From: a bacterium | GTDB taxonomy: Bacteria > Zixibacteria > MSB-5A5 > WJJR01 | Assembly: GCA_021813505.1 (NCBI GenBank) | Contig: JAKAKI010000009.1 | Span: 1 to 52,023, forward strand | Direction: 5' to 3' | DNA length: 52,023 nt | In this document: piece after piece, positions 1 to 52,023 of the stretch | How positions within the stretch are numbered: the stretch's first letter is position 1 | Layout of the letters: each line of letters starts with the position of its first letter | Program-made: the position numbers and the translations under genes | The notes under the pieces: generated by a model | The model's input: the letters and a program-made list of their open reading frames with translations, nothing else | Databases searched by the model: none | What the model was told of the DNA's origin: nothing

Positions 1-2
1 TG

Positions 3-209
3 GAAGCTGCCGGCCGCGGCACCACGACACTGAACGGTGTGAGCTTCCACGGCAGCGCCAGATATGAGAAGGGCCAGTGGGTCGTCGTTTTTGAAATCCC
101 CGTGAGCCAGAGTAAGAACACCCCGATGGCGTTTGCGGTCTGGAATGGATCCCAGGGACAGCGCGATGGACTCAAGTACTACAGTCTGTGGTACGAGGTG
201 GCTCTGTGA
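3..209 (+). CDS. Type II DMSO-reductase-family gamma subunit, heme b-binding, C-terminal end (5' truncated by window)
   Basis: The frame is open from the window edge to the TGA at 207-209, giving about 68 residues. The C-terminal pattern AVWNGSQGQRDGLKYYSLWY matches the heme-b domain of the gamma subunits of ethylbenzene, dimethylsulfide and chlorate/nitrate-type molybdoenzymes, which end in A.WDG..G.R.G.K..S.WY. These are periplasmic electron-transfer subunits bound to a Mo-bisMGD catalytic subunit and a FeS subunit, which would lie upstream. The substrate cannot be told from this fragment. The stop overlaps the start of the TorD-like gene by four bases (GTGA), so the two are translationally coupled and belong to one molybdoenzyme operon. 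Confidence 0.75.
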   Translation, partial: EAAGRGTTTLNGVSFHGSARYEKGQWVVVFEIPVSQSKNTPMAFAVWNGSQGQRDGLKYYSLWYEVAL

Positions 210-847
210 GCGTAAACGGCTCGTACAGATGGAGCACTGTCGAGTTGGCAACCGCCTTCTCATTTGCACACGACTTGTTCCTCCCTCCGGACCCAGGGCA
301 ACACTCAAGATTGGTCGGGGAATCGTGCGCGGCATCCTGGCGCTACTTGGCTGACGTATTCCCGCAGCTCGGCGATCATCTGGACATGCCGTCGGAATTT
401 TCGGATTTCGAATCCCGTTATATCGCCACCTTCGATGTGGGCGTGCCCACGCCCCAAGTGCCCCTTCTTGAATCGCATTACAACAAACGCGACCCTCTTC
501 CCAGAATCCTCCACGAGAACATCCTCTTCTACCAGCAGTTTGGGCTGCGGCTGAGCTCCACGAGCAACGAGAGCGCCGACCATCTGCGCCATCAACTGGA
601 GTTTGTCTCTTATCTCCTCACTCTTCTGGCCAAGGCGGAGAGCCACCAAGACTCTGTCAACCGGGATCAGGCGGGGCAGATCCGCCGGGCAATTAACGAC
701 TACACATCACGCCATCTGCTCACCTGGCTGCCACAAGCTGTGGCGGCGGGCAACGACGCTCCGCTGGCAGCAGCAGGACAGGCCCTGGAGTTAGCCTTGG
801 AATTGACACAGGCTGCACTGAAGCACACCGAATCCACGATACCGTGA
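206..847 (+). CDS. TorD/DmsD/NarJ-type molybdoenzyme chaperone
   Basis: 213 residues from a GTG at 206 that overlaps the preceding stop; an in-frame GTG at 188 is possible but would overlap more. The protein is all-helical, with a central PLLESHYNKRDPLPRIL segment followed by FYQQFGL and SADHLRHQLEFVSYLL. This is the usual core of TorD-family chaperones: the Y-x(n)-F-x(2)-FGL region and the D/E-H-x(2)-xxLEFM motif. Such proteins bind the twin-arginine leader and help insert molybdenum cofactor into DMSO-reductase-family enzymes in the cytoplasm. The GTGA overlap with the gamma-subunit gene supports this. It appears to be the last gene of the operon; the accessory region starts downstream. Confidence 0.8.
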   Translation: MSVNGSYRWSTVELATAFSFAHDLFLPPDPGQHSRLVGESCAASWRYLADVFPQLGDHLDMPSEFSDFESRYIATFDVGVPTPQVPLLESHYNKRDPLPRILHENILFYQQFGLRLSSTSNESADHLRHQLEFVSYLLTLLAKAESHQDSVNRDQAGQIRRAINDYTSRHLLTWLPQAVAAGNDAPLAAAGQALELALELTQAALKHTESTIP

Positions 848-948
848 TGCAGGGGCATTCCCGCGGGTTTGCATCGTCCCCCACCTCTTCCAAGTTCTGA
901 CTCAAAGCTAAGTCGCGCTGTTATCGAGCGCAATGCCGCCCCCACCAT

Positions 949-986
949 CTCACCTTGGACGCCGGGGCGGAAAAGTGATCTCCCCG
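949..986. repeat. Dispersed short repeat, copy 1
   Basis: A stretch containing CACCTTGGACGCCGGGGCGG is similar, with a few mismatches and a 2-base gap, to 14112-14151. The similarity extends weakly to the left of both copies. No gene is credible between 848 and about 1080, and this copy is the only structure I see there. Confidence 0.4.
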
Positions 987-1080
987 CCAGATTGCCTGCG
1001 CGTCTGATCAAGGCTGAATCCGAACACCGGCTTGAGGCCCCCGCAATCCAGGGCATCTCACTAGCTTCCTTAGCTCGGAT

Positions 1081-1490
1081 GCCGCTCGCGCTGAACGGCC
1101 ACGGATTCGACGATAAGAGTGGGTGTTCCTCAATCCGGGGCTGGTCGCCATGCTGGCCGACTACCTCCCCCACGGCTGTGCTCTGGGCAGGCGTGAAAGC
1201 GGCGCTGAAGCAAACGTGGCGGCAGTGTGCCCCTGATTCGGTCCATATCCGGGCAACGGCTGCATGCCCGGCAGATTCAGTTAACCTTCGCCCGATGGCT
1301 CAAGCTGGCCCGGATCACGCGACTATTCTCGGTGCATTATCTGCGCCACTCGTTTGGCACGAACCTATACCAGAAGACGGGCGACCTCTACTTCGTCCAG
1401 CGAGTGCTGGGGCACAGGCAAATAACGACCACGGAGATCTATGCCAGAGTCTCGGACGACGCCCTCAGGCAGGCCGTAGGTGCGGTTTGA
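1081..1490 (+). pseudogene. Tyrosine recombinase 3' fragment (tail 1), frameshifted
   Basis: Homologous to the C-terminal half of the intact recombinase at 26053-26946. About 1090-1120 resembles the G-L-N-V-G-D-I-D region, 1123-1155 encodes VFLNPGLVAMLADYL, and after a frameshift 1227-1490 encodes the catalytic end with H-x-x-R (YLRHSFGT), LGHRQ and TTEIYARVSD. The stop at 1488-1490 is in the same relative place as in the intact gene. The N-terminal half is missing, so it cannot be active. It is the longest of several such tails in the window. Confidence 0.8.
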
Positions 1491-1520
1491 TGTCAGCCTG
1501 AGTTCTCGATGCACTCTAAC

Positions 1521-1919
1521 TTACTTCAATGCCGAGGCAACCGCCGCGGTGTCGATGTATTCCCTGAATTGGCTGACCTTCCCTTGACGAAGCGTGAACA
1601 TATGGACCCAGTTGGCCTCATAGGGGCGCTTCGTCGCTCGGGCTTCACCCCGCTCATAGCCGAACACGACCACCGTGTCACCATCGGCCACGAATTCCCG
1701 CGGCTCAAACTGCTGAATGTCCAGGCAAGTCCCTAATGCGGTAAAGAACTCCGCCACCTGTTCGCGACCGTGGCGCATACCGGCATACGGGATCACCGGC
1801 GGGCCAAAGACTTGCCAGTCAACATCGTCGGACAAGGCGCTCAGAACCGCCGCGATGTCCGCTCGTCCAAAAGATGCGTAGATGTCCTGGACGAACTGAA
1901 TAGCTCGTGATTTCTCCAT
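1521..1919 (-). CDS. SnoaL-like / NTF2-fold protein
   Basis: 132 residues beginning MEKSRAIQFVQDIYASFGR and continuing with a DVDWQVFGPP segment, a G-x-E-Q-V-A-E-F-F helix and a final GKVSQFREYIDT. This is the standard plan of stand-alone SnoaL-like domains (ketosteroid-isomerase superfamily, about 130 aa). Members include isomerases, cyclases and many proteins of unknown role that bind small hydrophobic ligands in an alpha+beta barrel; the substrate cannot be predicted. The gene lies on the minus strand between recombinase tails 1 and 2, which are both on the plus strand, so it looks like captured cargo. Confidence 0.75.
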   Translation of the reverse strand: MEKSRAIQFVQDIYASFGRADIAAVLSALSDDVDWQVFGPPVIPYAGMRHGREQVAEFFTALGTCLDIQQFEPREFVADGDTVVVFGYERGEARATKRPYEANWVHMFTLRQGKVSQFREYIDTAAVASALK

Positions 1920-1985
1920 GGCAATCGACTCCCTTCATCTCCCCTTGGAGAAAGGATATCAAGCCAGTTCTCTTTATACCAGTGG

Positions 1986-2129
1986 TTTGCGGCCACCGAT
2001 CCCCAGTACCAGAAGACCGGCGACCTGTACCTCGTACAGCGGGCGTTGGGGCACAGGCAAATCACTACCACCGAGATCAATACGCGGGTCAGCGATCAGT
2101 CGCTGAGGCAGGCGCTACAATCGCCGTAG
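1986..2129 (+). pseudogene. Tyrosine recombinase tail 2
   Basis: Reads YQKTGDLYLVQRALGHRQI, then TTTEINTRVSDQSLRQAL and a TAG at 2127-2129. The catalytic Tyr position is changed to Asn (EIN for EIY). Recognisable homology starts near 2007, with a weaker match from 1986. It lies between the SnoaL-like and 2H-phosphoesterase cargo genes. Confidence 0.8.
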
Positions 2130-2179
2130 GTAGCTCTGTCGGTCTTGCCCAGATTGAACCGCCAACTTATCCTCGCAAC

Positions 2180-2749
2180 ATGTCGATCGGCGAAACGGCG
2201 TTGGTCATTTTGGTTTCGGAGGCGGAATCGGTTGTCGGTGCATTTCGAGACCTTTACGACCCGTCCGCCTCCGAAGGTATGCCTGCTCACATCACGATAC
2301 TCTACCCGTTCCTCCCTGCCCATCGAGTGGACGCCATACTGATCCGAAAGCTCGAGGGTTTGTTTCGTGGATTTCCAGGATTCGCGTTCACGCTGCGAAG
2401 AACGGCGGAGTTTCCAGGTGTCCTGTACCTTCGGCCGGAGCCAGATCAACCATTTCGGGATCTGACCCGATTGATCCAGACCCAGTTTCCCGACTACCCG
2501 CCATACAGTGGTGCGTACTCCGACATTGTGCCCCACTTGAGCGTGATCTTCAGTAGCGATCCGCAACTCCTGGGGGCCGCTACAGAGGAATTCCATCGAT
2601 CGAATCCCCACGGCATTCTTATCAGATGTCACGCAAGATCGGTCGCCCTCATGGCCAATCATTCAGGACGCTGGCAACACGAGGCAACACTGAGCCTTCG
2701 GAGGGAGTGTGAATGCCCTGACAACGGCATGTCGACCGCGCCGCTGTAA
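2180..2749 (+). CDS. 2'-5' RNA ligase / 2H phosphoesterase family protein
   Basis: 189 residues from the ATG at 2180. Two H-x-[ST]-x motifs, HITI at residue 37 and HLSV at residue 119, are the catalytic pair of the 2H phosphoesterase (LigT-like) superfamily; the length fits. Such enzymes hydrolyse or form 2',5'- or cyclic phosphodiester bonds in RNA or small nucleotides. The ATG lacks a clear Shine-Dalgarno. The frame stays open upstream to the recombinase tail, so an earlier start cannot be excluded. It ends one base before recombinase tail 3 starts, so it sits alone between two tails. Confidence 0.75.
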   Translation: MSIGETALVILVSEAESVVGAFRDLYDPSASEGMPAHITILYPFLPAHRVDAILIRKLEGLFRGFPGFAFTLRRTAEFPGVLYLRPEPDQPFRDLTRLIQTQFPDYPPYSGAYSDIVPHLSVIFSSDPQLLGAATEEFHRSNPHGILIRCHARSVALMANHSGRWQHEATLSLRRECECPDNGMSTAPL

Positions 2750-2865
2750 GAGCAAACCGGCGACCTGTATCTTGTGCAGAGGGCACTCGGGCGCCGGCAG
2801 ATCAGGATGACCGAAATCTATGCCCCAGAAGGATCAGAGTCTCAGCAACACCGTCGGGCTCTTGA
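2750..2865 (+). pseudogene. Tyrosine recombinase tail 3 with small insertion
   Basis: Directly abuts the stop of the 2H gene. It encodes EQTGDLYLVQRALGRRQIRM and then TEIYA. About 11 bases (roughly 2827-2837) appear inserted, after which the RVS sequence resumes and runs to a TGA at 2863-2865, close to the position of the normal stop. The left edge, at the KTGDL codons, is close to the left edge of clear homology in tail 2. Confidence 0.7.
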
Positions 2866-3005
2866 CCTCTCGCAATGGACTTTTTTCGATTGGGATCGAA
2901 TTTTCGTGCATGGTGCTCCCCGCGGGTGTGATTTTCGGGGTCGTCCGACGAATCATAGGATGTAGCGGGCGCAAACTGGCGCCGCCAACCTAATGGTCGC
3001 TCCCG

Positions 3006-3515
3006 ATGTCGATACCCACACACCAAGATCGGTTTCTGCAGCTTCTCGACAAGCACAGGAAGATTCTCTACAAAGTGGCGACCGGTTACTGTCGTAATCC
3101 CGCCGATCGTCCGGACTTAGAGCAGGAGATTGTCCTTCAGCTTTGGCGGTCATTCGACCGGTACGATGACCGCTACCGATTCTCCACCTGGATGTACCGC
3201 ATCGCTCTCAACGTTGCCATCTCCTTCTATCGCAGCGAAACCCGCCGCTCTCGTCACACCGTCGCAGCTGATGACTCCATCCTGGAGATTGCGGAAGACA
3301 AGGCCGAGTCAGGGGAAATGGACAAGAGTCTCCAGCTCTTGCACCAGTTCATAGCCCGGCTTGACGAGCTTGACCGGGCGCTTATCCTCCTCTATCTGGA
3401 CGAAAACCGATACGACACGATTGCCGAGATCCTCGGGATCTCCGAAACTAACGTCGGCACCAAGATCAGCCGTATCAAAGAACGGCTCCGGTGCGACTTT
3501 TTGAACTCAGCTTGA
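3006..3515 (+). CDS. ECF-type RNA polymerase sigma factor
   Basis: 169 residues. Region 2 (about residues 10-85) includes DLEQEIVLQLWRSFDRY and FSTWMYRIALNVAISFYR, the -10 recognition helices of sigma-70 group 4 proteins. Region 4 (about 110-165) ends with YDTIAEILGISETNVGTKIS, a helix-turn-helix for -35 binding. No region 1 or 3 is present. The start lacks a good Shine-Dalgarno. Upstream, near 2925-2955, TGTGATTTTC and CGTCCGACGAAT could form a self-recognised ECF promoter, but this is only suggestive. The next gene starts 17 bases later and encodes a membrane protein, as is common for an ECF sigma factor with its membrane partner. Confidence 0.9.
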   Translation: MSIPTHQDRFLQLLDKHRKILYKVATGYCRNPADRPDLEQEIVLQLWRSFDRYDDRYRFSTWMYRIALNVAISFYRSETRRSRHTVAADDSILEIAEDKAESGEMDKSLQLLHQFIARLDELDRALILLYLDENRYDTIAEILGISETNVGTKISRIKERLRCDFLNSA

Positions 3516-3531
3516 AATAGGAGCTACCAAC

Positions 3532-4206
3532 ATGGAACTCGACGACTTGAAGCAGAAGTGGGTGGATCACGACCGGAGGCTGAATCAACACATCCGATTG
3601 AATACCCATCTATTAAACCTATCCGGAAGGAGCAAGGCGAAAACAGCGATGCGGCGATTGTCCCGATGGCTCTGGTTCGAAGTGCTGCTCGACTTCGCGG
3701 TTCTCCTCTGGCTTGGCTCGTTTATTGCGGGGCATGTGGATCAGGCTCGCTTCTTCTTGCCGGCGGCAGCTATCCATCTGTCCGTCATATTGCTGCTGGT
3801 AGCCGGCATCCATCAAATCATCTCAATCGCCCAGATCGACTACGCGGCGCCGATCGTGAAAATTCAAAGGCGACTTGAAGAGCTCCGAGTCTGGCGGCTT
3901 CGTGTCACTATGCTTGCCCTTCTTCTCGCACCCCTGCTCTGGACGCCACTTCTGGTAGTGACCCTCAAAAGTCTGTTCAATGTCAACGTGTACGCAGTCG
4001 TCACGGGTGCCTGGCTTGCTGCGAATCTGGCCTTCGGGCTTGCCGTCATATTTCTGGCGGTCTGGGTTTCGAGGCGTTACGCGGACCGGATCAAGCGATT
4101 CCCCTTCGTGCAAAAGCTTATGAGCGACATCACAGGTCAAAGCCTGAAGTCTGCTTCTCGTTTTCTGAACTCACTGGCCGATTTCGAGGAGGAGTGCGTT
4201 CAATAG
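3532..4206 (+). CDS. Four-TM membrane protein, probable anti-sigma partner
   Basis: 224 residues with a good Shine-Dalgarno (AGGAG, about 3520). A soluble N-terminal part of about 45 residues begins MELDDLKQKWVDHDRRL, followed by four hydrophobic segments near residues 48-70, 74-98, 128-147 and 155-180 and a charged C-terminus. No zinc anti-sigma HxxxCxxC motif is present. An N-terminal acidic helix starting ELDDLK.W followed by TM helices is a recurring design for genes just downstream of ECF sigma factors, so I infer that it binds or tethers the sigma factor. It was probably co-captured with the sigma gene as one cassette. Confidence 0.6.
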   Translation: MELDDLKQKWVDHDRRLNQHIRLNTHLLNLSGRSKAKTAMRRLSRWLWFEVLLDFAVLLWLGSFIAGHVDQARFFLPAAAIHLSVILLLVAGIHQIISIAQIDYAAPIVKIQRRLEELRVWRLRVTMLALLLAPLLWTPLLVVTLKSLFNVNVYAVVTGAWLAANLAFGLAVIFLAVWVSRRYADRIKRFPFVQKLMSDITGQSLKSASRFLNSLADFEEECVQ

Positions 4207-5837
4207 AGCCCGGCCGACACTTGATGCAACGGCTAATCGGCAACCGGCAGATCACTACAATGGAGATCTACGCGCGGTTGAGCGATGAAGCGTTCATGAG
4301 TGCGGTGTGTCAGGCCATCTACACCCGCAAGTCTACCGACACCGGACTGGATTCCGAATTCTCCTCCATCGACAACCAGAGAGAGGCGTGTGAGGCCTTC
4401 ATCCGCTCCCAACGGGAGGAAGGTTGGGTTCTGAACGAGGAGCGGTTTGATGACGGGGGGTTCAGTGGCGGCACCATTGAACGCCCCGCCCTCAGGCGGC
4501 TCTTGCTGTTGGTGAAGGCTGGGGAGATTGACTGTGTGGTGGTCTACAAGATTGACCGGCTGTCACGCTCCCTGTTGGATTTCGTCCGGCTGTTGGAGTT
4601 GTTCGAATCCAAGAAGATTGCCTTTGTGGCGGTCACCCAGCAGATCAATACCACGACCTCGGCCGGGCGGCTGATGCTGAATGTCCTGATCAGCTTCGCC
4701 CAATTCGAAAGGGAGCTGTGCAGTGAGCGCACCCGGGAGAAGATTCACGCCGCAAGAAAGAAAGGCAGGTACACGGGCGGGACTCCGCCCTTGGGCTACA
4801 GCATCAATCCCATTACGCACCAATTGGAGGTCGCTCCCGAAGAGGCCACCATGATCCGGGAGTTATTCGAGTTGTACCTCGAACACCGGTCCTTGTTGGC
4901 GGTGGTGAAGGTTGTGAACGCCCGTGGCTGGGTGCGGAAATCCTGGCTGACCGCAAGGCAAGAACTGCGGGGCGGGAAGGCACTCAACAAAGTCTATCTC
5001 CAGCGCTTGCTGACGAATCCGCTGTACTTGGGCAAGGCCTTCCTGAAAGGAGACCTCTATCCCGGGTTGCATGAAGCGATTGTCGACGAGGAGACCTTCA
5101 ATCAGGTGGGGGCACTGTTGGTCGCCAACCGCAATTACGCTGACCCCTCACGGCGCTGCCACGGCAACGCCCTGTTGCGGGGATTGGTGCGTTGTGGCCG
5201 TTGTGGGGCGGTCATGGCGCACACCTGGACCCGCAAAGGGGGCAGGAGATACTCCTACCTGGGCTGCAACACCGCGCAGAAGCAGGGCCGTTCAGCCTGT
5301 CCCACACCGACGCTCCCGGCAGGAGACGTTGAAGCAGCAGTCATCAACGAGATCAAGCGGCTGGCGCAGGATCCGGCGTTGATCGATCAAGTATTCGCCG
5401 AAGCCCTGGAGCAAGCCAAGCAGAACCGGGAGCTTCTGGAGATGGACCGAACCCGCCTGTTGCGGCAGCGGGAGCAGCGCGAAGAAGCCATCAAGCGGCT
5501 GGTGTCTTCGCTGGAGAGTCCTGAGGGCCAGTCCCCCGCGGTGATCGGACAGAGAATCGGCGAACGCCAAGCCGAGATCGCGCAACTCAACCTCCGTTTG
5601 CAGGACGTGGAGCAAGAACTCAACACCCTCACGTCCCAGACCCTCGACCGCGACCACCTCGCGCAAACCCTCGCTCAGTTCACCGACCTGTGGGACGTCC
5701 TCTACCCCATCGAGCAGGTCAAGCTGGTACGGTCGGTGATTGAGACGGTTGTGTACCATGATGAGGCGGAGAGGTTTGAGATACGGTTCCGGTTTACCGG
5801 CGATACAAGGGAGGTCACTCCCGCGCGAGCCGAATGA
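4194..5837 (+). CDS. Large serine recombinase (resolvase-recombinase-zinc ribbon-coiled coil), N-terminus fused to integrase tail 4
   Basis: 547 codons. The resolvase domain begins at AIYTRKSTDTGL; the catalytic Ser is the TCT codon at 4332. The motif IDRLSRSLLDFVRLLELFE and the EFSSIDNQREACEAF helix are intact. A Recombinase domain (PPLGYSINP onwards), a zinc ribbon (VRCGRCGAVMAH and a later C..C pair) and a long C-terminal coiled coil (about residues 390-490) follow. Length and order fit phage or ICE serine integrases. The first 37 or so codons encode a tyrosine-recombinase tail (LIGNRQITTMEIYARLSDEA), so the true start may be ATG 4296 or GTG 4305. A close homologue lies at 43196-44806. Unlike that copy, this one lacks an upstream DUF2924 gene. 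Confidence 0.85.
   Translation: MRSIEPGRHLMQRLIGNRQITTMEIYARLSDEAFMSAVCQAIYTRKSTDTGLDSEFSSIDNQREACEAFIRSQREEGWVLNEERFDDGGFSGGTIERPALRRLLLLVKAGEIDCVVVYKIDRLSRSLLDFVRLLELFESKKIAFVAVTQQINTTTSAGRLMLNVLISFAQFERELCSERTREKIHAARKKGRYTGGTPPLGYSINPITHQLEVAPEEATMIRELFELYLEHRSLLAVVKVVNARGWVRKSWLTARQELRGGKALNKVYLQRLLTNPLYLGKAFLKGDLYPGLHEAIVDEETFNQVGALLVANRNYADPSRRCHGNALLRGLVRCGRCGAVMAHTWTRKGGRRYSYLGCNTAQKQGRSACPTPTLPAGDVEAAVINEIKRLAQDPALIDQVFAEALEQAKQNRELLEMDRTRLLRQREQREEAIKRLVSSLESPEGQSPAVIGQRIGERQAEIAQLNLRLQDVEQELNTLTSQTLDRDHLAQTLAQFTDLWDVLYPIEQVKLVRSVIETVVYHDEAERFEIRFRFTGDTREVTPARAE
4206..4313 (+). pseudogene. Tyrosine recombinase tail 4, in frame with the serine recombinase
   Basis: Encodes RHLMQRLIGNRQITTMEIYA then RLSDEAFMSAVCQ, clearly homologous to the intact recombinase end. 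The expected stop is missing and the frame runs straight into the serine recombinase catalytic domain. The junction lies near 4305-4316. Confidence 0.75.
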
Positions 5838-6168
5838 CAATAGAACGAGTTGGGGTTGCCACGGTCGGGAACGCCCCTGCACTGAAAACCTGACCAATTG
5901 GACTCCAGAAGCTATGTTCTTCACAATCGCCAGCCAAGATGCTTTGACGCTTCAGAATACCGCTGCGCGTCCAGCACGCAGGCATCCTTTGGGGTCGGTA
6001 CGCGTTCGCGTAAGCCTCGCGCAAAAAAGGACCTGACCCCTCTTGACATCACGTGAGATCCCGGTAAGTTGCAAATGCAGACACGATCATCCGGCGCGAC
6101 ATCATCCGACCGCAGGGCCGGGAAGTAGTTATTGCCGGGTATGGCAGGTATCACACTGGAGGTGAGCC
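5838..6168. other. Intergenic region, possible promoter
   Basis: No credible gene. A TTGACA at 6043-6048 could be a -35 box, but the matching -10 (TAAGTT, about 16 bases on) is poor. A good Shine-Dalgarno, GGAGGTGAG (6158-6166), belongs to the next gene. Nothing else recognised. Confidence 0.35.
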
Positions 6169-8109
6169 ATGCGCAAGACGCTGGCGTTGGTGTTGTGGGC
6201 AGGTGCAACTGTGGGTGCATTGGTGCATCTGGGTCAGACAGAGACTGCATACGGTGCAGCGAACACGGTTAATCGAACGAACGTGCCGCCGGTACTCAAC
6301 TTCCAAGGGGTTCTGCGCAACCTCTCCGGCAATCCCGTCCCTGATGGGAGTTACAATATGACCTTCAGCTTGTGGAGCGACTCAGTGGCAGGCGCCGAGC
6401 TGTGGACGGAGACGCAGGCAGTCCTGGTCGCGGGCAGTGTGCTCGACGCCTCGCTGGGTCAATCGATCTCCTTGCCGCAGAGCGTGTATTCGTCCCCGCT
6501 CTACCTGCAGATTCAGGTGGGGGGGGATCCACCCCTGTCGCGACGGATCAGGCTTCTGAGCACGCCCTACGCCCTGATCTCATCGGCGGTGAGCGGCGAC
6601 ATCGTAACCGGGCCAGGGGAGCTGCTCATCCCCCAGACGACGCCAGGGCACAAGTACGTGGACATCGTTTCGGCAGATTCCCTGGTTGGTCTTCAGGTAA
6701 CGGACAACAATGTCCCGGCCAAGTGCGCGATGGTTGTCGACACCGGCGGGGCGGTTCTGACCCTGAATCGGGATAGTTCACCGGGGATGGAGTCGATTCT
6801 CAATGGGTATGTGGGGGATCGGAAGGCGGTGATGGACCTTTACGCGGGCGGGGGACTCGGAGCGGGATCTTTCTTCGACGTTTCCGTGGACGGCAAGCGG
6901 GAGCGTGTGGACATGACCATGGCATCAGGAGGAGGATTCGCCACCCAGTCGTACTTTGATGCCTTCGCCGACGCCATGGGCGGCACGCGCCGACGGGTCA
7001 AGGCTTCCCCCAATACCATCCAGTCTTTCTTCGATGTCTTCGTCACGGGTGGCCGCGGCGCGCTGAGTCTTCGCGCCGGACATCCGTTGGGGGTGGGATC
7101 GCAGTTCGAAGTCCTGGCGGCCACAGACACATGCAAGGTCGCCCTCCACCCAGGAGAAGGTGGTGCACCACAGGGCGCCTTCTGTGACCTCACGGTCACT
7201 GAATACCAGGGCAGAATGCGGCTTGGTCCCGCGAATCAGGAGTACCTGATTGCCGCCGCCGACACCACTGGTGGTTACCTCACTCTGCGGACCCCGGCGG
7301 GAGACACGTGCGTGATTCTCAGTCAGGCGAGGAATTTCCTGGAAGTCTTTCATGGGCCAACCCTCCCGCCGGGCTCCTATGACCGGGTCGGATGGGATTT
7401 TCGACCGGAAGGAATGGTCGTGGTTGGGAAGGACAACATGGGAACCGTCCACGACACCAACGCGGTACTCAGTGCGTACGGTGATCTGAATCTTCGTGGC
7501 GCCTGCAGCGCCGCCGGCGGAGCCGCGTTGGGTCCAGGATCTGTCCACTTTGGCACTACCAGTGTCGCGGCGGGACGAAACGCCAAGGCCAATCACACCG
7601 GCACCTTCGTGTGGGGGGATGACCAAGCCACCAACGTGGTCTCCACCGGCAGCAACCAATTCGTCGTGCGCGCCTCCGGCGGTGTCTGGATGGGCACCAA
7701 CGACGCGGTCGGCATACCTGCCGTCGATTTCCTCAGCACGTCCACGGGTGCTCATCTGACAACCGGCGGCGTCTGGACCAATTCCTGCGATGCCGCCAGG
7801 AAAGAGAACTTCACATCGGTTGATCGCGGCGACCTGCTGGAGAGAATTGCCGCCCTGCCGATCACGCGCTGGAACTACAAAGGGGAGAGCGCTCAAGTTC
7901 AGCACATCGGTCCTACGGGCCAGGACTTCTATCGATTATTCGGTCTGGGCACCGACGAGAAATCGATCTCGACTATCGATCCGCCAGGGGTCGCGCTGGC
8001 GGCAATCCAGGCGCTGTATGAGCAGCAGAAGTCAGAGAACCGGCAACTGCGTGAACAGATCGCTGAACTGCGCGAGATGATTCGTGCCCAAGCAGACAAA
8101 AGGAAGTGA
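6169..8109 (+). CDS. Secreted protein with C-terminal S74 'tail fibre' chaperone domain
   Basis: 646 residues with a Sec signal peptide (MRKTLALVLWAGATVGALVH; cleavage near AYGA). Residues about 42-130 (VLNFQGVLRNLSGNPVPDGS) match an N-terminal domain common in secreted proteins of environmental bacteria. The middle is repetitive beta-strand (SFFDV.V.G.R and SQF.V motifs), as expected for a trimeric beta-prism fibre. The C-terminus from about residue 535 is an S74 intramolecular chaperone: DAARKENF, then LPITRWNYKG, GPTGQDFYRLFG and a final coiled coil. In self-cleaving members the sequence is S-D-x-R-x-K-E-N; here Cys540 stands in the Ser position with Ser539 just before it, so cleavage is uncertain. 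It precedes a dockerin gene and forms a surface-protein cluster with it. Confidence 0.8.
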   Translation: MRKTLALVLWAGATVGALVHLGQTETAYGAANTVNRTNVPPVLNFQGVLRNLSGNPVPDGSYNMTFSLWSDSVAGAELWTETQAVLVAGSVLDASLGQSISLPQSVYSSPLYLQIQVGGDPPLSRRIRLLSTPYALISSAVSGDIVTGPGELLIPQTTPGHKYVDIVSADSLVGLQVTDNNVPAKCAMVVDTGGAVLTLNRDSSPGMESILNGYVGDRKAVMDLYAGGGLGAGSFFDVSVDGKRERVDMTMASGGGFATQSYFDAFADAMGGTRRRVKASPNTIQSFFDVFVTGGRGALSLRAGHPLGVGSQFEVLAATDTCKVALHPGEGGAPQGAFCDLTVTEYQGRMRLGPANQEYLIAAADTTGGYLTLRTPAGDTCVILSQARNFLEVFHGPTLPPGSYDRVGWDFRPEGMVVVGKDNMGTVHDTNAVLSAYGDLNLRGACSAAGGAALGPGSVHFGTTSVAAGRNAKANHTGTFVWGDDQATNVVSTGSNQFVVRASGGVWMGTNDAVGIPAVDFLSTSTGAHLTTGGVWTNSCDAARKENFTSVDRGDLLERIAALPITRWNYKGESAQVQHIGPTGQDFYRLFGLGTDEKSISTIDPPGVALAAIQALYEQQKSENRQLREQIAELREMIRAQADKRK

Positions 8110-8129
8110 TCTCGGGAGGGTTCGTCGCG

Positions 8130-8753
8130 ATGAGAATTGCGAGAGGTACAATGATCTGTCTGCTCTTGTTGCCGCCTCTTCTCAGAGCGGCCGCGTCGGA
8201 GAGGCATGCAAGCATCCCGGATCGTGAAAGCCATCAAGTGGTGGCGGAGGCCATTTCCGACTCGCTGACCGTGCCGACCTCAATGCTAAGTCGGGCGACG
8301 ACGGCATCAAGTGCGACTGACAGGAGTCGAAATGCGTCAACGATCTTCTCACCGGCGTCGAACTACACGATAACGTGGGCCTCGATAAACGGCGGTGGCA
8401 TAACCAGAGCGTCATCGACCAGTTACTCAATGGGAGGCTCCGCGGGGCAGTCGGCGGCAGGATCCTCGCGGTCCGCAACCTACCAAATGGGGATTGGTTT
8501 CTGGTACGGCGTTGGCGGATGCTACTGTCCGAGGCAAGGCGACATCAACGCCGACACAGTGATTGACGTGTTCGACGTGATTGGTGTCATCGACATTGCG
8601 TTCAGCGGCGGCACCGATCAGCAGGATCCCCTCTGCCCGGCGACCCGCGCCGATGTCGACAATAACGGCGTGACCGACGTCTTCGACGTGATCTACCTGA
8701 TCGCGACCGCGTTCAGTGGCGGGCCGAATCCGATTGATCCGTGTGGACCGTAA
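8130..8753 (+). CDS. Secreted protein with C-terminal dockerin type I-like repeats
   Basis: Start ATG 8130 has GGGAGGG just upstream (8113-8119); an in-frame ATG at 8106 is less likely. A short signal peptide (MICLLLLPPLLRAAA) is followed by a Ser/Thr-rich linker, a segment ending SSRSATYQMGIGFWYGVGG, and two EF-hand-like dockerin repeats: GDINADTVIDVFDVIGVIDI, then DVDNNGVTDVFDVIYLI with AFSGG. These calcium-binding repeats usually bind cohesins on another protein or the cell surface; no cohesin gene is in the window. The gene lies 20 bases after the S74 protein, so co-transcription is likely. A strong terminator follows. Confidence 0.8.
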   Translation: MRIARGTMICLLLLPPLLRAAASERHASIPDRESHQVVAEAISDSLTVPTSMLSRATTASSATDRSRNASTIFSPASNYTITWASINGGGITRASSTSYSMGGSAGQSAAGSSRSATYQMGIGFWYGVGGCYCPRQGDINADTVIDVFDVIGVIDIAFSGGTDQQDPLCPATRADVDNNGVTDVFDVIYLIATAFSGGPNPIDPCGP

Positions 8754-8780
8754 TCTCGCTCGTCAATGCGAAACTACAAG

Positions 8781-8804
8781 GGGGCGTCTTCGGGCGCCCC
8801 TTTT
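8781..8804 (+). terminator. Rho-independent terminator
   Basis: An 8-bp stem (GGGGCGTC / GGCGCCCC, one G-T pair) closed by a TTCG tetraloop is followed by TTTT. It lies 28 bases after the dockerin gene stop and would end the S74-dockerin transcript. Confidence 0.85.
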
Positions 8805-9046
8805 CGCTTTCAAGAAGGTCACCGAATCCAATACTCCGAGACGGAATTCGCGGGTGGTGCAGGCGAACTGGCGGCACTTTTCGCGCACCGTCACGTCAGG
8901 GGTTCAGTTGTGAGACTGCGAAATGGCGAGAGTGGCGATTTGCTAACGTGCGGTGTGGTGCGGAGTTACAAAAACAGGGAGGGGGAAAGTTCGAAGCCGT
9001 AACAAAGCGGTCTTGTAACTCATTGAGGGTTAAGGTGTTAAAAATG

Positions 9047-9066
9047 GCGGGCCGAGTGAAACGGTC
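9047..9066. repeat. Imperfect long repeat, left copy (20-bp identical core)
   Basis: The core GCGGGCCGAGTGAAACGGTC is identical to 45059-45078 and in the same orientation. Similarity continues with gaps for about 40 more bases to the right (CGAA...CGG..GTAT.CAAA). It lies in the 401-base gap between the dockerin gene and the convergent subtilase gene, where no gene is credible. It could be an attachment-site relic or a dispersed intergenic repeat. Confidence 0.6.
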
Positions 9067-9154
9067 CACGAACTTCGGAAGGCGTTGGTATCCAAATGCC
9101 GGAGTATGAATACGCCGAGCACTCTAATTCGCTCAACCTCACTGCCCCCGCGAG

Positions 9155-12100
9155 TCAGCGCGGAGAAGGTGTCCCACAAGTACATGGAAACCCGCCATCA
9201 AAACTGACACTGCTGAAGGGAGACCAGGTAAACGGAGTAACAACCTGACAGGCTCCCTCAAGGACTAATGTCATCGCTTCGCCCCGTCTGGCTCCCTCGT
9301 CTGCGGCGGTGTTTGCATCGTCCCCAATGACATGAAGCAGATACGCCCCTCCGGCTTGAACTGTCGCGACTCCGCAGACAGTTCCCCGGGGGTTCTTCGC
9401 TAATATCCGACTCCCCGCTGGCAGGGGCCCGAATTGACAGTAAGCGGCCTCCGACCAGATATCCATCACCTGGCTGGAGAGGGGCAATGCAATCGCGTCG
9501 CTGTTCAGCGTCGTTGCAGGTACTGCAGCGCTCAGATAACCCTCCTGTCCCGCCGCGTCAACAGCGGCAACGCGGTAGAGGTATAAGGTGCTCGGTAAGA
9601 CGGACTCGTCAGTGTATTGCTTTGACCTTATTCCGTCGGTTCCAGTAATACGAGTCCATCTCCACGTAGTTCCTGACACAATGTCTCTTCGATAGACGTT
9701 GAATTTCTCAATATCGCTCTCGTAGCCTCCTTTGTAGTTGAAGTATGTCCAATTCCAGGATAATTCGACACTCGACGTGCCGGGCTGTGCTTCAAGTCCA
9801 TCAGGAGGTCCCGGGATCGGATCCTCATGCTGTTCCTGCCCACAGGCATATCGAATAGCGCGAAACGCATTGACTCGACCGAATCCAAAATCGCAGGCGT
9901 TGACGTACCGCTTGTCTGCACTCGCAATGAGCGCCTCCTTAACCTCAGCAGCTGAAAGAGTGGGATTGGCGCACCAAACCGCAGCAGCAATCGCCGTCAC
10001 CACTGGCGCTGCAAGCGATGTACACCCGCAATTCGACCAATCTGCGAAACAGTTCTCGGTTGCGTTGAATCCATAGATATCGCGAGCCGGGTGAGTGGAT
10101 GCGATAACCCCCATGCCATAGTTGCTCGGTCCCCCGCACCCAGAGTTGCCGTACCTGGAGTCTGCAAGGTCCACTGAACCAACAGCCAGCACTTCCGTCG
10201 CCGATGCCGGGAACACACAATGATCTGATGTTTCACAGTCGGAGTAAGTTTGTTGGCAACCTCCGGGCAGCTTTGCAATCTTCCAGCCCTGGTTTCCCGC
10301 CGAGGCAATCATCAACCCATTGGCATTGCTGAATCCACGGACCGCATCCCAAAGGGACTGTTTGACCATCCCCGCATCCTGGAACTCCATGGCAAAAGAC
10401 ATGTTGACGACGACACGTCTCCCCTCCCTTGCGAGTTTAGTGAAATACGCCAGGCCCTCTTGTGCTAGGTTCAAATCAACACGCCCCGAGCTTGCTGGTG
10501 CATCGTAATACTGAATCTCGCAGTACCGCAATGCGCCTGCAACACCCAACGCGTTGTCATGCGCAGCCCCAATGACTCCACACACCTTTGTTCCATGCAG
10601 GTCACCTATCGGCGGTTGGGGACCCAGGCACGGGGATACCACCCTTCCATAAAGCTCACGACCGGGTTTTGTCTCCCGAATGTCGAAGGAACCATCAATC
10701 ACACCGATGACAACGGCGTCGCTGCCAGACACGGAATTCCACATCAGAGGCACGCGAGCGAGTGCGAAGTAGTCGTGAACGAAATCTATGTAGTCCGGAT
10801 CAGAAGGGGCAGCACCCGGAGTGGGCCCACAGGTCTGACAAGATTGCTGCTCTAGTTCCACAAATCGGTATGGAGTCGCGTAGCGTACTTTCCCGCTACC
10901 CAAGAGTGCGCTTATGGCCAGTGTAGTATCGGGGACCTGAATCCTGAAGTACGCAAATACACGTATCTCGCCGAGCTTGCGCGCCCCAAGAGCTCCGATG
11001 AGACTATCGCCGACAGACACGCTTAGCCCACTGTCCAATCCGAATTCCACTTGGTCAAGCGCGTATCGGTTGCCATCAACACCGATCACGATTTCTGCCG
11101 AATCAATCGGCTCTTGATAGTCGAGAGGTGGAGGCCCACTGGAAAAGGCATAGTCGATCAAATGCACGATATCGAAAACGTCAATCGGGTCAGTTCCGTT
11201 GATCTCGGCGATGAACTCCGGGTTTGCGGATGGACCGCCTGCAAAGACATACTCGATCTCGGCGATGACATCCATTACATCAATCACCCCGTCTGCATTC
11301 AGGTCGCCGTGGACCGAAGAAAGTGGATACGTTGATTCGTTTGCACCAGCAGTGGGCGGCATCGTAACCGGAGGCGAGGAAGCCGCCAGCGTTTCTCTAC
11401 TGTCCACTGAATGGCGGGAAGGAGGAGGCGATGGGCAGGTGCATGGGAATGTCACGTCGAACTGGTGTGAAGTGCCGTTCACCCATGCGAATGGCGTGAG
11501 CATTGGACATAGACCGCTCAGAAGAAGTGTAAACGCTTCTCCGTCACGGGCACCTTCATCCAGAGGGGTCTGCGGGTCATCTCCCATCACATGAATGAGA
11601 AACTGGCCCTCCGTCGTCACGGTCGTCGTACCACACAGAGCACCCCGTGCATCCATGGCGCAGATCGTTGTGCCGACAGGTATCAGATCAGCTTGACAAT
11701 GCGCTGACATTGACCAGACGTCCATGTGGTACGGCCAGTTTGGTGGACTCTGGAAGTTGCAGTCTGTTGGCAGGCTGCACGCGTATCCACTGCTCGGATA
11801 TATCAATGTCGCGTCCGAGTTGATGTTGATCCAGTATCCATGGTTCGGTTTCATACAGGTGATGTCGTTCAGGGTAGCAGGACGGTTGACATCCCAGGAG
11901 ATCCACCCTTTGTCACATTCGTATCCGAACAAGCGGATATACTGGCCGGTGATCGACATCAGAGCGTGTGTCAGGGTATCGGGGAAATCCGGAAGATAGG
12001 GGATAAGATTCCAGCCGGAACACAGGCTTAGGGGCGTGCTCGGGGGAGCCAAGGTGCCTGTCACCTGGATGGGGCCTGCATTCTTGGAAGATGTCCTGAG

Positions 12101-13939
12101 CCAATACCCATGGAATGGATCCATCGTGCTTAAGTCATTTATGGGTCTACCCGCCTCCCAAGATTGAGGCCCATAGCAATCTGAAGTGAGAACTTCCTGG
12201 TATTGGCCTTTGATCGTTGACAGCACGGAGGACAGGGAAGGATCACTGGGGACGATGTTGAACGAAATTAGTCCCCCTGATTCACACAATGGCACGTTTG
12301 TACCGCCGGGCGGGGGAGGGTCATAGACCGCGGTCATTGTGTAGTCGCCGTCCATGGTCAGCGATATCGTTGGCATCGTGCTGTAATCCGCATTGTCCCG
12401 AGTCCACTTTGCGAAGTAGTTCCCACCAGCCGTCGACGGCGCCTCGAGTTCGACTACTGTTCCGACAGGGTAGGTACAGGTCAATGGCGTTGTCGCATTC
12501 GGATTGCAGTTGCTCGGTAGGAGGTTTACCAGCACACCGGAGTTCGGATTGACCGATCCAACAGCCAGGCTCCGCGTAACTGGCGTAGAATACACGGCGG
12601 TCAGAACGTGGCTCGCATCCATGGTCACCGTTGCCGTCTGACTTGTGCTATAGTCGGTGCCGTCTCTTTGCCACTTCTGGAAAGTGCTCCCGTCGGCAGT
12701 TGGCGGAGCAGTCAGGCTGACAATAGCGCCGTTTATGTAAGTGCACGACAATGGCGTCATGGTGTTTGGTGCACAGTTATTGGGGGCGACCGCGATCAAG
12801 ACACCAGAGGTGGGGTTTGAAGATTCCACGAACAGAGTCCGCATGCTGGTCGGAAGAAATACCGCGGTCATCGTATGGTTGGCCGCCATAGTCACTGTCG
12901 CCGGGTTGCCTGGCAGATCTATCCCGTCCATCTGCCACTTCGAGAAGACGCTTCCGCCAGGCGGCGTCACTGGGGCTGTGAGGGTGACCACAGTGTTGCA
13001 GGCGAATGTGCACGTGGACGGCGTGGTTACAACAGCCCCACAATCACTCGGCGACAACGAAATCTGTGCCCCTGTTGTAGGATTCAATGAGCTGATCGAC
13101 AGTGTTCTCCGGCAGACCGTGGTGAAGTCCCACGGTGAGCCGGTGTGCCAGACGAATGTTGAGCCAAATCGGTCGCCGACGCGCCAATAGTATGTCGTAC
13201 TGTAGGAAAGCAGGGAACCGGTGTAGCTGCAAGTCGTCGCGGTACTGGACAAGCTCTGGGTCCAAAGCGGTGAGGAAAAGCTCGCGGTCGTAGAGAGTTG
13301 GATCTGCTGACCTGAGTTCCCGCAGGACGGGATCCATTGGAATTGGGGAGTAAGACTAATCCCGGAGGCGTGATTCAAAGGAGATTGTGCGGTGGGGGCT
13401 GAAGCAGATCTCGATACCGCCTGAAACCAGCAGAAATCAGCAGAGTCAACACCAGTCTCGATGCCGATCATCGCCCTGATCATTATTGTGGAGGATCTCA
13501 CGAAGGCCGAGAGTGTGACGTTACCAATCACGGCCTCTTTTTCCACGGCAGAATTGGGTAGGACCAGTTTGGTGGTCCACGTCCCGGTCGACCAGTTCCA
13601 GAGTTGGATGACATTGTTGTCCTGATAGGAAGCGCTCTTGAATCGAACATGGATGTCGACTGCCGTGGCAGACGACAAACTACTATGGGTGATGTGCCAG
13701 TACGCCAGCGCGTTTGACCGACATCGTGCCCCTCCAGCACAGGAGGCCCCGCCTGTCACCTGTCCCTTTGCCGAATCGCAGGGGTACCCATTGATCTGCG
13801 TGCTTTCGCAGGCACCCCTTGCAGCACACGGCAATGACAACCAAAGCGAAATGCACAACAGTCCAAGAACGAACAATCGCCGAATTGCGCTCGGCAGGTT
13901 GTATCTGGCAGAATCACCCAACGGGCACGGTCCCATCAT
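9155..13939 (-). CDS. Giant secreted subtilisin-like (S8) protease with InlB-type repeats, dockerin and fibronectin-like domains
   Basis: 1594 residues; Shine-Dalgarno GTGGAGG precedes the start. Order: signal peptide (about 18-42); 43-275 beta-rich region; three InlB/bacterial beta-repeat units (about 278-362, 367-450, 455-540; R.L.V.S.NP.SG with F.KW..D); two copies of a GWNLI..P / HGYW domain (about 555-715); an S.HCQ / VIGDD..TP.DEGAR module (about 738-832); dockerin-like repeats (877-938); S8 domain with Asp1082 (GVIDG), His1115 (LHGTKV), Asn1216 (SAGNQG) and Ser1308 (CTSLAAP); an Fn3-like domain (about 1378-1477); and a second S.HCQ-type module to the end. The triad is complete, so an active extracellular protease is likely. 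The usual GTSMAAP is CTSLAAP here. Target unknown. Confidence 0.85.
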   Translation of the reverse strand: MMGPCPLGDSARYNLPSAIRRLFVLGLLCISLWLSLPCAARGACESTQINGYPCDSAKGQVTGGASCAGGARCRSNALAYWHITHSSLSSATAVDIHVRFKSASYQDNNVIQLWNWSTGTWTTKLVLPNSAVEKEAVIGNVTLSAFVRSSTIMIRAMIGIETGVDSADFCWFQAVSRSASAPTAQSPLNHASGISLTPQFQWIPSCGNSGQQIQLSTTASFSSPLWTQSLSSTATTCSYTGSLLSYSTTYYWRVGDRFGSTFVWHTGSPWDFTTVCRRTLSISSLNPTTGAQISLSPSDCGAVVTTPSTCTFACNTVVTLTAPVTPPGGSVFSKWQMDGIDLPGNPATVTMAANHTMTAVFLPTSMRTLFVESSNPTSGVLIAVAPNNCAPNTMTPLSCTYINGAIVSLTAPPTADGSTFQKWQRDGTDYSTSQTATVTMDASHVLTAVYSTPVTRSLAVGSVNPNSGVLVNLLPSNCNPNATTPLTCTYPVGTVVELEAPSTAGGNYFAKWTRDNADYSTMPTISLTMDGDYTMTAVYDPPPPGGTNVPLCESGGLISFNIVPSDPSLSSVLSTIKGQYQEVLTSDCYGPQSWEAGRPINDLSTMDPFHGYWLRTSSKNAGPIQVTGTLAPPSTPLSLCSGWNLIPYLPDFPDTLTHALMSITGQYIRLFGYECDKGWISWDVNRPATLNDITCMKPNHGYWININSDATLIYPSSGYACSLPTDCNFQSPPNWPYHMDVWSMSAHCQADLIPVGTTICAMDARGALCGTTTVTTEGQFLIHVMGDDPQTPLDEGARDGEAFTLLLSGLCPMLTPFAWVNGTSHQFDVTFPCTCPSPPPSRHSVDSRETLAASSPPVTMPPTAGANESTYPLSSVHGDLNADGVIDVMDVIAEIEYVFAGGPSANPEFIAEINGTDPIDVFDIVHLIDYAFSSGPPPLDYQEPIDSAEIVIGVDGNRYALDQVEFGLDSGLSVSVGDSLIGALGARKLGEIRVFAYFRIQVPDTTLAISALLGSGKVRYATPYRFVELEQQSCQTCGPTPGAAPSDPDYIDFVHDYFALARVPLMWNSVSGSDAVVIGVIDGSFDIRETKPGRELYGRVVSPCLGPQPPIGDLHGTKVCGVIGAAHDNALGVAGALRYCEIQYYDAPASSGRVDLNLAQEGLAYFTKLAREGRRVVVNMSFAMEFQDAGMVKQSLWDAVRGFSNANGLMIASAGNQGWKIAKLPGGCQQTYSDCETSDHCVFPASATEVLAVGSVDLADSRYGNSGCGGPSNYGMGVIASTHPARDIYGFNATENCFADWSNCGCTSLAAPVVTAIAAAVWCANPTLSAAEVKEALIASADKRYVNACDFGFGRVNAFRAIRYACGQEQHEDPIPGPPDGLEAQPGTSSVELSWNWTYFNYKGGYESDIEKFNVYRRDIVSGTTWRWTRITGTDGIRSKQYTDESVLPSTLYLYRVAAVDAAGQEGYLSAAVPATTLNSDAIALPLSSQVMDIWSEAAYCQFGPLPAGSRILAKNPRGTVCGVATVQAGGAYLLHVIGDDANTAADEGARRGEAMTLVLEGACQVVTPFTWSPFSSVSFDGGFPCTCGTPSPR

Positions 13940-14111
13940 ACCTCCACGAATTGAGCCAGTTCTGATGCCAGACGTGTAAACGTGTCAGTCAATCAAAGTG
14001 AGCCAGTCCAACATCCCCATTGGTAATAGTATTTGGCGGTGAGTCAACTGCTCCTTGCAAAGTCGATCGGTATGCATTAAGGACATGGTAGTGCACTCCT
14101 CCCGTCCCCGC

Positions 14112-14151
14112 CTCTCCTTGGACACCGGGGGGCGGAGAGTTGATTTCCGCA
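14112..14151. repeat. Dispersed short repeat, copy 2
   Basis: CTCCTTGGACACCGGGGGGC and following bases match 949-986 with a few differences. It lies in the 251-base gap upstream of the subtilase gene, where I see no gene. Confidence 0.4.
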
Positions 14152-14190
14152 CCTGGCCTACTGCTCCCGCTGCTTTCTGAACCGCTACAC

Positions 14191-14664
14191 TCACGGCCTC
14201 GGACGCTTCCTGCTTCTACTTCCGCGCTTGCGGTTTGCGAAGGGAAGACTTCCCATCCGGTCCTTAAAGAAGGCGATCATCTCACGCTCATCGTCTAGGA
14301 ACCTCTCCGTGCCAGCCCAGAAGACCCAAAGAGGACAACCCCTGAGGAGTTTAATCGCTTGGCCACCTCTGTGAGGGGAAGAGTCCCCGTACTCATGGCA
14401 GTAGAATTCGCAGAGACGCATACAGAGCTTCCTTGACGTGCGACCGATGTAGAGTACTGGCTCCCCGGGAAGCCATCTCTCTTGCTCCTCCGACGACAGG
14501 TAGTCCACATTCAGATACCTGTGCTTGGCGGTCGGATTCGGTGTCAGCGACACCAGATAGACTCCAGGAGCGGCTTCCACAACCGGCTTGCCCCACCGGA
14601 CTGGACCATGAGGTTTGAGTCCGACCGCTCTGAAGACTTCAGCAACTGTCACCGACGAACTCAT
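14191..14664 (-). CDS. GIY-YIG-like domain protein
   Basis: 157 residues. An N-terminal helical part of about 25 residues precedes GVYLVSL (residue 34) and LYIGRTSRKLCMRLCEF (from 71). This is the spacing of the GIY and YIG halves of a GIY-YIG nuclease, with the Arg at R75 and an H-R-G-G-Q stretch later. A Glu in E-R-E-M-I-A-F-F could be the metal ligand. The C-terminus is basic (KRGSRSRKRPRP), suggesting nucleic-acid binding. It is the last gene of a minus-strand operon that also holds a methyltransferase and an Mrr-N protein, which suggests a role in DNA processing or defence. The assignment rests on motif shape only. Confidence 0.55.
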   Translation of the reverse strand: MSSSVTVAEVFRAVGLKPHGPVRWGKPVVEAAPGVYLVSLTPNPTAKHRYLNVDYLSSEEQERWLPGEPVLYIGRTSRKLCMRLCEFYCHEYGDSSPHRGGQAIKLLRGCPLWVFWAGTERFLDDEREMIAFFKDRMGSLPFANRKRGSRSRKRPRP

Positions 14665-14754
14665 CTCTATTCGATCCTCAAGTGATCGACAGCAACAAGG
14701 GGCTCATTCGCAAGAGTCTTATAGAATTTGATGCGTACAAATCTGAGCGAAGTC

Positions 14755-15393
14755 CTATCGCGCACCGGCCTTCAGCACTCCAGCGCATACGCTCCACTTG
14801 TGGCTTTTCAGGGAGTTGCATACGCTGGCTTCACAAATGATGTCGAGATCCTGATGTAAGAGCGGCAGGAGCGCATCACCTTCGGGAAAGCTAAATACCG
14901 AAGCAACGATCATCGCTGGCGGAGTCAACCACGAGTTCACTTGGCGCAGGACCTTGGCGGCCTCTAGGTAGTAGAGAACCTCCCCAAATACTACCGCAGA
15001 GAACTGGTCTTGCGGGCTAAACTCTTCAATCCTGCCACGGACGAATGTCACGCCTTTCCGACCTCGCTTGCGATTTGCGATAGCGAGTGCTGTGCGAGAA
15101 ACATCAATGCCGGTGTAAAGGAATCGCTCTTGATCAATAAGCTCTGCGAGGATACCAGTGCCACACCCTACATCGAGAACCTTCCCTCTGACAACAACTC
15201 GATTAATCAATTCCGCAATGACCCCGTGCCGACCGAATTCGGGAAGTTCGTCGAGAATGAAGCTGTAATCGTCAATCCATCTCTTTTCCCAGAAGTCGTC
15301 TAGACCTTGCGAATCTCCGGCCAACCTTTTCGCCTCACGTACTTCCCAACTGGTCTCAGTAATGGCCTCACGCTGCCTATCAGTTCTTTTCAT
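14755..15393 (-). CDS. Class I SAM-dependent methyltransferase
   Basis: 212 residues. Motif I is VLDVGCGTG (72-80), the acidic end of strand 2 is GIDVS, and motif IV is in AVVFGEVLYYLE. This is a UbiE/Coq5-like Rossmann fold of normal length. No NPPY or DPPY motif is present, so it is not a DNA amino-methyltransferase of the usual type; a small molecule, protein or nucleotide is a likelier substrate. The start overlaps the end of the upstream membrane gene by 14 bases, showing operon coupling. Confidence 0.8.
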   Translation of the reverse strand: MKRTDRQREAITETSWEVREAKRLAGDSQGLDDFWEKRWIDDYSFILDELPEFGRHGVIAELINRVVVRGKVLDVGCGTGILAELIDQERFLYTGIDVSRTALAIANRKRGRKGVTFVRGRIEEFSPQDQFSAVVFGEVLYYLEAAKVLRQVNSWLTPPAMIVASVFSFPEGDALLPLLHQDLDIICEASVCNSLKSHKWSVCAGVLKAGAR

Positions 15394-15694
15394 TCTTTAC
15401 CTCACCCAAAACATTTGTAAGAAACGAGTGCATCGAACTCCGAAGTTGCTCCAGGTGCTCGGCGGCCTCGCGGAGGCAGTATTCAACCTCGTTTCTCGAC
15501 TGGCCCCACGCGATTGAGTCCTTTTTCGAAAGGCGATCGTCCAGTGACTTGCAGGAGACTGCGGTCTGATCAAGCCGACGGAGAATGTCGCTTCCCCAGT
15601 CCTTGACCACGCGCTTGACTCCTCTGGCCATCATGGTCTGATAAATGGCAATTCCGATTCCTACGACAGCAATGATAAGTGATGCCATCTCCAT
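15380..15694 (-). CDS. Small single-TM coiled-coil protein
   Basis: 104 residues. One N-terminal transmembrane helix (SLIIAVVGIGIAIYQTMMARG), then a charged, mostly helical cytoplasmic tail with heptad-like hydrophobics up to EVKNEKN. No family recognised. It is tightly packed between the unknown 264-aa gene (10-base gap) and the methyltransferase (14-base overlap), so it probably acts with them, perhaps as a membrane anchor. Confidence 0.6.
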   Translation of the reverse strand: MEMASLIIAVVGIGIAIYQTMMARGVKRVVKDWGSDILRRLDQTAVSCKSLDDRLSKKDSIAWGQSRNEVEYCLREAAEHLEQLRSSMHSFLTNVLGEVKNEKN

Positions 15695-15704
15695 GGGAAT
15701 ACCC

Positions 15705-16499
15705 CTACTCGTGAATTATCAGTTCCTCGGTGATGTTCCGCAATTCATGGTTTGGAAGACATTCCGCAGTAGGTAGTAGCTCGGTGTACCGATAATCTCG
15801 AATTGATGCACTGATGATTCTAACTGGGCGATCTGGAAGAAAGCGGTTATTGCCCTTCGCTTCCCCACATAGATAGCGAAGCAACAAGCGCGTGGCGCCA
15901 AGCGAACCAGGAGCGAGCACACCACCGCAAACAATAGCGATTCGTTTCAGTGGCGTGGCCCACGGCGACCAGTAGGCGGCGAGTACGCCAATGTTCGGGT
16001 ACGCGGAAACGGCATATCTTTTCCCCTGTCCTCCGGAAATGCCGCAGTCTTCATATGGTTTTCGGAACCCGATTCCATAGGCTTCTTCGGACTTGAGTTC
16101 TTCCAACAACAACTTCGTGACAACATTGATGTCTGCTGTCGCGAACGTGAGTACATTGCTGGTCAAGATAGTGCCGGCCTCTTGCTGGGCACTGGCTTTT
16201 TCTGCCTCGGATCGCGCATTCCTTGTCTGCGCCAAGGCCTCATAAAAGTCTATGTCGAGCATGCTCTTCACTTCAGCCCCGTCAAGCCCACCCGTGCGGC
16301 TGAGCTGGTCAATTGCCAATACCACCTCATGCGTGTGAAGAGCGTCACTGATAAGCGCCAGATGGCCGCTGGTCGCGAGTCGACTCCTACCGCTGGGCAG
16401 TACGACGCAGACGGGAGTCTTACGGGTGTCAGGGGAGCTCACAGATCGCCAGAAGTCGGCCTGACATAGATCCGACAGGTTTAATGGTCCTTCTGCCAT
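15705..16499 (-). CDS. Unknown protein with a glycine-rich Rossmann-like C-terminal half
   Basis: 264 residues, no recognised family. The N-terminal 80 residues are followed by a helical Ala/Glu-rich linker. The C-terminal half contains TSNVLTFATADINVVTKLLL, YPNIGVLAAYWSPWATPLKR and IAIVCGGVLAPGSLGATRLL. The two-part pattern (conserved Asn/Thr near a Leu-rich helix, then a strand and a G-G-x(3)-P-G-[ST]-x-G-A loop) recalls sensor-like domains in poorly described regulator families. Such a loop could bind a nucleotide or small ligand, but this is speculation. It is second in the minus-strand operon headed by the Mrr-N protein. Confidence 0.6.
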   Translation of the reverse strand: MAEGPLNLSDLCQADFWRSVSSPDTRKTPVCVVLPSGRSRLATSGHLALISDALHTHEVVLAIDQLSRTGGLDGAEVKSMLDIDFYEALAQTRNARSEAEKASAQQEAGTILTSNVLTFATADINVVTKLLLEELKSEEAYGIGFRKPYEDCGISGGQGKRYAVSAYPNIGVLAAYWSPWATPLKRIAIVCGGVLAPGSLGATRLLLRYLCGEAKGNNRFLPDRPVRIISASIRDYRYTELLPTAECLPNHELRNITEELIIHE

Positions 16500-16635
16500 C
16501 TCATTCTCTTCCGGGACTGGAGCCTGCAGGTCTCCTGATTCAATGCTCTCTATCTGATTCTACTACTATATGCCCAGCGATGCCAGCACGATTTCTCAAT
16601 CTCAATGTACGCCAACGGACCGAGCAATTGACGCC

Positions 16636-17214
16636 CTATTCGTCCTGCTTCAAACTCGCGCGACCCTTATCTGAAAGTTCCCAGATGCCCCTTGGCGAGT
16701 TCGCCTTAAGAAGGCCGTCCCGCACCAGCGCATAGCATGCCCATTGTACCGTGTTTCGCCAACGCGGCATGTCCGAATCGCTCGCCAGAGGGTCGTAATC
16801 GACGTCCTTGAGGACCTTTTTCATTCTCTTGCCTATCCGGTCAATCACTTCCGAGGTGTCTCCCGACCCGCCCATCTCCGCCAGAATCTCAAGTAAGGGC
16901 GTGCGGAACTGCGCCTCAGGCGTCCGCATTCCTTTGCGCAGGCGACCAAGGTTCCTTCGCTCGGCTCTTGTAGCTTCATCCTCATGGCTTTCGGCTTCGG
17001 CGGCCAGATCATCCCACTCCTTCCGAAGCGAGCTCAACTTATCGCGGAATGCGGTCAGGGTTCCAGCACGCGTCAATGCCTCGCGGGCACGATCATAATC
17101 CCGCCCTTCGAATGACTTTGATCCGATGCGATTGACGAAGTCGATTTCGGCTTCGACTTCCTCGGAGAGCATCTCGAAGGCCGCCGAGACGTTACTCGGA
17201 TTGTTCTCAATCAT
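16636..17214 (-). CDS. Mrr N-terminal-type winged-helix protein with coiled-coil N-terminus
   Basis: 192 residues from ATG 17214, chosen because CGGAGGTGG lies just upstream; an in-frame start at 17265 has no such site. Residues about 1-100 are a charged coiled coil (EEVEAEIDF, AESHEDEATRAERRNL). Residues about 105-190 match the Mrr N-terminal winged helix: FRTPLLEILAEMGGSGDTSE, then WRNTVQWACYALVRDGLL, ending in GIWELSDKGR. The Mrr nuclease domain is absent, so it may bind DNA or act as a regulator rather than cut. It is the first gene of a five-gene minus-strand operon and is divergent from the Eco57I-type methylase, with 222 bases between the starts. Confidence 0.75.
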   Translation of the reverse strand: MIENNPSNVSAAFEMLSEEVEAEIDFVNRIGSKSFEGRDYDRAREALTRAGTLTAFRDKLSSLRKEWDDLAAEAESHEDEATRAERRNLGRLRKGMRTPEAQFRTPLLEILAEMGGSGDTSEVIDRIGKRMKKVLKDVDYDPLASDSDMPRWRNTVQWACYALVRDGLLKANSPRGIWELSDKGRASLKQDE

Positions 17215-17436
17215 CAGATCCACCTCCGACGATTTCTGCATCCTTCCGACGTCTGCCCTCGCCAAGATAGCAACTCAGCCCTCCGGACACAATGGGGTGA
17301 CCGGACGCTCCGCTGACCCTCGATGAGGGTATGATTGACAATAGGCATTCGAATTCCGACCTTTTGCCCGGTTGCGTAAGCGACCACTGGCAGCATTTGC
17401 CCAAATTTGCGAGTTGCAGGTGTCTAAAGCACTGGC

Positions 17437-20400
17437 ATGACCTCTTTCCTCCCCCATCGTGAACTCCGCCCCGCCGAACTGGCGCGTGCGGAGGGGCTGG
17501 CACCGAGGGGTCTGATACTCGGCGCGGGCGCACAGGCACTGGAGGTGCTTGTCTATGACGCATCCCGCCGTCCGACGCAGGACAGTGTCCGCAAACTCTG
17601 GAAGGAACGCTGGGCAGGCCGGCCGACGCCGGTCGTGCTGGTAGTGCTTTACGCCGATAAAGCTGGGTTGTGCGGTCACACGACACGGAATCACGAGGCA
17701 CCACCGGCACTTCTCGATCTGGAAATCGTCCATGTGGAGCGGCTCTGCGATACGGCGCTCGATCTGCCGGATCACCACGCCGTCGATCGTTTTCTCCGAG
17801 AACAGATACCCGAAGCTGAATCGCCAATCTTCGGCATCCGCAATCAGGGCCTGCTGGCCACGCATGTCATCCAGAGGGGGAAAGAGGAATTCGACCCCCA
17901 ACGGTGGGAGCAGGCTGGTACTCAATCGCGCAAGCTGCGCGACCTGTCCGAGCGCAAGCTCCTGGAGGGCCTGGGTTATGCAATTCAGCCTCTTATGGGT
18001 CCTGCATCGCTCCTGTTGGCTCGCGGGTCACGTTGCGCGCTGGCGATCTTCCTCGATCAGAATGAATCCGCCGAAGTTGCCTCGACCCGCTATGCCGGTC
18101 AGCCACCGGTGTCGTATGGTCTGAACGTCGCTCAACAGCAGGGTCTCCCGTGGTTGATTGTCGCGCGCGGATCAGAATTGCGGCTTTACCCCACGGCAAC
18201 CGGTGTTGGTGTGGGACGGCGCGGGCTGACCGACACCTACCTGCAAATCAACCAGACACTTGTCCCGGAAGACCGGCTTCCTCTCCTCTGGCTGGCGTTC
18301 TCGGCCGAGGCGCTGGCGGATGAGGATGGACTCAAGGCGCTCCTGGAGAAATCCAGCCGCTACGCCCAGGACATCGGCAGACGGCTGCGCGACCGCATCT
18401 ACACTCTTGTCATCCCAGAACTGGCCAAGGCGATTGTCAAAGCGCGGAAGCTCAAGAAGCCGAAGAGTAACGATCTGGACTTGACATACCAGATGGCGAT
18501 GCTTGTCCTGTTTCGCCTCCTCTTCATCGCCTACGCCGAGGATCACGATCTTCTGCCGTACAAGGCCAACGAAGCCTACCGTCGCCGGTCGCTGACCGAA
18601 CGCGCGAAGGAACTGAAACGGCTGGTGGAGACCGGCGGCACGTTCGACACCGGCACGTCGCAGTGGGACGAGATCGTTCTCCTCTGGGATGCGGTCCGGA
18701 AGGGGAATACTGAATGGGGTGTGCCGCCCTACGACGGCGGTCTCTTTGAAGAAGATGCCCTGACGCATGCGGCCGGGTCCGCCCTCGCCCAGATCAAAAT
18801 GTCCAATCGCGAATTCGCGGTCATCCTCAGGAACCTGCTTCTGGATCCCGAGACCCCGGAGGGGCTGGGGCCGGTCGATTTCCGCTCGCTGGGTGTGCGG
18901 GAATTCGGGACGATCTACGAGGGTTTGCTGGAAAATGAACTCTCGGTCGCTGAGTCACCGCTCACAACCGACAAGAAAGGTGACTACAAGCCGGCGGACG
19001 ATTCTAAGAAAGCCATCATTGCCAAAGGCGAGATCTATCTGCACACCCACTCCGGGGCACGCAAGGCAACTGGCTCATACTACACCAAGGAATTCGCCGT
19101 TGAGCATCTCCTCGATCACTCACTCGAAAAAGCGCTGGATGAGCACTTGGAGAAAGTCGCCCGAGTCGCCAAACCCGACCACAGGAAAGCGGCGGTGCAA
19201 CTCTTCGAGTTCTATGTTGCCGACATCGCGATGGGTTCGGGGCACTTCCTCGTCAATGCCATTGACCGAATTGAACGGCGTCTCTTGCGATTTCTGGCGG
19301 ATCAACCCCTGCCGGGAGTCACAGAAGAACTCGAGAAGCTTCGCACGGCTGCCAAGGAGACACTCGGTAGCGCCTGCGATGACCGCTGGCTGGAGAACAA
19401 CAAGCTCCTGCGTCGTCTGATCGCACGGCGTTGCATCTACGGCGTCGATTTGAACCCGCTGGCGGTCGAGTTGGCGCGCCTGTCGGTGTGGATTCACACG
19501 TTTGTGCCGGGTCTGCCGCTGTCCTTCCTCGATCACAATCTCGTCTGCGGGAACTCGCTGGTCGGAATTGCGACCTTCAGCGAAGCCATCGAGGAGATCA
19601 CCAGCAGGGGCGCCAACATGGATCTGTTTGATGACCCCGCACGGCGCATGCTCAGCGCGGCTGCCGAGGCCATCAACCAGCTGCGCGCCACCAGCGATGC
19701 GAACATCGCTGACGTTGAGAAGGCCAAGGCAGCGCATGATCGCATCGAGAAGGCATTGCAGGGAACCAGCGCCTTCTTTGATATCCTCGCCGCGGCGCGT
19801 CTGGATAAGGACGTGATCAAGCAGGTCGCGTCCGGATTCGCCGGCATGGTGGCCGATCTTCAGCATCTGGACAACCTGTTCGGAGTGGCGCTGCATCGGA
19901 AAGCGCAGCAGGTAATGAAGGCGCTCCCGCCTTTCCACTTCCCCATCGCCTTCCCCGAGATCTTCCTGCGCGACACACCCGGCTTCGATGTGATCATCGG
20001 CAACCCGCCGTGGCAAGAGGCCACCATCGAGGAATACGCTTTCTGGGCACGCCACTTCCCCGGGTTGCGCGGAATGAAGCAGAGTGATCAGGAGACCCGC
20101 AAGGCGCAGTACCGCAAAGATCGCCCCGACCTCGTTCGCCTGCTGGAGAAGGAAACATCCGAGGCTGAGCTTCTACGTCGTGTACTGATCAGCGGGCCAT
20201 ATCCGGGGATGGGCACGGGCGATCCCGATCTGTACAAGGCATTCTGCTGGCGCTTCTGGCATCTGCTGCGTTCACCCGTCGGCCGACTTGGAGTGGTGTT
20301 GCCGCGCTCTGCATGGTTTGCTAAGGGATCGGAGGAATTCCGCATTGAAGCATTCAAGAGTGGGCTTGTGGAAGATCTCACCTACCTGCTCAATAATCGC

Positions 20401-21567
20401 CAATGGGTGTTCCCTGAAGTGCACCCACAGTACACCGTTGTACTGACCTGTTTGGAGAAGGAGGGGAGCGTTCCGGCGTCGTCGGAAGTACGCGTCCATG
20501 GTCCGTACCGCAGCAAGTCCGCCTTTGACACTGGGATCAAGGCTAATCCGGTTCGCTTTGCGGTGAAGGATGTTCTGTCGTGGACCGAATCGGCGTCGCT
20601 GCCGCTCCTGCCGTCAGAGGAATCTGCCGAGGTATTCCTGAAGATTCGCAAGGCACCACGTCTGGACGCCGACGTCGGCAGCTGGCGCTGCCGGCCGCAT
20701 GCTGAGTTGCATGCCACGAACGACAAGCATCTTATGACTGTGACCAATGACCCACCCAAGGGATACTGGCCGGTCTACAAAGGAGAATCGTTCGACATCT
20801 GGAACCCCGACACGGGGCGGTACTATGCCTGGGTTGATCCGGAGAAGATCTGCGCCCACTTGCAGCAGAAACGAGAACGTAGCGGCAAGCGAGGGGTGTG
20901 GCTTGATCCCGAGATAATCAAAGAACGTTTCGACAACGAACCGGAGCAGGTTCGGACAAAAAGCCGGTCGGCATTCGCTGAGTTTTCTCCGCAATGGATA
21001 AAGGACCCGAAGACTCTCCCGTGCCGTCACCCACGCATTGCCTTCCGGGATGTGACACGAAGCACCGATCAACACACAGTACGCGCAGCGCTCCTACCGC
21101 CAGAAGTCGTGATTACCAACAAAGGTCCTTACCTCCTTTGGCCGAAGGGTGAATACCAGGACACGGCGTATCTCTTGGGAGTTATTTCTTCCATTCCTCT
21201 TGACTGGTTCTCGCGCTGTTTCGTCGAGGTAAGTATGAATTTTCATATCTTCAACACACTTCCAATACCACGACCGGACCAGGGTTCTACCCTCCGAGAG
21301 CGTGTCATCGCCATAGCTGGTCGCCTCGCCTGTCCCGATAAGCGGTTTGCAGCATGGGCAAAGGTGGTCGGCGTCAAGTGCGGGCCGATTCCAGAGGACG
21401 AGAAGAGCGACATGATAGCCGAACTGGACGCCGTTGTGGCACACTTGTATGGTCTGACGGAGAAACAGTTGGTGCACATCTTCGAGACATTCCATGAGGG
21501 TTGGGACTACGAGGAGCGATTGCGGGCGGTGTTGGGGCATTTTCGGGAGTGGAAGAAGCGGTTTTGA
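17437..21567 (+). CDS. Eco57I/PglX-type DNA N6-adenine methyltransferase (restriction-modification class)
   Basis: 1376 residues. The N-terminal 550 residues are helical with a restriction-endonuclease-like region, followed by GARKATGSYYTKEFAVEHLL, the usual lead-in to this methylase family. Motif I is ADIAMGSGHF (595-604; usually DPACGSG), the G-VDLNPLAVELARLSVW segment binds SAM, and motif IV is NPPW at 856-859. The C-terminal 450 residues would form the target-recognition region (FHIFNTLPIPRP near the end). Size and order fit Type IIG/IIL or BREX PglX-like enzymes. No Shine-Dalgarno is visible. It lies upstream of an ORF6N gene and a PLD-SNF2 helicase, which could supply restriction. No BREX or full DISARM gene set is present. 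Confidence 0.85.
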   Translation: MTSFLPHRELRPAELARAEGLAPRGLILGAGAQALEVLVYDASRRPTQDSVRKLWKERWAGRPTPVVLVVLYADKAGLCGHTTRNHEAPPALLDLEIVHVERLCDTALDLPDHHAVDRFLREQIPEAESPIFGIRNQGLLATHVIQRGKEEFDPQRWEQAGTQSRKLRDLSERKLLEGLGYAIQPLMGPASLLLARGSRCALAIFLDQNESAEVASTRYAGQPPVSYGLNVAQQQGLPWLIVARGSELRLYPTATGVGVGRRGLTDTYLQINQTLVPEDRLPLLWLAFSAEALADEDGLKALLEKSSRYAQDIGRRLRDRIYTLVIPELAKAIVKARKLKKPKSNDLDLTYQMAMLVLFRLLFIAYAEDHDLLPYKANEAYRRRSLTERAKELKRLVETGGTFDTGTSQWDEIVLLWDAVRKGNTEWGVPPYDGGLFEEDALTHAAGSALAQIKMSNREFAVILRNLLLDPETPEGLGPVDFRSLGVREFGTIYEGLLENELSVAESPLTTDKKGDYKPADDSKKAIIAKGEIYLHTHSGARKATGSYYTKEFAVEHLLDHSLEKALDEHLEKVARVAKPDHRKAAVQLFEFYVADIAMGSGHFLVNAIDRIERRLLRFLADQPLPGVTEELEKLRTAAKETLGSACDDRWLENNKLLRRLIARRCIYGVDLNPLAVELARLSVWIHTFVPGLPLSFLDHNLVCGNSLVGIATFSEAIEEITSRGANMDLFDDPARRMLSAAAEAINQLRATSDANIADVEKAKAAHDRIEKALQGTSAFFDILAAARLDKDVIKQVASGFAGMVADLQHLDNLFGVALHRKAQQVMKALPPFHFPIAFPEIFLRDTPGFDVIIGNPPWQEATIEEYAFWARHFPGLRGMKQSDQETRKAQYRKDRPDLVRLLEKETSEAELLRRVLISGPYPGMGTGDPDLYKAFCWRFWHLLRSPVGRLGVVLPRSAWFAKGSEEFRIEAFKSGLVEDLTYLLNNRQWVFPEVHPQYTVVLTCLEKEGSVPASSEVRVHGPYRSKSAFDTGIKANPVRFAVKDVLSWTESASLPLLPSEESAEVFLKIRKAPRLDADVGSWRCRPHAELHATNDKHLMTVTNDPPKGYWPVYKGESFDIWNPDTGRYYAWVDPEKICAHLQQKRERSGKRGVWLDPEIIKERFDNEPEQVRTKSRSAFAEFSPQWIKDPKTLPCRHPRIAFRDVTRSTDQHTVRAALLPPEVVITNKGPYLLWPKGEYQDTAYLLGVISSIPLDWFSRCFVEVSMNFHIFNTLPIPRPDQGSTLRERVIAIAGRLACPDKRFAAWAKVVGVKCGPIPEDEKSDMIAELDAVVAHLYGLTEKQLVHIFETFHEGWDYEERLRAVLGHFREWKKRF

Positions 21568-21602
21568 TGGGGCGGTACGGCAAATGATTGCTCGTGTCTT
21601 GT

Positions 21603-21680
21603 TTGAGGTCGCAAGTTGCGACCTTAAAGAAGAGGTGCCAGATTGGTACCTCAACTTGAGATCACAATTTGTGATTTCAA
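21603..21680 (+). promoter_or_regulatory. Three tandem imperfect palindromes upstream of the ORF6N gene
   Basis: Palindrome 1 spans 21603-21627 (AGGTCGCAA-G-TTGCGACCT core), palindrome 2 spans 21632-21652 (GAGGTGCCA-GAT-TGGTACCTC), and palindrome 3 spans 21656-21680 (GATCACAA-T-TTGTGATTTC). All share the outline GAGxTxxCA. Palindrome 1 is almost the same as a perfect palindrome inside the downstream gene (21943-21969). They may be operators bound by the ORF6N protein, or copies of a hairpin-like element. Confidence 0.6.
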
Positions 21681-21712
21681 AATCCAGCAACAGGTAGAAT
21701 CAAGGGATAGAC

Positions 21713-22273
21713 ATGCCTACAGGGAAATCGTCGTCCGAAAAGAGCACGGCGAAATCACTGGTGCCAACTGAACGCATAGATCGGGTCATTCTGCGGATTC
21801 GCGGTCAAAACGTGATGCTGGACAGCGAGTTGGCATCTCTTTATGGAGTGACCACGAAACGGCTGAATGAACAGGTTCGCCGCAACCGTGAGCGTTTTCC
21901 CGTGGACTTCATGTTTCAACTCACCGCGGCTGAAGCAGAGGTTTTGAGGTCGCAAATTGCGACCTCAAAGCCGGGACGAGGCGGTCGTAGGCATATTCCT
22001 TATGCGTTCACCGAACACGGCGCGGTCATGCTGGCCAGTGTGCTCAAATCACCCCGCGCCGTTGAGGCGAGTATCTTCGTGGCGCGGGCGTTCGTCCGAT
22101 TGAGGGAGTGGGCCGCAACCAACAAGGAACTGGCAGCCAAGCTTGCCGATCTGGAGCGTCGCGTCGGTGGGCATGATGAATCTATCCGATCTTTGGTGGC
22201 TGCAATTCGGCAGCTCATGGCGCCTCCCCCCGCGAAGAAGACCAAGATCGGCTTCCATCAGGAGAAAGGCTGA
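21713..22273 (+). CDS. ORF6N domain DNA-binding protein
   Basis: 186 residues. Residues 19-110 are the ORF6N (KilA-N/Bro-like) domain: RIRGQNVMLDSELASLYGVT, then KRLNEQVRRN..RFP.DFMFQLT, LRSQIATSK, and HIPYAFTEHGAVMLASVL. The C-terminus is a coiled coil (ELAAKLADLERRVGGHDESI) and a basic tail. Such proteins are phage- and plasmid-borne and probably bind DNA. It lies between the methylase (145 bases upstream) and the helicase (13 bases downstream) of a putative restriction system, so it could regulate that system. The gene contains a perfect palindrome at the LRSQIATSK codons that also appears upstream. Confidence 0.85.
   Translation: MPTGKSSSEKSTAKSLVPTERIDRVILRIRGQNVMLDSELASLYGVTTKRLNEQVRRNRERFPVDFMFQLTAAEAEVLRSQIATSKPGRGGRRHIPYAFTEHGAVMLASVLKSPRAVEASIFVARAFVRLREWAATNKELAAKLADLERRVGGHDESIRSLVAAIRQLMAPPPAKKTKIGFHQEKG
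21943..21969 (+). repeat. Perfect 13+1+13 palindrome within ORF6N coding sequence
   Basis: The arm TTTGAGGTCGCAA is repeated exactly inverted around A21956. It encodes LRSQIATSK, a segment common in ORF6N proteins, and matches the palindromes 270-340 bases upstream. Confidence 0.75.
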
Positions 22274-22286
22274 GAGTATCGGTTTC

Positions 22287-25200
22287 ATGACGAAACCCGA
22301 ATTCATCGACAATCGCGACGGGAATACACTCGGCGAGGCGTTGCGCCAACATCTCGACTGGCTCGGCCAGACCTACAAGGCGCCGGTTGAGCTGTCAGTC
22401 GCCACCGGGTACTTTAATCCAGGTGGGTTTGCCCTCGTCGCCGAGCATCTGGATCGAGTTTCACGAGTGCGGCTCCTCCTCGGAGCGGAGCCGATTGTCC
22501 CACCCAAAGTGCCGACGCGAAAGATCGGCGAGGATCCCCGAGGTGAGGCCTTTCGCCAGAAGCTGCTAAAGACGGCACTCTCAGAAGAAGAAACGGCGAT
22601 CCGCGATGATCGCAATCTTCTCGAATTTGCTTCGGCATCAGACCGATCGATCAAACGCCTTCTGGAGTTCTTGGCATCAGGGAAGGTTGAAGTTCGCCGC
22701 TACGAGCGCGGGTTCCTTCATGGTAAAGCGTTCATCTTCGCCGGTGACGAAGGTGTTCTCGCAGGGTCTTCTAACTTCACTGCCGCGGGTCTGACCGCGA
22801 ATCGCGAGTTGAACCTCGGGCATTATCAGCCTCACCTCGTCAAGCAAGTCAAAGATTGGTTCGACCGTCTCTGGGACGAAGCGGTTCCTTACGACCTCGC
22901 CGCCATTTACCAGGAACGGTACGCCGAGTATCCACCGTACCTCATCTATCTGCGCGTGCTGTGGGAACTCTACAAGAACGAATTGGAACATGAGCGTGAA
23001 CCGAGCGGCCGGATTCCGTTGACGACGTTTCAGACGGACGGGGTGAGCCGCGCGGCCCGGATTCTGGATGAGTACAATGGCGTCATCATTGCCGACGGCG
23101 TAGGACTTGGGAAAAGTTTCATCGCTGGCGAGTTGATGCGGCTTATCCAAGAGCAGAACTGGCGTGTGTTGCTGATCTCCCCTGCGGCGCTCCGTGATGG
23201 CACGTGGGAGCGATTCCAGACGCGTCATCAACTGCGCTTTGAGAACATCTCCTTTGAACAACTCGTGCGCGGGACCCATGAGTACGGCCACCAAGACAAT
23301 GCGGTTGTCGATTACGAGATGGTCGTGATCGACGAGGCACAAGCATTCCGAAACCCCAGTGCAGAGCGTGCAGCAGCTTTGCGAGCGCTCCTGCGAGGGA
23401 AGAGACCCAAGAAGCTCGTCCTGATGAGCGCCACGCCGGTGAACAACTCCCTGTGGGATCTCTATTATCTCCTGACGTACTTCATCAAGCATGACGCGGT
23501 CTTCGCGGATCGCGGTATCCTGTCGCTTAAGGAGCGATTCAAGTTCGCTCAGCAGATCGACCCATTTGACTTGAAGCCTGATACCCTTTACGATGTTCTC
23601 GATCCGGTGACGGTGAGGCGCACGCGTCGCTTCGTACAACGGTGGTATCCAAACGAACGCATCCCGGGACCGGATGGCACTCTGATTCCCGTTCGGTTTC
23701 CCACGCCACACGTCGCCAAGATCGACTATGATCTCGATGCCGTTCTTCCGGAGGGGTTCTTCGACGACTTCGAAGATGCTTTGGCACCGCAGCAGGGTCA
23801 TCCCAAACTGACGATGGCGCGTTATTGGCCGTCGGGGTATCTCCTCGAAGGAGAGGTGGAATCGCGCGAACTGGCGCTTGTCGGGTTGCTGCGTTCGGGT
23901 CTGTTGAAGCGATTTGAGTCATCCGTCTATGCCTTCGCGCGCACATGCGCAAGGTTGGCAGACTCACATGACCGCTTCCTCCAAGCTTTGGACGCCGGGT
24001 TTGTGCCTTCGCCTGAGGCGATGGATGAATGGTCGGAAAGCGATTCGGATGATGCATTCGAGGAATTACTACGGTCTTCCGGATCGCTACCGATCTCAGA
24101 GTATGATGTCGAAGCGCTCAGGAACGACGTTCTCTCGGATCGAGCGTTGTTACGGCGATATGCGGAAATCGGCGCCGCCATCGCTCCAAAGCAAGACCCC
24201 AAACTGGTGCACCTGGTGGAAGAACTTGTGGAGATATTGCATCAAGCCGCCGGGGAGAATGGATCCGACACTGAGCAGCGTGATCGTCGCAAAGTTCTGA
24301 TCTTCTCATACTTCGCTGACACGGTGAAGTGGATCTATGATTATCTGTTGGAGCGTGTCGAAGTAGATCGCCGACTTTCGGCATACCGTGGACGTATCGC
24401 CGCCATTTCGGGGGATCAGTCCTTACAGGGCGGATCACGGGAGGCAACGGTATATGGATTCGCTCCTCACTCGACCGAAGCGCCTCCGAGACATGCCGAG
24501 GACTTGTACGACATCCTGGTGACCACCGACGTACTCGCCGAGGGGATGAATCTCCAGCAGTGCCGACACATCATCAACTTCGACCTGCCCTGGAATCCAA
24601 TGCGGTTGGTTCAAAGGCATGGGCGAATCGACCGCATCGGGAGTCCCCACGAGGATGTCTATGTCCGCTGCTTTTTCCCGGACAAGCGGCTCGACACTCT
24701 TCTGCGTTTGGAGCATCGCGTCCGCGGCAAACTGGCTCAAGCGGCTGCGTCAATAGGTCTCGAGACAGAAGTAATTCCCGGTGGTTCCACCGCTGAGGTT
24801 GTATTCGCGGAGACTCGAGAACAGATCAATGCGTTGCGCAGGGGCGATGCGCGGCTCCTCGAGCGAGGGGGAGAACCCGAGGGTGCCCATTCAGGTGAAG
24901 AATACCGACAGGAACTTCGGAAGGGTCTCGAAGAGTGGGGAGATCAAATCACAAATCTGCCTTGGGGAGCAGGCTCGGGTATCAAGAGTGGCCTTGCCAC
25001 CGGATGGTTCTTCTGCGCTCGTATCGGTGACAAACCAATCCTGCGATTCGTGCCCACGACAAATGGTGAATCGCAGATTTCGGATACGTTGACTTGCCTG
25101 CGGTACATCTCATGCGAACATGACACTCCACGCGTGTTGTCCGATTTCACCTTGGCTGGCGCGTATGGGGCTTGGCAGAGGGCCAGGGAATCAATCTTCG

Positions 25201-25544
25201 CAGAATGGACCAAGGCTACTGACCCCAAGAATCTACAGCCTAAGGTGCGGCCGTTATTCCACGCAGCTGCCAATCACCTACGGCAGTTTCCTCCCGCCGG
25301 ACTCGATCAGAAAACGCTCGATGCGGCCGTCGATTCGCTGCTCGCTCCCTGGGGCATGCGCTACGAACGTGAACTCAGAACGGTCATGGATGATGACGAG
25401 ATCACCGGCCCAGAGCGGTCAGAAAAGATCGTTGAGAAGATTCACGAACTCGGTCTGTCACCACACGAGCCCCCGAAGCCACTCCCGCTCATCGACGCAG
25501 AAGAGGTCCGGCTGGTGTGCTGGATGGCGGTGGGCCCAACCTGA
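22287..25544 (+). CDS. PLD-nuclease / SNF2-family helicase fusion (restriction-type)
   Basis: 1085 residues from ATG 22287; an upstream in-frame start at 22143 would lie inside the ORF6N gene. Residues about 20-190 are a phospholipase D-like nuclease with HxK (H145-G-K147) and GSSNFT. The SF2 helicase follows: Walker A DGVGLGKS with Lys276, DEAQ at 349-352, SATPVNNSLWDL, and motif VI QRHGRIDRIGSP from 776. A C-terminal region of 250 residues is unassigned. A single PLD domain usually dimerises to form one active site. With the upstream Eco57I-type methylase this resembles a DNA-modification-based defence system in which this protein translocates on and cuts unmodified DNA. That role is inferred. 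Confidence 0.85.
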   Translation: MTKPEFIDNRDGNTLGEALRQHLDWLGQTYKAPVELSVATGYFNPGGFALVAEHLDRVSRVRLLLGAEPIVPPKVPTRKIGEDPRGEAFRQKLLKTALSEEETAIRDDRNLLEFASASDRSIKRLLEFLASGKVEVRRYERGFLHGKAFIFAGDEGVLAGSSNFTAAGLTANRELNLGHYQPHLVKQVKDWFDRLWDEAVPYDLAAIYQERYAEYPPYLIYLRVLWELYKNELEHEREPSGRIPLTTFQTDGVSRAARILDEYNGVIIADGVGLGKSFIAGELMRLIQEQNWRVLLISPAALRDGTWERFQTRHQLRFENISFEQLVRGTHEYGHQDNAVVDYEMVVIDEAQAFRNPSAERAAALRALLRGKRPKKLVLMSATPVNNSLWDLYYLLTYFIKHDAVFADRGILSLKERFKFAQQIDPFDLKPDTLYDVLDPVTVRRTRRFVQRWYPNERIPGPDGTLIPVRFPTPHVAKIDYDLDAVLPEGFFDDFEDALAPQQGHPKLTMARYWPSGYLLEGEVESRELALVGLLRSGLLKRFESSVYAFARTCARLADSHDRFLQALDAGFVPSPEAMDEWSESDSDDAFEELLRSSGSLPISEYDVEALRNDVLSDRALLRRYAEIGAAIAPKQDPKLVHLVEELVEILHQAAGENGSDTEQRDRRKVLIFSYFADTVKWIYDYLLERVEVDRRLSAYRGRIAAISGDQSLQGGSREATVYGFAPHSTEAPPRHAEDLYDILVTTDVLAEGMNLQQCRHIINFDLPWNPMRLVQRHGRIDRIGSPHEDVYVRCFFPDKRLDTLLRLEHRVRGKLAQAAASIGLETEVIPGGSTAEVVFAETREQINALRRGDARLLERGGEPEGAHSGEEYRQELRKGLEEWGDQITNLPWGAGSGIKSGLATGWFFCARIGDKPILRFVPTTNGESQISDTLTCLRYISCEHDTPRVLSDFTLAGAYGAWQRARESIFAEWTKATDPKNLQPKVRPLFHAAANHLRQFPPAGLDQKTLDAAVDSLLAPWGMRYERELRTVMDDDEITGPERSEKIVEKIHELGLSPHEPPKPLPLIDAEEVRLVCWMAVGPT

Positions 25545-25774
25545 TCATTGACTGACCGTTTCTGCCACAAGGCGACAGCCGCGAGTGAACTCGAGTACTG
25601 AATTCCTCCGTCCCGCTCCGAGGCCGACGAATAGACCACATGCGGGGCGTCGAATGTTGGGCGGTACCGGGCTTGTTCCAAATGGGTGTGGGGCACCCAC
25701 TCATGACCCAAGGCGATCTCTGCGCCCGTGACTCCAATAAGCACAAAAGTCACAACTTTGATTTCGCAGTTCAT
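25442..25774 (-). CDS. Possible small secreted or membrane protein (doubtful)
   Basis: 110 codons with a good Shine-Dalgarno (GAGGAG, seven bases before the ATG) and a hydrophobic N-terminus (VVTFVLIGVTGAEIALG) that could be a signal peptide. The last third lies antisense to the end of the helicase gene and has low-complexity composition, so the frame may be fortuitous. A hairpin lies just upstream at 25800-25817. No family recognised. Confidence 0.25.
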   Translation of the reverse strand: MNCEIKVVTFVLIGVTGAEIALGHEWVPHTHLEQARYRPTFDAPHVVYSSASERDGGIQYSSSLAAVALWQKRSVNDQVGPTAIQHTSRTSSASMSGSGFGGSCGDRPSS

Positions 25775-25799
25775 CTTTGCTCCTCATTGCGCGAAACTT

Positions 25800-25817
25800 G
25801 AGGGGACCATTCCCCTC
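25800..25817. other. Short perfect hairpin
   Basis: GAGGGGA-CCAT-TCCCCTC, a 7-bp stem with a four-base loop and no T-run. It lies in the 508-base gap between helicase and recombinase genes, where nothing else is evident except the doubtful small frame. Confidence 0.35.
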
Positions 25818-26052
25818 ATAATAGTAGTACGCTAGATCCCAAATCCGGCGCGGAATGAACGCGATATTTCCTCAACGGCATTGATAGGCTTGGACTTGGG
25901 AATCTCGGTGGCCGAGCGACTATTCCCGGATCACCCGGGCACCAAGAGGTACTTAAGGCGTTGTACGAACTGAGGTGGGATTTCCGGAGTTCAGGAGAAT
26001 TCTCGCAATCTCTTTGCCCCAACCTCTCGTTCACCACACTGACGGAGGCCTT

Positions 26053-26946
26053 ATGCGATTGTCTCAAGCGACGACCCACTTCACCCGCCAACTGGCGGCC
26101 AACGGATGCTCGGTCCACACTCTGAAGGCCTACACCCGGGATCTGGCGGCGTTCACCCGCTGGTTAGGCGAGAATGTTCAACTTTCTGCGATCAAACCTG
26201 ACGATCTGGCACGCTTCTTGATTAGTGACGAGGCGCTAAGCACCCCCGACGGCCAGCCCCGCAAGCCCATCACCATCAACCGCACCAAGTCGGCGCTGCG
26301 GTCGTTCTTCCAGTTCTGCGTGGAATCGGGTTGGATTGAGCAGAATCCGGCCCGGCTGATCCGATCGGCACCGGCAGCGGCCAAGGAGCCGTCGACCTTG
26401 ACTGACGACGAGATTCGGCGGCTACGGGCAATTCTGGCCGAGAACAAAGGCCAATTCGCCTCGCGGGACCGGCTGATCTTCGAGATTCTGCTCGGTACTG
26501 GCATCCGGCTGGGGTCGCTGGTGGGGTTGAACGTGGGTGACATCGATCTCCAGACCGGCACCCTGCACATCCGGGCCAAGGGCGGCGCACAGGAGCGGGT
26601 GTTCCTCAATCCCGAGTTGTCCGCCATGTTGGTCGGCTACCTCGGCGAATGCGCGACTGAAGCCAAACGTGGCGCCAACGTGCCGCTGATTCGGTCCAAG
26701 TCGGGGCTACGGCTGGGCGGGCGGCAGATTCAGTTGAACTTCGCCCGGTGGCTCAGGCTGGCCGAGATTACTCGGTCGTTCTCGGTCCACTCGTGTCGCC
26801 ACACATTCGCGACCCGGCTGTATCAGAAAACCGGGGACCTGCACCTGGTGCAGAGGGCGTTGGGGCATCGGCAGATCACGACCACAGAGATCTACGCGCG
26901 GGTCTCGGATGCGGTGTTGAAGCATGCGGTCAGCTGCGCCAACTAA
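26053..26946 (+). CDS. Tyrosine recombinase / XerC-XerD-like integrase, intact
   Basis: 297 residues from ATG 26053, with GGAGG at 26044-26048; an upstream in-frame start at 25975 is less likely. The N-terminal SAM-like domain (HFTRQLAANGCSVHTLKAYT) is followed by the catalytic domain with Arg152 (TGIRLGS), Lys176 (RAKGG), His246 and Arg249 (HSCRHTF), His272 (LGHRQ) and nucleophile Tyr281 (TTEIYARVSD). All catalytic residues are present, so the enzyme should be active. This is the only complete member of a family whose 3' ends are scattered through the window as tails. Cargo genes follow directly downstream, each group ending near another tail. It may therefore be the enzyme that built or could still move the array. 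Confidence 0.9.
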   Translation: MRLSQATTHFTRQLAANGCSVHTLKAYTRDLAAFTRWLGENVQLSAIKPDDLARFLISDEALSTPDGQPRKPITINRTKSALRSFFQFCVESGWIEQNPARLIRSAPAAAKEPSTLTDDEIRRLRAILAENKGQFASRDRLIFEILLGTGIRLGSLVGLNVGDIDLQTGTLHIRAKGGAQERVFLNPELSAMLVGYLGECATEAKRGANVPLIRSKSGLRLGGRQIQLNFARWLRLAEITRSFSVHSCRHTFATRLYQKTGDLHLVQRALGHRQITTTEIYARVSDAVLKHAVSCAN

Positions 26947-27164
26947 CTCCGACTGGTCCGCACATAGCGTCACGCACTGCTACGATTCCTGCAGTACTGA
27001 GTGCGGGTCGCCGCATCTGAGCGCGCGACCCTGGTCTCACCCCCGGGTTCATGATAACGCATCTGGATGCATCCAATAGAGATTCGGCCTCTTGACCACC
27101 TTTCTTGCGGTCATGTACCTTCAGTGTCGGATAGACCGATTGAAAACTGGACGGGAGGTGTCCA

Positions 27165-27638
27165 ATGACTAATAAGCCGGACGAACTCTGGAAATACCTT
27201 GAACTGGCCCGTCAACAAATCGGGCGGCAGTACGAAGCATATGGTCGGTTGCAGTCCAAGGCTAGCACCCTTCTGGGGTTCGGATTCGTTCTAATGGGGT
27301 TTGTCATCAATGCGCTGACGCGGCTCGACTACATGGGCTTCATGTGGATCCCAATCGGATTGATATTCTGTGCACTCGTCCTATTGGCGACCGCGTATCG
27401 AACCTCAGCGGTTGCAACAGCGCCGAACATCAGCCTCATAAGATGGCACTTGGAGGAAGGCACCGCGCTCGAGGAGGCATCTGCTGATCTCATTAGTGGA
27501 ATGGAAGATGCCTACACCGAAATCAAGACCGACCTCCTGCGAACTGGAACGAAGGTGAATTGGGCGATTCGTCTGATACTGTTGGGAACGGCAGCAACCG
27601 CCGTCATGGTGGTTACGGCCTGCTCTTGCGTTCCGTGA
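27165..27638 (+). CDS. Small three-TM membrane protein, SLATT-like architecture
   Basis: 157 residues with a strong Shine-Dalgarno GGGAGGTG (27153-27160). Layout: N-terminal amphipathic helix (ELWKYLELARQQIGRQYEAY), two close TM helices (about 38-57 and 66-85), a soluble loop of about 50 residues, and a final TM helix (about 133-152). A helix followed by two TM segments resembles the pore-forming SLATT/S-2TM effector domains of nucleotide-signal conflict systems, but no motif proves it. It is the first cargo gene after the intact integrase, 218 bases downstream. Confidence 0.6.
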   Translation: MTNKPDELWKYLELARQQIGRQYEAYGRLQSKASTLLGFGFVLMGFVINALTRLDYMGFMWIPIGLIFCALVLLATAYRTSAVATAPNISLIRWHLEEGTALEEASADLISGMEDAYTEIKTDLLRTGTKVNWAIRLILLGTAATAVMVVTACSCVP

Positions 27639-27783
27639 GTCTATCAACCGCGGGAGGTTTCTCCCTGTTGGCCCGGACTGGTGCCTTTCGGTCAGCCGGA
27701 GGATTTGGCGGGGCCACGGGCGGAGGCGGGGCCTTTGGGGGCACGGGAGGTGTTGGAGGGATCTTCGGTTCTTCCGGCGACAT
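27613..27783 (-). CDS. Proline-rich 56-residue microprotein
   Basis: ATG at 27783 preceded by AAAGGAGATAAT, an excellent Shine-Dalgarno at correct spacing. 20 of 56 residues are Pro, mostly in PPTPPVPPKAPPPPVAPPNP, then a basic tail with RANREKPP and ERKSRP. A polyproline II rod with a charged end is expected, with no TM segment or signal peptide. The gene is antisense to its neighbours and its 3' end overlaps the end of the three-TM gene by 26 bases. No family recognised; the case for it being real is the ribosome binding site. Confidence 0.5.
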   Translation of the reverse strand: MSPEEPKIPPTPPVPPKAPPPPVAPPNPPADRKAPVRANREKPPAVDRLTERKSRP

Positions 27784-27944
27784 ATTATCTCCTTTCAAGT
27801 CACTTGGACGTACGCAATAATAAGGCCAATCGGAACGACATGGCAAGGATGAATCACTACCTGAAATTAACGCAACTGGCAAAGGATCTGAATCTTCGAC
27901 CGACAGGTGCTGGCACATAGACCTGAGAAAGGCCGGAACATCAA

Positions 27945-29309
27945 GTGTCCATGCGCACCGCTCATGATTCTCCTCAGAATCGCCTTCATGCAACTCTTGG
28001 TTTCTTCATGCAGGGCTTGCCAGTGATCTTCGTGCGAACAGAAACCGTCTTTGCCATCGATCCCTATTTGAGCCGCTATCTTAAGGCTGCGATGGGGGGA
28101 GGGATGCCTGATTTCACAGAAGACGCACTTCTAAAGGGTTTCGAGCAGTTTATTACTTCCAGCCACGAACTTCGACATTTCCACGACGCACTCTTGTCAC
28201 GTCCCCTGTTCAGGCTGTTTATGTTGCAGAACTCCCGGTTTTGGCGTGTCCTGCAATTGCCCGGGAACATCTCCGGACTTACGGCAGCTGATCTACCGCT
28301 CCAAAACGGCAAGGCGATTCAGGCAGACGTCACCCCATTTGGTCTATCGCTAATCGGCGAGGTGCAAGAGGCAGACCGCCTCTACAACATGGAGCGGCGG
28401 AGATTGTACAAAACCCACACTTGCAAGAACGATCTCACCGTCTCGATGGTCGACCTTCTCGAGGCGGACGCAATCGCAGCGGAACTCCTCTACATTCTGG
28501 TCTCCCACAACGCCGCGTCTGCTGAACAGTACTACAGGCAGGTTGTGTGCCAGCTCCCCATTGAGTACAACAAGCTGGTCAATGTGTTTGTCGATCATGC
28601 AGGAAGTTTCGATCAGGCTATAGTCAGTCTGCACTTGGCTGTTGCGCATTCGCTCTATGGGTCGGACGATCCTGCATCGTCCTTCTGCAAAGTGATCGAA
28701 GATTACTTGGCGAGACCTGATGGCTTTGTTGATCGCTACGGCCCTCAGGCGATTGGGGAGCTGTTTGGTGGGGAACCGGCGCTAGAGGAATGGGTGATGA
28801 GTCACAGAGTCGTGGGCATGGACGCGCTTGCGGAGCGACCCGTTCAAGCGCCTAACGAGTTGCTTGAAGAGATGCTTGGCTTCCATAGGAACATTTATGC
28901 TGCCCGTAAGTTACTGATAGAAACGTACATTAAGAACTTTGAGATGAATGCATTTGACTATTATCAACGTACAGATGAACTGCCGTTGCCTCCGATCGTG
29001 TTTTGGCCCGGTGAAATCTCAGAGGCCGGCCAGGGAATCAATGTTAGGGAGGATATGCTTCAGCAGTTTGGCCTGGACATGTACATGATAAGAGGAGGGG
29101 ACTGGGAGCGTGGTGATTTGCGCGTCGTTGCTGGAATTGGGCCATACGGGCTGAGGAAGCCGTTCCTGGACTATAGATTGGTTGATCTCCACATGCTAGC
29201 GTATTACTGGTACAGGAGGCTATTCACAGAGACTGACTCGGAAGTGTACTCCCCTCTTGTAGATGAGATGTACGAAGCGCTGTTGAGGGAATCCTTCGGT
29301 CTGTCTTGA
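27945..29309 (+). CDS. Unknown protein with HELRH metalloprotease-like motif
   Basis: 454 residues from GTG 27945, or 452 from ATG 27951 (GAAAGG about 20 bases upstream). SSHELRHFHDALLS contains HExxH (H74, E75, H78 from the GTG), followed about 95 residues later by LLEADAIAAELLYILVSHN, where E173 could be the third zinc ligand as in gluzincin peptidases. No signal peptide or TM helix is evident. The rest (VDRYGPQ, PPIVFWPGEISEAGQG) matches nothing I know. It lies between a three-TM protein and an integrase tail, a typical place for a conflict-system enzyme. Protease activity is a hypothesis from the motif alone. Confidence 0.7.
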   Translation: MSMRTAHDSPQNRLHATLGFFMQGLPVIFVRTETVFAIDPYLSRYLKAAMGGGMPDFTEDALLKGFEQFITSSHELRHFHDALLSRPLFRLFMLQNSRFWRVLQLPGNISGLTAADLPLQNGKAIQADVTPFGLSLIGEVQEADRLYNMERRRLYKTHTCKNDLTVSMVDLLEADAIAAELLYILVSHNAASAEQYYRQVVCQLPIEYNKLVNVFVDHAGSFDQAIVSLHLAVAHSLYGSDDPASSFCKVIEDYLARPDGFVDRYGPQAIGELFGGEPALEEWVMSHRVVGMDALAERPVQAPNELLEEMLGFHRNIYAARKLLIETYIKNFEMNAFDYYQRTDELPLPPIVFWPGEISEAGQGINVREDMLQQFGLDMYMIRGGDWERGDLRVVAGIGPYGLRKPFLDYRLVDLHMLAYYWYRRLFTETDSEVYSPLVDEMYEALLRESFGLS

Positions 29310-29400
29310 GCCAATTGCCACAGCCTTCTTGGATCAAGCGAATGCGCCCGATTATCGAGCCCTCGGGTTGCTGTCGCTTCCTATCAAGTTTTGCCGTCGG

Positions 29401-29481
29401 CTGCGCGCCCGGCAGATTACGACGGAGATTCATGTGCGGGTGAGCGATGAATCACTCCGGCGAGCAGTTACCACTGCCTGA
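29401..29481 (+). pseudogene. Tyrosine recombinase tail 5
   Basis: Reads RQITTEIHVRVSDESLRRAV and a TGA at 29479-29481. One Thr codon of TTT is missing and the catalytic Tyr is His. It separates the HELRH gene from the next small membrane-protein gene. Confidence 0.75.
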
Positions 29482-29591
29482 TACACCGGCGTGAAGCCAA
29501 CGTGCCGCACGCTATTGCCATTCTGCAAAGCGTGCCTTAGCTTGGAGAAGATACGCGGGGGATACACATTATGAAGTGTAGATGAGGAGCG

Positions 29592-30026
29592 ATGAACGTG
29601 GGAGAAACCGATCCATCACTTCGGCAGAATGAAGAGATTGTTAGGTCCATGATCCAGTCCGAAAACGAATTGATCAATCACCGGATCTCATGGCTGACGA
29701 CTGTGCAGGGCCTGCTGTTCGCTTCGCTCGGTTTCGCATGGGGCAAGCCAGATAGTTCCGGGCTTGCAACTCTGCTGTGCACACTGGGCATCGCTGTTTC
29801 AGTGTTGTGTTTCCTTCTGCTGATCAGTGCGACCTGGGCGCAGAACCGCCTCGTCAGCTGGTGGGAGTCTAACAAGCCCGCCGAGTACATCGGACCAGGG
29901 GTGATGGGACTGCCTCCATGGGAAAAAAGCCTTCGTTGGTATCCTATACTCCGGGTCTTCGCGGGGTGGAATCTATTCCCCGTGGTGTTCGCCGCGGCAT
30001 GGATTGCTGTCTTGTGTATGACATAA
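29592..30026 (+). CDS. Small three-TM membrane protein
   Basis: 144 residues with GAGGAG upstream. It has the same plan as the protein at 27165: an N-terminal helix rich in Glu, Gln and Asn, TM helices at about 34-52 and 57-82, a loop containing GPGVMGLPPWEK, and a terminal TM helix (FPVVFAAAWIAVLCM). No sequence family recognised. It lies alone between recombinase tails 5 and 6. Confidence 0.65.
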   Translation: MNVGETDPSLRQNEEIVRSMIQSENELINHRISWLTTVQGLLFASLGFAWGKPDSSGLATLLCTLGIAVSVLCFLLLISATWAQNRLVSWWESNKPAEYIGPGVMGLPPWEKSLRWYPILRVFAGWNLFPVVFAAAWIAVLCMT

Positions 30027-30150
30027 ACCCGCAGAGCGACTTTGGATTGAAATGTCGCGGCCTCCTCGCGGCCGCATCGCCGCTTAGAACCGCTCAAGGG
30101 GACTCGCCGTGCCCGGGGCTTCGGCCACGACACCGACTTGTAAGCGTACA

Positions 30151-30232
30151 CGGAACCACCGCCGACCTACCGCGCGGGAATCTACGCCCGAGTTTCCGAC
30201 GGCACGCGCAGGCAGTCCTTCACCGTAGCCTG
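30151..30232 (+). pseudogene. Tyrosine recombinase tail 6, degenerate
   Basis: IYARVSDGTRRQSF then TVA and a TGA at 30230-30232, preceded by a degraded TTT-like stretch. It lies in the 414-base gap between two membrane-protein genes; nothing else is evident in that gap. Confidence 0.6.
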
Positions 30233-30440
30233 ACACAAGGACCAGGCGCACCGGCTTGCAAGGCTTGTCATGTGTTGAGTGTGGACTCGGAAAGATCTCG
30301 CGACTCGAGTGTCCGGTCTGTTTTGCAGGTCCAGGAATGTGGCACCTGCGACAAAGTAAGGGTCGTCGCAGGAGGACGCAGGGAAGGGTCGCCTCGATTG
30401 CCAGTTGCTTACGAGGATGCCATATGGGTAGTTTTGACAC

Positions 30441-31283
30441 ATGGTTCTCGGTCTTAGTCTATCCCTCGCCCTGTCAATCGTAGCGAGTGTCCTTGCAGGT
30501 GTATTCGTACTCCTTGAACAGTGGAGGGGTAAGAAACCATTTCGATCCTGGCGGCTGTGGCTGGCGCTCGGATTGCTACTTATTAGCCCAGCAGCGTCGC
30601 TCTTGGAATCCTTGTCGACGGCGAGATCCGATAGAGAGCGTCAGGCTGATTTGAAACTGATACAGAGACTGGAATCTGGATTGAACTCGCTCTGTTTCGA
30701 AATCAACCTCCAGGCACCGAACCCCAAGTACAGGGAAGGCTGTTCCTTCCAGCTCGAAACCTCGGTGCCGGTGGCGGATTTGAGAACCACTGGTTTCTTT
30801 GCGAATTACCTCCACATTCGATACAACCCAGATTCAGGTTGGTACCGTGGTCAGACACAGGGGATCGAATGGCCTGGAATAGTTCTGGATTATGATCCCA
30901 GCAAGAGCACTCTCAGATTCGCGATGTCCCCGTTCGGTGCGATGTGGAAGGATCAACTTGCTTGGAAGGCAGAGAGACTGGCCGATCTCTCTCAGGTCCG
31001 GATGGGAATTTCACTTTCCTACGGAGAGGACTGGAGAACATGGCACTCTGCGCCGGACACATCGTGGCTGCCGGTGAAAAGCATATCGCTGTTCGCAAAC
31101 GATTATCAGCCTGAAAACTTGGTAGCGATTCTGACCCCACGGCAGCGATCCTACGCTGCCTATCACAACGGCGTATACTTCCATCCAGTTTGGCAGCCGG
31201 TCAAAGACACCGACGACTTTCGTTTCAATGTTGACCTTCTCGCGATGCGTTCCGAAATCCTGGAGAGCTTGGCGAAAGAATGA
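30441..31283 (+). CDS. Membrane-anchored protein with soluble C-terminal domain
   Basis: 280 residues. Two N-terminal TM helices (about 2-26 and 34-54) are followed by a soluble domain of about 220 residues (YLHIRYNPDSGWYRGQTQGI and SYGEDWRTWHS are distinctive). No family recognised and no clear Shine-Dalgarno before the ATG. It lies after recombinase tail 6, another single-gene cargo. Confidence 0.6.
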   Translation: MVLGLSLSLALSIVASVLAGVFVLLEQWRGKKPFRSWRLWLALGLLLISPAASLLESLSTARSDRERQADLKLIQRLESGLNSLCFEINLQAPNPKYREGCSFQLETSVPVADLRTTGFFANYLHIRYNPDSGWYRGQTQGIEWPGIVLDYDPSKSTLRFAMSPFGAMWKDQLAWKAERLADLSQVRMGISLSYGEDWRTWHSAPDTSWLPVKSISLFANDYQPENLVAILTPRQRSYAAYHNGVYFHPVWQPVKDTDDFRFNVDLLAMRSEILESLAKE

Positions 31284-31332
31284 GTCCGCCGGCAACTCAT
31301 CAAGCGGGCAATGGAAGTTGAACCTGCCGCTT

Positions 31333-31364
31333 GATCTGAGCGGCGGTTGGATGCTTCTTATGAG
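31333..31364 (+). pseudogene. Possible degenerate recombinase tail
   Basis: GATCTGAGCGGCGGTTGGAT and a nearby ATGAG resemble the end of tail 4 (GATCTACGCGCGGTTGAGC) with small indels. It lies exactly in the gap between two cargo genes. A weak match on its own. Confidence 0.3.
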
Positions 31365-31400
31365 AACAGTTGATGACAGGATGCCTTGGGAGCTACCCCC

Positions 31401-31892
31401 ATGAACCAGCCCAATCTCAGTAACTTGTCCACAGCGCTTTCCGACCAAGAGCGTAGGGACCTCTCGGATCAACTTGACCGCACCCTGTCGGCGGCGATCA
31501 AAGAAGATCAAATCGTTTGGACAGTCTTCGGCATTTTCTGGGCTGCCAACGCGGTGTTGACAGTTGGCCTGTTTACGTCCGGCAACTACCCCGAACCGGG
31601 CGTTGGAATGGTGATTGCCTCGGCCGGTGCCGGCATGTCCGCCATGTGGTACCTTATTCAAGCTCGAGCTCTTGGTTTTCTCAGCTTCTACGAGGAAATC
31701 ATCGCGGACCTCGAGCAGGACCTAAATTTCGCAAACAATCGATCAATCAGTGGCCACCGGAACAAGGTCAAGTTCAACAAGTTTGTGCGTGGAGTACGCG
31801 TGCGTCCGCTCATGACTGGTTCTCCCATCGTTATCGTCGTTGTTTGGGTCGTGGCCTTGGGAATATTTGCCTATCAGATCCGATGCGGTTGA
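31401..31892 (+). CDS. Small three-TM membrane protein
   Basis: 163 residues from ATG 31401; a TTG at 31386 is also possible. An N-terminal helix (SDQERRDLSDQLDRTLSAA) is followed by TM helices at about 37-56 and 64-84, a cytoplasmic loop with FYEEIIADLEQDLNF, and a final TM helix (PIVIVVVWVVALGIFAYQI). It has the same layout as the proteins at 27165 and 29592 without obvious sequence identity. Function unknown. Confidence 0.6.
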   Translation: MNQPNLSNLSTALSDQERRDLSDQLDRTLSAAIKEDQIVWTVFGIFWAANAVLTVGLFTSGNYPEPGVGMVIASAGAGMSAMWYLIQARALGFLSFYEEIIADLEQDLNFANNRSISGHRNKVKFNKFVRGVRVRPLMTGSPIVIVVVWVVALGIFAYQIRCG

Positions 31893-31903
31893 CTCTCCGC
31901 CGT

Positions 31904-31955
31904 CCGGAAATTCACTCCAGGCACGAGCGATGAACGCCTCGGAGCTAAGATGTGA
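31904..31955 (+). pseudogene. Tyrosine recombinase tail 7, frameshifted
   Basis: GGAAATTCACTCCAGG encodes EIHSR; after a one-base shift GAGCGATGAACGCCTC encodes SDERL and ends at TGA 31953-31955. It is colinear with tail 5 and lies between two membrane-protein genes. Confidence 0.45.
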
Positions 31956-32021
31956 TGTGGGTACATGCTGACATCAGCGAAACGCCGCAAACTCGACAGA
32001 ATCGGTCGACGGGGTGATTGA

Positions 32022-32894
32022 ATGCAGGGGTTGAAAGCTGCTGAAGGCGCTCTCCGGAGCGCGGTATTGCATGTAGTAATAGGACTCATTGCGAGTTTCA
32101 CCTACTTGTCTCTTGGTGTATCCGACTTTTGGTCCCTCTCACCTGGGCGCAAGTTCGTCGACTGGACGACACACCAGTCAGCACTCTACCTTGCCGCCTG
32201 TGCACTCATAGGTTGGCTTCTACACAGGATTGCGCTCTACCGGTACTGGCGCCCGGGAGGTCTTCTTGAGCGGCGGATGAAGTTGTCCCTTCGAGAGTAT
32301 CATCGACGCTACCCGAAGAATGGTCCATGTAAGGGCATGCTCGATGGGCTAATCGAAGAGATCGACACCACTCCCCAGCATGGTTTTACTGGCTCGGATT
32401 TCCGATGGAACTGGGCTGACACTTGGCGCTCAGCACTCGACTCACTTTATTACGGGAAGAAGGTGGTTCCCGGCCTTGTGGCGAACATCCGGACATGGAC
32501 CCATATCGTTCACGGCCAGATGGCTGCTCGTTATGCAGTTTGGCTCGGCCTTACCGCCGGACTCCTGAGCATCTTCTTGTCTTGCGGGAACATCATTCTA
32601 CCTGAGTATTTCTTCGGCCGCCCCTCGGTAAGGGCAGGGCTTGTGGGCGGAGTAGTTGCAGTGTCCGCTCTGATCGTTTCCCTGATTATGCTCTATCTCG
32701 ATCGGATCGTCCCTCGAAACGTGGCACAGATGGATGTCACAGCCATCCTTATCGACCATTGCGTATTCCACAGTCATCTACAAGCACTGAACCTCGAATC
32801 CGAGACCCGGCGAGAGCCCAACAACATTGGTCAACGACAGACGGATCCTGAAGACAGCCCCGCAAGCGATGGGGAAACCGCCGCCGCCTGCTGA
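32022..32894 (+). CDS. Multi-TM membrane protein of unknown function
   Basis: 290 residues; GGGGTGA lies just upstream. TM helices at about 15-33, 52-70, 172-190 and 208-230 frame a central soluble part with LREYHRRYPKNGPCKGML and DFRWNWADTWRSALDSLYYG. The C-terminus is hydrophilic and disordered. No family recognised. It is the last cargo gene before the phage-derived module. Confidence 0.6.
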   Translation: MQGLKAAEGALRSAVLHVVIGLIASFTYLSLGVSDFWSLSPGRKFVDWTTHQSALYLAACALIGWLLHRIALYRYWRPGGLLERRMKLSLREYHRRYPKNGPCKGMLDGLIEEIDTTPQHGFTGSDFRWNWADTWRSALDSLYYGKKVVPGLVANIRTWTHIVHGQMAARYAVWLGLTAGLLSIFLSCGNIILPEYFFGRPSVRAGLVGGVVAVSALIVSLIMLYLDRIVPRNVAQMDVTAILIDHCVFHSHLQALNLESETRREPNNIGQRQTDPEDSPASDGETAAAC

Positions 32895-33011
32895 GAGATT
32901 CCGATTCTTGTACACTATGCTCATTAGTTGTTCATTCGCATAATGCCTGTTATCCGATGTTGTTCTTGGGGTTAGGCCGAATTTGACCCTGTCGACCGTT
33001 TTGGCACCCGA

Positions 33012-33205
33012 ACTATACCAAAATAGACCAAAATAGACCGCTTCGGGGAAATCGCGGTCTTGGTATAGTTTTGGCCCGTTTCCCCGTAATGATTTGAGCC
33101 ACCGCCAGTTAGGATGGAGCGTGAAGGACTATACCATGGTATAGTCAAAGTATACTTATGCCCCGGTTTTGGTCTATTCTGGTCTACCCTTGGTCTACTT
33201 TCCCC
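33012..33205. promoter_or_regulatory. Iteron/operator-like repeat region at the edge of the phage-derived module
   Basis: CCAAAATAGA is repeated in tandem at 33018-33037; the inverted form GGTCTATT.TGGTCTA recurs near 33171-33186, with a further GGTCTAC after it. The octamer ACTATACC occurs four times, two per strand (33012, 33062, 33128, 33138); the last two form the perfect 18-bp palindrome ACTATACCATGGTATAGT (33128-33145). AGTATACT is a further palindrome at 33149-33156. The 340 bases 32895-33234 hold no gene. A replication, repressor or attachment region is possible. Confidence 0.6.
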
Positions 33206-33234
33206 GGCCCTTGGTGTACCGCCCCCTGCGGCTG

Positions 33235-33717
33235 TCAGGCCCCCTCAAGCCGCCCCAAAATCGTGGCTTGGTCGGCACTGCACAGCCGGGAGAAAGCGCT
33301 CAAGATGCCCTCGACCGATGGTACCGCACCAAAGGCGCCTCCCTCGCGGGGGTGGCTGAGGTAGTCCTCCAGCCGGATGAGGCGGTCCAAATCGGCGGCC
33401 TGGAGCTTGACCCGATCCTCGGCAATGGCCTTGGCCAACTTGTTGACCGCCATGCGGACGATCTTGTGGTGCCGTTCCTGATCACCGAGACTTGTCTGCA
33501 GGGCACGATCGGCGAGCTGGCGGGCGGTTTCCAACTCTCGCTCCTGCAGCCGGCGCCGCCAGCCAAAGGCTGACCCCCATTGCTTCACGCTGGCAACCGA
33601 GACGTTGAGGTCGGTGGCGACCTTCTCGTAGGAGCGACTGTTGCCCTGGGAGGCATACATCTCAAAGGCCTTGAGGTGATGCTCCTGCTCACGAAGCTGG
33701 GTTTGCGGCTTCGTCAT
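33235..33717 (-). CDS. Terminase small subunit-like HTH protein, paralogue 3
   Basis: 160 residues. The N-terminal half (HHLKAFEMYASQGNSRSYEK then VATDLNVSVASVKQWGSAFG and WRRRLQERE) is a helix-turn-helix domain of the type in phage terminase small subunits. The C-terminal half is helical (LDRLIRLEDYLSHP) and ends with SRLCSADQATILGRLEG. Its start overlaps paralogue 2 by 29 bases. It is the last gene of the minus-strand phage operon and is followed by the iteron-like region. Confidence 0.65.
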   Translation of the reverse strand: MTKPQTQLREQEHHLKAFEMYASQGNSRSYEKVATDLNVSVASVKQWGSAFGWRRRLQERELETARQLADRALQTSLGDQERHHKIVRMAVNKLAKAIAEDRVKLQAADLDRLIRLEDYLSHPREGGAFGAVPSVEGILSAFSRLCSADQATILGRLEGA

Positions 33718-34213
33718 GCTTCTCTCCTTGGGGTGATTGCTGGGCGGTCACCAGCGGCAGCAGGCGTTTCCGGATGGCCTCGGTGATCGGCTCACGCAAT
33801 TCGTCCGGCAATCGCCGGAGCAATGAGGTGATGGAGTCCTCCTGGCTGTCCGCCAGGTATTCCTCCAGCCGGATCAGCATCTCGAGGTCGGGGATCTTGC
33901 CTTTGACCTTCCCATCAGCGATGTCACGGGTCAGCTTCATCTTGGCCATGTGGATGATCTTGAGATCACGGGAACGGTCATCAAGGCCCGAATGGGCGGG
34001 CCGGTCTGCAATCTGCCGGGCAGCCTCGGCGTCACGCTCCCGGAGGCGCTGGCGCCAACCGAAGGTCCGTCCCCATTGTTTGACGCTCGCCACGGAGACG
34101 TTGAGGGCTGCTGCGACCTTCTGATACGATCGGGAGCCACCTTGGGAGGCATACAGTTCGAAAGCCTTGCGGTGGTGATCCTGTTCAACCGGTGGGGTTC
34201 GGGGCTGGGACAT
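33689..34213 (-). CDS. Terminase small subunit-like HTH protein, paralogue 2
   Basis: 174 residues; the N-terminal 70 are very similar to paralogues 1 and 3 (HHRKAFELYASQGGSRSYQK, NVSVASVKQWGRTFGW). The C-terminal half diverges (LEMLIRLEEYLADSQEDS then LRRLPDELREPITEAI). Both its upstream and downstream overlaps are 29 bases, which suggests tandem duplication that copied the junction. Confidence 0.65.
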   Translation of the reverse strand: MSQPRTPPVEQDHHRKAFELYASQGGSRSYQKVAAALNVSVASVKQWGRTFGWRQRLRERDAEAARQIADRPAHSGLDDRSRDLKIIHMAKMKLTRDIADGKVKGKIPDLEMLIRLEEYLADSQEDSITSLLRRLPDELREPITEAIRKRLLPLVTAQQSPQGEKHDEAANPAS

Positions 34214-34772
34214 GAGCCTCTCCTGGCGTCGGGGGGGTGTCAGCAGCGGGTGCTGGGGGCTGAGGCGGCGGATGACTTGCCCTGTGCGAATCGATGATCC
34301 AGTGGAGTTCCTCGTCGGTCAGCAGTTTCGTCCATTCTTGGAAGACGGCGAAGACCGCCGGGACCGGACGCTCCCGGAGGGCCTCTGGGGTCGGTAGCCC
34401 ACCGTCACCGTCAAGGAACGCCTGCAGACGAAGCAATCTGTCGAGATCCCCAACCTGGATCTTGACCTTGTCGGAGTTGATGGCCTTGATCACCTTCATC
34501 AAAGCCAGTTCGACCATCTTGCGTTTCCGGGAAGCGTTGACGACGGCCGAGCCGATCACCTGGTCGGCGGCCTGACGGGCAATGGTGGCGTCACGTTCCC
34601 GCAACCGGCCCTGCCAGCCAAATGCTTTTGACCACACTTTCAGGGAAGCCACGGAGACACCCAGGTCCTTCGCCAGACGCGGGAACGAACGCTTCTCTCC
34701 TTGGGCGTAGTAGAGTTCGAACGCCTTCCGGTGCTGCTCTTTCTCGGCGCGCACTTTGTTAGGCCGGGGCAT
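34185..34772 (-). CDS. Terminase small subunit-like HTH protein, paralogue 1
   Basis: 195 residues with the same HTH core (HRKAFELYYAQGEKRSFPRL, GVSVASLKVWSKAFGW, RLRERDATIARQAADQ) and a longer Pro-rich C-terminal tail (HPPPQPPAPAADTPP). It is the most divergent of the three copies. Its start overlaps the end of the ParB-methyltransferase gene by 14 bases. In phages such proteins bind DNA and pass it to a large terminase, but no large terminase is present in this window, so another DNA-binding role is possible. Confidence 0.65.
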   Translation of the reverse strand: MPRPNKVRAEKEQHRKAFELYYAQGEKRSFPRLAKDLGVSVASLKVWSKAFGWQGRLRERDATIARQAADQVIGSAVVNASRKRKMVELALMKVIKAINSDKVKIQVGDLDRLLRLQAFLDGDGGLPTPEALRERPVPAVFAVFQEWTKLLTDEELHWIIDSHRASHPPPQPPAPAADTPPTPGEAHVPAPNPTG

Positions 34773-36009
34773 GGTGGTCCGTCACCTCCTCAAGAGCCGG
34801 AGCAACCGGCGCCGGGATGCGTGTCGCCTTCTTCCCGGTGTAGGTCTCCCAGCGCTCGACGATCACATCGCAGTACTTGGGCTCCAGCTCAAGGCAGTAG
34901 CAGAGGCGGCCCAACTGTTCGCAGGCAATCAGCGTTGATCCCGATCCGGCGAAGGCATCGCAGACTCGCTCCCCCCGGATGGTGGAGTTCCGCAGCGCCC
35001 GACTCAGCAGTGCGACCGGCTTCTGGCAGGGATGGCGATAGTTCCCGTCCCGTTCCTCATGCCAAAGCGTCGTCTGAGTCCGGTCCTTGATCCGCCGATG
35101 GCCATCTCCAATCCAGCCATAAAGCAAGCACTCGTGTTGCTCGCGGTAATCGCTCCAACCCATGCTCCCGGAGGCCTTCGCCCATACGATTGTGGAGGAG
35201 AGATGGAACCCAGCACGGATGAATGCCCGCTCAAAAGCGATTCTGATCCCTGCCATGCTGATCCCGTGGCAGATGTACGCCACCGCACCAGGACGGCAGA
35301 CGGAGGCAAGGTTGCTGAATGAGGCGAACAGGAATTGCTCCAACCCTTCGGCATCAAGGTCATCGTTTTTGATGCCGCCCCACTCCTCTCGTTTCTGGCC
35401 CCGGGAGAGGTAGCTCACGCCGTAAGGGGGGTCCGTGATAATGGCGTCGAGCTTCTCGCCGTCGAGGAGCCGAAGCATGTCCTCCCGGCTGGTGGCATCG
35501 CCGCAGAGGAGCCGATGGTCGCCAAGCAGGTAGAAATCACCGCGCTGCGTGACCGGTGTCTCGGGCAGGGGCGGCGCGTCAGCCTCCTTGCTGCTTTCAT
35601 CCTCAAAGTTCTGATCGAGGATATCCGTGAGTTCCTTGTCCGAGAACCCCAGGTCCGTCAGGTTGAAGTCGACGTCGAGGTTCAGCTCACTGACCAGTTG
35701 AGATAGCAATGCTTGGTCCCAGTCCGCTATCGAGGCCGTGGCGTTATCAGCAATCGTGAATCCGGTGAACTTGGAGCCAACCAAACCAGGAACTCGGATC
35801 ACCGGTACCGTCTCAAGTCCCAGCTTCCTTGCAGCTTTGAGGCGGGTATGGCCTGCTGCCACGTTCCAGTCACCATCCGTGATGATCGGATTGTTAAAAC
35901 CGTACGCCTGGATCGAGCGGGCCACCGCGTCCACCGCTTCGTCATTGAGGCGAGGGTTGCGCGGGTTCGGCTTCAGTTGGCCGATGGGAATCTGTTCGAC
36001 TTGTATCAT
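34759..36009 (-). CDS. ParB-domain / DNA adenine- or cytosine-N4-methyltransferase fusion
   Basis: 416 residues from ATG 36009 (CGGAGA upstream); the open frame extends to 36120 without a better start. Residues 1-90 are a ParB/Srx-type nuclease-like domain (IGQLKPNPRNPRLNDEAVDA, VAAGHTRLKAARKLG). The rest is a beta-class methyltransferase with motif IV TDPPYGV and the late SAM motif FAGSGSTLIAC. This architecture is common in prophages and mobile elements, where it may protect the element's DNA or mark packaging sites. Target sequence unknown. Confidence 0.85.
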   Translation of the reverse strand: MIQVEQIPIGQLKPNPRNPRLNDEAVDAVARSIQAYGFNNPIITDGDWNVAAGHTRLKAARKLGLETVPVIRVPGLVGSKFTGFTIADNATASIADWDQALLSQLVSELNLDVDFNLTDLGFSDKELTDILDQNFEDESSKEADAPPLPETPVTQRGDFYLLGDHRLLCGDATSREDMLRLLDGEKLDAIITDPPYGVSYLSRGQKREEWGGIKNDDLDAEGLEQFLFASFSNLASVCRPGAVAYICHGISMAGIRIAFERAFIRAGFHLSSTIVWAKASGSMGWSDYREQHECLLYGWIGDGHRRIKDRTQTTLWHEERDGNYRHPCQKPVALLSRALRNSTIRGERVCDAFAGSGSTLIACEQLGRLCYCLELEPKYCDVIVERWETYTGKKATRIPAPVAPALEEVTDHHAPA

Positions 36010-36172
36010 CTCAATTCTCCGAGTAAAAGGACCAGTAACAACAAGACGATCACTGCAATCGTCAGGACGACGTGACCCCGATTGATGCCGTGATCCACCC
36101 CAGTCTGATCGTTCACACACGTAGCGTCGCCGCTTGATCTCGGCCGGACGACGGAAGTCTCTTCAATCTGCG

Positions 36173-36466
36173 TCATGTCCTGTCCCCCCGCTGTTCTCCG
36201 GTGACGATGGGTGACGATGCCGCGAGACCATCGTCACCACCATCGTCATCACTTAGCTCATTCGCATTCAGTGGGTTGTGGTGATGGTGACGGTGGTGAC
36301 GGTGATTTGACGGCCCTTTACTCTTCTCTTCCCCTTCTTCTCTTCTTCTTTCTTTTCTTTCTTTAAGAAAGAGAAACACCGTCACCATCGTCACATCGTC
36401 ACCGCCCCTTGTCGCCCTTGGACTTAGGCTGTGACGATAGTGTGACGATGATTTAGGCATCGTCAC
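36173..36466 (-). CDS. Low-complexity His-rich frame over repeat region (doubtful)
   Basis: 97 codons with His/Arg runs (HRHHRHHHH), an Arg-Glu stretch and Asp-rich patches. The composition is dictated by the repeated GTGACGATG motif and the pyrimidine tract, so it may not be a true protein. The frame overlaps the primase end by 14 bases, in the position expected for an operon gene. Confidence 0.25.
   Translation of the reverse strand: MTMPKSSSHYRHSLSPRATRGGDDVTMVTVFLFLKERKERRREEGEEKSKGPSNHRHHRHHHHNPLNANELSDDDGGDDGLAASSPIVTGEQRGDRT
36201..36466. other. Candidate replication origin / iteron cluster
   Basis: The 9-mer GTGACGATG (or CATCGTCAC) occurs exactly seven times (36201, 36211, 36229, 36386, 36394, 36442, 36458), with one-mismatch copies at 36241 and 36431, in both orientations. 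The middle holds an almost pure pyrimidine tract (about 36317-36364), then AAGAAAGAGAAA. Iterons beside a strand-asymmetric tract next to a primase-helicase gene are what an origin of a phage or plasmid element would look like. Confidence 0.55.
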
Positions 36467-38696
36467 CCTCGCGCCGAGTCCGAGTCACTTCAATCAAACT
36501 TCCCTTCCTACCACGTGTCACGCGAACTGCCACACCTGCGTCTTGAAGAGTGGCGGCCAATTCGTTCAGTTTCCGTGTCAGCTGATTGGGCTGCCGTGGC
36601 CAAGCCCGGTCGTCGGTCCTCAGATGGAGTTTCCCGGCGATCTGATCCAGCAGCCCCAATAGCTCCGTCGCACTTCCGCCCCACGTCGGATGGTTTTCGG
36701 CGAATTCCACCAAAGCCGCGGCCAGCGGATGGGCCGAAATCACTTCGTTGTTTTGCCGGCGGATGTTCTCGTCATAAGCGGTGAGGAACTCGCCGGGCTG
36801 GTATCCCAGTGCGGCGGCGACCGCCATCCCCCAATGGGCGAAATCCGCCATGCGCGGCAAGGCCGATGGATAGATCTTCGGCTTCTCCCGCATCGCCTGT
36901 GATAGCGTCGTGAACATCGCGCCGAGCAGCCGTGGACGCAGTGATTCGAAATCGGCCCAAAGCTCCTCCTCGGAACGACGATCCTTCGGGTCAATCCGCT
37001 CGAGCCCAAGCAGAATCGCGCGGTCCAGCAAGTCGGGTTGAATGGCTGCGACGTTGATGCCATTCAGGATTGGACAACGACGGAAGGTCCAAATGAAGTC
37101 CTCGTCATCGGTGTACAATGCCCTCTTCGTAAATCCCTCGCCCGTGGCGGACCGGCAGAAGATGTCACTGGCCCATCGTGGCAAACCGCTGACATTGTCG
37201 AAGATGGGCATCCAATTGTGGGCGAGCGCCTGAATCAAAACGTCCGGCTTTTCCGGCAGTGATTGCACTGGGGCCTGAGAGGGGTCAATCAACTGGCTCA
37301 GCATCTTGGACATTGTGGTCTTGCTCGATCCTTGCGGGCCGTAGACAATACAGACCGGGTGGGGAATGTCCGGGATGAGGGCGGTCACCAAATACACCAT
37401 GAGTAGGAGTTTCCCGTTCGGATCGGCAAAGTTGATCAACTCAAACAGATCTTCTATCGAGCCATCAGATGCAGGTAGGACCTGTGGTTGTTGGTGCATG
37501 TACCGGCGAAATAAGGGTGGCGGTGTCGCAAGGACTTCCCAGCTATCCGCTGTGATTCGTACCTGGCGCCAAGCGTGATCGGCCAGGTCACAGTAGATAT
37601 TCCCGTCCTGGGCACTCACTCGATTCATCAGACGGACAGGGTGACCCTCAAGGCGCGCCTGCGATTGCAGGGCGTTGACGGCAGTGCCGATCGCCGTCAG
37701 GTTCGGGGCACGATCGTGCGCTTGATGGTACAACCGCGTTAGCCAGGACCGGGCGGAGCGGCTCCCAGCAGGCCATACCTCCTGATGCCCATCGATTGAT
37801 ATCTGGAGAAACGGTTCGCCGAGGTCATCGCGCAGGTGAGTCAAACCGGCAGCCTTGCCCAGCGCCAGCATCTCGTCTGCTTGCGACCGCTTGCCCCCCT
37901 CGCCGCTCCGTGCCGCGGACGGGGGGGTGCCATTGCCGGAATTGAATTCGGGCGTGCTCGCTACGAATTGAGCAAGTTCTGATAGCGAATGGCCCGCATC
38001 CAGCCAATCGGAGACATCTCCCTTCTCTGGCAAGCCAGGTAGACGCACGACCTTGATGGAGTGGGCTTTGCCTTGAAGTGATATGGCGACTGACTGTGCA
38101 TGGTCCTCGCCAGGCTGGTCATTGTCCGGGACGATCACGACATCTCGATTGCGCAGAAATTTAGAGTACTCTGACCGCCACTTCCCGGCACCCATGGGAT
38201 TAGTTGTGGCAATCAGTCCGAGCGCCCGCAGACGGTCGACGTCCTTCTCACCTTCGACGATCCACACAGGTTGAGTCGGATCGGCCAGGAGATCCGGGAG
38301 GCGGTAGGGCACGCGACGGGTGCCGTTGAGTGAGTAGCTCCACTTCCCTTTGGCGTCCCGACATCGTTGACGAAATCCCTTCGGGTCGAGTCGGACAACC
38401 TGGAAGAGTAGATTGCCCCGTTCGTCGTTGTAATCGTACTCCGCCACGATGTTGAGGCCGGTCTTTGACTCTATCGCGATCCCCACCTCTTTTGCAAGTT
38501 CTCTCAGCGACCCACCCCGATTGCAGACGTCGCAGAACCAGCCACGCTCGGATACCCGGAGATTCGGCGAGTGCGGCGGTTTGCCCTGTCCATCCGCATG
38601 CAGGGGACACCACGCAACGTACTCGCCTCGTTTATCCGGGCCGCGGACGACCTTGAGATGCGGCAACAACTGGACCAGCTGGTCTGAAGCATTCAC
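36453..38696 (-). CDS. Phage/plasmid primase-helicase (CHC2 zinc finger, TOPRIM, AAA+ helicase)
   Basis: 747 residues. Zinc finger: C30-P-L-H33 and C55-D-V-C58. TOPRIM: VEGEKD (148-152) and PDND (190-193). Helicase: Walker A GPQGSSKT (453-460), with a possible Walker B Asp at 500 (PIFDN). This is the usual order for bifunctional primase-helicases in prophages and integrative elements, which prime and unwind DNA at their own origin. Its start overlaps the upstream small gene by four bases. The repeat cluster at its 3' end may be the cognate origin. Confidence 0.9.
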   Translation of the reverse strand: MNASDQLVQLLPHLKVVRGPDKRGEYVAWCPLHADGQGKPPHSPNLRVSERGWFCDVCNRGGSLRELAKEVGIAIESKTGLNIVAEYDYNDERGNLLFQVVRLDPKGFRQRCRDAKGKWSYSLNGTRRVPYRLPDLLADPTQPVWIVEGEKDVDRLRALGLIATTNPMGAGKWRSEYSKFLRNRDVVIVPDNDQPGEDHAQSVAISLQGKAHSIKVVRLPGLPEKGDVSDWLDAGHSLSELAQFVASTPEFNSGNGTPPSAARSGEGGKRSQADEMLALGKAAGLTHLRDDLGEPFLQISIDGHQEVWPAGSRSARSWLTRLYHQAHDRAPNLTAIGTAVNALQSQARLEGHPVRLMNRVSAQDGNIYCDLADHAWRQVRITADSWEVLATPPPLFRRYMHQQPQVLPASDGSIEDLFELINFADPNGKLLLMVYLVTALIPDIPHPVCIVYGPQGSSKTTMSKMLSQLIDPSQAPVQSLPEKPDVLIQALAHNWMPIFDNVSGLPRWASDIFCRSATGEGFTKRALYTDDEDFIWTFRRCPILNGINVAAIQPDLLDRAILLGLERIDPKDRRSEEELWADFESLRPRLLGAMFTTLSQAMREKPKIYPSALPRMADFAHWGMAVAAALGYQPGEFLTAYDENIRRQNNEVISAHPLAAALVEFAENHPTWGGSATELLGLLDQIAGKLHLRTDDRAWPRQPNQLTRKLNELAATLQDAGVAVRVTRGRKGSLIEVTRTRREGDDA

Positions 38697-38998
38697 TGCC
38701 GTGCCGCCTTGGCTCGCTGAACAGGTCGCCTGACCGAGAAGGCTGTCTCGCCGAACTCCTTGCCCAAATACCCCGTGAACAACTTGGCGATGTCTTCCCC
38801 GACCGGGGTCGATGCGTCAATCGTGCACACTCGGCGTTGGCGGTCAAGTCGCCATGAACCATCGAGCCGGATGCGGGCACGTCCGTGCAGATTTTCTGCG
38901 CCGAGGATCGCCAGCGTCAGCGTGTCCTGAACATCGTCGATGTCGAGGTGACGCTTGAAGTGATACTGGTATAGAGACTCGCCTCGTGTCATTGTCAT
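38693..38998 (-). CDS. Small phage-type protein of unknown function
   Basis: 101 residues from ATG 38998, with GGGAGG eight bases upstream; a start at 39043 is less likely. Features: SLYQYHFKRHLDIDDVQDTL, a central WRLDRQRRVCTIDAS strand pair, and a basic end (RRPVQRAKAARQ). It overlaps the primase start by four bases, so the two are translationally coupled, which suggests a replication accessory role. Confidence 0.65.
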   Translation of the reverse strand: MTMTRGESLYQYHFKRHLDIDDVQDTLTLAILGAENLHGRARIRLDGSWRLDRQRRVCTIDASTPVGEDIAKLFTGYLGKEFGETAFSVRRPVQRAKAARQ

Positions 38999-39162
38999 AT
39001 CATCCTCCCTCTCATCGAGAGCCCCGGGTGTGACAGATCCCAAGCTGGATTGCCTCTGGTCGGTCCACGAGGTCGCCCCCTAATTCCTCTCTACCGGATG
39101 CCGTCCCAAAGTGTCGGGTGGAATTCTTCACTTTCTCATGTCGCGTGTCCCGCCTTTGCCGA

Positions 39163-39750
39163 TCACAGGCATTCTCTCAGTCCTGCCCTTTCAAAGACGC
39201 GCCGGATTTCTTCTCGCCATGCATAGAGCGTGGAGCGGTGAACACCCATCGCAGTGGCGATCTGAGTTTTGGGATGGGTCATGAGCCAGACGGCGTACTC
39301 TCGCTGACGGGGACCCAGCGCTGCGAGGGCTGCCTGAAGACGACTCTGAAGGCGGGTTTCAGCCTCTTCCGAGCGCGATTCCTCGCCCATCCGGCTGAAG
39401 TAGTCCGCGCGGTCATAGACATCGTGACCCGTCAGTCCCGCCTCATCCCGCACCTCTACAGGCCCATCCAATGACTCCTGACACCGCCACCAGGCCCGTT
39501 TGTCGGCATTGCGGGACGCAACCAGCTTGCAGATGTAGTTGTCGAGAACGGCGTCGGCGAATTGTGTCCGATCTCCGCGTGAGGGATCGTATTCGGCCTC
39601 GGCCTCCAGCCAATGCACATTCAGCATTTGCTGAAGATCACCGAGTTCTTCCTCTCTAAATTCCTGCTGATGTCTCATCCGTTTCGCCTTCAGTGCAATC
39701 AGTCCGGCGATTGCGGGATCGATTCCCGGGCACCGGTTCCTGTCCCCCAT
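39163..39750 (-). CDS. Sigma-70-like / HTH phage transcription factor
   Basis: 195 residues; GGGAGG lies close upstream. Residues about 40-80 (LEAEAEYDPSRGDRTQFADA then VLDNYICKLVASRNADKR) resemble sigma region 2. The C-terminus (LGPRQREYAVWLMTHPKTQI then ATAMGVHRSTLYAWREEIRR) is a region 4-type helix-turn-helix. Proteins like this stand near primases in mobile elements and may direct RNA polymerase to element promoters. It lies 165 bases upstream of the small gene at 38693. Confidence 0.65.
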   Translation of the reverse strand: MGDRNRCPGIDPAIAGLIALKAKRMRHQQEFREEELGDLQQMLNVHWLEAEAEYDPSRGDRTQFADAVLDNYICKLVASRNADKRAWWRCQESLDGPVEVRDEAGLTGHDVYDRADYFSRMGEESRSEEAETRLQSRLQAALAALGPRQREYAVWLMTHPKTQIATAMGVHRSTLYAWREEIRRVFERAGLRECL

Positions 39751-39908
39751 TGCCCCTCCCCGCCGTGGGGCGTGACCGAGTGGGGGTCCCGGCCGACGGG
39801 GATGGGCGGTGGCTTAAAGCAAGGCAGAGGCCGCGTGAGATCACCGGGTCGGTGACACCCACGACGGCTCCCGCTCCTTGCGGCAAGCCAGTCGTCTGGC
39901 TTTGGTTG

Positions 39909-40250
39909 TTATTCGATAGTTTCCAGCATCTGCCAGGCAGACTGATCGTCGAATTGGATGCGAGAGGGCAATCCGTGCTGAACGTCCAATCGCTCGATGG
40001 AGAGCGACTGTTTGCGGTCGAACAGGTCAAACAGGGCTTTCACGGTGTGTTTGAGCGCGAAATCCCTTGTACGCGGCGTCATTGGGGCTGCCGCATCCAG
40101 TCCGAGAGCAATCGTGCGCACGATCCGCAGTTTGGGTTGGAGTTGGGGCTCTCCCTTTACGACAAGTAGCCCCCCGATCCAACCAAACTGCAGGTGTTGC
40201 ATCAATCTCACCAGTTGCCGACGTGGCCTGCTCAGCGAATGCATGTTCAT
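39909..40250 (-). CDS. Conserved phage-type hypothetical protein
   Basis: 113 residues: RPRRQLVRLMQHLQFGWIGG, VVKGEPQLQPKLRIVRTIAL and SLSIERLDVQHGLPSRIQF. I recall similar sequences beside XRE regulators in mobile elements, without known function. It starts eight bases after the stop of the upstream XRE gene, so it is in the same operon. Confidence 0.6.
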   Translation of the reverse strand: MNMHSLSRPRRQLVRLMQHLQFGWIGGLLVVKGEPQLQPKLRIVRTIALGLDAAAPMTPRTRDFALKHTVKALFDLFDRKQSLSIERLDVQHGLPSRIQFDDQSAWQMLETIE

Positions 40251-40257
40251 TCCGTTG

Positions 40258-40485
40258 TCAGGCCCTTTCCTTCTGGTTCAGATCGAAGAGATCATCGAAT
40301 TCGAAATCCGGCAGGACTTCGAGGAACTTATCCCGCATCCGTGGAGACGGGTGTCGCGTTCCGTCGAGCAACTGGCTGAGGTAGCCGCTGCTGATTCCCA
40401 GCCGCAGTGCGAGCCAGCTTTTCGATTTATTCCTGCGCGCCAGGTACCGCTCAACCGTATCCCCCTTGAGATCTACCTTCACCAT
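40258..40485 (-). CDS. XRE-family (Cro-like) HTH regulator
   Basis: 75 residues from ATG 40485; an alternative start lies 18 bases upstream. The helix-turn-helix is ERYLARRNKSKSWLALRLGI then SSGYLSQLLDGTRHPSPRM. It is divergent from the XRE gene at 40627 with 141 bases between them, like a CI/Cro switch. It would be the first gene of the leftward element operon. Confidence 0.8.
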   Translation of the reverse strand: MVKVDLKGDTVERYLARRNKSKSWLALRLGISSGYLSQLLDGTRHPSPRMRDKFLEVLPDFEFDDLFDLNQKERA

Positions 40486-40626
40486 GCCCCTCACATTCTG
40501 CAAGCGTTCCGCGCTTGCACTACAATGTATACGGCGGTCAGTTCAAAAATGAAAGAATATGACAGCAGAAACCTCTTGCATAATTTAGCAACCCTCCGTA
40601 TAAGCAGGTGGAAGGAGGGACGCCAA
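40486..40626. promoter_or_regulatory. Divergent control region of the two XRE genes
   Basis: A rightward promoter could be TTGCAT (from 40576) with TATAAG 17 bases on. Leftward, TATACA near 40530 could serve as -10. The region is AT-rich compared with its surroundings. Operators are expected here, but I could not define a clear dyad. Confidence 0.4.
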
Positions 40627-41040
40627 ATGCCGTCACGACGGCCCAAACCCAGCCCGTTGGGGCAGTACCTGAAGGAACTGCGCGCGAAGAAGGATGTCAG
40701 TCTTCGCGACGTGGAAGATGCTACGAAGATCTCGAACGCCTACCTGTCCCAGTTGGAGACCGGCGCCAGGCAATCACAGAAGCTGCCCCCGCCTGACATC
40801 CTGAGACGTTTGGCCGACTACTTCAACGTCACCATGCTGGAGATGCTTCAGCACACCGGCTATCTGGACGAACACGAAGTGAAAGAGACCATGGAGGCGC
40901 AGATAGACCGCGAGTACCAGCATGCAATTAGCGATCCCCGCTTCAAATTTGGCACCCGCTTGACCGAGGAGCCTAGCCTCGACCTGAAACGGTTCGTTGT
41001 GGAGATGTACAAGAAGACGGTGGGGAAGAAATCCACATGA
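40627..41040 (+). CDS. XRE-family repressor (ImmR-like)
   Basis: 137 residues from ATG 40627 with AAGGAGGG at the right distance; the open frame upstream is antisense to other genes. The HTH is LGQYLKELRAKKDVSLRDVE then DATKISNAYLSQLETGARQS. The C-terminal part is helical. Its stop overlaps the start of the ImmA-like gene by four bases (ATGA), the arrangement seen in ICEBs1 immR-immA, where the protease removes the repressor on DNA damage or signal. Confidence 0.85.
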   Translation: MPSRRPKPSPLGQYLKELRAKKDVSLRDVEDATKISNAYLSQLETGARQSQKLPPPDILRRLADYFNVTMLEMLQHTGYLDEHEVKETMEAQIDREYQHAISDPRFKFGTRLTEEPSLDLKRFVVEMYKKTVGKKST

Positions 41041-42134
41041 TTCAAGGCGATCTCTTTGGGCCACGGTCTGCCCCGCCACCCATCAATAGGCTGGAGGAGT
41101 TCTGCGCGGCCGTGATCCGGCAGTACGCTGGAGCAAGCGCCGTACCGCCGTCGGAATTGGCCGAAGCGCTCCGTATGCACTTTGCTATTCCCGTTCCCGT
41201 CGTCCTATCGGCCCAGGTCCGACTTGCTCAGCAATTGGGGATTCACGACTTCCAGTTCGTTGAACTGCCACGTGGGTGCAGCGGCTACAACTCTCAGGAT
41301 GGAGATTTCTATACCCTCTGGGTCAGCACTCTGGATCACCGGGTTCGTCAGGAGCACACGATCTTCCACGAATTGTATGAATTGATTCACCGGAAACTGG
41401 CGGAGCAATTACCCACGTTGATTCCACTCTCGTCAAAGGAACGGGAGCGCAACGCCGACGAATTCGCGGCGGCTGTCTTTATGCCGACAGAGTCGTTTGC
41501 CAAGGATGTACTCACCTGCGGACTTGATGTTCTCCGGTTACAGAATCTGTACCAGCGCTCGTACTCCTCTACACTCATAGGAATAAAGGACAGCCTCCGG
41601 CGGCTGGGGATCCCCTTCGTCGGGCTCCTCTACGAAGACAACGACTTCGCGGACATCGAGGCCGTGGCCAGGCGACGCTTAGGTGACATCGAAGCACGCA
41701 TCCCGCTCCAAATGGCACTGCACTATCGCTGGACCATCCTGGGCATGTCTGCAAAGGTAAATCCCATCCTGGCTTCACACCTGCCCCGATCTGGAGACAT
41801 GGTTGTCCCTGGGAGCCTTGCACGTATGGTCTACGAGCATCAATCCGCAGTCTACATCAAACAGGCGACGGGTTTCGACTTCTTTGGGCTGGATGACATG
41901 ACCGTGCTTCTTCGCCCAGTCATCTGGCGTGGTTCGACAATTGCCAAGATCATCATTCTTTGCATTCGCGCCGATCAAGGCGACCTTCTGGCACCACAAA
42001 TCGCAGGATTGCACTGCCACACCGTCGACCACATTGCCGGGCTTCGCGCCCCTCTTTTCGAAATATCGCGCCAGCTTTCTCTCGAGTTGACACCACCGAT
42101 CCGATCGAACCGAGCGCGCGTCGCCGTCAGCTGA
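41037..42134 (+). CDS. ImmA/IrrE-family metalloprotease-like protein
   Basis: 365 residues. IrrE-type core: TIFHELYELIHRKL at 108-121 and, 40 residues on, RNADEFAAAVFMP, matching the E..A..FA..LLMP helix of the family. The zinc motif is H-E-L-Y-E with the next His at 118 rather than HExxH, so metal binding may differ or activity be lost. The C-terminal 170 residues are unassigned. By position it should cleave or sense the upstream XRE repressor and so control element induction. Confidence 0.8.
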   Translation: MIQGDLFGPRSAPPPINRLEEFCAAVIRQYAGASAVPPSELAEALRMHFAIPVPVVLSAQVRLAQQLGIHDFQFVELPRGCSGYNSQDGDFYTLWVSTLDHRVRQEHTIFHELYELIHRKLAEQLPTLIPLSSKERERNADEFAAAVFMPTESFAKDVLTCGLDVLRLQNLYQRSYSSTLIGIKDSLRRLGIPFVGLLYEDNDFADIEAVARRRLGDIEARIPLQMALHYRWTILGMSAKVNPILASHLPRSGDMVVPGSLARMVYEHQSAVYIKQATGFDFFGLDDMTVLLRPVIWRGSTIAKIIILCIRADQGDLLAPQIAGLHCHTVDHIAGLRAPLFEISRQLSLELTPPIRSNRARVAVS

Positions 42135-42339
42135 GTCCCGGCAGCGGTCGCTTGCGCCGATTGCGCTCACGGTTAGGCCCTCGATGGTGACGGGGGCCTT
42201 GGACTTTAATTGCCTGGAACTATTTTCTGCGACTGCCTCAAACAAAGCACCCGACACTTTCATCCGCCATCCGGTAGAGACGAAGTAGGAGGACCCGCTC
42301 GATGACGAGCGTGGTCCTGCCGCACTCACGGAGAAGCAG

Positions 42340-42594
42340 ATGTCGGGCGATGGGAATTCGATATGTTCAAGGGCTCAGGACGCCGAAATCGGGGCTATCC
42401 TTGCCCAGGGATACATCCGCCTACTGTCTCAGAGAGCCACTAAGCCACAAACTACGGGCCACTTAGCCGGGGCCGAAGATTCTTCAGAAACTGCCTCTGA
42501 AGTCGCAATCGCCGTGGGCAAGACCAGCGTTATGAGTCCTGAGGCCAGACAAGATGGTGGCCGTAACGCTAACCCCAGCAAGGAGTTGAGATGA
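42340..42594 (+). CDS. Small protein of the DUF2924-recombinase cassette
   Basis: 84 residues. The motif EIGAILAQGYIRLLSQRA recalls short proteins that precede DUF2924 genes in other mobile elements. The stop overlaps the next start (ATGA), so coupling supports reality. Function unknown. Confidence 0.55.
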   Translation: MSGDGNSICSRAQDAEIGAILAQGYIRLLSQRATKPQTTGHLAGAEDSSETASEVAIAVGKTSVMSPEARQDGGRNANPSKELR

Positions 42595-43199
42595 GGATCA
42601 CACGAGATGACGACCCCGCCAAGACGGCGAAGCAGGCAACAGCAGCGGCCGAAGCAACGGCCGCACCGGAGGCACCACAATCAACGACCGACCGCCTGAC
42701 GGCACTGCCCGCCATGAACCTCGGAGCCTTGCGCGAGGAGTACGAGAAGGTCTTCGGCAAGCCCAGCCTCAGTCGCAACCGCAAGCAACTGGTCAAGAAG
42801 ATTGCTGAGCGGATTCAGGCGGACGCGGAATCGCAGCCCAAGCCCGTCGGACCGACGCTCACCGTGAAGTTTGAACGCAAGCGCGGGAAGAAGGCGGGCG
42901 GCAAGGGCAATGGGCGCTCCAAGCGCAAAGCGGCCGCTGAAGCCGAGGGAGCGGCCGCGTCGAGCCACACGACTCGCCAACGCGACCCGTGGCTGCCCAA
43001 GGTCGGCACCACAATCGAGCGGGTCTACAAGGGCAAGAAGCTGCTGGTCCGAGTGACTGAAAACGGCTTCGAGTACCAAGGCAAACCCTACCGGTCGCTC
43101 TCGGCTCTGGCGATGGCCATCACCGGAGCAAAAGCCATGAATGGCTACCTCTTTTTCCAATTGGGAAAGTACGCCAAGACGGAGAAGGCTGTTAAGTGA
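42591..43199 (+). CDS. DUF2924 family protein
   Basis: 202 residues. An Ala-rich N-terminus precedes LGALREEYEKVFGKPSLSRN and RKQLVKKIAERIQ, then a Lys/Arg/Ala-rich linker, then IERVYKGKKLLVRVTENGFE and YRSLSALAMAITGAKAMNGY. These are the two conserved halves of DUF2924, which regularly accompanies serine recombinases and may act as a recombination-directionality or DNA-binding accessory factor (inference). It overlaps the recombinase start by four bases (GTGA). Confidence 0.8.
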   Translation: MRITRDDDPAKTAKQATAAAEATAAPEAPQSTTDRLTALPAMNLGALREEYEKVFGKPSLSRNRKQLVKKIAERIQADAESQPKPVGPTLTVKFERKRGKKAGGKGNGRSKRKAAAEAEGAAASSHTTRQRDPWLPKVGTTIERVYKGKKLLVRVTENGFEYQGKPYRSLSALAMAITGAKAMNGYLFFQLGKYAKTEKAVK

Positions 43200-44806
43200 G
43201 CCCGCTCGCCGCTCCAGTCTCCTGTACCACTCGCCGGGGTCAGCGGGTTCAACCCCCGCCCCCGGCGCAGACCGTGGTCCGCTGTGCCATCTACACCCGC
43301 AAGTCTACGGGCACCGGACTGGATTCCGACTTCTCCTCCATCGACAACCAGCGGGAAGCGTGTGAAGCCTTCATCCGCTCCCAGAGGGAGGAGGGATGGA
43401 TTCTGAACGAAGAGCGGTTCGACGACTGGGCAATGAGTGGTGCTACGATTGAGCGCCCCGCCCTCAAGCGGCTCTTGCTCCTGGTCAAGGCTGGTGAGAT
43501 TGACTGCGTGGTGGTTTACAAGATTGACAGGCTGTCACGCTCCCTGTTGGACTTCGTCCGGCTGCTGGAGTTGTTCGAGCAGCAGCACTGCGCCTTCGTT
43601 GCTGTCACGCAGCAGATCAATACCACGACCTCGGCTGGGAGGCTCATGCTCAATGTCTTGATGAGCTTCGCCCAGTTCGAACGGGAGATCTGCTCGGAGC
43701 GCACGCGCGAGAAGATCCACGCGGCCAGGAAGAAGGGCCGTTATACCGGAGGGTGCCCACCCCTCGGCTATGATTTGGACAAAGTCAACCATCGCATCCT
43801 CGTCAATCCTGAGGAAGCCGAGATGGTACGGGAGTTGTTCGTTCTTTACCTCCAGCACCATTCTCTTCTCGACGTCGTCAAGGTCGTCAATGCCAGAGGC
43901 TGGTCGCGGAAGTCCTGGATGACGGCCCGGGAGACCAGACGCGGAGGGAAGGCATTCGATAAGGTGTACCTCCAGCGTCTGCTCACCAACCCTCTCTACC
44001 TCGGGCAAATCACTCTCCACGATGATGTCTATCCCGGCCTGCACGAAGCCATCGTCGATGAGGTGATCTTCGAACAGGTCCAGCGACTGCTGGAGGCTAA
44101 CCGGAACGGGGCGGGACCCGGCGCCCGCAATCGCCACGGGGCGCTGCTCAAGGGCCTGTTGCGGTGTGGCCGGTGCGAGAGCGCCATGGCCCACTCCTAC
44201 ACCAAGAAGAACGGCAAGCTCTACCGCTACTACCGTTGCAGCCGGGCCGAGAAGCAATCCCGCACCGCCTGTAGCACCCCACCGATCAGCGCCGGGGACA
44301 TCGAAGCGAAGATGGTGGATGAGATCCGGCGTCTGGCGGCTGACCCCGCCTTGCTGGATCTTGTCTTCGCCGAGGTGATGACTCAGCAGAGCGAGCAAAG
44401 CGAGAGGCTCGAGACAGAGCGCACCCGGCTACTCCGAGAACGCCAACAGCGGCAGGAGACCATCGGGCGCTTGCTGGACGCCATCGGCTCAGGGGAGAAC
44501 GGTTCCGGCGCGGTGATGAATCAGCGGATGGGGGACTTGGAGACAACGATCACGTTGATCGAGAACCGGCTGGTAGCGGTCGACTCAGATCGCCTCATCC
44601 TGCGCAACCAGCGCGTTGACCGCAAGCACCTGGAGCAAACCCTGCGTCAGTTCACCGATCTGTGGGATGCCTTATATCCCGGCGAGCGTTGCCGGCTGGT
44701 ACGCAGCCTGGTGAGCAAAGTCATCTATGACGATCTCACCGACAGTCTGCAGATCGAGTTCAAGGCGCCGGAGCAGGAGCGGTCGTCACCGCTTGCATCT
44801 GCATAA
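43196..44806 (+). CDS. Large serine recombinase / integrase
   Basis: 536 residues. Catalytic Ser37 in AIYTRKSTGTGL, with IDRLSRSLLDFVRLLELFE intact. Recombinase domain (CPPLGYDLDKVNHRILVNPE), zinc ribbon (LRCGRCESAMAH then RYYRCSRAEK) and C-terminal coiled coil follow. It is closely related to the copy at 4194 along the whole length. The third of three coupled genes (42340, 42591, 43196), it closes the phage-derived module. It probably integrates and excises that module. A repeat that could mark an element end lies 250 bases downstream. Confidence 0.88.
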   Translation: MSPLAAPVSCTTRRGQRVQPPPPAQTVVRCAIYTRKSTGTGLDSDFSSIDNQREACEAFIRSQREEGWILNEERFDDWAMSGATIERPALKRLLLLVKAGEIDCVVVYKIDRLSRSLLDFVRLLELFEQQHCAFVAVTQQINTTTSAGRLMLNVLMSFAQFEREICSERTREKIHAARKKGRYTGGCPPLGYDLDKVNHRILVNPEEAEMVRELFVLYLQHHSLLDVVKVVNARGWSRKSWMTARETRRGGKAFDKVYLQRLLTNPLYLGQITLHDDVYPGLHEAIVDEVIFEQVQRLLEANRNGAGPGARNRHGALLKGLLRCGRCESAMAHSYTKKNGKLYRYYRCSRAEKQSRTACSTPPISAGDIEAKMVDEIRRLAADPALLDLVFAEVMTQQSEQSERLETERTRLLRERQQRQETIGRLLDAIGSGENGSGAVMNQRMGDLETTITLIENRLVAVDSDRLILRNQRVDRKHLEQTLRQFTDLWDALYPGERCRLVRSLVSKVIYDDLTDSLQIEFKAPEQERSSPLASA

Positions 44807-44988
44807 CTCGATCAGCAGCCACTGAACAGGGTCACCAAATCCAAGACAAACAGATCGAATTGCGATGTATCGCGGGCCTTTTCGCGCGCTGAATCGTGCT
44901 GGCAAGCCATCCGTTGGGCCGGTCTGCCACGTCTGCACCGACTCGCGGCCTTGCCCTAACCGACGGTGACGTGGCGAGTTTCGGGCAA

Positions 44989-45013
44989 CAAAAAACGCCC
45001 GCGGTGGGGCGTT
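44989..45013 (-). terminator. Possible terminator read on the minus strand
   Basis: AACGCCC (44994-45000) pairs with GGGCGTT (45007-45013); on the minus strand the stem is followed by six T. No clear minus-strand gene ends here, so it may be a relic or may block antisense transcription into the integrase. The surrounding gap 44807-45325 holds no gene. Confidence 0.4.
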
Positions 45014-45058
45014 GAACTTCGCTTATCTGGCTCGGTCAGGTTCGTGGAGCTTGCAAAT

Positions 45059-45078
45059 GCGGGCCGAGTGAAACGGTC
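45059..45078. repeat. Imperfect long repeat, right copy (20-bp identical core)
   Basis: Identical to 9047-9066 over 20 bases and weakly similar further right. It lies 252 bases after the serine integrase stop, where an attachment site would be expected. Confidence 0.6.
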
Positions 45079-45252
45079 TGCGAAATCTGGCGGTATTCAA
45101 AGACCGAAGTCGTGACCGAGTGACCCACTTTCCACTTGTGGTTGCATGGCCCAGTTCATGCTGGGCTGGCGACAGCGATCTTCCGCGAATCTCAAACCGC
45201 CGAAGTCTCTACTTCAGAACTGTCTAATTGACAGGGAAGCTTGCGCTTTCGC

Positions 45253-45300
45253 ATCTTCGCCCACGGGTCGGGATGGTCGCGGTCCGCGATAAGGCAACGC
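45253..45300 (+). pseudogene. Possible degenerate recombinase tail near the right end
   Basis: ATCTTCGCCCACGGGTCGGG followed by ATGGTCGCGGTCCGC and AGGCAACGC looks like the codons for IYARVSD-x-SLRQA with small indels. It lies just before the next cargo-like gene. Weak. Confidence 0.3.
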
Positions 45301-45325
45301 TCTGACGCCACAGGAGATAGTACCG

Positions 45326-45646
45326 ATGTTCGGAATGGATGCCTTCGGCTCTCGTCTTCGTTGTGATCGCTGCGGGACGGGCAGCACGACGCGCGGAATC
45401 GAACACGTGCCGCCACACCTGCGGCCCTTCGTTCGGGGTGAAGTAGTCGTCTCGGTTCGGCCAATTGGGGTCTGCGGGATGTGCTATGCGGTGCTTTGCG
45501 CCGACTGCTCGCGGAACGGCCGATGCTCAGCTTGCGACTCCCCGTTCCCCCTCTTGGCGGATTGCCCGTCCGCGGGTCCTCCTTGGTACCAGATCCGAAA
45601 GTGGTTGAAATGGAAGCGAGTTCAGCGGCAGCAGTACGGTCCGTAG
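45326..45646 (+). CDS. Cysteine-rich zinc-ribbon-like small protein
   Basis: 106 residues; AGGAG lies nine bases before the ATG. Nine Cys: C13-x2-C16, C50-x2-C53, C58-x2-C61, C67-x2-C70 and C80. These would form two or more zinc-binding knuckles. C-terminus basic (RKWLKWKRVQRQQY). No family recognised; nucleic-acid or protein binding is likely. It lies in the accessory region right of the integrase. Confidence 0.6.
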   Translation: MFGMDAFGSRLRCDRCGTGSTTRGIEHVPPHLRPFVRGEVVVSVRPIGVCGMCYAVLCADCSRNGRCSACDSPFPLLADCPSAGPPWYQIRKWLKWKRVQRQQYGP

Positions 45647-45820
45647 CACGCGGTGAGTCGAAGACATGGTCCCCCGGCGACATCCGGCTCAGCGGACGGC
45701 GCTGCGGCTGCACTGGAGCGTCGGGCGAAAGGACGAGGCCATCGGGTTGATGCCCTGCGCTCAACCAGCGCAGCCCCCGGGTGAACCGAGAGTCACGTTC
45801 AGTGTTCGCCGGGCACAGGA

Positions 45821-46183
45821 ATGAGCTGGACAGGAAGACTGATGGCAGTGGGTCTGGGTGTCGCCATCACGGCTACGGCGTGGAAGTTGGGATGGACGGC
45901 CAAACCCGATCCAGGGCTGCTCGTCGGCTCACTGGCGATTCTGCTTATCGCCGGCGATCTCGTCTTCTCCAAGAAGAAGCGCGAGGAATTCAAGAGAACC
46001 TATCAGCAAATCGACAGGAAGTACAATCCGCTCAGCAGAGAGGTGAAGAACCCTTGGATCGTAGTGGCCATGGCAGGCGTCGGCGTCGTCGGATCACTGG
46101 CACTCGGCATGCCCAAGGCCTTGACGATCGCCTTGTTGTGCTCACTTGGACTACTCATCCTGAATGCTCTGATCCAGCGGTAG
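45821..46183 (+). CDS. Small membrane protein
   Basis: 120 residues; AGGA precedes the ATG closely. Hydrophobic segments at about 5-22, 32-46, 78-96 and 99-117, with a basic loop KKKREEFKRTYQQIDRKYN. No family recognised. It is the first of three genes (with 46292 and 47021) that may act together, although the 108-base gap makes co-transcription only likely. Confidence 0.6.
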   Translation: MSWTGRLMAVGLGVAITATAWKLGWTAKPDPGLLVGSLAILLIAGDLVFSKKKREEFKRTYQQIDRKYNPLSREVKNPWIVVAMAGVGVVGSLALGMPKALTIALLCSLGLLILNALIQR

Positions 46184-46291
46184 AACTCGAGAGCTGGCAT
46201 GGGTGAATGTGCAGCGGCGAACAACGGGCCGCAGGCGTTGGGCCTGTGGCCGCGGCTGAACGCAGCATCGCGTACACAGTAGGGGGTACGG

Positions 46292-47008
46292 ATGGACTGG
46301 CAGAGCAGGAAGATATCCCCAACACGAGAGACGCCGCCAAGGGTGCTCATCCGGTATCCATGCCCCGGCCTATGTCGCTTCTTCGGTATGGTCGGCTTCC
46401 TTGTCGTTTCCTTTATCGCCTTCTATGGTGGGATCGCAGAGTTCGGCTTAGAACCCATAGATTGGGCCGCTCCGGCATGGACCTGGAAGCATTTCGCTTT
46501 GATTGCCATCGCTGTCGTCCTTGGCGGCATGGCTTCGCTGGTCGGCTTCGGGCTCGCGTTGACCATCAAAGTGCGCAGTGAGCGCCTCAGCGATCTCTTC
46601 ATCGTTTTGTGGCAACACCTTGCCAACGTAACCGTCTTGTGGGTAGTTGCGGTTGGCCTCGCGATGACACTGGCGCTTGGCCAGAACCAAGCCCATGCGG
46701 CCATCATCGATTTCGGGGCGGAGCGCGCGACGATCCACGCTCTTGGAACGGGCGGTCTTCTCGGAGTGCTGCTGGGTCTTGCCTTGTACCTTGCCCCCAT
46801 CATTCGGTTGCCGTTCCTCCTATACCTGGCCTTTTCCGTCGGGGTCTCACTCCTGGCTGCACGATGGCACTTCGCCGTGTATGGCATTCAGAGCCACTGG
46901 TGGGTCGCTGCCGGTATCCTCGTCCCGATCCTCTCACTCTTAGTCGCTCCTCCCATGATTGAGCGAGATCGTCGACAGCGTCGATTAGCGATGGAAGAAT
47001 CTCCATGA
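46292..47008 (+). CDS. Multi-TM membrane protein upstream of the TIR gene
   Basis: 238 residues with about six TM helices (residues 28-47, 64-88, 105-128, 150-170, 173-190, 199-220). No enzymatic motif seen. GTAGGGGGTACGG before the ATG contains a usable ribosome site. The stop is 12 bases from the TIR gene start, so the two are co-transcribed and the proteins may interact in the membrane. Confidence 0.65.
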   Translation: MDWQSRKISPTRETPPRVLIRYPCPGLCRFFGMVGFLVVSFIAFYGGIAEFGLEPIDWAAPAWTWKHFALIAIAVVLGGMASLVGFGLALTIKVRSERLSDLFIVLWQHLANVTVLWVVAVGLAMTLALGQNQAHAAIIDFGAERATIHALGTGGLLGVLLGLALYLAPIIRLPFLLYLAFSVGVSLLAARWHFAVYGIQSHWWVAAGILVPILSLLVAPPMIERDRRQRRLAMEESP

Positions 47009-47020
47009 AGCGACAAGGCG

Positions 47021-49567
47021 GTGACGATGTTGGACAAGCTTCTTGAACAATGGGCTGCGAGAAGAGATCCGCGGTTCAGGGTGTTTGTCGAGGCAAAGGA
47101 GGCATACGAGGCATTCGTTGAGGAGACCCATGTTCGGTTTGATGAAATGACGGACGAACACTACCGCCGAGGGCGAGAGGACCCGCGTCTGGACACTGCC
47201 AGACGGGGCTTTGCCGCAGCAATTGAGATGTCGAAAGAGGCCGGAGCACTGGCTGATGAAGCGGTAGCGAAGTACCAACTTGGCCTCGTTTACCACGCGC
47301 GCGGTGAACTGGACCAAGCGGCGGAATTCATCAACGCAGCACTGAATGTTCTCGATAGCCTGCCGAATCGGGATCGTGCAGAGGACACTACCGGTTGCTT
47401 CTATCAGCTCGGAGTCATCGCGCTGAAGAAGGGGCGCTTGCCCGAGGCAGTCAGTGCGCTGCGCCGTTCACGGCAGATGGACGAAGCAAACGCAGATCTG
47501 TCGGGGATGCGGATGTGTGATTTGGCGCTCGCGAAATGCGCAGAGAAAGGTGCGGCTACTGAAGCGGGGCTTACCGCACTCGAGGAGGGCGGGGATTGGG
47601 ATTTGCCGGAGAGCGATTTAGAACCAACAGAGGAAGAAAGAACGGAGCCGGAAGGAACGTCCGGTCACGTTCGTTTTGACCAGCGTGAGCTAATCTGGCT
47701 GGTGTCCTATTCAGTTGAGGCCAACGACGCCCTAATGGAGCATCTGGGTTCGCTGGGAAACGAATTTGGTCGGCCGGTTGCTGTATCCCGCGTAGCCTTT
47801 GGCGCCGCGGATCCGGAACAGCGGAACCTTCGTCGACCCGAGTCGGATCAACATCTGTGTGCAGCCATTCTCGTGCTAGAGAGAGAAGGGCTTCATGATT
47901 CGGCGTTCCAGGAATTGGCTACTGCCTGCATGCATAGAGTGCTCGCCGTGTCGGACTTCCGTCTGTTGGTGTATCTCTCGGATCTGACGGTGGACGAGCT
48001 TCGGACGTTGGCTGACGGGAATCTGTTCGTCGCAAGGCTTTTCGACACTACGCAAATCGCGGACCTGCCGTCGCTAGAGCAATTGCGGCGGACGCTTGTC
48101 CCCTACGTTCGACGGGTTGAGCAAATAAGGGTTGCTGCGCTTTGGCGGGACCTGCGGCTCCGACTGTCCGGGGCATGTGGAAAACTAGCGACGGGGATAC
48201 TTCTCGCGGCGATTGCTGTCTCGTTGCTAGGATTCCCTGCGTGGTTCCTGAAGACGAAACCGGGATGGCTCGGTCCGCATGGTCCTGAGCTAGCTTCGCT
48301 GGCGCTGGGATTGCTGGCGTTCCCGCTTCAAGCTCCGTTGATTTTCCTGCTGCTCCGTGGAGTGCGGGCGGCCGCACTGGCTCCAAGAGACAATGTCATC
48401 CTCAGGCGGTGGGTACTCTTTGGCGCTGTTATCATGCTGGCGGCAAACTACTTCCAGCAGATAGTTGGCGGCCCGCTCTCATGGGCTCTCCTGGGACTGG
48501 CGATTGGCGTCCTGCTGGATGCGATTCGCCGTGCCGGCTATCAGGCGCGGCGGGAGATGATCGATGTAGAAGCGTTGATCAAGGACACAGCCAATTCGGC
48601 AATGCAAGATCCTAAGACAACTGTGCTGCGAGGCGATCCGATAAACCCCTTTTCCTGCCCTCTACTTCCCTCGCCATCTGAGCGAGTCTTTATTAGCTAC
48701 ACACGAAGCTCGGACAAGGGCAGCAGGCTGGCGAGGGCCCTGTACAGCGGGTTGAAAAAGGCAGGGGCCTCGCCCTTCCTCGACCGCGCCAATATCCCAG
48801 TCGGTGCGAGCTGGAGGAGGTCCCTCAATCAGCATATTGGCAAGTGCGATACGTTCATCTGCATTCTAGACGTGAAGGGCGTTCAACGGGAGTGGGTGGC
48901 TGCGGAACTGCTGGCCGCGATCGAGGCTCACCGAGTCACGGGAACTCCGCACATCGTGATACTCATGGACCCAGCCATCAAACGTCTGTCGCAAGCTATG
49001 CTACCGGTGTTCCGCGGAGTGGCATCCGCAGCAACGGAATCTCCTATGCAGGGCCGACCGCAGATCATCCAGCTCAACAGACAGACGTTATCATCCCTTG
49101 TCTGGGGATTAGCGCCTGGCCGATTTGTCGCGACAGCCGTGTTTACGCGCAGTCTGGCCACTTCCATAATGCTCGTGCTGAACTTGGTGGGACGGATTGG
49201 AAGCTTGGGGATCATGGCAGGATTCATTCTCGGATTTCTGGCAATGCTTGGTGGCATGGCGAAATTCCCCTTGGCCTCCAGCTTGGCAGATCGAGGTTGG
49301 CTTGAGCCTGTCGCACTTCTCTCGGGATTCTGGCTGGGACTTATGGCCCGCGCCACGCTCGCATGGAGATGCGAGAGGACGGATGACCGGGAAATGGGAA
49401 TGACCATACCTGCGATTGCGACCGCGGGAATGGCGTTTGCCTTTCTCCTGCTGGCTCCGAAGACCTCGGGTCTTATCGCAACCTGGTCGGCAACGTTCGT
49501 AGTAGCTGGTTGGATGATGGTGTCGTCTGTAATGCGGATGGCCACAGGCAGACAGGCATACGAATAG
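47021..49567 (+). CDS. TPR-transmembrane-TIR domain protein
   Basis: 848 residues. Residues about 55-170 are TPR-like repeats (AVAKYQLGLVYHARGELDQA, FYQLGVIALKKGRLPEAVSA). Residues about 222-375 form a further alpha/beta domain, possibly a divergent TIR (LIWLVSYSVEANDALMEHLG). TM helices lie at about 388-410, 424-447 and 464-497. Residues 554-655 are a TIR domain: RVFISYTRSSDKGSRLARAL, FLDRANIPVGASWRRSLNQH and REWVAAEL, where W625 and E629 fit the W-x(3)-E motif. More TM helices lie at about 715-750, 762-782 and 800-835. TIR domains in bacteria cut NAD+ or make cyclic ADP-ribose signals; activity here is unproven. The gene is convergent with the SLOG protein at 49963. Confidence 0.8.
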   Translation: MTMLDKLLEQWAARRDPRFRVFVEAKEAYEAFVEETHVRFDEMTDEHYRRGREDPRLDTARRGFAAAIEMSKEAGALADEAVAKYQLGLVYHARGELDQAAEFINAALNVLDSLPNRDRAEDTTGCFYQLGVIALKKGRLPEAVSALRRSRQMDEANADLSGMRMCDLALAKCAEKGAATEAGLTALEEGGDWDLPESDLEPTEEERTEPEGTSGHVRFDQRELIWLVSYSVEANDALMEHLGSLGNEFGRPVAVSRVAFGAADPEQRNLRRPESDQHLCAAILVLEREGLHDSAFQELATACMHRVLAVSDFRLLVYLSDLTVDELRTLADGNLFVARLFDTTQIADLPSLEQLRRTLVPYVRRVEQIRVAALWRDLRLRLSGACGKLATGILLAAIAVSLLGFPAWFLKTKPGWLGPHGPELASLALGLLAFPLQAPLIFLLLRGVRAAALAPRDNVILRRWVLFGAVIMLAANYFQQIVGGPLSWALLGLAIGVLLDAIRRAGYQARREMIDVEALIKDTANSAMQDPKTTVLRGDPINPFSCPLLPSPSERVFISYTRSSDKGSRLARALYSGLKKAGASPFLDRANIPVGASWRRSLNQHIGKCDTFICILDVKGVQREWVAAELLAAIEAHRVTGTPHIVILMDPAIKRLSQAMLPVFRGVASAATESPMQGRPQIIQLNRQTLSSLVWGLAPGRFVATAVFTRSLATSIMLVLNLVGRIGSLGIMAGFILGFLAMLGGMAKFPLASSLADRGWLEPVALLSGFWLGLMARATLAWRCERTDDREMGMTIPAIATAGMAFAFLLLAPKTSGLIATWSATFVVAGWMMVSSVMRMATGRQAYE

Positions 49568-49962
49568 GCCCCTCTTGTTTAGAGTGGCCTTGCGGCGCTT
49601 GCTCGATCGACTGATGTTGACTGTCCGGGCGGCGAGCGAGTCAGGCAGGACCCTGAGCGGATAGAGGAGCAATCCGGACCCGGAGGTACCGGACAGAGCC
49701 GCCGGGGATGAAGCGACAGGGTGCCAGCAAGATTCATCTCGTGCCACGTCGGTTCCACCGCCGCACAGTGATGCGCGACTATCGGTCCGGGATTAACGGG
49801 AGCCTCAAAATGGCAAGAGACACGAACTTTCTCAGCAGCAGACCCAGGCCTACAGACGCGCCCAGCAGATTACCACACACTCCCCGAAACGATTCGAGAC
49901 ATCTTAGGGGTGGCAGACTGCGCACGTTTCTCATAGGCGCTGCCAATCATTCGGGGCCAAGC
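49568..49962. other. Gap between convergent TIR and SLOG genes
   Basis: No convincing gene. CAGCAGATTACCACACACTC at about 49862 resembles the QITTT codons of the recombinase tails, but only over a short stretch. No clear bidirectional terminator was found. Confidence 0.3.
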
Positions 49963-51717
49963 CTACGGGTGGAGATTTGCCTCGATAATGGGGAGGTCGA
50001 GAGGGCGTGCCCGGTGTAAGAGAATCCAGTCGCCGTTCTCAGTTAGAGCCTCCTTCCCCAGCTCTAACAAAATGGCTAGAGCTCCAGCAGGCTGGGATTG
50101 TGCGATTGCTTTCTGTAACCCCACGGCAGCAAATTCATAGATGCCGGTCATGCGTTCATACTGTTTTAATTGCTCGGAAAGCACTAGCTTTTCCAGATAC
50201 CCCTGAATCGTTGCGGCAGCGGCGAGGGGAGAGACAATTGCGAAGATCATCAGCGGGTGTATGAGCACTTCGAAAACTTGGTGATTCCTAGCCCCGAAGA
50301 GTTCCAAAAGGAGGAGGACGAAAGCCAGAGACAGGCTGGCAATGAACAAGACCTGACTCGATCTATGGTACTTCCGAATTGCTGTCGCGTTTTCACCAGA
50401 TCTCTTCCTGAACCACTTCGCCTGATCGACCACCCACTGCGCTTGAGCCAACGCTATAGTATTCGGATTGGTCCTGGTGATCTGGTCACCGTTGATGCCC
50501 CACACACGGATCGCATAGCGTATCCACTCCAGTTCCCCTTTGTGCTTGCGGAGATAATGGTCGGCGGCGTTTGCGCCGACTCCGGTGAGGCTCCAGAAGA
50601 ACTGCACTCTGATGGCCTCCGCCAATGCGCGGTAGTCCTGATGCTTGCGCTCGTACTCTCTGCTTCTTGCGTACAGGTACCAAGCGATCGCCACCATCGA
50701 CAGAATTGGGTAAGGAAGAAGCAGCCCCGGAGTACGCCAGAACTCGAGGTAAATCTGAAAGACCAGGAAGCTCACCAGCACCAGTCCGTACAAGCCCCTG
50801 ATAGTGCGGAACCGCATCTTCTGGAACATCTGTGCCATTACATCGGAAACAGCGTAGCGATCGAGGATTACCCGCAGGCCCGGCGCCAGCTCCATCAGCT
50901 GATCCTCTGTTACTACGTAGGATCTGCTATCAGCTATGTTACCGAGCATTGATGCGTGATTCCTGCGCACGTCGGCATTGAATTCATCCACGCAACGGAG
51001 CATCTGATCATAGGCCTTTTGGGCGCGAGCCTTCTCTCCCCAGTAATCCGGATAGAGCTCATCGACTTCAAAGGCAACTCCCTTAACGCGAGGATTGCTG
51101 ATCCTCGGGGTCCTGACGTGGTAAACAGGACCGCTTTCAGGTCGGCTCAGTACGCTCGGCGACGCTGCGTAGACTGCGGGAACGCCTTGGAACTTGAATC
51201 GGACCACCGCGGCGGTTCCAGCGACTTTGCCGTCGTCGACTCCATTCCACAGAGCAATGAGGATCTGGCTGTGCTGGGCTATGTACGCCCCGACCTGTTC
51301 ATATTGGCGATCACGCTCAGGGCCACTCTTGCTGATGCTCTGGAGCGTGTTTTCCTCAACTAGGGGCAGTTCGAAGCAGGCCGAACTCTTGCTTCTCAAG
51401 TCGGCGAACTCTGACTTGGACGTTGAATCAATGAAGTCCTTTTCGTACTCCGCCGCTGGCATCGGCAGGGGAACGATCAGATTGGCGCCTATCTCCAGGG
51501 CCACTTTGGCAACGAGTCTGTCAGCCCCCTCCGCGAGAGGAGAGAGGAGGGCGATGGGCGAATTCTTATACTTACTCTGAATCGCAAGGAAGATTTCACG
51601 AACCCTCTGCTCGAGATAAGGCAAATCCTCCGGTTGTAGATCTCGATGACCGGTGACGCCGAAGATGATGGGGACTAACGCGTCTTCCATCGGCTGATTA
51701 GCTCCGGTAGATCCCAT
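49963..51717 (-). CDS. SLOG-domain protein with four C-terminal TM helices (SLATT/DUF4231-like effector)
   Basis: 584 residues from ATG 51717, with AAGGAG seven bases upstream; a GTG at 51750 is in frame but lacks such a site. The N-terminal 200 residues are a SLOG/LSDAT-like Rossmann domain: PIIFGVTGHRDLQPEDL, ALLSPLAEGADRLVAKVALE, ANLIVPLPMPAAEYEKDF and ILIALWNGVDDGKVAGTAAV. Two pairs of TM helices follow, about residues 310-350 and 450-500, with a charged helical linker between. SLOG domains bind nucleotide-derived signals such as ADP-ribose species, and SLATT-type TM regions are predicted pore effectors. Facing a TIR protein, it is a good candidate sensor-effector. Confidence 0.8.
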   Translation of the reverse strand: MGSTGANQPMEDALVPIIFGVTGHRDLQPEDLPYLEQRVREIFLAIQSKYKNSPIALLSPLAEGADRLVAKVALEIGANLIVPLPMPAAEYEKDFIDSTSKSEFADLRSKSSACFELPLVEENTLQSISKSGPERDRQYEQVGAYIAQHSQILIALWNGVDDGKVAGTAAVVRFKFQGVPAVYAASPSVLSRPESGPVYHVRTPRISNPRVKGVAFEVDELYPDYWGEKARAQKAYDQMLRCVDEFNADVRRNHASMLGNIADSRSYVVTEDQLMELAPGLRVILDRYAVSDVMAQMFQKMRFRTIRGLYGLVLVSFLVFQIYLEFWRTPGLLLPYPILSMVAIAWYLYARSREYERKHQDYRALAEAIRVQFFWSLTGVGANAADHYLRKHKGELEWIRYAIRVWGINGDQITRTNPNTIALAQAQWVVDQAKWFRKRSGENATAIRKYHRSSQVLFIASLSLAFVLLLLELFGARNHQVFEVLIHPLMIFAIVSPLAAAATIQGYLEKLVLSEQLKQYERMTGIYEFAAVGLQKAIAQSQPAGALAILLELGKEALTENGDWILLHRARPLDLPIIEANLHP

Positions 51718-51756
51718 CGATTTCTCCTTCGAATAAGGCTGATTCACCACTTGTCC

Positions 51757-51905
51757 TCACAGCTGGAGACGGCCGCGTAAGCCCTGCAACTCAATCTGTA
51801 GCGCGTTCTCCAAGTCCCTGATTTTCCGATAAGTGATGCAACGGTGTCCGCGGACGTCGAACTGCAACTCGCTGGCATCGGTGATGAGCAAGATGGTTTG
51901 TCCTG
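51757..51905 (-). pseudogene. 3' end of a truncated gene upstream of the SLOG gene
   Basis: On the minus strand the frame ending at TGA 51757-51759 encodes GQTILLITDASELQFDVRGH then RCITYRKIRDLENALQIEL and GLRGRL, which looks like real protein. It is open only to about 51930, where a stop in frame precedes it, and there is no start. The natural 5' part appears lost near 51905. Its stop is 40 bases before the SLOG start, so it was probably the first gene of that operon. Family unknown. Confidence 0.45.
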
Positions 51906-51986
51906 TTTCAGTCCAACCTGGACAGAATTAGCCTTTGAAAGTTGATGGTTTGCGACGGTTCTCCGGGCCTAACTTGGGAGCGGAGG

Positions 51987-52023
51987 ATGAGTCATGGACC
52001 AGGATCATGGGGCGGCGATCAGC
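51987..52023 (+). CDS. Possible start of a gene cut by the window edge, perhaps in an insertion element
   Basis: GCGGAGGATG gives a good ribosome site for ATG 51994 (MDQDHGAAIS), or ATG 51987 in another frame. Just upstream, GTCCAACCTGGAC near 51914 is an inverted repeat that could be part of a terminal repeat of an inserted element. Too short to identify. Confidence 0.3.
   Translation, partial: MSHGPGSWGGDQ

Follow-up and report, generated by a model that had tools for sequence, protein, structure and literature searches.

The 3' end of a Xer-like integrase gene as a putative insertion point for gene cassettes in Zixibacteria

A Xer-like integrase and six copies of its 3' end

The window, the whole 52,023-nucleotide stretch analysed here, is an entire contig (C84) of a 3.9-Mb Zixibacteria MAG designated G000; every genome compared with it (cited as G001, G002, G004, G005, G006, G008 and G057) is likewise a MAG. 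The closest named relative, a groundwater MAG assigned to Candidatus Zixiibacteriota, belongs to the same genus and has an integrase with 87% identity; these groundwater bacteria have been little studied. The window contains int, an intact gene for a Xer-like tyrosine recombinase (Table 1), and directly upstream of it lies a defence region (15380-25544) encoding a type IIG restriction-methylase (PADLOC E 1.6e-297), an HKD+Snf2 helicase and an Mrr_N protein.

The int product has the PF00589 domain and the C-terminal HxxR, His and Tyr of the tyrosine recombinase superfamily, and alignment with its best relative among solved structures, E. coli XerD (1a0p, E 8.7e-27), pairs H246, R249, H272 and Y281. 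Although most like XerC/XerD, it scores below the cut-offs of the XerC and XerD equivalog models (189.5 and 176.1 bits; cut-offs 335 and 330) and of the IntI models (TIGR02249, 82.7 bits against 265; PRK15417, 59 against 435). G000 carries about eight full-length copies, 81-88% identical to that of the window and two of them with a broken frame, plus many 3' fragments; two relatives at 29-33% identity elsewhere in the genome are its housekeeping XerC/D copies. Judged by its sequence, int is not a housekeeping XerC/XerD, because it falls below both cut-offs and is present in about eight full-length copies rather than one of each. Homology between int loci begins 50-90 bases 5' of the start codon (about 26000-26052 in the window), and the leaders come in two alternative types, CGTTCACCACACTGACGGAGG and CGCGTAATC..GGGAGGT. 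Searches for a phage or plasmid as a named source returned nothing above 60% identity, with one weak match among viral contigs, and tRNA and RNA family searches of the window gave no match.

With the int gene as sole query, blastn/nhmmer recovered 3'-end fragments on the same strand as int, which we call tails. A profile built from int 3' ends only found six in the window, each in the orientation of int (matches at 1371, 2010, 2751, 4218, 29410 and 30176; E = 4.5e-25 to 0.0042). A tail model, R1, detected arrays on a single strand in G002, G004 and G006, and in G001 and G008 it detected a tail adjacent to int. In all, arrays occur in four genomes of the family, from several genera, and another family of the order also has an int with an adjacent tail. 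Because the training sequences of R1 came from G000 and G001, the independent evidence consists of the int-3'-end profile in G000 and the R1 search in the other genera. G005 has tails and no detected intact int.

Tails have recurrent limits. Across 26 tail-only copies the match to the int consensus starts around offset -17 (codon 264-266), ends at the stop codon and has unrelated sequence on both sides; 5' boundaries fall mostly at codons 264-275, with a smaller group of long tails starting at codons 247-257. Fragments with only the 3' end number about 40 against 3 with only the 5' end (none of these in G000), a ratio that is approximate because the two counts come from searches differing in method. 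The best kept stretch is that from LGHRQ to RVSD, as the first-pass annotation had noted, and the Tyr codon is indeed lost in tails 2 and 5; it is missing from about half of all tails. That annotation had also described tails 3 and 7 as broken in frame: tail 3 is frame-shifted, and we detect six tails rather than seven.

The same annotation took the tails to be conserved as DNA rather than as protein. This was not borne out: the 26 tail-only copies keep codon positions 1 and 2 and vary at position 3, like coding sequence. Differences between each tail and its closest int number 94, 62 and 147 at the three codon positions, and the majority of tails keep a frame open to a stop near the int stop position. 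With int left out, tail decay along the array follows a weak gradient that is a trend only (p 0.11). Tail 4 is in frame with the N-terminus of a large serine recombinase (4194-4320), a possible fusion or deletion scar.

Table 1. Coordinates of int, its tails and the intervening candidate cassettes in the window
Feature	Coordinates	Strand	Evidence
int, intact Xer-like tyrosine recombinase, 297 aa	26053..26946	+	Pfam PF00589 E 2.6e-33
Putative exchangeable C-terminal module of int: codons 246-297, HxxRH, LGH, Tyr281, stop	26788..26946	+	divergence step at codon 245/246
int stretch matching short tails, about codons 267-294, putative attachment-site region	26852..26934	+	26 tail-only copies
Tail 1, 5'-truncated degenerate int	1117..1487	+	profile E 9.8e-25
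Candidate cassette between tails 1 and 2: SnoaL-like gene 1521-1919 (-)	1490..2006	-	
Tail 2, Tyr to Asn	2007..2128	+	profile E 4.5e-25
Candidate cassette between tails 2 and 3: 2'-5' RNA ligase-like gene 2180-2749	2129..2749	+	PF13563 E 6e-19
Tail 3, frame broken (frame-shifted)	2743..2864	+	profile E 8e-16
Candidate cassette between tails 3 and 4: ECF-type sigma factor 3006-3515 and partner gene 3532-4206	2865..4217	+	
Tail 4, Tyr kept; in frame into serine recombinase 4194-5837	4218..4320	+	profile E 3e-13
Candidate cassette directly 3' of int: genes 27165-27638 and 27945-29309	26947..29394	+	
Tail 5, 3-nt deletion, Tyr to His	29395..29481	+	profile E 2e-10
Candidate cassette between tails 5 and 6: ORF 29592-30026, weak 8xMP match	29482..30155	+	
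Tail 6, strongly decayed	30156..30233	+	profile E 0.0042

Gene segments between tails

The segments that separate tails are mostly 0.3-3 kb long and hold one or a few unrelated genes; some reach 3-6 kb with several genes. Their genes lie on either strand, some with a promoter and terminator of their own, and across genomes include SnoaL-like, 2'-5' RNA ligase, sigma factor plus partner, hydrolase, zinc-chelating, RRM and cold-shock genes, the last two named from the sequences themselves. Directly 3' of the window's int, the first gene has a weak PycTM match (Pycsar effector, E 5e-5), and the second has no homologue among 132 genomes of the phylum.

Several of these genes recur beside tails in different genera. 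The stop codon of the SnoaL gene directly abuts a tail in both G000 and G002, which belong to two genera, while the G004 homologue stands without a tail. The start of a kinase gene lies directly after int in G000 and after a tail in G004, another genus (78%). A unit with a gene of about 70 aa on the minus strand and promoter-like and terminator-like ends is found again in G006 and G001 with 80% DNA identity, and in G000 the homology stops at its two bounding tails. Among the recurring genes, those for kinase, RRM and cold-shock proteins are members of multi-copy families.

The sequence 3' of int is displaced at some loci. A 55-nt flank lies directly 3' of three ints; at a fourth it is found 1.4 kb downstream, after a tail, and at two more it lies 0.8 and 1.7 kb downstream without a tail, retaining just the last few int codons.

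At one G004 locus (L073, contig C10, 12579-13505) an RRM-type gene is present in each of two consecutive cassettes, and RRM homologues also sit away from tails in related genomes. Resident genes seem in this case to have additional copies in cassettes.

C-terminal divergence and a possible capture mechanism

The first-pass annotation predicted slow synonymous change in the 3' end of int. Measured as the fraction of identical-amino-acid codon pairs that use different codons among nine ints, synonymous divergence is instead 0.26 in codons 1-240, 0.47 in codons 241-262, 0.38 in codons 263-275 and 0.56 in codons 276-297 (permutation p < 5e-5 for the rise). It doubles sharply at codon 245/246, where the HxxRH motif (H246, R249) opens a module that also includes H272 and Y281 by alignment to XerD.

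Comparison between genomes reveals a further step at this position. Codons 1-245 differ by 0.16 at the nucleotide level and 0.25 at synonymous sites within G000, compared to 0.40 and 0.59 against G008, a member of another family of the order. For codons 246-290 the values are 0.24 and 0.50 within G000 and 0.27 and 0.50 against G008, and the ratio of within- to between-genome divergence accordingly goes from 0.40 (0.35-0.46) to 0.87 (0.69-1.04). An int homologue without tails in G057, outside the tail-bearing group, gives 0.65 and 0.68, as expected of vertical divergence, with no such shift at codon 246. The pattern is repeated against tails and fragments of G002, G004 and G006; in a set of 42 ints and tails, divergence amounts to 0.32 inside a genome against 0.36 between genomes, and 15 of them have their closest sequence in another genome. 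(We set aside a distance-correlation test for mosaicism because N-terminal distances were star-like.) Because within-genome divergence equals between-family divergence only from codon 246 onward, the extra divergence of the 3' end is better explained by exchange of C-terminal modules between genera.

Our preferred reading, to which we assign a probability of roughly 0.6, is that the 3' end of int serves as the insertion point of an integron-like cassette array and that each incoming module replaces the last ~50 int codons. Small non-autonomous cassettes, usually of one or two genes and each bounded by one copy of the integrase C-terminal module, would be captured at the 3' end of a resident Xer-like int. 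On insertion, the module supplied by the cassette would be fused to the int body (codons 1 to about 245), and the old end would be pushed downstream, where it becomes a tail. The integrase would gain a new HxxRH...Tyr...stop segment and yet stay full length, because the cassette supplies the C-terminal module.

Under this model int itself would probably catalyse capture, cassettes may circulate as circles, the C-terminal swap would accompany insertion, and tails would be the recombination sites. A crossover somewhere in codons 246-276 is plausible, as both the recurrent tail boundaries and the module exchange fall within this interval. A single crossover point fails to explain all cases, because the 5' boundaries form two classes and two displaced flanks are short. 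No empty sites, excised circles or before/after pairs were seen among the MAGs. An attachment site in the 3' end of int, as the first-pass annotation suggested, fits the architecture: 5' boundaries recur, tails end at the int stop, and tails lie downstream of ints on the same strand, bounding small gene segments in several genera. Its argument from selection on DNA does not survive the synonymous divergence.

An unlikely alternative is that int-bearing prophage-like islands were inserted successively into the 3' ends of resident ints, with tails as attL-type remnants and small segments as deletion leftovers. The contigs clearly do contain stacked prophage-like islands as well: ints are spaced 24-65 kb apart on one strand, a terminase-small/ParB-methylase module follows within 0.3-6 kb after int, several units have DUF2924 and a large serine recombinase 12-17 kb later, and tail 4 abuts a serine recombinase start. 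However, single-gene segments without int are bounded by tails in four genera and the same small genes recur beside tails, and islands alone need no small cassettes. Such islands may be the origin of the cassette system.

Somewhat less probable still, in our judgement, is that the tails are only decaying pseudogene ends and that int 3' ends were swapped by ordinary homologous recombination or gene conversion. Many tails are degenerate, the multiple copies of int make conversion plausible, and recent int relics would be expected to keep a codon periodicity. But random truncation predicts as many 5' as 3' fragments, which the counts contradict, and the 5' boundaries of tails cluster; conversion within a genome would homogenise the C-ends, yet those of a single genome vary as much as those of different families.

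We consider it very improbable that a conventional double-stranded attachment core overlaps the Tyr codon and is kept by selection on DNA, as first proposed, since the best-scoring arrangement in ints and tails, CAGATYAC-N7-GAGATCTAC (a 9-7-9 imperfect inverted repeat at codons 274-281), scores no better than its synonymous recodings do (p 0.45; for the consensus, 0.89), variation at synonymous sites is free in this stretch and spacer-like sequences differ between neighbouring sites. This repeat, of recombinase type, is expected from the protein sequence alone. DNA-only selection does not explain the conservation of the int 3' end, because synonymous divergence is faster there, the tails are still periodic by codon and none of the inverted repeats scores above the null.

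Comparison with known systems

The preferred reading, cassette capture at the int 3' end, resembles integrons in that a tyrosine recombinase lies beside a series of repeated sites, all in one orientation and separated by small genes. Under the integron definitions of PMC8618304, a cassette array with one site per cassette beside an integrase is present in several genomes, with tails as the putative recombination sites, and the tails of G005 can be likened to the CALIN elements of the same source. In contrast to integrons, the enzyme is Xer-like and far under the IntI cut-off, the sites duplicate the end of the integrase coding sequence itself, cassettes face both ways and int points into the array. 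As for attC-like folding, RNAalifold on 21 sites found no pair, and DNA folds of six sites on both strands gave z from -1.35 to 1.10. The likeness to integrons is one of layout; two defining features, an IntI-family enzyme and folded attC sites, are absent.

Archaeal 'suicidal' integrases (SSV1, pTN3, pT26-2), described as confined to archaea, have their attachment site inside the integrase gene, and integration splits that gene (PMC8371274). The putative site in int would share this location, but here int is full length beside cassettes at several loci and the host is bacterial. Integrative elements that restore a gene 3' end also use a site there and replace the gene end with their own; here most tails keep frame and stop and the C-ends are exchanged. 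The target would be the integrase itself, and the part replaced would hold the catalytic Tyr. XerC/XerD recombinases are of the same enzyme family, and the pdif modules of Acinetobacter are likewise small gene modules between recombination sites, but the sites here are not dif-like.

More tentatively, at somewhat worse than even odds, we propose a bacterial gene-capture system unrelated by its parts to integrons, in which the catalytic 3' end of int is the attachment site, each capture replaces the nucleophile-bearing C-terminus so that capture changes the enzyme, and genera draw on a common pool of C-terminal modules. We found no description of such a system in the open-access literature, a search that does not prove its absence. 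For bacteria, cassette capture is generally equated with integrons. A second system of this kind, made up of a Xer-like enzyme and duplicates of the end of that enzyme's gene, would illustrate how cassette capture can arise. Enzyme specificity could be studied in it as a natural experiment, the part with HxxR, His and Tyr being swapped between genera while the body stays, and a bacterial site inside a still-intact integrase gene would contrast with the archaeal suicidal integrases.

Other parts of the contig carry further genes of note. A large serine recombinase with a DUF2924 partner occurs at 4194-5837 and 43196-44806 of the window and on contigs C5 and C93 of G000, 12-17 kb downstream of int copies and together with minus-strand terminase-small-like genes and a ParB-methylase. 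Together they make up a prophage-like block that occurs repeatedly and combines two kinds of integrase. The final 125 bases of the window (51899-52023) are identical, in opposite sense, to the start of the C93 reverse complement, and because of this terminal identity the two contigs probably end in one common repeat. The window also encodes a subtilase-family protein of 1594 aa (9155-13939) that is possibly secreted, and a TPR-TIR protein of 848 aa (47021-49567) that is a possible immune sensor.
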